The position numbers and the translations under genes are program-made. The notes below the pieces were generated by a model that did no database searches, was not told the origin of the DNA, and worked only from the letters and a program-made list of their open reading frames with translations. Of a stretch of 38,819 nt of DNA, positions 1-38,819 are shown piece after piece (the first letter of the stretch is position 1; each line of letters opens with the position of its first letter). This DNA is from Pelotomaculum isophthalicicum JI (GTDB lineage Bacteria; Bacillota; Desulfotomaculia; Desulfotomaculales; Pelotomaculaceae): contig NZ_JAKOAV010000032.1 of the NCBI RefSeq assembly GCF_029478095.1, forward strand, positions 1 to 38,819. Direction: 5' to 3'.

Positions 1-109
1 GGTTCGGTAAAGCGGGTCTGGATACTTGCTTTATCTCTCTGTTCACTTGTTGCTGACGTAAAGCTTTCGCCTTGTACTGCGCTTTTTGTATGGAGGCGGG
101 TGTGCTCAC
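1..109 (-). CDS. Partial unknown protein cut by the window edge
   Basis: An open frame of 36 codons begins with GTG at 109-107 and runs to the window edge without a stop. The GTG overlaps the TGA of the preceding DruA-like gene as GTGA, a layout typical of translational coupling, so the two proteins are probably made together. The visible part is basic and glutamine-rich (KAQYKAKALRQQQVNREIK) and would form a helix. Nothing in it identifies a family. Genes with DUF4338 domains often lie in transposon-like or defence contexts, so a transposase or partner protein is possible, but that is inference. Confidence 0.5.
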   Translation of the reverse strand, partial: MSTPASIQKAQYKAKALRQQQVNREIKQVSRPALPN

Positions 110-1023
110 AGCACTTCACCTCCGCTTATACGTTCACCGTAAAGATGTGCCCGAAAGTCGGGAACCAGCGGATACATGAAAATCTGTTTGGGGGTGGACA
201 AGTATTCGGTATAACGGTCCATTCTACCCCTGCCTGCTGTCAGACCAAGTGGTATCCAATTAGCTGCTCTATAACAGGTTCCTTTGTAATGCTCTATATC
301 CACAAATGTTTCCAGTAGAACCGGCTCGTAGCCATACCGCTCCTGAAAATCGCGGCGTACTTGTTTTGCGGCCAGCGACAGCGCTTTGCTGGCTAAATTT
401 TTTATCTTTACCCAAGGGAAGATCAGAAACCGTGTGTTATTCACCACCAGGTGCAAGCGTTGACTGCGCTCTTCTTTAGTCCAGCCGATCCAAATATCTC
501 GTTCGGCCAATGCCCAAGCTGCAGCTGAAAACAATATGCAACCCAACCGCTTCTTCTCCGCTGAACCGGACCAAATAAAATACCGCTGATGGGCGCCGAA
601 GGGGCGCTTGTATCCTAGCTTGTGGTAACGCTCCACATACTCGTTCCACAGGCGAATCCCTTCTTTGCTGCGTACACTCTCCAATTCAATTGGCTCATAT
701 TCGAATACTGTTCCACCTATCTCTGGTTCGGGTTCGGTTCTCTGTCCGGGAACTACCTGTTCGCGTGAATGGGGTTGTGTTTTTTTCTTTTCCGGAAGCA
801 CTAGCTCTTTTTGCCTTTCAAGCTTATCCAGCAATTGTTTGCAGGCATCTATCTTATAGCGGCCATTGGGAGCGTTCCAAGACAAGCCTTCACATATCGT
901 CTTCGCCAATTCGTGGCGACTCAATTTCGGAAATAGACGCACCGTTTCGATGACATCTCGAAGTTCTTCAGCTCTAAACATACGCCCGCATATTAATATG
1001 AACCCATTTTCATCATGTTTCAT
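106..1023 (-). CDS. DUF4338 / DruA-like protein
   Basis: A 305-aa protein that I recognise as the DUF4338 family, which includes DruA of the Druantia anti-phage system and many solitary transposon-associated homologues. The N-terminal part (about 12-75) has the family pattern of a helical domain ending in NAPNGRYKIDACKQLLDKLER. The conserved C-terminal core (about 195-290) reads FLIFPWVKIKNLASKAL, then YGYEPVLLETFVD, then YKGTCYRAANW and GLTAGRGRMDR, and ends with a YPLVPDFRAHL segment. Length fits the single-domain form. The start is supported by GAAAGGGG about 9 nt upstream. The biochemical role of solitary DUF4338 proteins is not established. No DruB-E genes are visible, so this is not a demonstrable Druantia system. 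Confidence 0.8.
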   Translation of the reverse strand: MKHDENGFILICGRMFRAEELRDVIETVRLFPKLSRHELAKTICEGLSWNAPNGRYKIDACKQLLDKLERQKELVLPEKKKTQPHSREQVVPGQRTEPEPEIGGTVFEYEPIELESVRSKEGIRLWNEYVERYHKLGYKRPFGAHQRYFIWSGSAEKKRLGCILFSAAAWALAERDIWIGWTKEERSQRLHLVVNNTRFLIFPWVKIKNLASKALSLAAKQVRRDFQERYGYEPVLLETFVDIEHYKGTCYRAANWIPLGLTAGRGRMDRYTEYLSTPKQIFMYPLVPDFRAHLYGERISGGEVL

Positions 1024-1183
1024 AGTGTTGGCCCCTTTCTTCTGGTAACCCTCACTATTATCTCATAACGAATATAATTTGTCCAGTAGGGTTTTGCGAA
1101 AAAATATTCTCTTTAAAAGGATACAACGCCTTTAATTTAACGGCTCTGAGAATTATGCGTCAGTACTGGGCAGACGTATCGAC

Positions 1184-1417
1184 TTATTTCAACGATTTTT
1201 GCACCTGCTGCAAAACATCGCCCACTTGATCGTTAAGCTGCAAAAGGCGGGCGCATTGCTGAGATATGTCGGGATGACCGGCAGACGCTACTTGTTGCAG
1301 CAGCTTGCCCATTTCCACAGTGCCGTTCTGTGCATCCCGGATAAAAAAAGAAGCTTGCTCACGCGATAGCAACTCACTTGCCCTGTGTTCAAAAAGGCCG
1401 GAAAACAAGATGTCCAA
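1184..1417 (-). CDS. Small helical protein of unknown function
   Basis: A 77-aa open frame that begins with TTG at 1417; a second in-frame TTG at 1408 lies at a better distance from the GGGGG stretch near 1420 and may be the real start. The product is soluble, with no membrane segment. It is rich in Gln, Leu and Ala (for example LLQQVASAGHP and QQCARLLQLNDQVGDVLQQVQKSLK), so it is probably an all-helical bundle or short coiled coil. I do not recognise a family. It sits downstream of lgt on the same strand, separated by heptad repeats and a hairpin, so co-transcription with lgt is uncertain. Confidence 0.45.
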   Translation of the reverse strand: MDILFSGLFEHRASELLSREQASFFIRDAQNGTVEMGKLLQQVASAGHPDISQQCARLLQLNDQVGDVLQQVQKSLK

Positions 1418-1430
1418 ACCCCCATTTCTG

Positions 1431-1503
1431 TAGTCTGTAGTCTGTAGTCAGAATAAAATAATCTTCTTGAATTATTCTGTATTCTGACTCCCGGATGCTG
1501 ACT
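1431..1503. repeat. Heptanucleotide repeats and an AT-rich hairpin
   Basis: Between lgt and the 77-aa gene there are three heptads, TAGTCTG, TAGTCTG and TAGTCAG (1431-1451). They are followed by an inverted repeat with arms CAGAATAA (1449-1456) and TTATTCTG (1472-1479), then a looser heptad run on the minus strand (AGTCAGA and AGTCAGC spaced by 7). The hairpin could end lgt transcription. The same heptad theme recurs at 2332-2359 and 2508-2535. Confidence 0.7.
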
Positions 1504-1508
1504 ACCTG

Positions 1509-2297
1509 TTATTTAGTATGCTCATCCTGACGAATACTATGTTTGTCTTGTTTTCTGCTGACATACAATCCGATTGCCGCGACTATAAAGATTACACTGA
1601 CAACTTGAGCCGCCCGGAGCGGCCCCAGCATCAAGCTGTCGGTACGCAACCCTTCGATAAAAAAGCGTCCGGCGGAATATAAGGCCATGTAGGCTAGCAG
1701 GATTTGACCGTGAAAATCCGCCCGCTTGCGGTAAATCATCAAAAAAATAAAAACAAGCAGATTCCATAATGATTCGTATAAAAAAGCCGGGTGGTGGTAT
1801 TGCCCGTCGATGAACATCTGCTTTTGCATAAAAGCGGGGAACCTGCCGATAAACTCCCGGGTGACCGGACCGCCGAAAGCTTCCTGGTTAATAAAATTGC
1901 CCCAGCGGCCAATCGCTTGTCCGAGAACGACGCACGGCGCGAAAATATCTCCCATTTGCCAAAAATTCAGCTTATGTTTTCTCACATAGAGGAGACCCGC
2001 CAGAGCACCCCCCAACAGGCCGCCGTGAATGGCCAGCCCGCCGTGCCGGACGGCGAATATTTCAAGAAGGTTGTAGCTGTAATCCTCCCAGCGAAAGAGA
2101 ACGTAATACAATCTCGCGCCTATTATCGCGGCTGGGATAATGTAAATCAACAGATTAAGCACATGATCGGGATCTATACGGCTTTCCGAGGCGAGGCGGT
2201 AAGCCAGCGCCGCGCCGATGATGAAGGCGGCGGTCATAATAATTCCGTACCAGTAAATAGCCAAAGGCCCGATATGAACGGCAACCGGATTAATCAT
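1509..2297 (-). CDS. lgt: Prolipoprotein diacylglyceryl transferase
   Basis: A 262-aa integral membrane enzyme that transfers diacylglycerol from phosphatidylglycerol to the lipobox cysteine of prelipoproteins, the first step of lipoprotein maturation at the cytoplasmic membrane. Family motifs are clear: HGGLAIHGGLLGG (85-97) with the conserved histidine, the Lgt signature GRWGNFINQEAFGG (130-143), and HPAFLYES (169-176). About seven hydrophobic segments are present and length is normal for a Gram-positive Lgt. The start is ATG at 2297. A basic, hydrophilic C-terminal tail (SRKQDKHSIRQDEHTK) follows the last membrane segment. It seems to be transcribed alone or with the small gene downstream; heptad repeats flank it on both sides. 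Confidence 0.95.
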   Translation of the reverse strand: MINPVAVHIGPLAIYWYGIIMTAAFIIGAALAYRLASESRIDPDHVLNLLIYIIPAAIIGARLYYVLFRWEDYSYNLLEIFAVRHGGLAIHGGLLGGALAGLLYVRKHKLNFWQMGDIFAPCVVLGQAIGRWGNFINQEAFGGPVTREFIGRFPAFMQKQMFIDGQYHHPAFLYESLWNLLVFIFLMIYRKRADFHGQILLAYMALYSAGRFFIEGLRTDSLMLGPLRAAQVVSVIFIVAAIGLYVSRKQDKHSIRQDEHTK

Positions 2298-2331
2298 ATT
2301 TCCCCTCCGGAGAGTATAAATATCTGAAAGT

Positions 2332-2359
2332 ATTCAGAATTCAGGAGTCAGAATTCAGA
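2332..2359. repeat. Four tandem heptads upstream of lgt
   Basis: Four units of 7 bp in perfect register: ATTCAGA, ATTCAGG, AGTCAGA, ATTCAGA. They lie 35 bp upstream of the lgt start and match the repeat type that follows at 2508-2535. Confidence 0.75.
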
Positions 2360-2503
2360 ATGTTTCGGAACAATAAACCGTAACATTATTCTAGATCCTG
2401 AGTATTTATCATTTTAGCATAATTTCCTTACATATCAAAGAAACAGACTGGCTATTACCAATCCGCTTCTTTTACGACCTTTTCTTATATGTCCCTCTTT
2501 CTC

Positions 2504-2938
2504 TTATTCTGACTTCTGACTCCTGACTCCTGACTCCTTTTCTGCTCTTGTTAAACTGTCTATCAACATCCGCGCCGCTTCATGGCTGTTTTTTACCAGC
2601 GCCTCGACATCCTCCGGACCGGCGTTATACACATGCATGCCCGCCACCACCAATACAGGCTTGCCGCAGACAACCGCTATCCGTTCGGCGACAGGCTTGG
2701 CTATTTCATCATCTTTATGGCCCAGCAGCGGAATAACAATAGTATTGCAACTCATCACGCCGGGGTCCCTCAGGCTGGGCCTGGGCAGACTGAGGGCGGC
2801 GGCTCCGACATGTGTCCTTTCACCCCCGAAAAGCTGCACAACCAAACCGTCGCCGGTAACCGAAACCAGCAGTTCGACCCTGTGTTTCCCTTCCCCGGCC
2901 GTATAATACTTTTTTTCAACCAAAACTCTTTCCCCCAA
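2504..2938 (-). CDS. LpdD-like (prenylated-flavin chaperone type) domain protein
   Basis: A 144-aa soluble protein. The core GGERTHVGAAALSLPRPSLRDPG, then TIVIPLLGHKDDEIAKPVAERIAVVCGKPVLVVAGMHV followed by NAGPEDVEALVKNS, matches my memory of the small LpdD-like family; LpdD is an accessory protein of UbiD-type decarboxylases that use prenylated FMN. No UbiD or UbiX gene is in the window, so the partner is unknown. The assignment is by motif memory and could be only distant. The last nine residues (SGVRSQKSE) are encoded by the heptad repeat at 2508-2535, so the natural C-terminus was probably shorter and has been extended by repeat growth. Confidence 0.55.
   Translation of the reverse strand: MGERVLVEKKYYTAGEGKHRVELLVSVTGDGLVVQLFGGERTHVGAAALSLPRPSLRDPGVMSCNTIVIPLLGHKDDEIAKPVAERIAVVCGKPVLVVAGMHVYNAGPEDVEALVKNSHEAARMLIDSLTRAEKESGVRSQKSE
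2508..2535. repeat. Heptad repeat inside the 3' end of a gene
   Basis: Four units on the plus strand, TCTGACT twice and CCTGACT twice, in register with those at 2332-2359 when read on the other strand (AGTCAGR). The array supplies the final codons of the LpdD-like gene. Confidence 0.8.
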
Positions 2939-3007
2939 AAAAAGAAGCGGCTGACCTTAGTCTACCCCTTCTTTTCCATAATCTTGCCCAAAACCCTGTT
3001 GAAAAAG

Positions 3008-5473
3008 TTAACCAGCGCTTTCCCGGCGAATCATTTCTTCAAACTTTTCGGGCGGAACAGGCTTCCCAAACAGGTAACCCTGCATTTCATCACATTGATG
3101 CTGCTTTAGAAAGTCATACTGTTCTTCGGTTTCCACGCCTTCCGCCACCACACCAAGTTTGAGGCTTTGCCCGAGCACGATAACAGTTGAAGCAATCGCC
3201 TCATTATCTTGATCAGTGCCTATCTCACGGACAAAAGACTTGTCAATTTTTAGTTTACTGATTGGAAAACGCTTTAGGTAATTTAGTGAGGAGTAACCCG
3301 TGCCAAAATCGTCAATAGCCAGTTGAATACCCATATCCTTTAATTCATAAAGCATTTTCACGGTGTACTCGGCGTTTTGCATGGCCACGCTTTCGGTTAT
3401 CTCCAACTCCAGCCAGCATGGTTCCAATCCGGTTTCTTCTAAAACCCGTGACACTACTTCAACCAAATTTTGCAATTGAAACTGGCGCGCCGAAAGGTTC
3501 ACCGCCACGCGCAAGGGAGGGTAACCCGCGTCCTGCCAGGCCTTGTTCTGGGCGCAAGCGGTGCGCAATACCCATTCGCCTATTGGCACGATCAATCCGG
3601 TATCTTCCGCCAAAGGGATAAAATCCCCCGGCGGGATCAGTCCCCGCTCAGGAACCTCCCAGCGCACCAAAGCTTCCATGCCGATTATCTTTCCCGTATT
3701 AATATTTACCTTGGGCTGGTAATAAACCACAAACTCATTACGATCCAGCGCGCGGCGCAATCCGTTTTCTATGGCCAGCCGTTCAAAGGCCTTGGCGTTC
3801 ATGGCCGGAGTATAAAGCTGGTAGTTGTTTTTACCGTTCTCTTTAGCCCTGTACATCGCGGTATCGGCATTTTTCAGCAAGCTCTCGGCATCTTCACCGT
3901 CACTTGGATAGAGGGCGATACCGATGCTCGTGGAGATGTAAAGCTCATGAACGTCAATACGCACCGGTTCCCTGACGGCTCGGAGAATTTTGCGGGCAAC
4001 CTTGGCCGCGTTTTCCACCTGAAGTATTTCCGGCAACAGCACGGTAAACTCGTCGCCTCCCAATCTGGCGACGGTATCGTCTTCACGCACATATCCGACC
4101 AGCCGCCTGGCGATAATTTTCAGCAACTGGTCTCCCAGACCGTGGCCCAGCGTATCGTTTACCAGTTTAAACCGGTCCAGATCGAGAAACAGCACCGCCA
4201 GCATCTGTTTATTGCGCTTCGCGTGCGCTATTTCCAGAGTAAGGCGGTCCTTGAAAAGCATCCGGTTTGGCAAACCGGTTAAAGCGTCGTGAAAAGCCTG
4301 GTGCCGGATCGTTTCTTCATAGCGCTGCCTTTCCGTGATGTCCCTCGAAACAAATACAACCCTGCTTTCGCCGGTTACAGTCTGATACGTTTTTCCCGTG
4401 CTCTCAAACCAGCGCAATTCTCCGCTCTTATGAATAAACCTGTAAATGACCTGTTCTATAGCCTTATGCTCAAAAACTCTCCTGAACGACGCTTTGACAG
4501 CGGGACAATCCTCGGGATAAATCAGATCGACAACTTTCCTGCCAATCAACTCACCCGGCTCATAGCCCAAAACATCCCGGTAGTTTGGACTCAGGTACAA
4601 ATACCGCTCATTGCTGTCTATCTCACTGATTAAGTCATAGGTGTTTTCGGTAAGTGTGCGGTGGCGCTCCTCACTTTCACGCAAGGCCTCCTCAGACCGC
4701 TTCCGTTCGCTAATATCACGCAGGATAACGGTATACAACTGTTGCTCGTCGAAATAAAACTCGCTTATCGTTAATTCGATGGTGACTGCCGAACCGTCTT
4801 TCCTGCGCCCGGAAATCTCCCTGATCGCGCCGGCGCGCTGGTGTTCCCCGGCGATCTGGCCGCCGGAAAGGCAGGTATCGTAATCTATGTAGAACTCCGG
4901 CATCAGCAGGTTGATGTCCTGTCCGAGGACATCCCCGCAGCTGTAGCCGAAAATGCGCTCCGAAGCAGGGTTAAAAGACTGGATAACACCGTCCGTATTG
5001 ATGGTGATGATACCGTCGAGCGCATGGTCAATCAGTGTCCGGTTGAACGCCTCACTCTGTTCCAGCGAAGTCTCAGCCTGCCTGGCATGCAGCATCCGCC
5101 GCACGCGATGACGCAAAACCGCCCAGTGAATGGGCTTTGTTATATAGTCGGTAGCCCCTGCCTTAAACGCCATGTCCACATCTTTGTCATCTTCCAGTTT
5201 GGTAATCATGATTACCGGCACGCGATCCCCGCCGGGGAGTTCCTGCAACCGGGTGCAGGCGGTAAAACCATCCATCACCGGCATCATGCAGTCCATCAAA
5301 ACAATCTCCGGCCGTTCCAGTCTAAAAACGGACAGCGCCTGCGCGCCGTTCTCCGCATCAACAACTTTATAACCATCGCTTTCCAGGACCTGGCGCAGTT
5401 TAAACCGCATATATTTAGAGTCATCCACCACGAGAATCAAGGATTTCTTTCCTTCCCCAACTTTACCTTCCAT
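3008..5473 (-). CDS. Response regulator with PAS, GGDEF and EAL domains
   Basis: An 821-aa soluble protein for cyclic di-GMP turnover. Domains in order: receiver (about 10-128) with phospho-acceptor Asp61 in [10 protein letters not shown] and Lys113; PAS (about 140-255); PAS (about 265-385); GGDEF (about 392-550); EAL (about 565-815). The cyclase site is intact (RLGGDEF) and has an RxxD inhibitory site (REDD) five residues before GGDEF. The phosphodiesterase part keeps [36 protein letters not shown] and VAEGVET, so both activities may exist. There is no membrane segment, so it senses cytoplasmic signals and takes phosphate from an unlinked kinase; none is encoded here. It appears to be a single-gene unit. 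Confidence 0.95.
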
Positions 5474-5767
5474 ATTTTACCTCTTTTATTGTCTTGTTTA
5501 TACCTGTAGAATGCCGTCACAGTTAACAATCTGATTACAATAACGTCATAAAGCGTCGGGGGTTCCTAATTATGGATTATTAATTCTACATGCTCACCTT
5601 GAAATCCTTCCATTGAAAAACCAGCAAAATCGATAATATTCTCAATGAATATTATGGTTGAATTAAGTTTTATAAGCTTATTTTACATTAATACACGGTC
5701 ATAAAAAAGTTTGTTTAAGGCCAAGATAAATAATAGTTTCAAATAAAAAAAAGGGGGGGGGACTTAA
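5474..5767 (+). promoter_or_regulatory. AT-rich leader of the small starch-binding gene with an A8G9 ribosome binding tract
   Basis: A 294-bp spacer between divergent genes. The notable part is 5745-5761, where eight A are followed by nine G; the G run is the only Shine-Dalgarno candidate, 6 nt before the ATG at 5768. A weak -35-like TTGAAT is near 5653. I see no riboswitch or clear operator. Confidence 0.4.
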
Positions 5768-6064
5768 ATGATGGCAAAGGGCTGGAACGATTTTCAAAAA
5801 GGTGTGGAAGTAAAGGCTAGCGATTATAGCAATGATATTACCATCTGCTATAATGGTCTTCTGGCAAAATCAGGCGCTGACCAGGTATTTTTGCATTACG
5901 GCTTCGGTGACCGCTGGATGGATACAAGCACCGATAAAATGAATAGAACCTACAGAGGATGGGAAAAGAACATTAAAATGAAAAGCGACAAAGTGAATTT
6001 TTGTTTCAAGGATTCAGCCGACCACTGGGATAACAACAATGGCAGCAACTGGATAGTCCGTTAG
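5768..6064 (+). CDS. Small starch-binding-type carbohydrate-binding protein (CBM25/CBM53-like)
   Basis: A 98-aa protein made of one carbohydrate-binding module. The sequence begins with KGWNDFQKGVEVKAS, continues through ITICYNGLLA and QVFLHYGFGD, and ends with NFCFKDSADHWDNNNGSNW, the pattern of starch-binding modules of the CBM25/CBM53 type, where the W and N side chains stack on glucan rings. It has no signal peptide and no attached enzyme domain, so it would act in the cytoplasm, perhaps binding glycogen or a spore polysaccharide (inference). It is the only plus-strand gene in the left 11 kb and converges on aroB with a shared terminator. Two cysteines are present. Confidence 0.75.
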   Translation: MMAKGWNDFQKGVEVKASDYSNDITICYNGLLAKSGADQVFLHYGFGDRWMDTSTDKMNRTYRGWEKNIKMKSDKVNFCFKDSADHWDNNNGSNWIVR

Positions 6065-6073
6065 CGGCAGGTC

Positions 6074-6098
6074 AGGGGCAGCTAAACTGCCCCTATTT
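6074..6098. terminator. Bidirectional terminator between the CBM gene and aroB
   Basis: An 8-bp stem, AGGGGCAG (6074-6081) and CTGCCCCT (6087-6094), with a 5-nt loop, followed by ATTTTATT on the plus strand. It lies between two convergent genes and can serve both. Confidence 0.85.
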
Positions 6099-6110
6099 TA
6101 TTGAATCCTG

Positions 6111-7190
6111 TTATTGATTAAAGAATTTTTCAATTAACTCATCGCTTAAATTCTTTTTTATCGACACTTTGCCGATACTCAAGGGAAGAACAAAAGTCAA
6201 ACGTCCGCCGGCAGCTTTTTTATCGTGATAAAAACTATCGACGAGATCTTTCGGCGCAAGATTATCCGGCAATTCCAGCGCCAGACCCGCGCGACGGATT
6301 AACGCTTCGATCCGGCTGAGATCGGAAATGTTTAACAATCCGAGCGCCACGGCCAGCCGGGCGGCAGAAACCATACCGATGCCTACCGCTTCACCGTGCG
6401 TATATTTACCGTACCCGGCAAGAGCTTCCACGGCGTGGCCGACAGTGTGGCCGTAATTTAGGATAGCCCGCAGGCCGCCTTCAGTTTCATCTTCCTCAAC
6501 CACCTTCGCTTTAATCCGGCAAGACTCCCGGACAACATGGATAAGCGCCTCGGTATTACCTGCCAGTAACGCCTCGATGTTTTCTTCCAGCCAGGCAAAA
6601 AAATCCGCGCTCCAAATAACGCCATACTTAATCACTTCGGCCAGCCCCGACCGCAATTCACGTGGAGGCAATGTTTTCAACAGGTTTACATCGGCTAGCA
6701 CAAAACCAGGCTGGTAAAAAACCCCGATAATATTTTTCCCTCTGGGGTGATTAACCGCCACTTTACCGCCTACGCTGCTGTCCACTTGGGCAAGAAGCGT
6801 GGTCGGCACCTGAATGAACGGCACCCCGCGCAGGTAGGTCGCCGCGACAAACCCCCCCACGTCTCCGGTCACCCCGCCGCCGAGAACAACCACCGGGCTT
6901 TTTCGATCAATCTCTTTGTCGAAAGCCAAATCATAGAGGCGTCCGGCTGTGGCCAGCGTCTTATTCTGCTCTCCGTCGCCGATTTCGCCAAATGTCACAT
7001 CAAAACCGGCTTCCTTTAGGCTCTTTTCAGCATCCGGTCCGTATAAGTTTCTAACGGTGCTGTTGGTAATCAACAGCGTGTTTTTCCCAACCGGCAGTTT
7101 TTTTAAACAATTGCCAAGCTCTGATATAATTCCAGCGCCTATATAGATTGGGTAACTCCTGTCCCCCAAATCAACTTTTATTATCTCCAT
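6111..7190 (-). CDS. aroB: 3-dehydroquinate synthase
   Basis: A 359-aa enzyme for the second step of the shikimate pathway: DAHP to 3-dehydroquinate, using NAD and a divalent metal. It has the NAD-binding stretch GDGEQNKTL and LGGGVTGDVGGFVAATYLRG (104-122), the PTTLLAQVDSSVGGK segment (129-143), and the metal ligands Glu185 (GLAEVIKYG), His248 (GHTVGHA) and His265 (HGEAVGIG). Length is standard. It is the last gene of the aro cluster, 5 bp after aroK, and is followed by the terminator at 6074-6098. Confidence 0.97.
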   Translation of the reverse strand: MEIIKVDLGDRSYPIYIGAGIISELGNCLKKLPVGKNTLLITNSTVRNLYGPDAEKSLKEAGFDVTFGEIGDGEQNKTLATAGRLYDLAFDKEIDRKSPVVVLGGGVTGDVGGFVAATYLRGVPFIQVPTTLLAQVDSSVGGKVAVNHPRGKNIIGVFYQPGFVLADVNLLKTLPPRELRSGLAEVIKYGVIWSADFFAWLEENIEALLAGNTEALIHVVRESCRIKAKVVEEDETEGGLRAILNYGHTVGHAVEALAGYGKYTHGEAVGIGMVSAARLAVALGLLNISDLSRIEALIRRAGLALELPDNLAPKDLVDSFYHDKKAAGGRLTFVLPLSIGKVSIKKNLSDELIEKFFNQ

Positions 7191-7195
7191 GAACG

Positions 7196-7711
7196 TTACA
7201 ACTCCTGCTTTTCTTCCAGATACCGGACAATCTTTTCTACTACTTCCTCCTGGGGGAATGCGCCGGTATCCACAGTATATTCAGCCACATCATAGGCATT
7301 CTGGCGCTCCCTTAACAATTTCTCAATTTGTTCTTTCAAATCACCTTTGGCAAGCAGGGGCCGGTTCTTCTTTTTTTTTACCCTATTGAAAATAATTTCA
7401 GGCAAGGCGGTCAGACCGATCAAAACGCCGTTTTTTTTCAGGAGAAAGACGTTTTCCGGGTCTAATACCATCCCCCCGCCGGTTGATATGACCAGCCCTT
7501 CTTGCGGAGCAAGTTTTTTAACCAGAAGCGCTTCCTCAGAACGAAAACGAACCATACCGTGGCGGGCAAAAATCTGTGCCACAGTTTTACCGGTAACGCT
7601 TTCAATTTCTGTGTCGGTATCAACAAACCTCCGATTGAGCCGTTGCGCCAGGCGGCGGCCCACGGTCGATTTGCCTGTTCCCATAAACCCGATTAAAACA
7701 ATGTTCTTCAA
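7196..7711 (-). CDS. aroK: Shikimate kinase
   Basis: A 171-aa cytoplasmic kinase that phosphorylates shikimate with ATP. The P-loop is GFMGTGKST (8-16). The shikimate-binding aspartate is in DTDTEIE (about 32-38), the glycine-rich STGGGMV follows, and RPLLAKGD forms the lid arginine region. It is 6 bp downstream of aroC and 5 bp upstream of aroB, so it is co-translated within the operon. Confidence 0.96.
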   Translation of the reverse strand: MKNIVLIGFMGTGKSTVGRRLAQRLNRRFVDTDTEIESVTGKTVAQIFARHGMVRFRSEEALLVKKLAPQEGLVISTGGGMVLDPENVFLLKKNGVLIGLTALPEIIFNRVKKKKNRPLLAKGDLKEQIEKLLRERQNAYDVAEYTVDTGAFPQEEVVEKIVRYLEEKQEL

Positions 7712-7717
7712 TGAATA

Positions 7718-8881
7718 CTACACCTGCCTTAGATATAACAGGTAGCTATTCCAATTGTCCTTTAATTCCGCCAGGCTGTCACAGCCGCACTTTTCCAGGC
7801 ACGCCGCGGCTATTTCCCAGGCTACAACCGCCTCGCCAATCACGCAGGCGGCTGGAACGGCGCAAGTGTCGGAACGCTCTATTGACGCTTCCACAGGTTC
7901 CTTGGTAATTATGTGTACACTCTTTAAAGGCCGGTAAAGTGTCGGTATCGGTTTCATAGCCGCACGCAACACTACCACCTCCCCATTTGTCACACCGCCT
8001 TCAATGCCCCCGGCATGGTTGGTCCGGCGGTAAAACCCCTCCCCGTCTTGTCCGTAAAAAATTTCATCCTGCACAAGCGAGCCCGCCTGCTCCGCCGCCG
8101 CGAAACCCAGCCCAATTTCCACGCCTTTTATTGCCTGAATACTCATGACAGCGGCGGCCAGCCGGCCGTCCAGTTTCCGGTCCCATTGAACGTAACTGCC
8201 CAAGCCGGCGGGAATGCCGTAACAATTTATTTCGAAAACGCCTCCGAGCGTGTCGCCTGCTTGCCGCGCCCGGTCGATTTCAGCGATCATTCGCTGTTCC
8301 GCCACGGGATCGGCGCACTGGAGTTGCGAACCGGCCAGCCCGGCTGTCAGCTCCTCCATGTTGAGACTTCCCGCATTAGCTTCGGTACCGCCGATTCTTA
8401 CCACCTGTCCGATAATCTTGATTCCCAGTTCTTCCAGGAGCCTCCTGGCCACGCTGCCCACCGCCACCCGGGCGGCGGTTTCCCTGGCGCTGGAGCGCTC
8501 CAGCACATTGCGTATGTCTCTATGCCGGTATTTTAAAGCTCCCGCGAGATCGGCGTGTCCCGGCCGCGGCCGTGTGACCACCCGTTCTTCCACACGCCCG
8601 TCCGGTTCCGGCGACATTATCTCAGACCAGTTATCCCAATCTTTGTTCTCCACTTGAAGAGTAATCGGGCTGCCCAGAGTCAATCCCCCGCGCACCCCGG
8701 ACAGGAAACGCACAGTGTCGCTCTCAATTTTCATCCTGGCGCCGCGGCCGTAGCCTCCCTGGCGGCGCGCCAGTTGCCTGTTGATATAATCACCGGTCAA
8801 GGGCAGACCGGCCGGCATGCCCTCAATAATCGCCGTGAGAACCGCACCGTGAGATTCCCCCGCAGTAAGATACCTCAACAA
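7718..8881 (-). CDS. aroC: Chorismate synthase
   Basis: A 387-aa enzyme that makes chorismate from EPSP with reduced FMN. It carries the family features GESHG (8-12), the [37 protein letters not shown] region in the first half, a [12 protein letters not shown] segment in the middle, and a C-terminal [19 protein letters not shown] segment. Length fits the family. It begins 1 bp after aroE ends and is followed after 6 bp by aroK. The EPSP synthase gene aroA is not in this cluster. Confidence 0.97.
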
Positions 8882-8882
8882 T

Positions 8883-9779
8883 TCAAATCCTCCAGTGCAA
8901 ACATTTTAATAAACTTTCCCTCATTACCTCTACCGGAGCAGTCTTGCCGGTCCATTGTTCAAAAGACAGGACTCCCTGGTACAAAAGCATCCCTATGCCA
9001 TTTAGAGCAGTTGCGCCAACCTGGCTGGCGCGTTTCATAAACATAGTTTCCGGGGGATTGTATATCAGATCGCAGACTACCTGCCCAGGGCCAAACGATG
9101 ATAAAGGCAGCGGGATGGTTGAGCCTTCATCCGGATGCATCCCCACCGGCGTAGTTTGCACCACCAGATCGGCAAGCGGCAGTTCTTCGGATAGATCAGG
9201 GTTTTCCCCGCTCACAGGCCATGGGACCACTTCAGCCACCGGCAACCCTGTATTCTTCACAAGTAGGCTGGCCAGCGCTTCCGCCCGTGTCCTGGAGCGA
9301 TTGGATAAAAATAGTTTCCTTATGCCGGCCAGGACCAGTTGGACTGACACGGCCCGCGCCGCGCCGCCCGCACCCATGATCAGCGCCGTCTTACCAGCAG
9401 GGCTGAACCCGGCCTGTTCCTGCAAGGCGCGTAAGAATCCTCTTCCGTCAGTATTATCACCAAGCAAACACCCTGAATTATTGACAATCGTATTGACTGC
9501 GCCAATCAAGCGGGCTTCTTCAGTAATCTCATCCAATAAGGGCAACACGGCTTGTTTATGAGGAATAGTAACATTAACACCAGCCAGCCCCAACGATCTA
9601 ACCGCTTCCACCGCTGCTGGAAGACGGCTGGGTTCAACTAAAAAAGGCACATATACAAAATCAAGATCAAGCGCGTCAAAAGCAGCGTTATGCATTGCCG
9701 GGGAGAAAGAATGTTCCACGGGACAGCCGTAAATCCCGCAAACTTTTGTCCGGCCGTTAATCCCGGTTAACATAGACAA
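8883..9779 (-). CDS. aroE: Shikimate dehydrogenase
   Basis: A 298-aa NADP-dependent dehydrogenase that reduces 3-dehydroshikimate to shikimate. The shikimate site has SFSP (Ser24 and Ser26), the catalytic Lys75 in NVTIPHK and Asp111 in DNTDGRGF. The cofactor fold shows GAGGAARAV (136-144) and SNRSRTRA, the latter being the phosphate-recognising loop of NADP-dependent members. Its start overlaps the end of the YqeG-like gene by 23 bp and its end abuts aroC, so translation is tightly coupled. Confidence 0.95.
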
Positions 9780-10281
9780 CCTCTTTATACTTGCTCAGTC
9801 TGGCCAGTACAAGCTTTTCCAGGGGGCGGCAAATCAGCCTCGAGCCCCAGAAATCCTTGCCCTGCATGGGAACGACCAGGATAGTATGCAGACCTGCCAA
9901 ATTCCCGCCCAAAATATCAGTAAATATCTGGTCGCCGACCAGCGCTGTTTCTTCCGCGGAAGTCCCCAACATTTTCATAGCTCGCCGAAAGGACTTAGCT
10001 AACGGCTTAACCGCGCGGTGGATTGAAGGAACCTCCAGCAAACCGGCGATAGCCGCAACACGTTTACGCCTGTTATTGGAAATTATGCCTACTTTTAAAC
10101 CATGCTGGCGGAGTTTATAAATATAACTGGTAACTTCCGGTGGAAACTGGTAAGAGTCCCTCCGGATAATGGTATTGTCCAAATCAAAAAGTACACCCTT
10201 TATTCCCAGCTCTTTCAACCACTCAACCTGAATATCGGTAATCGATGAAACATAAATTTTTGGAAATAATAAATTTAACAA
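9757..10281 (-). CDS. yqeG: YqeG-family HAD phosphatase
   Basis: A 174-aa HAD superfamily (subclass IIIA) phosphatase. Motif I is LFDLDNTI (Asp33 and Asp35), motif II ISNN, motif III has Lys in AVKPLAKSF, and motif IV is VGDQIFTDILGGN. The physiological substrate of YqeG is not settled. It lies at the head of the aro cluster and overlaps aroE by 23 bp; in many Firmicutes yqeG also lies beside aroE (aroD), so this linkage is conserved. Confidence 0.92.
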   Translation of the reverse strand: MLNLLFPKIYVSSITDIQVEWLKELGIKGVLFDLDNTIIRRDSYQFPPEVTSYIYKLRQHGLKVGIISNNRRKRVAAIAGLLEVPSIHRAVKPLAKSFRRAMKMLGTSAEETALVGDQIFTDILGGNLAGLHTILVVPMQGKDFWGSRLICRPLEKLVLARLSKYKEVVYVNRD

Positions 10282-10333
10282 ACTCCGGCGCTACCTTTCT
10301 TAAAGAATATATGGTTAATAAAGCTAACTATTC

Positions 10334-10936
10334 TTAATTCGTTATCTTTTTGTCAGCCATCTCTCTTGCCTTATGCAAATCCACCGGTGTATTGATATTG
10401 AAAAATAAAGTTTCAATGTCAATATGCGAACAATAGTTTTCCATATTAACATAATTTACCCTTACCCGAGGAAAGAAACCATCAATTTTGTATTTGTTCG
10501 CAGCTAAAGATTCTTCAATAACCGGCAAACAACTCCGGCTGTAAGCGGCAAACAGAGGCTGCAGGTAAATTCCGTGACTCGGCACGGCAACATCGTATCC
10601 TTCCACCTGCCGCATCATAAAGCACGCCAGCTTCGCGGTGACGAAAGGCATATCGCAGGCAACAACCAGGATCTTATCATGTTGTGCTTCGTGAAGCGCG
10701 GCGTGGACACCACACAGGGGACCTTTGCCTTCAATCAGGTCGTTAATGACTCTTAAACCGAGATTCCGTCCTGTCTCCGGGTCTCCTCCGGAAATCAAAA
10801 CCTCTGCGAACACTTTTTTAAACTCTCCGGCTATATGTTCGAGCATCCCCTGAGGTCCTACTTTCAGAAACGCCTTATCAGTACCCATCCGAACGCTTTT
10901 CCCGCCGGCCAGGATTACCCCTGTGGCCTGAATCAT
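10334..10936 (-). CDS. mobA: Molybdenum cofactor guanylyltransferase
   Basis: A 200-aa nucleotidyltransferase that joins GMP to molybdopterin to form the guanine dinucleotide cofactor. The signature LAGGKSVRMG (9-18) with Lys21 binds GTP, and VACDMPF (Asp95) is the metal site. The rest follows the MobA pattern, including a C-terminal FFNINTPVDLHKAR that resembles the usual NiNtpeDl motif. It is upstream of yqeG with a 52-bp gap and diverges from sigK. Confidence 0.93.
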   Translation of the reverse strand: MIQATGVILAGGKSVRMGTDKAFLKVGPQGMLEHIAGEFKKVFAEVLISGGDPETGRNLGLRVINDLIEGKGPLCGVHAALHEAQHDKILVVACDMPFVTAKLACFMMRQVEGYDVAVPSHGIYLQPLFAAYSRSCLPVIEESLAANKYKIDGFFPRVRVNYVNMENYCSHIDIETLFFNINTPVDLHKAREMADKKITN

Positions 10937-11216
10937 CTTTTCCCTGCTCCTTCCATGATGCTAATAAGGCAGTACATATTATATTTTACCTGAGACGGAT
11001 TGCTGAGACAACTAATTCCAGCGGATGAACCAGGTTACTACCATATATAATTTCCGGGCGGCATAAAAATATCATCCAAATTAATGCTTCTCCAACTGGA
11101 CAAAAAACCCTTTATTTAAACAATTTTTATTAGGACTTGCACCAGTGCAGGCACCGCATTCATATTATTATCTTATATGCATGAATCATTAAACAAATTA
11201 GGGGGGATAGATGTAG
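10937..11216 (+). promoter_or_regulatory. Divergent mobA/sigK spacer with a possible SigE-type promoter
   Basis: 280 bp between divergent genes. A TCATATT (11160-11166), 13 bp and CATGAATC (11180-11187) resemble the -35 and -10 of the mother-cell sigma factor SigE, which drives sigK in Bacillus. The -10 match is only partial. A second ATATA and CATAAAAAT pair lies near 11042-11069. The GGGGGG at about 11201-11206 is the sigK ribosome binding site. Confidence 0.3.
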
Positions 11217-11594
11217 ATGCTATCTGGTCTCTGGGCTTTGACTGTGGTATCTCTGGTCAACGGCCTCCTGCTGCTCGTCTCGTATATAGCTAATAATTCT
11301 TTTCCACAACCGTTATCTGAGGAAGAAGAGCTAAAGTACCTCCGCCTATTAAGCTGCGGTAACGAAGAAGCGCGCAATATCCTCGCCGAGCGGAATTTAA
11401 GACTAGTTGCACATGTTGTAAAAAAATTCGACAGCACAGGAGAAGATTCGGAAGACTTGATATCTATTGGTACAATCGGCTTAATTAAGGCGATTAACAC
11501 CTTCAACCCCGGTAAAGGGACCCGGCTGGCAACCTACGCGGCAAGATGTATCGAGAATGAAATGTTAATAACAAAGCCTAGCGGACGATATTAG
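11217..11594 (+). CDS. sigK: Sporulation sigma factor SigK, 5' half of a split gene
   Basis: 125 codons whose first 115 are a clear SigK: a hydrophobic pro-sequence (1-25), [17 protein letters not shown], the region 2 block [20 protein letters not shown], then [19 protein letters not shown] and [15 protein letters not shown]. Full-length SigK is about twice this size; regions 3 and 4 are missing. After Glu115 the frame reads ten unrelated residues to a TAG. The break lies at AATGA (11556-11560), which I remember as the crossover sequence of the B. subtilis skin element. SigK directs late mother-cell transcription, so the gene should need excision of the intervening DNA to work. The 3' half is not in the window. 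Confidence 0.88.
11553..11561 (+). other. Probable recombination junction of a skin-type element in sigK
   Basis: GAGAATGAA is the last sigK-like sequence; AATGA is at 11556-11560. The remains of a recombinase gene end 17 bp further on, facing sigK. A related GAGACTGAAA sits at 19011-19020 in the same position relative to the intact recombinase. Confidence 0.6.
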
Positions 11595-11803
11595 AAATAA
11601 TGGAACTATCTAACTGTTCCCGAGATTTGGCAACTATAATTCAAGTTAACCAAGTAATCCAAATTACCGGCCCACTGCTCCGATCGGCAACGCCATGCGG
11701 TTAGCGCCGGTAACAATGGCCGGCTGCTCAATCCATATTTGTCATGGCCTGCGCTTCTGGTACAATTACAATCTTTTAAGCCCTTTCGGTACCGCGCAGT
11801 CAC
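11578..11803 (-). pseudogene. Decayed 3' end of a large serine recombinase
   Basis: On the minus strand 11578-11637 reads [19 protein letters not shown] and a stop, aligning closely to the last residues of the intact recombinase at 19033 (IVAKLPEQIDSSVFSDIVR). Further upstream another stretch (near 11775-11790) reads KGLKD, like NGLKD of the intact protein, but in a different frame and about 100 bp too far away, so the copy is broken by a frameshift and an insertion. This is the recombinase end expected at a skin junction. The intact copy is 7.4 kb away. Confidence 0.7.
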
Positions 11804-11861
11804 GCCCTATTTTCCAACAGCTAATGTGGCAACTTGAGCCGGATAGCACCTTCACCAAACT

Positions 11862-13745
11862 CTAAGCAAAAACAGAATGAAATTCTTCCATATCATATCC
11901 CAGCTGACTTATGACCATTTTGTAATAAACTCCATGGTTTTTCATGAGTTCCTCGTGGGTTCCGCTCTCCAATATCTCGCCGCTACCAATGACCATTATT
12001 TTATCAGCATCACGAATTGTTGAAAGGCGATGTGCAATTAAAAAGCTGGTGCGATGCTCTATAAGCGTTAAAAAGGCATTTTGGATTTCCTTTTCGGTTT
12101 TTGTATCAACGCTACTTGTGGCCTCGTCTAAAATTAAAATCGGGGCATTGCATAGAATGGCCCGGGCAATCGCAAGCAATTGCCGCTGTCCCTCACTGAG
12201 ATTATCCATGCTGCCTGTTACAATAGTATCATAGCCCTTCGGCAGACGGGATATAAATTCATCTGCATGAGCCACTCTAGCCGCCTCTCTAACTTCCACA
12301 TCAGATGCGTGCGGCCTTGAATATCTGATATTTTCATATATAGTACCTGTAAAAAGGCAGGTATCCTGTAAAACAACAGAGAAACAGCTTCTCAGGCTTT
12401 TTCTGGTAATGTCTGTGATATCGGTATTGTCAATTAGGATGCTGCCCTGTTCCAATTCATAATAGCGGCTCAGAAGATTAACAATCGTTGTTTTCCCTGA
12501 TCCGGTCTCGCCAACCAATGCTACCATCTCCCCTGGTTGAACTTTAAAATTGATATTTTTCAATACAGGCTTGCCAGCATCGTAGGAAAACGAAACATTA
12601 CAGAACTCAACTTTTCCTTTCGGGTTATTCAACTCTTTTGCCCCAGCCGTATCCGGAACTTCCTCATCTTCATCCATTATTTCAAAAACCCTTTCCGCAC
12701 CAGCCAGAGCCGACTGAATGTTATTGAACATTCCGGCTATATTATTCAAAGGCTGCCCAAATTGCTTTGAATATGTGAGGAAGCTCACTACTACACCGAT
12801 GGTTATCATTCCCTTGGCTGATAGTATTCCTCCGGCACATGCTATAAAAGTGAAGCTTAAATTATTGATTACATTCATAAACGGCATCAAAAAACCCGCC
12901 CAAATTTGAGCTTTTGTGGAATAACTGCATAGCTCACAGTTTGTTTTTTTAAAATCCTCCAGGACATTTTGCTGCCGGTTGAACGCTTTTACCATTTTAA
13001 GCCCGACAATATTCTCTTCTATTACTCCGTTCAAAGCGCCCAACTTTTGCTGCTGGCCCCCAAAATACCTTCGACTGTGTCTGGCGATGACTTTTGTTAA
13101 TATAAGAAACAACGGAACAGATACCAATACAACAAGCGTTAAAATCGGACTTAAAACCAGCATCATGACAAACGCGCCTGTTATGGAAAAAACGCTGGCA
13201 ATAAGCTGTGTTGTCGTCTGGGAAATGGTATTACTGATATTATCAATATCATTTGTTATCCTGCTCATTGTATCCCCATGAGACCTTGTGTCGTAGAAGT
13301 TGAGCGGAACCCTCTGAAGCTTCGAAAAAAATTCAGCTCTCATATGCTTTACCAGTTCCTGTGTTACCTTAGCCATCAGCACACCGTTCAACGTATCAAT
13401 AATCCAGCTTGCCAGGTAGCATAAAACAAGAGCAATTAGTATTGTTCTTAAAAGAGAAAAATCAACCAAATTTGTATTTATGTTAAAGGTATTTATTACT
13501 CTACCCACTAATAAAGGCGTAATAATAGAAATCGCAGTAGATATTATAGTCAGAAGCGCCGCCAACAAAATGGATTTGCGCCTAATCTTGAAAATCTTAA
13601 CTAACCTGATCAGAGTTCCTTTTGTATCCCTGGGCTTTGCTGTTGGGTTAAAGCGCTGATGCCCGACGCTCCTCATCCTTCTCAGATCGGGCATGTTTTC
13701 ATAATTTTTATTTATTACGATATTCTTTTCATTCATATATATCAC
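11862..13745 (-). CDS. ABC exporter half-transporter, catalytic-site subunit
   Basis: A 627-aa protein with an N-terminal six-helix membrane domain (about 75-370) after a 65-residue basic cytoplasmic extension, and a C-terminal ATPase domain. It has Walker A GETGSGKTT, signature LSEGQ, Walker B LILDEATSSVD with the catalytic Glu, and H-loop His in LIAHRLS. It overlaps the upstream partner gene by 17 bp. With that partner, which lacks the catalytic residues, it should form a heterodimeric exporter of the BmrCD/LmrCD/TM287-288 kind, usually moving drugs or lipids outward. The substrate cannot be read from the sequence. Confidence 0.92.
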   Translation of the reverse strand: MIYMNEKNIVINKNYENMPDLRRMRSVGHQRFNPTAKPRDTKGTLIRLVKIFKIRRKSILLAALLTIISTAISIITPLLVGRVINTFNINTNLVDFSLLRTILIALVLCYLASWIIDTLNGVLMAKVTQELVKHMRAEFFSKLQRVPLNFYDTRSHGDTMSRITNDIDNISNTISQTTTQLIASVFSITGAFVMMLVLSPILTLVVLVSVPLFLILTKVIARHSRRYFGGQQQKLGALNGVIEENIVGLKMVKAFNRQQNVLEDFKKTNCELCSYSTKAQIWAGFLMPFMNVINNLSFTFIACAGGILSAKGMITIGVVVSFLTYSKQFGQPLNNIAGMFNNIQSALAGAERVFEIMDEDEEVPDTAGAKELNNPKGKVEFCNVSFSYDAGKPVLKNINFKVQPGEMVALVGETGSGKTTIVNLLSRYYELEQGSILIDNTDITDITRKSLRSCFSVVLQDTCLFTGTIYENIRYSRPHASDVEVREAARVAHADEFISRLPKGYDTIVTGSMDNLSEGQRQLLAIARAILCNAPILILDEATSSVDTKTEKEIQNAFLTLIEHRTSFLIAHRLSTIRDADKIMVIGSGEILESGTHEELMKNHGVYYKMVISQLGYDMEEFHSVFA

Positions 13746-15465
13746 CGTTCAAGTTTCCACCAATTTGGGACTCGAAAATTCCTCTATAGGTATCACATGA
13801 ATCAAGCAGTTCATTATGGCTGCCAAATCCGACCTTAACCCCGTTGTCAAGCACAAGGATTTTATCGGCAGACATTGCGGTTCCTATCCTTTGCGTTATC
13901 ATTATTATTGTTTTTTCAGTATCAGCAGTTTTCAAGCCTAGCCTGACTTTCGCTTCCGTGACTGCGTCAAGAGCGCTTGTGCAGTCATCCAAAATTAAAA
14001 CTGGCGACTTTTTTACCAACGCCCTTGCGATGGAAATGCGCTGCTTTTGGCCACCGGAAAGGTTTACTCCACCTCGTCCCAAAATACTTTCATATCGATT
14101 GGGCATCCTTTGAATAAATTCATCGGCCTGCGCAGCTAGGGCCGCTTTTATTATTTCTTCTTTTGAGGCATTCGGATTACCCCATGCTATATTTTCAAAT
14201 ACCGTCCCTGTAAACAACATGCTCTTTTGCGGAGCCAACGCTATATTATCCCTCAGCGTATTGCAATCGAGCATTTTAATATCATTGTTATTAAAGCAGA
14301 TCGCACCTTTTTCGACATCGTAAAAGCGCAAGCACAGCCAAGTAAGTGTTGTTTTTCCCGAACCAGTGGGGCCGATAATTGCCAGCGTCTCCCCCCTGTC
14401 AACCTTAAAAGTAAGATTGTTAATAGCCGGCATACCGCTTCCATTGGGATACGCAAAAGTCACGTCGTTAAATGAGAGCCCTTCGAAGTCGTATTTTATC
14501 GTTTGTTTAACGCCTTTAAAGTCCTCTTCACTGTTTAAAACTTCATTGATTCTTTCTGTAGATGCTTTTGTCCTTACAAAAATATTAAATATATTGGTGA
14601 TCATAATAAGAGACGCCATTATTTGAGTCATATAATTTATGAAAGCCGCCACCTTGCCAACTTCGATTTCACTGTTGCTGAACAGTACACTGCCGGTATA
14701 AAGGATCGAAGCAATTCCCAAACTGACGGTAAGTGACATAACGGGCGAAAAATATGCAATAACAAGCTGAGACGACGCACTTTTATCCGATAAATCCGCA
14801 TTGGCACCATCGAACTTTTCTTCCTCTTCTTCATACCTTCCAAAAGCCTTAACCAGTCTTATACCCAGCAGATATTCCTGAACAACCGTGTTGACTTTGT
14901 CAATGGCATACTGTACCTTTGCAAAACGGATATAGCTCATTTTCATACTGATTATAATGAAAGCTGAAACTATTACCACGACAAAAAACATGATAAAGCT
15001 CAGCTTCGGGCTCAGGATCACGGCAAGAATGATACTGCCTAAGCAGGTGACAGGTGCTTTAAAGAAAATCCTCATCAACCCGTTGATGAACTGTATTACC
15101 TGAGATGTGTCGTTTGTTAAACGGGTTATCAGCGAGCCGCTTTCGATTTTATCTGTGCTGACTTCAGAAAAATGAATTATTTTTGAAAATACGTCGCACC
15201 TTAAATCCACACCGAAATTTTGAGACACCTTACTTGATAGAATATTTCGGGCAGCCGCGAAGCACGCTCCAAACGCAGTTATCATAAGCATCAGCAGACC
15301 CAGCCTGATCACGATATCCACACGGCTGCTTTTCACGCCCTCGTCAATAATGCGCGCCATAATTGTCGGCTGCAGCAGATCGCACATTGCTTCAAAAAAT
15401 ACACAGCTGACAGCTATAATAAACGGAAATTTATATTTGTTAAAATAATAATTGTAAATATCCAT
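13729..15465 (-). CDS. ABC exporter half-transporter, degenerate-site subunit
   Basis: A 578-aa half-transporter: six membrane helices (about 10-305), then an ATPase domain with Walker A GPTGSGKTT (365-373), signature LSGGQ and Walker B LILDDCTSALD. Asp replaces the catalytic Glu, and the H-loop His is Gln (ITQRIG). These two changes are the hallmark of the non-hydrolysing site in heterodimeric exporters, so the protein needs the next gene product. It is the first gene of the pair. About 40 bp upstream lies the end of a short helical frame that may be the remnant of a regulator. Confidence 0.92.
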   Translation of the reverse strand: MDIYNYYFNKYKFPFIIAVSCVFFEAMCDLLQPTIMARIIDEGVKSSRVDIVIRLGLLMLMITAFGACFAAARNILSSKVSQNFGVDLRCDVFSKIIHFSEVSTDKIESGSLITRLTNDTSQVIQFINGLMRIFFKAPVTCLGSIILAVILSPKLSFIMFFVVVIVSAFIIISMKMSYIRFAKVQYAIDKVNTVVQEYLLGIRLVKAFGRYEEEEEKFDGANADLSDKSASSQLVIAYFSPVMSLTVSLGIASILYTGSVLFSNSEIEVGKVAAFINYMTQIMASLIMITNIFNIFVRTKASTERINEVLNSEEDFKGVKQTIKYDFEGLSFNDVTFAYPNGSGMPAINNLTFKVDRGETLAIIGPTGSGKTTLTWLCLRFYDVEKGAICFNNNDIKMLDCNTLRDNIALAPQKSMLFTGTVFENIAWGNPNASKEEIIKAALAAQADEFIQRMPNRYESILGRGGVNLSGGQKQRISIARALVKKSPVLILDDCTSALDAVTEAKVRLGLKTADTEKTIIMITQRIGTAMSADKILVLDNGVKVGFGSHNELLDSCDTYRGIFESQIGGNLNGDIYE

Positions 15466-15779
15466 AATTACTTCTGCTGCTTCTCCGCATAGATGTGTTT
15501 AACAGCTTCAGTTAAAAGCTCCGGCGAAACCAAGGACACCTATTAAGCCGATCCAGTTAACACGGCGGCGGCGTACCCACAGAACAATGGTCCAAGTGGC
15601 CGGAAAAGCTCCAACAATAGCTAGAGCGATGGTAAGGATTGGTTCTCCTGGTGAACCAGGCTCTCCAGAATGCGCTGCATACCTGCTTCATGGATCGTGC
15701 CGCCCGAGGACGGAACACCCTGACTTATATTTTTCCATTGTTGTTTTCTTAACACTTAGTTAAAGTATACGGCTGTTAA
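15466..15779 (-). pseudogene. Spacer with gene fragments upstream of the ABC operon
   Basis: No complete gene is visible. Two overlapping minus-strand frames have coding character. One (15508-15687) has no start codon and encodes two hydrophobic segments around WVRRRRVNWIGLIG. The other ends at about 15472 with SPELLTEAVKHIYAEKQQK, which could be the tail of a regulator. Both look like remnants. Confidence 0.3.
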
Positions 15780-17540
15780 TTAGTCCTCCTGACCGTGGAT
15801 ATATTTTTCTCCTCGCATAAAGGATGCCACCGCCGCCACCACAGACATAACTGCGGAAAAATAAAAGGTCAGGCGCATGCTGGCAATAAATGCCGGGGCA
15901 ATCAGAGAAGGAAAGAAATCTTTGCCGAGCACCAAGTTTTGGGTTGCTACCGGCAGATTCACCAATACCTGTTGAGGAATCAACTGCTCCATCGGATTGT
16001 AGCCCAAAAATGCGGCAAAAAGTGCCCCGGTAGGGGGTAAATTGGCGATTTGCCGGGCTTCTGCCACCGGAATGCCAGAACTGAGCAGCCCCTGGTACAT
16101 TATCGGGGGTAACTTGGCGGCCAACCCCATAATCACAATGGTAAAAAACAGGCTCATGCTTAAAAGTGCCCCGGTATTCTGAATCGTAGCCCGCATTCCC
16201 GAAGCCACTCCCCGGTATTCCGGGGGCACGGAGTTCATAATGGCTGTTGTGTTGGGAGCCGCAAACATACCCATGCCCAGACCCAATAGCAGCAGTATCA
16301 ACAAAAAGGTCAAATAGGGAAAGTTAGCCGGCAAAGTGGCCAAAAGTAAAAAGCCAGCCAGGGTAAGCAACATACCCCCGGTGGCAAAACCACGGGAGCC
16401 AAAACGGTCGGACAACCAGCCGCTCAAGGGTCCCATGAGGAAAAACCCAGCCATCATGGGAGTCATATATATCCCCGCCCAGAGAGGGGTATCCTCAAAA
16501 TTGTAACCATGCAGGGGCAGCCAGATGCCTTGCAACCAAATGACTAGCATGAACATCAGGCCGCCACGGGCCACAGAATATAGAAAGCCGCTTAAATTGC
16601 CCGCGGTAAATATGCGGATGCGAAAAAGGCTCAGGCGAAACATTGGCTCCGACACCTTTAGCTCCACCCAGAGAAAGACGGCTAATAGCACCAGCCCCGC
16701 CGCGATGCCGGCAATCACCAACGGGTTGCCCCAGCCCGTTTGGGACGTACCGTATGGCATAATGCCGTAGTTTAAGGCAATTAATAAAACGGTCAGCCCC
16801 ACGGCAAAGGTTGCGTTACCCCAAAGGTCTATTCTTTGCCTTTCATTTACGGCCCCGGTTTCCCTTAACTTAAGGTACGCCCACGCGGTACCCAAAATTC
16901 CCACAGGCACGCTGATTAAGAATACCAGCCGCCAGTGGAACACAGCCAGCACTCCTCCTCCCAAAAGGCCCAGCAGGGAGCCCCCCACGAAGGCTATTTG
17001 GTTTAAGCCCATGGCCATGCCCCTTTCCCACGGAGGAAAGGCATCGGTCAATATAGCGGTGCTATTGGAGAATAAAAACCCTGCCCCCACCCCCTGCAAC
17101 AGGCGAAAACCAATTAACTCCAAGGCCCCGGCGCTGCCCTGGCCTGGAGTTAAAAATAACAGGATGGAGCTCAGGGTAAATATGGCAAAGCCAAGATTAT
17201 AAAGCCGTACCCTTCCGAATATATCCGAAAGGCGACCAAAGGAGACCAGTAAAGTGGCCGTCACCACGGTATAGCCCATCAATACCCACAAGAGGTAAGA
17301 AATCTGGTCCGGGGCCAGGGGATTAATGTTTATGCCCCGAAAAATGGCTGGCAGGGAAATCATTATAATATTGGCATTAATGGAAGCCATTAGCATGCCC
17401 AGGGTGGTATTGGAGAGGGTTACCCACTTGTATTTATCGCTTTGCTGGGCCGCCCGGGTAACCGGCCTTTTTTCACCATTTACCCGGTTTTTGGCCGGTG
17501 AACTTTGAGAAAAGCTTGGATTAGTTTTTTTATCCGGCAA
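15780..17540 (-). CDS. MFS drug efflux transporter, DHA2 (EmrB/QacA-type, 14 helices)
   Basis: A 586-aa membrane protein with about 14 hydrophobic segments after a 40-residue polar N-terminus. It has motif A ([16 protein letters not shown], about 103-118) between helices 2 and 3, [25 protein letters not shown] of the 14-helix subfamily in helices 5-6, and a second motif A-like [11 protein letters not shown] in the C-terminal half. Members export drugs or dyes by proton exchange. It is 69 bp downstream of a MarR-type regulator on the same strand, a common arrangement where the regulator represses both genes until a ligand binds. The substrate is unknown. Confidence 0.93.
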
Positions 17541-17609
17541 AATGTTTACGCTCGTTTTGGCACCTTCTTTAGCTAGAAAATGATTGACGTAAATAGGTCA
17601 ATAAAAAGG

Positions 17610-18125
17610 TTATGGGTCGGGTTTACTGCAAAAGCCCTCGTCAGACGCCACCACCTGTTCTTTTAAGCCACTAATAATCCTCTCCAAAAAATCATTAATT
17701 TGCGTTAAATCCTCCGGTTCGGATAGTGCCTTTTCAAGACGCTCACAGCGAAACTTCAACACCTCTTTATAAACAGCCCGGCCTTTTTCTGTTAAATGCA
17801 AATACACCATCCGCCGGTCAGCCTGCTGGCGCACCCGCTGCACTAGTCCCTCTTTTTCCAAACTGTCCGCCAGCTCAGTGAGGCTGGCTGCAGAGATCAA
17901 CAGCCGGTTTTGCAGTTCCGTCATGTTGACATCCTGTCTGACATGCAAATAACGCATTATCCGGTAGCGGGAAAGGCTTAAACCCTTTCTCCCCAGGTAT
18001 AGCTGGGTAAGATATTTCAGTATCCTGTTGGCCCTGTCCAGATTCTCTTCAAACTGTTGTAAGTATTCAACTTTTGTTTGCATGATATCCCGCATATCCC
18101 GTATATTTTTTTCATCCATAGGCAA
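17610..18125 (-). CDS. MarR-family transcriptional regulator
   Basis: A 171-aa winged-helix protein. The DNA-binding part is about 60-130: SRYRIMRYLHVRQDVNMTELQNRLLISAASLTELADSLEKEGLVQRV, then the wing QQADRRMVYLHLTEKGRAVY with the Asp-Arg-Arg typical of MarR. Flanking helices form the dimer interface. The frame can begin at TTG 18125 or at the ATG two codons later (18119), which lies closer to the usual distance from GGGGAG. It precedes the efflux gene and probably represses it. No perfect palindrome was found in the first 60 bp upstream. Confidence 0.9.
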   Translation of the reverse strand: MPMDEKNIRDMRDIMQTKVEYLQQFEENLDRANRILKYLTQLYLGRKGLSLSRYRIMRYLHVRQDVNMTELQNRLLISAASLTELADSLEKEGLVQRVRQQADRRMVYLHLTEKGRAVYKEVLKFRCERLEKALSEPEDLTQINDFLERIISGLKEQVVASDEGFCSKPDP

Positions 18126-19032
18126 AACTCCCCACGGCCTTTTATTGTTTCAGTAAGTAATTTGTTAGCAATTTGTTTATCGTTATCTGAATGAGGCAAA
18201 TATCGCCTATATCGCCTATCATTCTTATGCTTTACACCGACAACATCGTGGCTGCTGCAAATCTGCTTGCCGGTGCTGCTAATTCGGTTTCGCATTATTA
18301 ATAAACTTGGTAACATGGAGGTCTCGATTAAAAAAATTTTCCATGGAGCAGTTAAGTGAGTAAGTTAAAAGAAGGCTTGGAGCCTAATTCTCCCCTAAAA
18401 CATAGGATACCTTAATGTTTGGATTGCTTATTATTAGCTTTCCTTAATATAAAGAAACTAAATTAATTATAGCACTAACAAAAATCTCAATCAATAATCG
18501 GGTAAGTCTCATGGCTTGTGACTTAACCCATACCCAGGTATTTAAGGCCCTGCAAGATATGCATAAACGCGGTGCATAGGTAGGTAGTTAAGGTTCACAT
18601 CATCTTTAGCCCTATGTTTTTCAATATTTTTAAACGTCTTTGGGTTATTACCGCCACGACCGCTTTGGTTGTTGTTCGGCCGATGGTCCATGTGCCTGTC
18701 CCGCTGCAGGTGGCTACCACGTTGAATGTGGCTTACGGGCCGTTTACACAGGCATTGTTAATTTCATCTACTGTTGGAATACTTACGTCCTAGCCATAGC
18801 TGTGAAGCTAGTATAACTACAGGTAGAAAGGCCACCACTTGGTGGTCCAAACCCCGCGGTTTCTATTTAAATTTTAAATATTTTATAGATACCTAATCTT
18901 ATCTAGGTGGTTTTCTATCTTAACAACGCTTTTCTACTGATCGCCCGAAAGCCGGATCTGTCAAATGATTCCTGAATATCGTAATTTACTAAATAACCCT
19001 GTTTGTTATTGAGACTGAAACAATGGTAAGTC
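18126..19032. other. Long spacer, no convincing gene; duplicated recombination flank at its right end
   Basis: 907 bp. A 59-codon plus-strand frame (18614-18793) encodes a partly hydrophobic peptide but lacks a ribosome binding site, and a short frame starts at 18511; I do not accept either as a gene. A small hairpin CCACC/GGTGG lies near 18833. The right end holds GAGACTGAAA (19011-19020) followed by a stretch closely similar to 11571-11640, the shared recombinase end. Confidence 0.5.
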
Positions 19033-20535
19033 CTAGCGTACGATATCAGAAAAAACGGAACTGTCTATTTGCTCCGGAAGTTTAGCAACTATAGTAACCT
19101 GCGTATCTTTTAAACCGTTCCTGCCCGGTTGGCCCCGGCCGGCTATAATTACCTGGGAAACCAAGGTTCTGATCAGGGCTTTTTTATCACTAAAGTCCAG
19201 GCTGTTTAACTTGGATAAAATCTGCCTTGAGATAAGCCTTAATTCTTCCAGGCCGGATATGTACCTGTAAGCCTCGCTTAAAACTGCTTCCAGTTCTTTT
19301 TTTCTGTTCTCAAGCCTTTCTTTCCTGCGCTTTAAATCGGTTAGCTTATTTTTAGTATTGGTGTCCAGTTCAACCAATCCTAAAGCAAGCGTGTCAAGAA
19401 TGGAGTTGCGTCCTTTTTCGACTCCTTTCAGGTGTTCTTCAATTCTATCCAACTCCTGCCTTAGCTCTTCCTCCCTGGGTTCTTCGCTGACCGCTTCTTT
19501 AGCTAGTGTGTCTGGATCATTCAGCCAGACTTGTACTTGCTCCCATACTGCGTTTTCGATTACTTCCGCTGGCAAGAACTTGGCAGGAACGCAACCCCTG
19601 CTTTTAGCCCCCTGACTGTTTTTATGGCAAGTATACCGGCGCTCCCTCTTATCCCACCAGTTTGTATAGACACCGGTCATAGTGTTACCGCACTCGGAAC
19701 AGGATATTAGCCCGGACAGCAGGTATTCATTTTTGCTCAATCCGGCCCAAAGCCGGCGAGCTTCCTTTAGTTTCTCCTGGGCTTTATTCCAAGTTTCACC
19801 GTTTACTATATCAGGCACTTGAATAGAAAATTCCTTATATCGCCAAAACCCCACATAAACAGGGTTTCTCAAAATTTGCCTGATTACGTTGCGGTGCCAC
19901 TTTCCCTTGCCTTTCCTTGTAGGTATTCCCATTTCATTCAACCTTCTGGCAACACCGTTCATGCCTATATCTTCGTAAACGAACCAATTGAAAATATTTA
20001 TCACAACTGGCGCTTCACTATCATTCACCGTAACTTTACCCGAATCCGGAGTATAATTATAGCCATAGTTGTAAAAACCTATTGGTACACCACCCTGCCT
20101 GGCTTTCTGATCTTTACCCCTTACCATCCTGTCCCTGATTTTTTCACGTTCGTATTCCGCTATAGCCCCCCGGACGGAATAAAACAACCTGCCCTCCGGA
20201 GTGTCCTTCCAGTCGAAATCAAGGAATTCAATCTTTACACCGGCCTTTTCAAATTCTTCTGTGAGAAGCAACTGGTGTGACAACTTTCGCGACAGCCGGT
20301 CCGGATCTCGGACTACAAGTAAGTCAACCTGATTGTTTCTGACGGCGCTGCGCAAAGCTGTAAGGCCGGGCCTGTCCATTGTGCTGCCGGATATACCTTC
20401 GTCGGCAAATTCGGTAATTACAGAAGCACCCAGGGCGGCGGCCCGGTTGCGGCAGGCTGCTTTCTGCTCCGCGAGAGAAAAGCCATGCCGCACCTGATCA
20501 TCCGTGCTTACTCTGACATAGATTGCTGCTTGCAT
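19033..20535 (-). CDS. Large serine recombinase (SpoIVCA/CisA-like)
   Basis: A 500-aa site-specific recombinase. The resolvase domain (1-150) has the nucleophile Ser10 in YVRVSTDDQ, then DEGISGSTMDRPGL, RDPDRLSRKL and AEYEREKIRDRM. The recombinase domain (about 160-265) has the GIPTRKGKGKWHRNVIRQILRNPVYVG block. A zinc ribbon follows (CSEC with a later C-x11-C pair), then a coiled coil (about 345-425) that controls integration and excision. The gene's 3' end lies 14 bp from a GAGACTGAAA site. Its relation to the broken copy facing sigK suggests it excises DNA from sigK in the mother cell, but it could instead act on a second element. Confidence 0.92.
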   Translation of the reverse strand: MQAAIYVRVSTDDQVRHGFSLAEQKAACRNRAAALGASVITEFADEGISGSTMDRPGLTALRSAVRNNQVDLLVVRDPDRLSRKLSHQLLLTEEFEKAGVKIEFLDFDWKDTPEGRLFYSVRGAIAEYEREKIRDRMVRGKDQKARQGGVPIGFYNYGYNYTPDSGKVTVNDSEAPVVINIFNWFVYEDIGMNGVARRLNEMGIPTRKGKGKWHRNVIRQILRNPVYVGFWRYKEFSIQVPDIVNGETWNKAQEKLKEARRLWAGLSKNEYLLSGLISCSECGNTMTGVYTNWWDKRERRYTCHKNSQGAKSRGCVPAKFLPAEVIENAVWEQVQVWLNDPDTLAKEAVSEEPREEELRQELDRIEEHLKGVEKGRNSILDTLALGLVELDTNTKNKLTDLKRRKERLENRKKELEAVLSEAYRYISGLEELRLISRQILSKLNSLDFSDKKALIRTLVSQVIIAGRGQPGRNGLKDTQVTIVAKLPEQIDSSVFSDIVR

Positions 20536-20663
20536 TTTTTCGCCTCCAGGACCTTCTTAGCAAGCAAGCGGTATGCTTCCTTTAAACCGCTGCTTCCATC
20601 TTTAGAATACACTATTTTTACTATTGGACGTTCTTTTTTTTCTTTGACATAAGCTCCGCTCAT
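20508..20663 (-). CDS. Small basic protein overlapping the recombinase start
   Basis: A 51-aa frame (ATG at 20663) that overlaps the first 28 bases of the recombinase gene in another frame. A ribosome binding site GGGAG lies about 9 nt upstream. The product is lysine-rich and helical (KEKKERPIVKIVYSKDGSSG, then LKEAYRLLAKKVLEAKK). Small genes just ahead of large serine recombinases are frequent; the overlap suggests coupled translation. The family is not recognised. Confidence 0.6.
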   Translation of the reverse strand: MSGAYVKEKKERPIVKIVYSKDGSSGLKEAYRLLAKKVLEAKKCKQQSMSE

Positions 20664-20727
20664 CCGTCATCACTCCCTATATAAAAGTTTACGCGGCTAC
20701 AGGTTTGTCTTATTGCTTGAAAGAAAG

Positions 20728-20753
20728 AAAAAAGCCCTGGGTATATTACCCAG
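20728..20753 (-). terminator. Terminator downstream of the Rpn-type gene
   Basis: Stem CTGGGTA/TACCCAG (20737-20753) with loop TAT, followed on the minus strand by GGCTTTTTTC. Confidence 0.75.
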
Positions 20754-20776
20754 AACCTGGTGAATAACTTCTGTAT

Positions 20777-21652
20777 TTAGTTTGACTTCAAGTCAATGAA
20801 AACACTTTCAAATTCCTCAAAAGTTTTCGCTTTCACAGCCCGGCGCAGGATTTTCTTAAGTATGTCGCTGTTTCTGATTTCAGATAATCTTTCCTTTAGC
20901 CCAACAGGACGCTGCCCGGTATTCTCCTCAAGGGCTTCCATGATAGCCTCGACTATCCCTTCATCACGGCCTCTTGCTTCCCATTCTTCCCGGATGCCGT
21001 CAAAAAACGGGGAGTTTTCCATCTTGCTCACCTCCAGTATTTTTTGAACCAAACCCTTCTGGAGCCTTAACGCTGCTAAAACACCCAATGCAAGATAAAG
21101 AGTAGACCTTTCTTCTACTCCTTGCACCTCAGATTCGAACCGACTGGCACACTTCTCAAGCACTGCCTCTGGTGGCTCCTCCTGCCGCATCAGCGGAGCT
21201 AGTGGCAATAACCCCACCGGCCCCCGGTAAAGTAGATCCCGGCCGGCAATGTCTTGTAGGTTGATTTGTCGGTAGTTGAAATCAACTACTGTCAGGTCAA
21301 GGCATTCAAACATGTACCGTCCATCCTGCCGGCTGCCGCCGGTCAGGTTGATTACTACCGGGTAAACTGGTTTTTCGTGCCGGCAGTGGTGCATGGCCGT
21401 GTATTCCAGCAGCCTTCTCGCCATTTTTCGGTCCGGCCTGGCCTGAAATTCAACTAACATTAGATACTCGTAGCCGTCTTCACGTACTTTGACCAGCGCG
21501 TCAGAAGTGCGCTGCACGGCCACTGCTTCTTTGTCTTTGTCCTCGATTTGCTCCACTGCAACCGGTACACCCCTGACAAAGGAAGCGATCTTGTCCATGT
21601 ATCTCTCAGCCAGGGCTTTGATGATCAGGTCGTATTCGGCCAAAGGCATCAC
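20777..21652 (-). CDS. Rpn-family nuclease / YhgA-like putative transposase
   Basis: A 291-aa protein of the PD-(D/E)xK superfamily group known as Rpn or 'transposase YhgA-like'. Diagnostic parts are the N-terminal YDLIIKALAERYMDKIASF, the catalytic strand YEYLMLVEFQARPD (E-x-Q) at about 60-73, MARRLLEYTAMHH and VYPVVINLTGG. The C-terminal half is a helical region with the REEWEARGRDEGI segment often seen in these proteins. Rpn proteins nick DNA and raise recombination; they spread horizontally. It is a single-gene unit with its own terminator at 20728-20753. Confidence 0.8.
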   Translation of the reverse strand: MMPLAEYDLIIKALAERYMDKIASFVRGVPVAVEQIEDKDKEAVAVQRTSDALVKVREDGYEYLMLVEFQARPDRKMARRLLEYTAMHHCRHEKPVYPVVINLTGGSRQDGRYMFECLDLTVVDFNYRQINLQDIAGRDLLYRGPVGLLPLAPLMRQEEPPEAVLEKCASRFESEVQGVEERSTLYLALGVLAALRLQKGLVQKILEVSKMENSPFFDGIREEWEARGRDEGIVEAIMEALEENTGQRPVGLKERLSEIRNSDILKKILRRAVKAKTFEEFESVFIDLKSN

Positions 21653-21715
21653 CCCTTTGTGGTTATAATTATATCAGAAGTGGTATTATTAAAACACTAA
21701 AATAATCACGGTTCC

Positions 21716-22414
21716 TTAATTGCACGGATCCTCTGCTGTTCGGTGCCATTTGCCGTTAAGGTCATAATAATAAGTTAGTCCCTGTGAACACTTTTTTGAG
21801 TTGAGGTAAGAAAAGTCAACTCCTGGTGCCATCGTGTTTAAAAAGCTCATAAAGAGCGTTTTCACCTTACCGGTTGTTTCAACTACCACGGAAGGATAAT
21901 ACGGACTTTTTCTGTCCTGGTAGGTAGTTATCTTTGTTATACTTGATGCCCCGCCCTGATCGGCGCTCATCTCTTTTGGCTTATTCGCGTTGAAAAACAT
22001 TTCCGCCGCCAACTCTGCGTTGTTGCCTTCGTACTCAACCCAACGGTTAATGATTTTTACCGGACCACAACCGCAACTGCAGCAATACTTTTTATAACCG
22101 TTATTTTCGATGAGTTCTTTTTCTGTGCCTTCTCTTATGATGACATCGCCGCAATCAACGCAGCACGGGCTGCATGTTTCTACGCCACAACAAGTTCTAT
22201 AACTTCCGGGGTCAATAGACAGCCTGACATACCTGGTTGCGCTCAAAGCTCCGGCAACGGCCGCCGACTCACCGGCTGTTTTCAGCTTTTCGGAAGCTGC
22301 CGCGCGGCGCGTGTAGTCAACAGCAACGGCGGACACACCAATTAGAATCACTATCACAACGGCCATAATAGGAAGTATGCTTCCACGCTCGTCAGACAGA
22401 ATATTTTTAAACAT
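21716..22414 (-). CDS. TadG-like pseudopilin protein with a cysteine-rich insert
   Basis: A 232-aa protein. The N-terminus DERGSILPIMAVVIVILIGVSAVAVDYTRR and the following ASEKLKTAGESAAVAGAL are the Tad_N (TadG) pattern: a short cytoplasmic end, one membrane helix (about 12-32) and an extracytoplasmic domain. Between about 73 and 120 there is a cluster of cysteines (TCC, TCSPCCVDC, YCCSCGC), ten in fewer than fifty residues, with two more near the C-terminus. Such an insert is unusual for TadG and could bind metal or form disulfides. It is the last gene of a three-gene pseudopilin cluster. No TadA ATPase, TadB/C or prepilin peptidase is nearby. Confidence 0.7.
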   Translation of the reverse strand: MFKNILSDERGSILPIMAVVIVILIGVSAVAVDYTRRAAASEKLKTAGESAAVAGALSATRYVRLSIDPGSYRTCCGVETCSPCCVDCGDVIIREGTEKELIENNGYKKYCCSCGCGPVKIINRWVEYEGNNAELAAEMFFNANKPKEMSADQGGASSITKITTYQDRKSPYYPSVVVETTGKVKTLFMSFLNTMAPGVDFSYLNSKKCSQGLTYYYDLNGKWHRTAEDPCN

Positions 22415-22441
22415 AACTTGCTCCTTTCCTGGTTATCCACC

Positions 22442-22894
22442 TTAAGGGTTTTTCTTTGTAAAGTCCCACCACCCAAACGTGGCGTTTGCGTTGATATTAA
22501 TATCGCTAAGTGACGCCTGGCCTACCAGAGCAGGGAAAGTGTAGTTGAACAATTCGATCTGATATGTGCCGTAACACTTTTCAAATGTCCGGTTCCCGTC
22601 TACCTCCTGCTGGAAGGTTATTGTAAGGTTCTCCGGTTTTAACCCCCACAGCCAGGCGGCCTGGTAGGCTTTTGAGTATGCCATACTGGTGTTGCCGGTT
22701 ATAACTGCTTCTCTTGCACCTTCTCTCACCACTCTTTGTAAAGACACATAATCCCGGAACGCAAACGATAAAGTGACAGTTCCGAGGAACAGCACGATAA
22801 GGATAATGAAACAAAAAGCGAATTCCACCAAAATGACGCCCTTTTCGTCCTTAATTAAAGTATTTCTGGTTTCCCGACCGGAATCTGTACTCAC
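22442..22894 (-). CDS. TadE-like pseudopilin protein
   Basis: A 150-aa protein with the TadE pattern: KDEKGVILVEFAF followed by a hydrophobic helix (IILIVLFLGTVTLSFAF) and VSLQRVVREGAREAVITG. The Gly-(x)4-Glu layout resembles a prepilin cleavage site. It starts with GTG at 22894, inside the end of the previous gene (44-bp overlap), and is followed after 27 bp by the TadG-like gene. In Tad systems such proteins are minor pilins on the outer face of the membrane. Confidence 0.72.
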   Translation of the reverse strand: MSTDSGRETRNTLIKDEKGVILVEFAFCFIILIVLFLGTVTLSFAFRDYVSLQRVVREGAREAVITGNTSMAYSKAYQAAWLWGLKPENLTITFQQEVDGNRTFEKCYGTYQIELFNYTFPALVGQASLSDININANATFGWWDFTKKNP

Positions 22895-23285
22895 CGGTAG
22901 TCTGCGCCTCCCTTGAAATTGTTACTTTTCCTGTCCAATTGGAAGCTGAGGGGTTAAAGAGCTTTACCAGGCCCGGCATATATGTTTCCATATCGGCTTT
23001 AACAAGAGCACAGGCTACGTCTCCACTCCAATAAACAGAAACCTCTTTAGTGGATAACGCTATTCCAGTTTTATTGAGGTGATAATAAGCTATTTGATTA
23101 GCCTCGCTGTAATTTCCCGTTACCGCCAGTTGGTGCGCCGCAAGCCGGGCGGCCTGGCTGGTTTGTGTGGCGTTGTAAATCCACAGGCCGGTAATAAGTA
23201 ACATGAATACCATACCGATGAAAACCGGCCCTATAAAGCCGAGTTCCACCAATATCGACCCTCGCTCGTTTTTTATGATCTTCAA
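22851..23285 (-). CDS. TadE-like pseudopilin protein
   Basis: A 144-aa protein beginning with NERGSILVELGF and a membrane helix (VFIGMVFMLLITGLWIY, about 20-36), then SQAARLAAHQLAVTGNYSEA, the TadE-type layout. The ribosome binding region AGGGGGGGTG is strong. It is the first gene of the TadE-TadE-TadG cluster and lies downstream of the peptide cassette at 23472-23640. It shares little sequence with the second TadE protein beyond the N-terminal motif, so this is not a recent duplication. Confidence 0.72.
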   Translation of the reverse strand: MKIIKNERGSILVELGFIGPVFIGMVFMLLITGLWIYNATQTSQAARLAAHQLAVTGNYSEANQIAYYHLNKTGIALSTKEVSVYWSGDVACALVKADMETYMPGLVKLFNPSASNWTGKVTISREAQTTGEYRFRSGNQKYFN

Positions 23286-23303
23286 TCATTTTCACCCCCC
23301 CTA

Positions 23304-23350
23304 AAAAAGACACCAACAGGTGTTTAACCAGTTGGTGTCTTGACAGTTTT
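23304..23350 (-). terminator. Hairpin with T-run before the pseudopilin cluster
   Basis: Arms AAGACACCAAC (23310-23320) and GTTGGTGTCTT (23332-23342). On the minus strand it is followed by TTTTTT, as expected for a terminator of the peptide cassette or of read-through from the operon upstream. The plus strand also has a T-run after it. Confidence 0.6.
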
Positions 23351-23471
23351 TTTCAGTTGTAATAATATTGCTTTAATAAATGGAAATACTATTACTGAAA
23401 TACGGCTCGTGTGCCTCACTCAACCGAGGCTTTATAGGTTTCCCAGGGCGCTGCTAACACCCTGGGAAAAG

Positions 23472-23561
23472 CTATTTTATTGCCAAGTTGATTACGGATA
23501 CAACGAGGGTTAGTCCGAGAAGAATGGCGATAATAAGCTGTATTACATCTGATATCTTCAC
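23472..23561 (-). CDS. 29-aa hydrophobic peptide, copy 1 (type I toxin-like)
   Basis: GTG-started frame of 29 residues with a polar start (M-K-I-S-D), one membrane helix around IIAILLGLTLVVSV and a final N-L-A-I-K. It matches copy 2 (26832-26921) at 22 of 29 residues, with mostly conservative changes, while many codons differ only at third positions; this is good evidence that it is translated. Its Shine-Dalgarno sequence GGGGGGTGAGG lies inside a hairpin (see 23563-23607). The size, charge pattern and gene layout resemble small membrane toxins of type I systems and the holin-like toxin family. A leader peptide for the pseudopilin genes is an alternative. Confidence 0.65.
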   Translation of the reverse strand: MKISDVIQLIIAILLGLTLVVSVINLAIK

Positions 23562-23562
23562 C

Positions 23563-23639
23563 GGCCTCACCCCCCTTCAGATTATTAATCCCCCGGTTGG
23601 TGAGGCCCGTACCAGAATAGTATTTCCGGGCTAATTATA
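23563..23639 (-). promoter_or_regulatory. Promoter and SD-sequestering leader hairpin, copy 1
   Basis: An extended -10 (TGG then TATAAT) lies at 23634-23642 on the minus strand. About 27 nt on, GGCCTCACC (23607-23599) can pair with GGTGAGGCC (23571-23563), covering the ribosome binding site of the 29-aa peptide. Copy 2 keeps the same order with different bases. Confidence 0.6.
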
Positions 23640-23684
23640 CCACATTTTGCCGTTATTTTGGTGAGATTGTGGTATTTTAGATTT

Positions 23685-25610
23685 TTACCAGTGTTTTTCC
23701 GAATCTATAATCTCCCCGTGCAATTTATCGTCCTGAATTTCAGGTGGTTTATTGTGTATATACTCAATCGTGACGCTATCCACGTTATCGGGTGGGTAGA
23801 CATCCGTCCAGGAATCGTCAAAAGGCCAAGCCTGCGCCTCTACATTGTAATATCCCGGTACTGATGCTGTTATGTTATATTCGTACTCGTAGGGACTTCC
23901 TTTTGGAGGGAGGTCGAACGTTTTAACCACAGTACCACCATCTCCGCTGATTGTTAACCTTACCGGTAATGTTTCGGGCAGTTCATCTTTCCGGCTCACT
24001 ATCACCGTTGCCCACATATAGGCCGGGTTGTCCGTCGTACTCCAGGGATTCATGCCGGGGATTATCTGAACCTTGATGTCATAGTCCTTTCCCTTGACTG
24101 TGTAGGGTACTTCCATCCGGTTGTCGCCCGGCCAGTCACCACTTAGGAAGTTAACTTCATCCGGCGGGTTGGAGTGGTCCGGGTTGATCATGGCCGCAAC
24201 GCTGTATTCTCCTGCAAGGTCAGGAGTGAAACTGAACGGCAGCGTTTTTTGCTCACCTGCCGCCAAGTTTGTCACTATAGTGTTCTCCGCTAGTACCGTG
24301 CCGTCTAAACGTCTTGCACGCCATAATGTTTCAACGTTTGCAAAACCCATCTCGGAATCGTTCTTGACAGTTATTACACCGCTGGTTAACTGCCCGGGTT
24401 GGCCGGGTTCGGGCGAGAGGGTGATGTCGGTTACTTTAAGATTTTTTACTTCACCCTGCAACTCCGCGAACTTCGTATTATTGGTATTTGTCAACTCTGA
24501 CCAATCCATGTCATTCCATGCTTCTTGCGGCAGCGTATTTTCCAGTAAGGTATTTACGGCCGCACCTATCTTCACGGGACCGCCGTCAGATGTCCAATCG
24601 AAAGTTACTTCAAGGGTGTCTTCCGCTTTGTTGCCTTTGACGCTGTACCAATACACGTTGGTCAGATCCGGCACGGGTTGAAGGTTTTTTAGCTGCACCA
24701 GTTGACCGTTAATCGCAACGCCGAAGGGTACGGCGTAATCTTGAGACAGTTTTACCTTGCCGCCCTCCAGCACGTCAAACAGTTCCTTCGTCTTCGGGCT
24801 TGACAGGAAAGATGAGTCGGGCTTAGTCTTTAACACTACTTTCCCCGTGTATTTTTTACCTTTCTGTACTTTTTCGCCCTTGGGCACTCCGGGGTCGATG
24901 CTTTCCACGATGAAGTCGGGTATAACATCCCACTTCACTGTTATAGTTTCGTAATACACCCCGCCGAGATCACTACGGTTGTGCCAATGCCTCACCGTCC
25001 CGGTAAGTCCTGGTTCCGGTTCAGTCAGTACCTTGAAGTAGTCTCTTATCGTTACGTTGAAGTCGCCGCTTTTTAAGGCGGGATTGTTGGTAAAGCTGTC
25101 CTCCGCGCCCGGGTAACCGATGCGTTTGTTATAGGTTTGCAGGGTTTTTGCGATGATTGACCAGGTTTGATCGGAATAAGAATTTGAATTCTGCAACGCA
25201 CAATAATTTTCATACCATGGTTGGAATATCATATCCCGTTGTGCCGGGGCGATCTGGTCGGGCGCGTCCATTGGAAATAACTCGTTTGTGAAATCGCTCC
25301 CATCAATTGTCTTACCCAAATAGCGCGGCTCCTCACCGGGGTGGCCCAGGTCCATGCCGTTGGCTTTCTGCCAGTCGTTGCCGTCAGCGTCGGGCGGGGC
25401 GGGCTTCCAGTCGTTGCTGTCTATGTCCGTGGGCAGGCCGTAGACAATCTGGCCCCGGTCGAGGCGTGCTTGTAAGCCCCATCTTTCCGCAGGCAAGCCA
25501 TTAATCTGAAGCACTTTTTGCAGCTTGTCTTCACCGGCTTGCGCCTCCGAAAAGGAAAACCCTGCAAGCAGGGTTAGTAAAACAAATGCAGCTATTAATT
25601 TACGTAACAC
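23685..25610 (-). CDS. Large secreted protein with a CARDB-like domain
   Basis: A 641-aa exported protein. A signal peptide (1-25, MLRKLIAAFVLLTLLAGF then SEAQA) precedes a region of unknown fold with many Asp and Trp residues (about 40-390). From about 395 to 505 there is a CARDB/DUF11-like beta-sandwich: VTDITLSPEPGQPGQLTSGVI, VKNDSEMGFANV, LAAGEQKTLPFSFTPDLAGEYSVAAMINPDH. A second beta-sandwich follows. No cell-wall anchor is visible. It starts 15 bp after the stalk-domain gene, so the two are one operon, and is followed by the peptide cassette and TadE/TadG genes. It is probably a cell-surface or pilus-associated protein (inference). Confidence 0.6.
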   Translation of the reverse strand: MLRKLIAAFVLLTLLAGFSFSEAQAGEDKLQKVLQINGLPAERWGLQARLDRGQIVYGLPTDIDSNDWKPAPPDADGNDWQKANGMDLGHPGEEPRYLGKTIDGSDFTNELFPMDAPDQIAPAQRDMIFQPWYENYCALQNSNSYSDQTWSIIAKTLQTYNKRIGYPGAEDSFTNNPALKSGDFNVTIRDYFKVLTEPEPGLTGTVRHWHNRSDLGGVYYETITVKWDVIPDFIVESIDPGVPKGEKVQKGKKYTGKVVLKTKPDSSFLSSPKTKELFDVLEGGKVKLSQDYAVPFGVAINGQLVQLKNLQPVPDLTNVYWYSVKGNKAEDTLEVTFDWTSDGGPVKIGAAVNTLLENTLPQEAWNDMDWSELTNTNNTKFAELQGEVKNLKVTDITLSPEPGQPGQLTSGVITVKNDSEMGFANVETLWRARRLDGTVLAENTIVTNLAAGEQKTLPFSFTPDLAGEYSVAAMINPDHSNPPDEVNFLSGDWPGDNRMEVPYTVKGKDYDIKVQIIPGMNPWSTTDNPAYMWATVIVSRKDELPETLPVRLTISGDGGTVVKTFDLPPKGSPYEYEYNITASVPGYYNVEAQAWPFDDSWTDVYPPDNVDSVTIEYIHNKPPEIQDDKLHGEIIDSEKHW

Positions 25611-25625
25611 TTTAAATCCCTCCTG

Positions 25626-26627
25626 TTAATTCGAGATATTCACAATAACAAAACTAAGGCCCATGGAATGTACTGCTACCTCATGTCCGCCGACATTGAA
25701 ATATTTCAATGGTAGACGTTCGAGTCCGTCACTGCTCCTCGTCTTCTCGGCCACCTGCCAGGCATAGTCCATTATTTCCTGCACTTGGGCCGGTTGGTCG
25801 GGGAACCTCCAGTTCAGCACTTTCTCAATCGGTGAGAGATCCAGCTGCACGTTGCGAATATCAGGAAGGATTTGTGCCCAATCAACGCCAATAAGGATTT
25901 TACCGTTATTACTGTTGGCACAGTAAGAGAAAGAACTTTTATCTCTATTACTGTTCTTTTCTTCATTTGACAAGCTGTACGCCCACTCTGATCCACTCTT
26001 ATGTCCCGACACACCTAAAAGGTTGTCCAGAGCAACGATAATATCCGGTTTGCCCTGTGGATTGCTCTGTGTTACTTTGCTCACCAGGTAGTTCACCGCC
26101 GCGCTCACGTCCGGCTTCGGCTCGCCCGCCGGCCAGCATATCACCGTATGGGTCGCTTCGTCCCAATCCACCTGGTAGCCTAACCCCTCCGCGACGAACC
26201 GAGCCGGCAACATCGTGCGGCCGGGATCAACCAGCATGGGGGAAACGTCAATCGCCTTGGTTACACCATTGCTGACAACTTCGGCTTTTCCGATGGTCAT
26301 GTTCAGGGTTGCTTTAGCGCCTTTCAGCGTCGCGGTCTGGGTGGCGTTGTCCCAGGTGATGTTGCTGTTGTTCACGCCCAGGGCGTTGCCCAGGAACCTG
26401 ACAGGGACGAAAGTCCGGTCGTTCTGTATAAACGGTGCAACGTCCATCTTCACACCGGGCGTTTGGCCGTTCACCACATACTCGGATACGCCAATCTTGA
26501 ATACAACCGATTTAACCAGTTGGTTATCCTGATACACGTTTACCTGATCGGCTTTTGCCGGGTGGAGCCAGGGAACAACGATAACGGCTACCGCCAGAAA
26601 TAATATAAACGCAATAAACTTTTTCAT
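25626..26627 (-). CDS. Secreted stalk-domain (copper amine oxidase N-terminal-like) protein
   Basis: A 333-aa exported protein. Signal peptide 1-26 (cleavage after HPAKA). The stalk domain (about 50-165) is typical: VAPFIQNDRTFVPVRFLGNALG with ITWDNATQTATL, then SPMLVDPGRTMLPARFVAEGLG with VDWDEATHTVICW. These modules occur in many Clostridia wall or surface proteins and carry no amine oxidase activity. The C-terminal half (170-333) is not recognised. First gene of a two-gene operon with the 641-aa protein. Confidence 0.82.
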   Translation of the reverse strand: MKKFIAFILFLAVAVIVVPWLHPAKADQVNVYQDNQLVKSVVFKIGVSEYVVNGQTPGVKMDVAPFIQNDRTFVPVRFLGNALGVNNSNITWDNATQTATLKGAKATLNMTIGKAEVVSNGVTKAIDVSPMLVDPGRTMLPARFVAEGLGYQVDWDEATHTVICWPAGEPKPDVSAAVNYLVSKVTQSNPQGKPDIIVALDNLLGVSGHKSGSEWAYSLSNEEKNSNRDKSSFSYCANSNNGKILIGVDWAQILPDIRNVQLDLSPIEKVLNWRFPDQPAQVQEIMDYAWQVAEKTRSSDGLERLPLKYFNVGGHEVAVHSMGLSFVIVNISN

Positions 26628-26798
26628 TAGAAGAACCTCCTAAAATTATTCTACGTACTTTTACTTTTGGACATATCCCTAATCTTGACAATTCTATAAA
26701 CCGGATATATTATTTATTTAAAAGTTATCACCCCTTTAATCAATGGGAATACTTACTGAGGGACGGCACGAGTGCCTCATCTACCAAGGGGCTTTAAG

Positions 26799-26830
26799 GA
26801 TAGCCGGGTTGCAGCTACAACCCGGCTATC
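26799..26830 (-). repeat. Perfect 13-bp hairpin after peptide copy 2
   Basis: Arms GATAGCCGGGTTG (26799-26811) and CAACCCGGCTATC (26818-26830) with a 6-nt loop, beginning 2 bp after the peptide stop. There is no T-run. At copy 1 an analogous hairpin TTTCCCAGGG/CCCTGGGAAA follows the stop, with different bases. A conserved element with GAGGCAC and GCCGT follows at both. Confidence 0.7.
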
Positions 26831-26831
26831 G

Positions 26832-26921
26832 CTATCTTACCGCTAGGTTGACTACTGACACTATAAGGGTTAATCCAAGAAGCAAGGCGATTACAAGTTG
26901 AATGACATCGGATGTTTTCAA
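26832..26921 (-). CDS. 29-aa hydrophobic peptide, copy 2 (type I toxin-like)
   Basis: TTG-started frame of 29 residues with a perfect AGGAGG 8 nt upstream. It has M-K-T-S-D, a helix around VIALLLGLTLIVSV and a final N-L-A-V-R. Differences from copy 1 are I/T, I/V, I/L, V/I, I/V, I/V and K/R. The gene stands ahead of the stalk-domain operon, as copy 1 stands ahead of the pseudopilin genes. See copy 1 for interpretation. Confidence 0.65.
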   Translation of the reverse strand: MKTSDVIQLVIALLLGLTLIVSVVNLAVR

Positions 26922-26924
26922 CCA

Positions 26925-26997
26925 CCTCACCTCCTTTTGGGAAATTCCCATGGCAGGTGAGGCCCGCCCTCAGTTTCGTATCCCCAACATTATTTTA
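26925..26997 (-). promoter_or_regulatory. Promoter and SD-sequestering leader hairpin, copy 2
   Basis: Extended -10 TGG then TAAAAT (-10 at 26992-26997, minus strand). CCTCACCT (26962-26955) can pair with AGGTGAGG (26932-26925), which contains the Shine-Dalgarno sequence. An extra small palindrome (TGGGAA/TTCCCA, 26938-26950) sits in the loop. Confidence 0.6.
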
Positions 26998-27235
26998 CCA
27001 TTTTAGAGTTATAGCGCAAGAAATATTTTCCACTGGAAACCAAGCATCAACCACTTCTACACTTTCTTAAGTAAATTCGCTATTTTAAAACCATGAATTA
27101 TACCGTGTTTGTAATATTCTTTATTATTGACATTTGCAACTAAATAGGCAATACTATCAAATTCAATGAACTGTCAGAAACGGTCCAACCCTCAAGCTAT
27201 TTATTTCAAGCACCTCCTTCCTCTTTTAAAAAAGC

Positions 27236-27312
27236 AAGCACTCTCCAGCGAATGCAGGAGGGTGCTTTTTTGAACGACCTGGCGGCTGATTAGGCGGCCA
27301 GGTCGTTCCTTT
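27236..27312. terminator. Two tandem hairpin terminators
   Basis: First stem AAGCACTCTCC (27236-27246) with GGAGGGTGCTT (27257-27267) and T-runs on both sides, so it works in both directions. Second stem GAACGACCTGGC (27272-27283) with GCCAGGTCGTTC (27297-27308) followed by CTTTT. They lie after the DUF4258/DUF2283 pair. Confidence 0.75.
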
Positions 27313-27405
27313 TCTCTCGGATTTGCAACACACAAAACCCCCGTCCAGCAGAGGTTTGTAAAAAAAGTCAGATAAACTTCTATATGCATATTATTGCCTC
27401 TTTTA

Positions 27406-27612
27406 TCAGGCAATACCCGGTATTTCAAATTCTAACGTGAATGGTTTTTTGCCTAACTTACTGGACGCGTTCAATACCTCCAGTCCCAGCAGATTGCCGT
27501 TGTCGTCAACATCAAGCATCACGCCTGGAAACACTTCGTCCGTTTCTTTTACGTTACCTTCCTGAAACCGGATATACAATGCATCAGCTTCAGGATCATA
27601 ACGGAATCTCAT
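27406..27612 (-). CDS. DUF2283 protein (putative antitoxin-like)
   Basis: A 68-aa protein with the DUF2283 pattern: MRFRYDPEADALYIRF, then GVMLDVDDNGNLLGLEVLNAS. It is a single small alpha/beta domain. The ATG overlaps the TGA of the DUF4258 gene as ATGA. DUF4258 and DUF2283 genes are often paired and are suspected to form toxin-antitoxin modules; the activity is not proven here. Confidence 0.8.
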   Translation of the reverse strand: MRFRYDPEADALYIRFQEGNVKETDEVFPGVMLDVDDNGNLLGLEVLNASSKLGKKPFTLEFEIPGIA

Positions 27613-27869
27613 AAATCATACCTCCAATACTTGCTAATTTTTGATGTTCTATAGGCGGTTAACACTACTAGTATTTCACCATTCCTTTTAGATGCGACAC
27701 GTATTAAGTATTCTTTTCCCTTTAGCCTGTATCTTCTTTGAGACACAAAAACGTCTGGCTCTTGATAAAATGCTTGCTCAGGATTTAATAAAGTTTCAAT
27801 AACAATTTCTTCTGCTAACCCTCTTTCTTTCAACTGCCCTTTAGCGTGCTTTGTAAAATGGATTTCCAA
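27609..27869 (-). CDS. DUF4258 protein (putative toxin-like)
   Basis: An 86-aa protein with the DUF4258 layout: IHFTKHAKGQLKERGLAEEIVIETLLNPEQ, a central YRLKGKEYLIRV strand and a final VVLTAYRTSKISKYWR. The fold is thought to resemble RelE/BrnT-type ribonucleases. It is the first gene of a two-gene unit with DUF2283, and the overlap implies coupled synthesis. Confidence 0.8.
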   Translation of the reverse strand: MEIHFTKHAKGQLKERGLAEEIVIETLLNPEQAFYQEPDVFVSQRRYRLKGKEYLIRVASKRNGEILVVLTAYRTSKISKYWRYDL

Positions 27870-27950
27870 ACTGCACCTCCAAAAAACCTACCCTTGAAAT
27901 ATTATATCCGATGCGGTATATATTAAGATACCGAAAATATTTTTATATTT

Positions 27951-28475
27951 TCAGAGCCACAACTTAAACGAGATAGGAATAGTTGGCCGCCCTTTTACAA
28001 TTCGCGTTATCTCACCGTTTATTGATATTTCAACGTCACAACTGTATTTGTTTCCTATGTACTCTGGATCGATCACATATTTTTGGTTTCCGTTTTGGTA
28101 CGTATAATGCTGGCCGCAAGCCCTGACTAATTCGGCATTTGTCACACTCTTTTTCGTTGCGGTTTTCGTTGCCGGCCAGTTGGCCTTTCCTCGCCATAGA
28201 GTCTCCCTTTTTATCGCTGTTTTCGTATTTCTATATACTATAATTGAGCGGATGGCTTCTTCATCGTATCCAAAAAGCGTAGCTGTTTCAGGTTTTTGTT
28301 TCAACTTTTCAAGTGTAACCCTAACATTCTCATTCGAACAGCCGACTGAGTCCGCTATCTCTTTTATAGCCATTCTCGGATTCTCAACTATTAAGCGAAT
28401 AATTTCTCTCGCTGTTTCGCCTCGCTTGCCCCTTTTCCTGATATTTCCTTTTATATTTGGATTTTTTCTAGGCAT
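27951..28475 (-). CDS. HTH-containing regulator of unknown family
   Basis: A 174-aa protein, taking ATG 28475 as start because GGAG and GGGAG precede it at the right distance and the longer frame would run into the promoter -10. A basic N-terminus (MPRKNPNIKGNIRKRGKRG) precedes a winged-helix segment TAREIIRLIVENPRMAIKEIADSVGCSNENVRVTLEKLKQ (about 21-60). The C-terminal half (to KGRPTIPISFKLWL) is not recognised. It is transcribed divergently from an XRE repressor across a palindromic operator, so the two may form a switch. Confidence 0.6.
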   Translation of the reverse strand: MPRKNPNIKGNIRKRGKRGETAREIIRLIVENPRMAIKEIADSVGCSNENVRVTLEKLKQKPETATLFGYDEEAIRSIIVYRNTKTAIKRETLWRGKANWPATKTATKKSVTNAELVRACGQHYTYQNGNQKYVIDPEYIGNKYSCDVEISINGEITRIVKGRPTIPISFKLWL

Positions 28476-28497
28476 AGCTTCGCTCCCTTCTCCTTGA

Positions 28498-28589
28498 AAA
28501 CCAATTGGTTGTTGACTATAGTATAAATCGCATACCAAATAGTTGTCAACAACTATTTGGTTTACATATACCTTTCTATTGGTTAAAAT
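28498..28589. promoter_or_regulatory. Divergent promoters with a large palindromic operator
   Basis: Minus-strand promoter: TTGACA (28549-28544), 18 bp, TATACT (28525-28520). Plus-strand promoter: TTTACA (28561-28566), 17 bp, TAAAAT (28584-28589). A palindrome with 13-bp arms, ACCAAATAGTTGT (28534-28546) and ACAACTATTTGGT (28549-28561), covers the minus -35 and abuts the plus -35. A related half-site (ACCAATTGGTTGT) lies at about 28500-28512. Confidence 0.75.
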
Positions 28590-28622
28590 TAGACTAGAGG
28601 TTTTAGTTAAAGAGGTATCCTT

Positions 28623-29090
28623 ATGAACAATAACAGCTTTGGAAAATGGCTAAAAGGCTGGCGAAAAAAACGTAGACTTTCGACTCGGCAATTGTCTACG
28701 TTACTTGACGTCAGCCAAACATATATTTGGAAAATAGAAAATGAAAAAGTAGGACCTTCATTAAAATTTACTAATAAATTTGCTAGTGTTTTCGAAGAAC
28801 CTGAAGTTTACATTGCTGCTGGCAGATTAATTCCTGAAGAAGAATTAATAAAAATTAAAAATAATCCAAATAAAAATAATCCAAATATAATTGATAATTT
28901 ACTTAAAATACATGAAGATGAACGAGGATCTTTTGGTTCTAACAATTTAAAAACAGTCGATGATCCCGAACTATCAAAATTCATAATAGACACATATTTG
29001 AAGCTTAAAAAGACATCTTTTGAATATCGAGATTTAGAGTTTCTAAAAAAAATGATTGATAGTTATTTTTCCGCTAAAGAGCTAAAGTAA
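28623..29090 (+). CDS. XRE-family repressor-like protein
   Basis: A 155-aa protein with a Cro/CI-type HTH at 5-65 (FGKWLKGWRKKRRLSTRQLS, then LLDVSQTYIWKIENEKVGPS). The rest is helical and asparagine/lysine-rich, probably for dimerisation. The gene is much more AT-rich than its neighbours. It is read from the plus-strand promoter beside the palindromic operator and has AAAGAGG before its ATG. It is a good candidate for the element's maintenance repressor. Confidence 0.85.
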   Translation: MNNNSFGKWLKGWRKKRRLSTRQLSTLLDVSQTYIWKIENEKVGPSLKFTNKFASVFEEPEVYIAAGRLIPEEELIKIKNNPNKNNPNIIDNLLKIHEDERGSFGSNNLKTVDDPELSKFIIDTYLKLKKTSFEYRDLEFLKKMIDSYFSAKELK

Positions 29091-29099
29091 ATTTATTCT

Positions 29100-29309
29100 T
29101 TAAATATAAGTAATTATACCGGATCGAACTCTAATGTTTTCAAAAGTTTTGTCCTTTTTTCTATATGCAGATAGAAGTCTAATAACTTTTAACCTTGCTA
29201 ATTCTTCTCTATCGCCATACAGCTTTTCTGCAGCGTCAGCCAGATCTAAATTACCATGTCCCCCAAGCATTTCTAATAGATAGGCTTTTTTAGTTTTTTG
29301 TCTCGCCAT
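29100..29309 (-). CDS. Small basic protein of unknown function
   Basis: A 69-aa protein, starting at the ATG 29309 preceded by GAGGAGG (an upstream ATG in frame lies over the ribosome binding site and is less likely). Sequence MARQKTKKAYLLEMLGGHGN followed by LADAAEKLYGDREELARLKVIRLLSAYRKKDKTFENIRVRSG suggests a small helical, perhaps DNA-binding, protein. It converges with the XRE gene, 10 bp apart. Confidence 0.55.
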   Translation of the reverse strand: MARQKTKKAYLLEMLGGHGNLDLADAAEKLYGDREELARLKVIRLLSAYRKKDKTFENIRVRSGIITYI

Positions 29310-29453
29310 TATAGTTATCCTCCTCAAAATTTTTTTGTATTTTAAAAAGATAATATTTTGAAGTCAAAGGATAAAATGAGTCAATGTGAAGCCATTAAAT
29401 CCCTCCTAGAATATGCGTTATCAGAATACGAGAAAAAACCTTCAAAAAAGTGA

Positions 29454-29482
29454 AAAAACCCCACAGATATAGTGAGGTTTTG
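29454..29482 (+). terminator. Possible terminator
   Basis: AAAACCCCAC and GTGAGGTTTT form an imperfect stem with a 7-nt loop, followed by GTTTTC. Confidence 0.45.
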
Positions 29483-29499
29483 TTTTCATAACAGGTTTT

Positions 29500-29885
29500 A
29501 TTTTCGAGTATAATAATGCGGCGGGCTACCCACCTAATCGCCCCTGCCGGAGAAAAGCGCGCGCAGGAAAATGCGAGTTAGATAGGACGGTGCTCCGTCC
29601 AACTCCGCTACTCTCTACAATATCCTTATTCAGTTTTCAAAGGTCATTCGTAACAAAAATGGATAAATCAAGCAAACTCTCGCTTTTGCCCCCAGCGCCG
29701 GTTCTCTAAGCGTAGCGATCTGGTACATACCAGATTAAGGGAGTCCCTCACCGGAAACGCCACCCGTTTAGGTACGTGCGCATCACATTTTCCCCATTTT
29801 TAGCGCAAATGTGATCCATAAAACATAATATCAAAATTACAAACGTCTGTAAACATCAATTTTTCCAACAAAGTATCATTTTATC
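29500..29885. other. Hairpin-rich spacer downstream of the resolvase
   Basis: No gene. Inverted repeats: GGACGG/CCGTCC (29585-29600) inside a wider GAGTT/AACTC pairing; ATCTGGTA/TACCAGAT (29718-29735); and ATCACATTT/AAATGTGAT (29782-29816). The spacing of inverted repeats next to a small serine resolvase suggests a resolution (res) site; a transfer origin or a structured RNA is also possible. Near 29635-29650 there is a TTTGAAAACTGAAT (minus strand) of unknown meaning. Confidence 0.5.
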
Positions 29886-30485
29886 CTAAATAGTCAGTAT
29901 TTTCACCATTTTATAAAAGCTGCTTTTTTTCATCCCCGTCCGGCGCATGGCTTCCACGGCAGTCATTTTCCCTTCCCTCCACTGCTGGCATATCTCCTGG
30001 AAGTTGGGGGGTATCACACAACCAGGCCGTCCAAGGCGCTTACCATTCGCCCTAGCTACCGATATTCCTTCCCGCTGGCGCTGCTTTATTTTCTTGCGCT
30101 CCTGCTCGGCCACATAAGAAAGCAGGCTCAAAAACTGATCCTCCATCAGCTTGCCGATGTCGCCCATCTCCCGAAACTTGCGGCTGTCGAAGATGTTTTC
30201 ATTCTCCAGCACCACTATATCAGCGCCTATCTCCCTAGTAATCTCCTTCCATTCCCTGATGATGCCGTCATAATCCCTACCAAGCCGGTCCAGAGCGTCC
30301 AGGTAAATCACGTCACCTCCCCGGACAATACGCTTCATGGCTTGGTACTCCGGCCTGTCGAAGTCCTTGCCGCTTGCCTTGTCGATGAAAAGAAACCGGT
30401 CCTCAATGCCCAGTTCACGCATTTTGAGGACTTGTCGTTCTTCATTCTGATCCTTGCTGCTCACACGAACGTAACCGATATTCAT
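29886..30485 (-). CDS. Small serine resolvase/invertase
   Basis: A 199-aa resolvase. Catalytic domain 1-140: nucleophile Ser9 in GYVRVSSKDQNEERQ, DKASGKDFDRPEY, YLDALDRLGRDYDG and AEQERKKIKQRQREGI. A C-terminal HTH (about 155-195: ICQQWREGKMTAVEAMRRTGMKKSSFYKM) binds the subsites. Length is standard for Tn3-type resolvases and plasmid dimer-resolution enzymes. The hairpin-rich stretch just downstream may be its target. Confidence 0.92.
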   Translation of the reverse strand: MNIGYVRVSSKDQNEERQVLKMRELGIEDRFLFIDKASGKDFDRPEYQAMKRIVRGGDVIYLDALDRLGRDYDGIIREWKEITREIGADIVVLENENIFDSRKFREMGDIGKLMEDQFLSLLSYVAEQERKKIKQRQREGISVARANGKRLGRPGCVIPPNFQEICQQWREGKMTAVEAMRRTGMKKSSFYKMVKILTI

Positions 30486-30655
30486 TAATAGACACCCCCT
30501 TATAGACCTCAGAACTTGGCAGTCAGGCGGAAATGCGGAACCACAGAGATTACCCCTAAGACAGCATTTCCGCCTGTCTGCCCGACATGAAAAGACAAAA
30601 TCGAAGGCACAGGCGGGCGAAGTTTACGGAGCCGGCCTGTGCCTACACTATAATG

Positions 30656-30898
30656 TTATTCACCTTTTAAAAACCTGTACATTTCTTCAACCGAAGCGAA
30701 TTTTAACTCCCTTGTAGCGATTTTCTGCGCTAGCCCAGCACCCACATTTCCTCTATGTTTGGCATGTATAACGCAGGTCCTTTTAATCCCATCGGGGCCA
30801 ACACCCTTCCAAACTGACGTTTTACCTTGTCTTTCCATCCCCAGCTTACGGCATATTTTTTCAACGTCGTCCCAAGTAAAGGTATATCCCCCATTAAT
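30656..30898 (-). CDS. HicA-like toxin candidate (probable ATT start)
   Basis: The frame ends at 30656. The first ATG is at 30838 (60 aa), but homology-like sequence continues upstream in frame (FTWDDVEKICRKLG) to a TGA, leaving ATT at 30898 as the likely start; it overlaps the stop of the previous gene as ATTAA and has GGAGAAGG 9 nt upstream. The product resembles HicA toxins: helix DVEKICRKLGMERQGKTSVW, strand ending in VIHAKHRG with a catalytic-type His, then GAGLAQKIATREL. HicA proteins are mRNA interferases. The preceding gene would be the antitoxin. The identification is moderate. Confidence 0.5.
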   Translation of the reverse strand: MNGGYTFTWDDVEKICRKLGMERQGKTSVWKGVGPDGIKRTCVIHAKHRGNVGAGLAQKIATRELKFASVEEMYRFLKGE

Positions 30899-31349
30899 TC
30901 ACCAATACCTTCTCCAGGTCTAAAACGCAGAAAAGCTTTTCCCTGTCACCCGCGCACCGGAGGACGCGCCTCAAATACCAGTAATGTCCGCGCCTGCCGC
31001 CAGACGGGCTTAAATAATAGGGCAAATCGGCAAAATAAACCTGAGCGTAATCAAGGATATTGTCAATAAAATCCTCAACCGCTTCCAGCCTGGTCGGGCC
31101 AACCCCGTAAACGCCGGTTTCCACGTTGTACAGAGAATAATTCTCGCTCTTGCCGCCCGGCTGGTCGATCCACTCGTAGGTAAATTTCCTGGTCTCGCAC
31201 AACTCATCGAGCAAATCAGTGGAAATAAGGGATACCGACGAACCGTCCTTGCGTTTTGCGTCGGCCAGGAGAAATTCTTTGCCGGTCGCAGCCTCACGCC
31301 TTAAAACCGTTAACCTGTTTTTCGCCTCATGAACCGGTACCTGGAGCAT
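30894..31349 (-). CDS. Phd-like antitoxin candidate
   Basis: A 151-aa protein, starting at ATG 31349 after AGGCGGTGAG. The N-terminus (VHEAKNRLTVLRREAATGKEFLLAD) has the layout of Phd/YefM-type antitoxins, while the remaining two thirds (for example ENYSLYNVETGVYGVGPTRLEAVEDFIDNILDYAQVYF) is a separate compact domain, reminiscent of HicB-like partners. Its stop overlaps the start of the HicA-like gene. Role as antitoxin is inferred from context. Confidence 0.45.
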   Translation of the reverse strand: MLQVPVHEAKNRLTVLRREAATGKEFLLADAKRKDGSSVSLISTDLLDELCETRKFTYEWIDQPGGKSENYSLYNVETGVYGVGPTRLEAVEDFIDNILDYAQVYFADLPYYLSPSGGRRGHYWYLRRVLRCAGDREKLFCVLDLEKVLVN

Positions 31350-31421
31350 AATCTCACCGCCTTTTAAATATCTCACACTTATTATACTAAAATATAGCCA
31401 TTATAGCTATATTACATTTTT

Positions 31422-32054
31422 TCAATACTTCCAGCTTGCCTTTAGCACATTAACTTTAACTCTACTACCGCTAGATAGCTTTTTCACTTGAATTTTTTTA
31501 GCTTCGCTGAAAACCAAAAACACGATCTTAATACTCTCCCGCATTTCCGCCGGCAGATTTGAATACGCCTTCACCCGCTCCGCAAAATATTTCATGGAAA
31601 GCTGGTTGTCCACCACCAACACGTGAAGCAAGCCGTCCTTCATATAATAAGTATCAGAAAGACGAGACACCTTGAGCAATTCGCCATAACTAGCTTCTAA
31701 AAATCTCTCAAGCGCCTTTTCCCTGGGTAGATACTCAATCTTCATATACAAGGCAAAATCAGTTAAGACCAGCTGATTAACTACTGTACTTATAGCAAAC
31801 CGGTAACGTGCAGAATGCCAACTGGCAATTAAGTCTATTGCCTCCCCGCCTTTAGGTGTCAGGATATAAAACAACTTGCCGGAATTAAGACGGCTTGATT
31901 TAATAAATCCATTGGCACGAAGAATTGACAACCTGCTGCCGCATTTTTTTGAAGATGAGCGAAAGATCCCGGCTTTTTGTAACTGCTCCACCGTGCAAAA
32001 GCGCCACTTTGCCAAAAACTCCAGAGTTTTAATATCGCGTTCGGTTAATTTCAC
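31422..32054 (-). CDS. Winged-helix 'replication-relaxation'-like protein
   Basis: A 210-aa protein with a winged helix at its N-terminus (LTERDIKTLEFLAKWRFCTVEQLQKAGIF, then SRLSILRANGFIKSS and LFYILTPKGGEAI), as in the replication-relaxation family found beside conjugation genes. The C-terminal half has a nuclease-like beta core without clear catalytic residues. GTG start. It follows a related gene, and both lie downstream of the VirB6-like gene. A role in mobilisation or plasmid-like replication is inferred. Confidence 0.6.
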   Translation of the reverse strand: MKLTERDIKTLEFLAKWRFCTVEQLQKAGIFRSSSKKCGSRLSILRANGFIKSSRLNSGKLFYILTPKGGEAIDLIASWHSARYRFAISTVVNQLVLTDFALYMKIEYLPREKALERFLEASYGELLKVSRLSDTYYMKDGLLHVLVVDNQLSMKYFAERVKAYSNLPAEMRESIKIVFLVFSEAKKIQVKKLSSGSRVKVNVLKASWKY

Positions 32055-32077
32055 CCCATATAATCACCCCTACTCAT

Positions 32078-32728
32078 TTAACTTGCGGTAGAATAAGTAA
32101 AAAATTCACCCTCGGCCCCGTGCCTTGCAAGAAAACCTTTCCTGCCGGCAGGACAAACCCAAATAGTCCTCTTCCCTCCAAAGCTGCTGACCTTTTGCTT
32201 CACTTGCCTCCCCGTATAACTGCCGGTATCCGCCTCCACATAAACCTCATCCCCTTCGTCGTTAACAAAAGCGGCATCTGGGATCTCAACCCCACCGCCG
32301 CCTTTATAGACCTTTCTTTCAATTTCAATCACATCGCCAATTTTGTAAGTAGCCCGTTCGTTTGAGCTAAGCCGGTAGTAAACCGAATTTGTTCTAACCT
32401 GGTGAAGAATCTCGTTTGATTTACCCGGGTGAACAAAAATAGTTTTCCGGTCAAATCCACACTCCGGACCGGTGGCCCATTTTTTACCCTTATCGTCAAG
32501 GCAAAACACTTTTAAATACCTGCCGGCCTTTTCACCCGGGATGGTCTGTACTTTAACAAAGCCAGCTTTTTGGAGCCTTTCAAGCCTCTCCAGGCAAGTC
32601 CTTTCTTTGGCTTCAGGCCAGTAAGCGTTTTTAATCTGGCTTGAGGACAACACCCTGCACCGTGCCAGGTCAGTCAAAATACTTTTGTCCCTATCGGTTA
32701 ACTGCTTAGCCTTTGTGATTTTTGCCAA
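32078..32728 (-). CDS. Winged-helix 'replication-relaxation'-like protein
   Basis: A 216-aa protein, TTG start at 32728 with GGAGG 9 nt upstream. The N-terminus (LTDRDKSILTDLARCRVLSSSQIKNAYW, then CLERLERLQKAGFVKVQ) is a winged helix like the next gene's. The C-terminal half (PDAAFVNDEGDEVYVEADTGSYTGRQVKQKV, ending in a KRTIWVCP strand) resembles a PD-(D/E)xK-like core with the D and E-x-D pattern and a following Lys. Members of the replication-relaxation family have this order. The two adjacent genes are probably ancient paralogues. Confidence 0.65.
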   Translation of the reverse strand: MAKITKAKQLTDRDKSILTDLARCRVLSSSQIKNAYWPEAKERTCLERLERLQKAGFVKVQTIPGEKAGRYLKVFCLDDKGKKWATGPECGFDRKTIFVHPGKSNEILHQVRTNSVYYRLSSNERATYKIGDVIEIERKVYKGGGGVEIPDAAFVNDEGDEVYVEADTGSYTGRQVKQKVSSFGGKRTIWVCPAGRKGFLARHGAEGEFFTYSTAS

Positions 32729-32790
32729 AATAAAAACCTCCGCAAAATATTAAGCTAATTCTTTATTAAATACTTCCGATTCGCCATAAA

Positions 32791-34722
32791 CTATATCCTG
32801 TAATCGAGACCATAGTTTCTATGGTGCTGGTACTTCTGTTGCTTCGGAGCAGGCGTAAATGCTGCGTTTACAGCCATACCAGCGGCTACGGTTACAGCAG
32901 CCAGGGTACTCTCTTTACCGGTCACCTTTTGCAAAGCTTCTCCATAGGATATGTTATCTTTCTTCGCCACCGCTCGCGTCTGTATCAATAATGAAGATGC
33001 CGTTCCCGCTACCCGCGCGCTCCCCTCAGCCATACCGGCCATAGCATCACCAATGGGTGCCGCGCCGGGTACAGCTCCGGCTACTGCGCAGATACCTGCA
33101 CCGGCAGTGTAACGGATTACGTCGCCGGCCAAGTTTGCAACCTTTTGAGGATTTTGTAACACTGTTCTTATTCGCCCGCTAAAAGATTGCTCCTGTGGCT
33201 GTCCAACCGCGTTGGTTTCAAATTTAGCCGACCCTCTTGTCGCGCTTCCCGCTGAATTTCTTCCTGTATCGCCTAATCTTATTCTATCCGCACTGCCCGA
33301 TGTTCCAAAAGATTCAGAGGTTTGCGCACCATAACTCACTTTACCACTTGCCCTGTGTGCCGTGCCTACCGCTGCGCTTCCTCCCATACCACTTATTCCC
33401 CCAACCGCACCTTCCATAATACCCGTGTTATCACCTGGGCCTCCAGCCATACTTACTGACGCACCTTTACCCAAATCAATCTGTGAACCGGAATTGGAGA
33501 CGCCTGGTACATTGATACCACTCATACCACCAGAGCCGCCTCCCGTTACCGGTATAGGATCCAAATTAGACTGCCTCGCAGAACCACCTGGGTCTTTAAA
33601 ATCGACTGGTACGCCATCAGAACCACCTCCAAACGTACTCCCAATCACTCGTCCAAGGGAAAATACACTGCCCAGCCCAACAGCAGCACCTACAGCCTTT
33701 CCAGCCGTCCTAACTTCACTTACCCCTGCCCACCGTGACATAAGAGACTGGAGAGTATTCCTGATTACTTCCGCAAGCGGAATAATCGTATACATCGTTA
33801 CCAGAATTTTTAGCCACGTATCTCCCTGGCTGACGTTTTTCACGTCCAAAAACCCGAGGATAACGCAAAAAACTATAGCGTGGGCTACGGGCATAAAGGC
33901 GTTAGACGCCAACTCGCCCATCCATACAGCCATCGCTGTAGTGTTTTTATTAAGCGCCCACATAACTGCCATCAATGGAGTGAAACAGAACATGACCGAA
34001 AGAACAAGCTTCCGCACGATATAAATCACGTTAAGCCAAATCCAAATAATAACGAACATACACTTGACGATTGCAGTACCAAGAACGCTACCAGTAGTCA
34101 GTGAGACGCCACCAAAGTTGATTGCGCCCCAGTCTTGCACCGTTCGTCCGATCCCCGCCATTGTGGCCACCAGGCCGAAGGCAAAACTAATACCGTCAAG
34201 TATTATAGATGTGAACCACATCAAGGTTTGTACAAACAACGGGGCCACTGCCATAATTACCAACGCCCCGAACCAACGCCAAATAGACTGTATTGCTTCT
34301 TCACGAGCTGCCGGATTGACACCAGAGGCTGTAAGCTTAAAACCACTTACGAATATTAATATTAAAAACAATGGCAACGTAAGGCCGGACATAGCCGCAT
34401 ACCATATATTCATAAAGTCTACTTCACTCTGCTTTTCCCATGGAGACATCTTTTTTTGATCGTCGCTTAATCCTGAAAGAAATACTAGCTGGTCCAGTGG
34501 TTTTAAACCGGCATGTTTTCCGATTTCTTTAGCTATATTAATTGGAAATTCCAGCAAGGTGGCCACTACACGTTCAAAAGAACCACCCTTATCGACACCG
34601 GTGGAATTGCTGGTCTGCTGCTCGGTTTCCGCCCAGGCAACCTGTGCCGCCAGGACTAACACAATGAGCGACAGGAGCAAAATCACTCGTAAGTTTTTAT
34701 GACGTAGCATTATCTTCACCAT
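32791..34722 (-). CDS. VirB6/TrbL-like conjugation membrane protein
   Basis: A 643-aa membrane protein. A signal sequence (about 5-31, ending VAWA) is followed by a hydrophilic stretch and then about seven hydrophobic segments between 105 and 335 (for example LPLFLILIFVSGFKL, ALVIMAVAPLFVQTL, VIWIWLNVIYIV and AVMFCF-like SVMFCFTPLMAVMW). The C-terminal 280 residues are rich in Gly and Ser and largely disordered, with a weakly hydrophobic part. This is the layout of VirB6/TrbL channel proteins of type IV secretion systems. The start can be ATG 34722 or ATG 34710. Downstream are the winged-helix genes; upstream is the structured spacer and the coupling ATPase. Confidence 0.75.
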   Translation of the reverse strand: MVKIMLRHKNLRVILLLSLIVLVLAAQVAWAETEQQTSNSTGVDKGGSFERVVATLLEFPINIAKEIGKHAGLKPLDQLVFLSGLSDDQKKMSPWEKQSEVDFMNIWYAAMSGLTLPLFLILIFVSGFKLTASGVNPAAREEAIQSIWRWFGALVIMAVAPLFVQTLMWFTSIILDGISFAFGLVATMAGIGRTVQDWGAINFGGVSLTTGSVLGTAIVKCMFVIIWIWLNVIYIVRKLVLSVMFCFTPLMAVMWALNKNTTAMAVWMGELASNAFMPVAHAIVFCVILGFLDVKNVSQGDTWLKILVTMYTIIPLAEVIRNTLQSLMSRWAGVSEVRTAGKAVGAAVGLGSVFSLGRVIGSTFGGGSDGVPVDFKDPGGSARQSNLDPIPVTGGGSGGMSGINVPGVSNSGSQIDLGKGASVSMAGGPGDNTGIMEGAVGGISGMGGSAAVGTAHRASGKVSYGAQTSESFGTSGSADRIRLGDTGRNSAGSATRGSAKFETNAVGQPQEQSFSGRIRTVLQNPQKVANLAGDVIRYTAGAGICAVAGAVPGAAPIGDAMAGMAEGSARVAGTASSLLIQTRAVAKKDNISYGEALQKVTGKESTLAAVTVAAGMAVNAAFTPAPKQQKYQHHRNYGLDYRI

Positions 34723-34838
34723 CCATCTTCTTTATTGAGTTTTTTACCATGCGTATTATCTATCACGATTGGTTAGTTGCTTAACCTTAGTTATTATTTC
34801 AATCCCATCATAAGAGGGGCGAAGCCATGCCAGGGGGT

Positions 34839-35308
34839 CCGGGGGATTAAAAAATCCCCCGGCGGGGTTGGGGGTTAAAGGGGGAGGGGCAGAGCCCCTC
34901 CCCCTTGAGCGGCCCGGAGTGTAGCCGGGAGAAAATGAGGCGAAGCCGAATTTTCTTACCCGGCGGAACGCAGGGGCGCAAGAGCAGCCAGTCGAGCGAA
35001 GCGAAGACCGTCTGCCGTAGGCCACCAGGGGCGAAGCCCCCTTGCCCCCGAAGGGGGTGGTGGCCGAAGGCAGACGCGACACTTACAGTTCCACCCGGCC
35101 CGAAGGGACGGGGGCAATGCTGAGCGGTAGCGAAGCATTGCATTGGAACTGTTAGTGTCGTGGCTGCTCCCACTCTGTTAGAGTGTTCCGCTGGGCGGAA
35201 CACTCTAACAGAGAAACGCTGCAGCGGCAAGCCCCTGCGCGGCCCGGCCATGGTGCGCCAGGGTGGTGCTGATAGGTGGTGCCGAATGGCGGAAGCCCGG
35301 CACTACCT
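34839..35308 (-). ncRNA. Candidate large structured RNA between the coupling ATPase and VirB6-like genes
   Basis: A GC-rich stretch without a plausible gene, holding at least seven stems: 34839-34862 (10 bp), 34878-34906 (13 bp perfect, 3-nt loop), 34931-34955, 35010-35075 (outer GTCTGCC/GGCAGAC and GGCCACCA/TGGTGGCC enclosing two small hairpins), 35077-35160 (16 of 17 bp enclosing further stems), 35173-35213 (19 bp perfect, TGG loop) and 35274-35308 (10-11 bp). Read on the minus strand, several loops become UUCG, a stable RNA tetraloop. The strand is inferred from this and from the neighbouring genes. Cruciform DNA or stacked repeats are alternatives. Confidence 0.45.
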
Positions 35309-35365
35309 GAATGCACCAGGCAATTGGTGACACTATAAGGCAGATATGCCGGAAAATGCCGGCAA

Positions 35366-37288
35366 CTACATGGCAATATCTTCCGTTTCAACGCCGGCAT
35401 TTTCCCCCTGGCCGGGCTGTTGCCGGGGCTGACCCTGGGCTTGATTTTGGTCTTGTTTTTCCTGTTTCTTCCTTTCAATGATAATCATTTTCAAACGCCT
35501 AATTTCTCCCGATGCCGTTTTAACACCATGCTTTATCCCGGACACCGGTTTAGGATACGGTTCTAACTCCAGTCGGTCCTTTTCCGCTTTACTGATCAGG
35601 TGGACATGGTTCCCAAGGCTAGCTAACTGACCGCGCTGAAAGATGACCGATTTGGAAAACGGCAACTTCAAAAAAACATTGGCGTGAATAAAGTGCTTGT
35701 CGTATTCTTGACTACTTTCTGTTCTCGTTCTGGTCACTAGTGGGTGGATGGCATCGCGGCTGCTGCTTTGCCCGTGGGAATCAACTACAACCTGACCTGT
35801 TTTTCGGGCAAAGTAATCTGCATCCGCTGGGTCCTCCACGTTAAAAACAATCTTCGTAGCCGTATTTGTTGCAACTGTATTCAGGAAGTCCTCACTGACG
35901 GACTTTAAGTCCCCCAGAGCCTGGTTCGCTAAGACCATTGCATAGTTCGCGCTGCGAACTTTTGCAATAATATTTTTAAAGGCGTTGCAGGCCATATTTT
36001 GAAATTCATCAATAGCCACTACCACCAGCCGGTCTTGCTGGGTTCTGAGAGCAGCCTGGGCCTGCAAGTCCATGGCGAGCATTTTTCCAATAGATGCTGC
36101 AAACTCCGGGGCTTCTGCAGATCGTAAGTCGAAGTAAACAACATCCCCATTTTTCATTATTTCTGCAAGGTCAATATCAGGTTCGATGTCGTTGATTCGC
36201 TTAAGGTCTGCAAACGGTGTCAGCGCAGCAGTTAATCCCTGCACCTGGCTAAGTGTCATTACTTCTCTTGTGATTTCTTTAACCAATTCCGGGTCCCGAA
36301 GTATCTCTCTTATATCTCTCATGCTACATTTGATACCTCTAGTTTCAAAATATCTTAGAATTGGTATAAATATAGCTTGTTGACAATAGGTATAATATTT
36401 TGCAGCACCTTGGAAAACCAATTCCAGTGCTGTCAATACACGTTCAACCTTACTAAGTGAAGTCCCTGAATTAAGAGGGTTATAGCTATTTGACTTAATT
36501 GTCGGGTGAAGTGAAAAATAATAAAACTTTTTCCCGGCTTTTTGGGCTTCTCGTGCCAAAAGTTGTATTGCCTGTAAATCACCTTTAAAGTCTACCGCAA
36601 CCACAGACAGACCATACCTAATGGCTTGAACGCATAAAGGAATAATAGCAAAGCTCGTTTTTCCTGTTCCGGCGCCACCTAACACGTGGATATGCTCTGC
36701 TAATTTATTCACTGGCAAATAGATTGGCCGCCTCATGTCGTTGAGGCCGAGGAAAATCTGCCCGGCAGGCGTCTTTTTTATTTCTTTTTCAATATCGTAA
36801 TTTACTTTCACAAATTTGATTTTCTGGATATCACGATCATGTTTATTTCTAGCATATTTACCGTAGATTATACTTGCCGCAATCGCTAAACCGCCAATTA
36901 TGTTCAGCCCGACCCATGTGTTAAACACGTTTGTAATGTTTATTGGAGCCCCGAACATATGCCGCAGGAATACCCACGATATTTTAAAAGGGTGCGTTAA
37001 ATACCAGCCTGGCCCAACCAGGTCGGAAGGGGGCAGCCCTTTTATGGTTAATGCGACACTACTAAAACTCTTCACTATTCCCCCAGCTAATGCTCCCAAT
37101 ATCGTTGCGTCTACGATAAATGCAGCGGCGCCAATTCCAGCCCATTTCAAGACGGGGATCAGCTTGATATCTTTAGCCAGGTACTCTGCAACTATAGTAC
37201 CTGCTTTACTGTTACCAAACCTACTCTTTTGGCGGTCAAACGCAGAAAGAATAGTTTTAGCAAATTTGCTCCACAGATCTTTAAACAT
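35366..37288 (-). CDS. VirD4/TraG-type coupling ATPase
   Basis: A 640-aa membrane-anchored ATPase that brings DNA-protein substrates to the conjugation channel. Two membrane helices lie at about 46-70 and 126-142. Walker A is GGAGTGKT (204-211), followed by VVAVDFKGDLQA, and Walker B is VVVAIDEFQN (422-431). A conserved LANQALGDL (sensor-like) follows. The C-terminus is basic and Gln/Gly-rich (QGQPRQQPGQGENAG). AGGAGTG precedes the ATG by about 8 nt. No VirB4 ATPase is in the window, so the rest of the secretion system, if present, must be to the right. Confidence 0.9.
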   Translation of the reverse strand: MFKDLWSKFAKTILSAFDRQKSRFGNSKAGTIVAEYLAKDIKLIPVLKWAGIGAAAFIVDATILGALAGGIVKSFSSVALTIKGLPPSDLVGPGWYLTHPFKISWVFLRHMFGAPINITNVFNTWVGLNIIGGLAIAASIIYGKYARNKHDRDIQKIKFVKVNYDIEKEIKKTPAGQIFLGLNDMRRPIYLPVNKLAEHIHVLGGAGTGKTSFAIIPLCVQAIRYGLSVVAVDFKGDLQAIQLLAREAQKAGKKFYYFSLHPTIKSNSYNPLNSGTSLSKVERVLTALELVFQGAAKYYTYCQQAIFIPILRYFETRGIKCSMRDIREILRDPELVKEITREVMTLSQVQGLTAALTPFADLKRINDIEPDIDLAEIMKNGDVVYFDLRSAEAPEFAASIGKMLAMDLQAQAALRTQQDRLVVVAIDEFQNMACNAFKNIIAKVRSANYAMVLANQALGDLKSVSEDFLNTVATNTATKIVFNVEDPADADYFARKTGQVVVDSHGQSSSRDAIHPLVTRTRTESSQEYDKHFIHANVFLKLPFSKSVIFQRGQLASLGNHVHLISKAEKDRLELEPYPKPVSGIKHGVKTASGEIRRLKMIIIERKKQEKQDQNQAQGQPRQQPGQGENAGVETEDIAM

Positions 37289-37329
37289 AATTCATCACTC
37301 CTATCATCATCATTATCCTTTGATCGCCA

Positions 37330-37594
37330 TAGTAGAGGTTGTGGGCATGTGGGCAACGTGGTAACGTTGCCCAAGCGATTGTGGACCTTGTGGTCAGACC
37401 GGCCGGAGAGCTGCACTATCAAAAGTCCGGAGCAGTTTGCGGTTAGCAACTCCTTACTAATGGCAGTTAACCGGGCTGTCCACAAGATCCACATGAGCGG
37501 CATGTCCACATCCCTTCTCCAGGCCGGCACTTTCCGCAAAACCGTACTATTAATGATGAACGTCCGTAAACAGAATATAGAACTTTAACGGACG
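37330..37594. other. Candidate replication origin: repeated TGTGGAC boxes and hairpins
   Basis: Boxes of the type WTGTGGRC appear in direct order at 37339, 37347, 37379 and 37388 and in inverted order at about 37478, 37487 and 37503. A hairpin GGGCAACG/CGTTGCCC (37351-37372) lies among them, and CGTCCGT/ACGGACG (37561-37594) after them. The boxes resemble DnaA boxes loosely. The region is next to a plasmid-type initiator gene. Confidence 0.4.
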
Positions 37595-37663
37595 CATTAA
37601 CGCCGGCTAGGAATATTGTCCGAAAGGTCTACTTTTACGACCAGGTATTCTTCCCTTAGTGAT

Positions 37664-38659
37664 TCAGGTATATAGGCTCCTGATAAACTCTTTCTTTTTT
37701 TCTTCCTGTTCTTTGGCTGAATAATATTTTGTCTCCGGCCTTACGGGTCTGGCTCTGGGGGTCCTGTTGTTGTGGCCATTTCTCCTTTTTGGAATAGAAT
37801 TTGTCTTAGCTGGCTGATCGGGTTGGATGTCATTCTCCAGCGCGTACCGCAGCCATGCACCCACGCCACGGATTACCACGCCTTGGGATAGTTGGCGGCG
37901 CATTTCGTCAAGGGCTGAAGAAACTTTCTCCGGAGAGTAATTTTTTTCAATATCTTTTGCGAAGCTAGCAGATATGTCGGCTCCGGCTACCGTCCTAACT
38001 TTTGAGCGAATCTGCTCCCATGCTGGAGTTTCTTCCGGGCCTTTTTCTTCCGGACCCGTTTGCAGTTCCTGGCCGCTACTACCCATATCGTCAGGATGCA
38101 AATCAAAAGCAGCGCCGTCATTCTCGACAGAGCTGCTTGCGCTTTTGGTATTTGAAATTCTTTCTACTTTGGGCAACTGATCAACAACAACAACATATTC
38201 CTTAATATGTGTTTCCTTCTGGGGGTAGTCTGAGACTACCCCACGAGGGTTGTCCTGGACTACCCCAGGGGTAGTCTCAGGCGACCCCTCGTAAATACTG
38301 TGTTTTTTGGGCATCGCTTCTCCGTTGTCGTTAATTGTTTCCTTGCCCTGGTCAAAAGGACTGTCAGGCGGGAAGATAACATACATATTTGACGTATCGG
38401 AGCCATTGTACCTTTTGCGCCTGTGCTTTACTACTAGACCTTTACTGTCCAACTGTTTCACGGCATCAATTGCGCTGATGCGGTGACAGCCACAGTCCCT
38501 GGCAATCACATCATATGCCGGCATTGATTCTCCATTACCGTTTGCCCTCCGGCAAAAGTAGATGTAAACTAATTTCTGTAAAGTAGACAGGTCTTGTCGT
38601 TCAAATATAGCGTCATAACTAAAGAATAACCCTGTCGGCCTGCCGAAAATGGTTGACAT
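37664..38659 (-). CDS. Plasmid-type replication initiator-like HTH protein
   Basis: A 331-aa protein. The N-terminal 110 residues are a winged-helix domain of the type found in plasmid and phage initiators: FFSYDAIFERQDLSTLQKLVYIYFCRRAN, then YDVIARDCGCHRISAIDAVKQLDSKGLVVK and YVIFPPDSPF. A disordered linker follows (about 115-210), then a helical region (about 210-290: FAKDIEKNYSPEKVSSALDEMRRQL and GVGAWLRYALEND) that resembles the DnaD-type end of initiators. The DNA for residues about 126-146 is a set of palindromic boxes (38222-38276). The gene has a strong ribosome binding site (GAGGTGAGG) and lies 34 bp downstream of a group II intron end. Confidence 0.65.
   Translation of the reverse strand: MSTIFGRPTGLFFSYDAIFERQDLSTLQKLVYIYFCRRANGNGESMPAYDVIARDCGCHRISAIDAVKQLDSKGLVVKHRRKRYNGSDTSNMYVIFPPDSPFDQGKETINDNGEAMPKKHSIYEGSPETTPGVVQDNPRGVVSDYPQKETHIKEYVVVVDQLPKVERISNTKSASSSVENDGAAFDLHPDDMGSSGQELQTGPEEKGPEETPAWEQIRSKVRTVAGADISASFAKDIEKNYSPEKVSSALDEMRRQLSQGVVIRGVGAWLRYALENDIQPDQPAKTNSIPKRRNGHNNRTPRARPVRPETKYYSAKEQEEKKKEFIRSLYT
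38222..38276. repeat. Palindromic GGGGTAGTC boxes inside the initiator gene
   Basis: Four 9-bp boxes: GGGGTAGTC (38222-38230), its inverse (38234-38242), inverse again (38258-38266) and GGGGTAGTC (38268-38276). They form two perfect palindromes, with 3-bp and 1-bp centres. The encoded residues repeat the pattern P-x-G-V-V. Confidence 0.8.
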
Positions 38660-38692
38660 GTTTTTGCCTCACCTCAAATCTTACTTCTCCAT

Positions 38693-38819
38693 ATCGAGTA
38701 GCTAAAAGTCGGGAAAATTAATCCCGACTTTTTGGCTCTCACAGAACCGTACGTACGGGCCTCGTATACGGCTCCTGACAAACCTCGGTCGTTATCATTC
38801 ATAATAACAAGGCAAAATC
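38693..38819 (-). mobile_element. Group II intron, 3' end (domains V and VI), cut by the window
   Basis: On the minus strand 38774-38744 reads GAGCCGTATACG and, 6 nt on, GTACGTACGGTTC: domain V with the catalytic AGC triad, nearly as in the lactococcal Ll.LtrB intron but with a shorter terminal loop (31 nt). It is followed by a stem with arms AAAAGTCGGG/CCCGACTTTT (domain VI) and a 3' end CTACTCGAT at about 38693, with the usual branch A seven bases from the end. The intron body and any reverse transcriptase lie to the right. The exon is the leader of the initiator gene. Confidence 0.75.

Follow-up and report, generated by a model that had tools for sequence, protein, structure and literature searches.

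In Pelotomaculum isophthalicicum JI, sigK breaks off after 115 codons, raising the question of whether the break marks a dead gene or a junction that is rejoined during sporulation. A first-pass annotation had favored the latter, a skin-type intervening element. We analyzed the whole stretch of DNA carrying the break (the window; 38,819 nucleotides, contig NZ_JAKOAV010000032.1, here C32) together with the rest of the assembly (GCF_029478095.1) and related genomes. By sequence, the results support an interruption of sigK by a skin-type element, and they suggest that this element is a composite.

The two halves of sigK and their junction

11217..11561 (+): 5' half of sigK (codons 1-115), N-terminal pro-region included (TIGR02846, 8vjl, Ka/Ks)
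11539..11580 (+): attL, 20-bp arms around GA at 11559-11560, with 15 bp in common with attR on contig C7

The 5' half sits in an open reading frame of 125 codons (11217-11594, +), residues 11-118 of which match positions 6-115 of the SigK model TIGR02846 (NCBIfam, E 1.7e-52), with a score under the cut-off because half of the protein is missing. The closest solved chain was SigK 8vjl, aligned with residues 3-118 of the frame (E 8.3e-46); since this alignment starts at residue 3, the N-terminal pro-region is present. The common coding sequence ends at AATGA (11556-11560), with protein similarity up to CIENE, and the window there reads CGAGAATGAAAT. The initial reading of 115 intact N-terminal residues with similarity ending at AATGA was thus right in both coordinates and residue count (TIGR02846, 8vjl).

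A TIGR02846 search of the whole assembly (3.61 Mb, 93 contigs, 99.95% complete) returned one N-terminal half (the window), one C-terminal half on contig C7, one full-length SigE-type match on C51, and weaker matches. The sigK 3' half occupies C7 127902-128261 (-), with the model match at 127917-128273 (-) covering positions 108-226. We looked for the contrary picture, a complete second sigK and no matching 3' half, and did not find it: the assembly yielded no complete second copy, and no TIGR02846 match passed the SigK cut-off. The C51 gene was rejected as a second SigK since it is SigE-type, and an r4-only match on C36 was rejected as a sigK 3' half since its sequence is not that of SigK. The 3' half thus lies on C7 and not farther right within the window; it stands beside an element end and carries the same AATGA core. 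Both breaks share the 15 bp TATCGAGAATGAAAT (11549-11563 in the window), which include AATGA, and joining the halves at this common core gives one open frame encoding a 235-residue pro-SigK.

When joined, the element ends read TAGTCTTTGTTATCGAGAAT-GA-AATGTTAATAACAAAGCCTA, an inverted repeat with 15/20 positions matching and centered on the GA of AATGA. An equally good dyad arose in 4/20,000 shuffles of the arms. The dyads of seven other elements with both ends known scored 19, 16, 15, 14, 13, 13, and 10 of 20; that of locus L100 is weak (10/20), and that of genome G059 (12/20) is the best of 13 centers tried. With att rows aligned by the codon of Glu115, and leaving out a row from a truncated second sigK copy at locus L092, GA was present in 16/16 attL rows (15 distinct, because the rows of the window and of genome G015 are identical) and in 14/14 attR rows, while the adjacent bases varied. 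This comparison of relatives puts the crossover at GA.

On C7, 380 bp separate the crossover from the contig end. That end holds the 5' portion of a group II intron, beside attR, in an orientation matching the intron at the window end, and by eye this portion starts 77 bp from the crossover. The intron is multicopy, with at least 20 domain V matches (150/215 candidates scored) and 8 matches to its 5' part in the genome, five of them short, which explains the assembly break. There is thus good reason, short of full certainty, to place C32 and C7 as neighbors through this intron, which would make the insert 27.1 kb plus the intron.

Since the genome is a draft and C7 ends in a repeated intron, the halves could have been wrongly cut or be chimeric. 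We consider such an assembly artefact almost certainly not the explanation: the G015 assembly agrees with the window over 29,131 bp at 99.95%, across both the left junction and the inner att site described below, and the closed genome G010 has sigK split at the same position, as does Pelotomaculum terephthalicicum within one contig. G015, which also has an identical recombinase, is by sequence another assembly of a near-identical strain of the same species and not a second origin.

Cassette A, element B, and the inner att site

11561..19016 (no strand): 7.4-kb cassette A, which runs from attL to the inner att site, with att-like sites and the 3' ends of recombinase genes at its borders
11578..11638 (-): remnant of a second recombinase gene, 61 bp of its 3' end (DNA comparison)
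11862..13745 (-): ABC exporter subunit (PF00664, PF00005)
13729..15465 (-): ABC exporter subunit (PF00664, PF00005)
15780..17540 (-): MFS efflux-type transporter, DHA2-like (PF07690, 159.5 bits; TIGR00711, 176.8 bits, below the cut-off of 230.2)
17610..18125 (-): MarR-family regulator (PF01047)
18997..19038 (+): decayed inner att site (att2), GA at 19017-19018, beside the intact recombinase

The first-pass annotation had also described a recombinase end facing the break. Such an end is real, in the form of the 61-bp remnant, but the intact recombinase lies 7.4 kb away behind a decayed att site. An intact recombinase directly facing the break, as in most relatives, was therefore rejected for this locus, where only the remnant is found. 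Beyond the remnant, up to 11860, the originally flagged stretch gave no nameable match. At the DNA level, the remnant is 80% identical to the 3' end of the window recombinase and 75, 80, and 82% identical to the recombinases of G005, G020, and G023, so it would derive from another recombinase rather than a recent copy.

The left arm of att2 matches the G020 element end at 14/20 positions and the right arm at 6/20. Its dyad score of 7/20 falls inside the shuffle means of other sites (5.0-7.5), decay here being a statement about symmetry and similarity only. Searching the window for inner att sites with a pattern taken from att2 itself returned 19003-19020 as an exact match and one match with 3 mismatches at the contig end (0.29 expected).

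The simplest history would be two sigK-specific elements in tandem, A, which has lost its recombinase, and B. Cassette A could instead be foreign DNA, never an element, whose insertion beside the recombinase came with duplication of the left end; the recombinase trace is only 61 bp, and the right end has only a short stretch in common with the C7 element end. The left-end copies, however, differ as much (80% identity) as recombinases of different genus-level groups do, which argues against a recent duplication, and in att2 a right-end arm meets a left end, as expected of a tandem. We regard the foreign-DNA history as unlikely, though it keeps an appreciable share of our confidence. Under the tandem history, the stack should leave as one unit since att2 has lost its symmetry. 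Recombination between an active att2 and attR would remove the recombinase and leave sigK broken, so decay of att2 would be favored.

Element B comprises the recombinase operon (next section) and the following features.

20777..21652 (-): Rpn/YhgA-like protein (weak Pfam and NCBIfam matches), 85% identical to part of the G020 element
21716..23285 (-): three Tad-like pilus genes (PF07811 twice; PF13400 below cut-off)
23685..25610 (-): Athe_2463-domain / CARDB-like surface protein
25626..26627 (-): copper amine oxidase N-terminal domain protein (PF07833)
29886..30485 (-): small resolvase/invertase-type serine recombinase (PF00239)
30894..31376 (-): PHD-like antitoxin-family protein (PF12910)
31422..32728 (-): two proteins of the replication-relaxation type (PF13814 in the second), with 76% and 75% identity to those of G020
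32791..34722 (-): membrane protein, T4SS-like at best (PF18895, 25.6 bits, below the cut-off of 26.6)
35366..37288 (-): TraG/VirD4-type coupling ATPase (PF02534, PF12696), 49% identical to G020
37664..38659 (-): replication-initiation-like protein, Rep (PF13730, phrog_270), 35% identical to G020
38693..38776 (-): group II intron domain V at the contig end (RF00029, RF02001)

A coupling protein (PF02534) and a replication-relaxation protein (PF13814) both scored over their cut-offs, a combination expected of an integrative and conjugative element. Pfam gave no VirB4-type name among the 21 window proteins, a search limited to the predicted ORFs of this contig, and named no phage structural domain among the 21 window proteins right of sigK; the PHROGs search covered 2 of the 21 and the small ORF described below. 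The gene at 29886-30485 is a second recombinase within element B, small and resolvase-type. A similar element is present in G020, a member of another genus-level group. There, HEPN and nucleotidyltransferase genes come after the sigK 3' half, and from then on the order is the same as in the window: Rep (35% identity), TraG (49%), Replic_Relax (75%) and its neighbor (76%), an HTH protein (54%), and the Rpn-like protein (85%). The G020 recombinase is 82% identical to that of the window.

The recombinase operon and selection on sigK

19033..20535 (-): large serine recombinase, 500 aa, Ser10 conserved (PF00239, PF07508, PF13408)
20508..20663 (-): candidate recombination directionality factor, a 51-aa ORF with a 28-nt overlap of the recombinase start in another frame
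20686..20712 (-): putative operon promoter, SpoIIID-like TAAGACAAAC at 20703-20712 and -10-like CGTAAACT at 20686-20693

The predicted recombinase has Resolvase, Recombinase, and zinc ribbon domains and appears intact, so that the element holds the recombinase gene expected of the skin type. It is the sole close match of its kind in its own genome at E<=1e-60 and is 61-82% identical to four recombinases adjoining sigK halves. A scan of named genomes gave 24 recombinase loci, 19 of which have a sigK half, with the recombinase beside the 5' half in 12 and beside the 3' half in 7. The distance from recombinase end to GA is less than about 100 bp in most loci, 7.4 kb in the window species, and 1.4 kb in L092 and L094.

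Compared with P. terephthalicicum JT, Ka/Ks was 0.034 for the sigK 5' half, 0.054 for the 3' half, and 0.089 for the recombinase, indicating purifying selection. Selection on both halves means that the gene is in use, and since the partner species also has a split sigK, use is indicated in both. These values bear on the possibility that an element landed in sigK and cannot leave, with SigK lost in the lineage. The recombinase lies 7.4 kb from the break and att2, the att site on its own side, is damaged, as such a dead gene might show; yet both halves and the recombinase are under strong purifying selection, the outer att dyad is kept, and SpoIIID and SigE are present. We consider a dead gene highly improbable. 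The earlier preference for a developmental switch is therefore upheld by purifying selection, the att dyad, and a recombinase gene that appears intact, with excision itself the predicted step.

At 19/25 loci, a small ORF in the same alternative frame runs into the recombinase start (by 22-28 nt at 16 loci and by 4 nt at 3); at one more locus it lies in the third frame, and at five the scan did not find it. With tblastn at 1e-6, it was recovered in 12/22 stretches, including L097, which the scan had missed. Outside the overlap, differences in six pairs fell mostly at third codon positions (6/9/22, 6/4/16, 4/7/16, 2/2/5, 17/12/28, and 14/12/27 at first/second/third positions). No Pfam or NCBIfam family matched the small ORF, and a PHROG search gave a weak match for one of four homologues, to a PHROG without an assigned function. 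We read this ORF as a candidate, and probably the, directionality factor of this recombinase group.

Upstream of recombinase operons, we found TAGGACAATC or similar followed by a GCGTAGAAT-like block. We call the first motif SpoIIID-like by reference to WWRRACARNY, which we take to be the SpoIIID consensus. It was present at 10 of 20 related, sigK-linked loci (five loci not tied to sigK being excluded) against 1.6 expected, although one of the ten, L098, has it located elsewhere. Motif and -10-like block occurred together at 6/20 loci against 0.06 expected, with the -10 pattern and spacing picked after viewing the loci. The motif is absent from the other 10/20 sigK-linked loci, including G020. 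A SpoIIID gene is present in the P. isophthalicicum genome, and the accessible text of PMC517825 gives spoIVCA as a SpoIIID target in B. subtilis.

Split sigK genes across the order

Among 25 genomes of the family, sigK was intact in 15, split in 7, and without an assignable match in 3. A close recombinase (E<=1e-60) was found in 7/7 split-sigK genomes, in G005 as a piece at a contig end. At the same threshold, the only hit among the 15 intact-sigK genomes was a weaker relative in G012, and there was none in the 3 genomes without a sigK assignment. Of 113 genomes in the order, at least about 23 have the two halves apart, and at least 6 more have a short 5' half only; these counts were read from open-frame lengths, most without a base-level check. 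The halves lie 2.9-78.6 kb apart where they share a contig, or up to 100.7 kb if G079 is counted, whose 3' half matched only in part. An intact SigK-like gene apparently accompanies a split or partial one in G050, G054, G056, G057, G086, G087, and G094. Locus L092 (Desulforamulus aeronauticus) has a truncated second sigK fragment (16552-16734, approximately residues 29-101) upstream of its split gene.

Recombinase and host gene are out of step. The SigK halves are 97 and 95% identical to those of P. terephthalicicum while the recombinase is only 64% identical; against G020, the corresponding values are 83 and 78% for the halves and 82% for the recombinase. The recombinase tree groups the window with SL1-B34.2 and UBA3102. 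The elements therefore appear to move. In G059, a 4,902-bp element forms its own contig, C11, between C10 and C12, and all three are cut exactly at GA. Because assemblers break where reads disagree, this hints, without proving it, that the sequenced DNA contained the element in both excised and integrated form. The C11 element (L123) carries an AMP-binding enzyme. In the closed genome G010, a 4.2-kb sigK element (in L075) encodes a DNA methylase and a TdeIII-type restriction endonuclease (2254-4326), a restriction-modification pair that may travel in sigK.

Relatives of the recombinase also occur beside other genes. In L104 (Desulfofundulus australicus, 10890-11501) and L106 (Moorella mulderi, 11637-12146), one lies directly before the later part of a LigD primase-polymerase, matched by TIGR02776 from position 412 or 433 and by PF21686 from 82 or 105; in both loci, then, a related element may interrupt ligD. 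Near 11504 in L105 (Thermoactinomyces sp.), a distant relative is followed, by eye, by an apparent part of a non-sigK gene.

Mobility raises the possibility that this is an integrative, conjugative-type element that merely has sigK as its home and is excised only for transfer, free of developmental control. Its TraG/VirD4-type ATPase and replication-relaxation proteins fit such a life, as do recombinases that do not follow host kinship. However, half of the loci have a SpoIIID-like site before the recombinase operon, and the sigK 3' half is under selection, which requires regular excision in sporulating cells. We consider an element serving transfer alone improbable.

A composite skin-type element excised as one unit in sporulation, rebuilding sigK, is in our judgment the probable explanation of the locus as a whole. 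It would interrupt sigK at the GA of codon Glu115. During sporulation, and presumably in the mother cell, the large serine recombinase would recombine attL with attR at GA, with the 51-aa overlapping protein probably acting as directionality factor. Excision would rebuild the full pro-SigK gene and release the insert as a circle. The insert would consist of cassette A with its efflux genes, element B with the recombinase and conjugation-type genes, and a group II intron near the right end, and since the inner junction lacks att symmetry, about 27 kb plus the intron would come out in one step. As judged from anatomy, recurrence, and selection, a developmental switch is well backed.

The first-pass annotation had drawn parallels with both B. 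subtilis and C. difficile, of which the former holds. In the accessible text of PMC10745906, the B. subtilis skin splits sigK at AATGA, whereas according to that of PMC5025042 the C. difficile element uses another site in the opposite orientation; B. subtilis is therefore the fitting comparison. Like the window element, skin has an AATGA site (as published; the B. subtilis codon lies outside our alignment), a recombinase convergent with the 5' half, and a pro-SigK. It also has a small gene overlapping the recombinase start, and SpoIIID acts on spoIVCA (accessible text of PMC6957869 and PMC517825); this gene encodes the 64-aa directionality factor Skr and shares 101 nt with spoIVCA, read in a +1 frame (same text of PMC6957869). 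The window element differs from skin in its conjugation-type genes, its two stacked elements, its group II intron, and the lack of any phage structural domain named by Pfam in the 21 window proteins. The skinCd element of Clostridioides difficile (CD1231, CD1234) is alike in combining a large serine recombinase with a directionality factor (a candidate here), in its att dyads, and in rebuilding sigK on excision, as we propose here; it is unlike in that SigK there has no pro-sequence (PMC5025042, accessible text), while a pro-region is present here. In the Bacillus cereus group, as far as the accessible text of PMC10745906 describes, the recombinase adjoins the 5' fragment and AATGA is used by two lineages, but the cargo is other and the elements are apparently single.

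Stacking of cassettes at one site by a large serine recombinase also recalls the staphylococcal cassette chromosome (SCC). The best NCBIfam match of the window recombinase was CcrB, at 144.3 bits against a cut-off of 900, and membership in SCC was rejected because the score is below this curated cut-off. SCC leaves its target gene working, in contrast to the window element, where the target is broken until excision.

The composite structure goes beyond the first reading, and such a kind of sigK element was not found described in the literature searched, as far as its accessible texts go. That search returned no paper combining Pelotomaculum with sigK and none combining sigK, Desulfotomaculum, sporulation, and intervening; most subscription journals were outside its reach. 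We propose, tentatively and with slightly less than half our confidence, that sigK in this order is an accretion site in which conjugation-type elements and cassettes of cargo pile up, and where selection destroys inner att sites because partial excision would trap sigK in pieces, making the whole stack one developmental excision unit. In L092, a short att-like repeat adjoins the recombinase at 1.4 kb from attL; it is weak (29 bp, E 0.04), and no clear repeat was seen beside the recombinase in its sister L094, so stacking is not claimed as general.

To our knowledge, the sigK elements described so far come mainly from Bacillus and C. difficile, each as a single element. Here, a host order has many different elements in the same gene and, where checked, at the same dinucleotide. 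Their cargo varies widely, from a methylase with a TdeIII-type enzyme (G010) or an AMP-binding enzyme (G059) to the efflux and conjugation-type genes of the window. The order thus offers recombinases matched with their att sites and candidate directionality factors, and the stacked case predicts that the inner site is dead and the outer sites are alive. Together, these elements would provide a natural experiment in how a mobile element turns into a developmental switch that its host needs.
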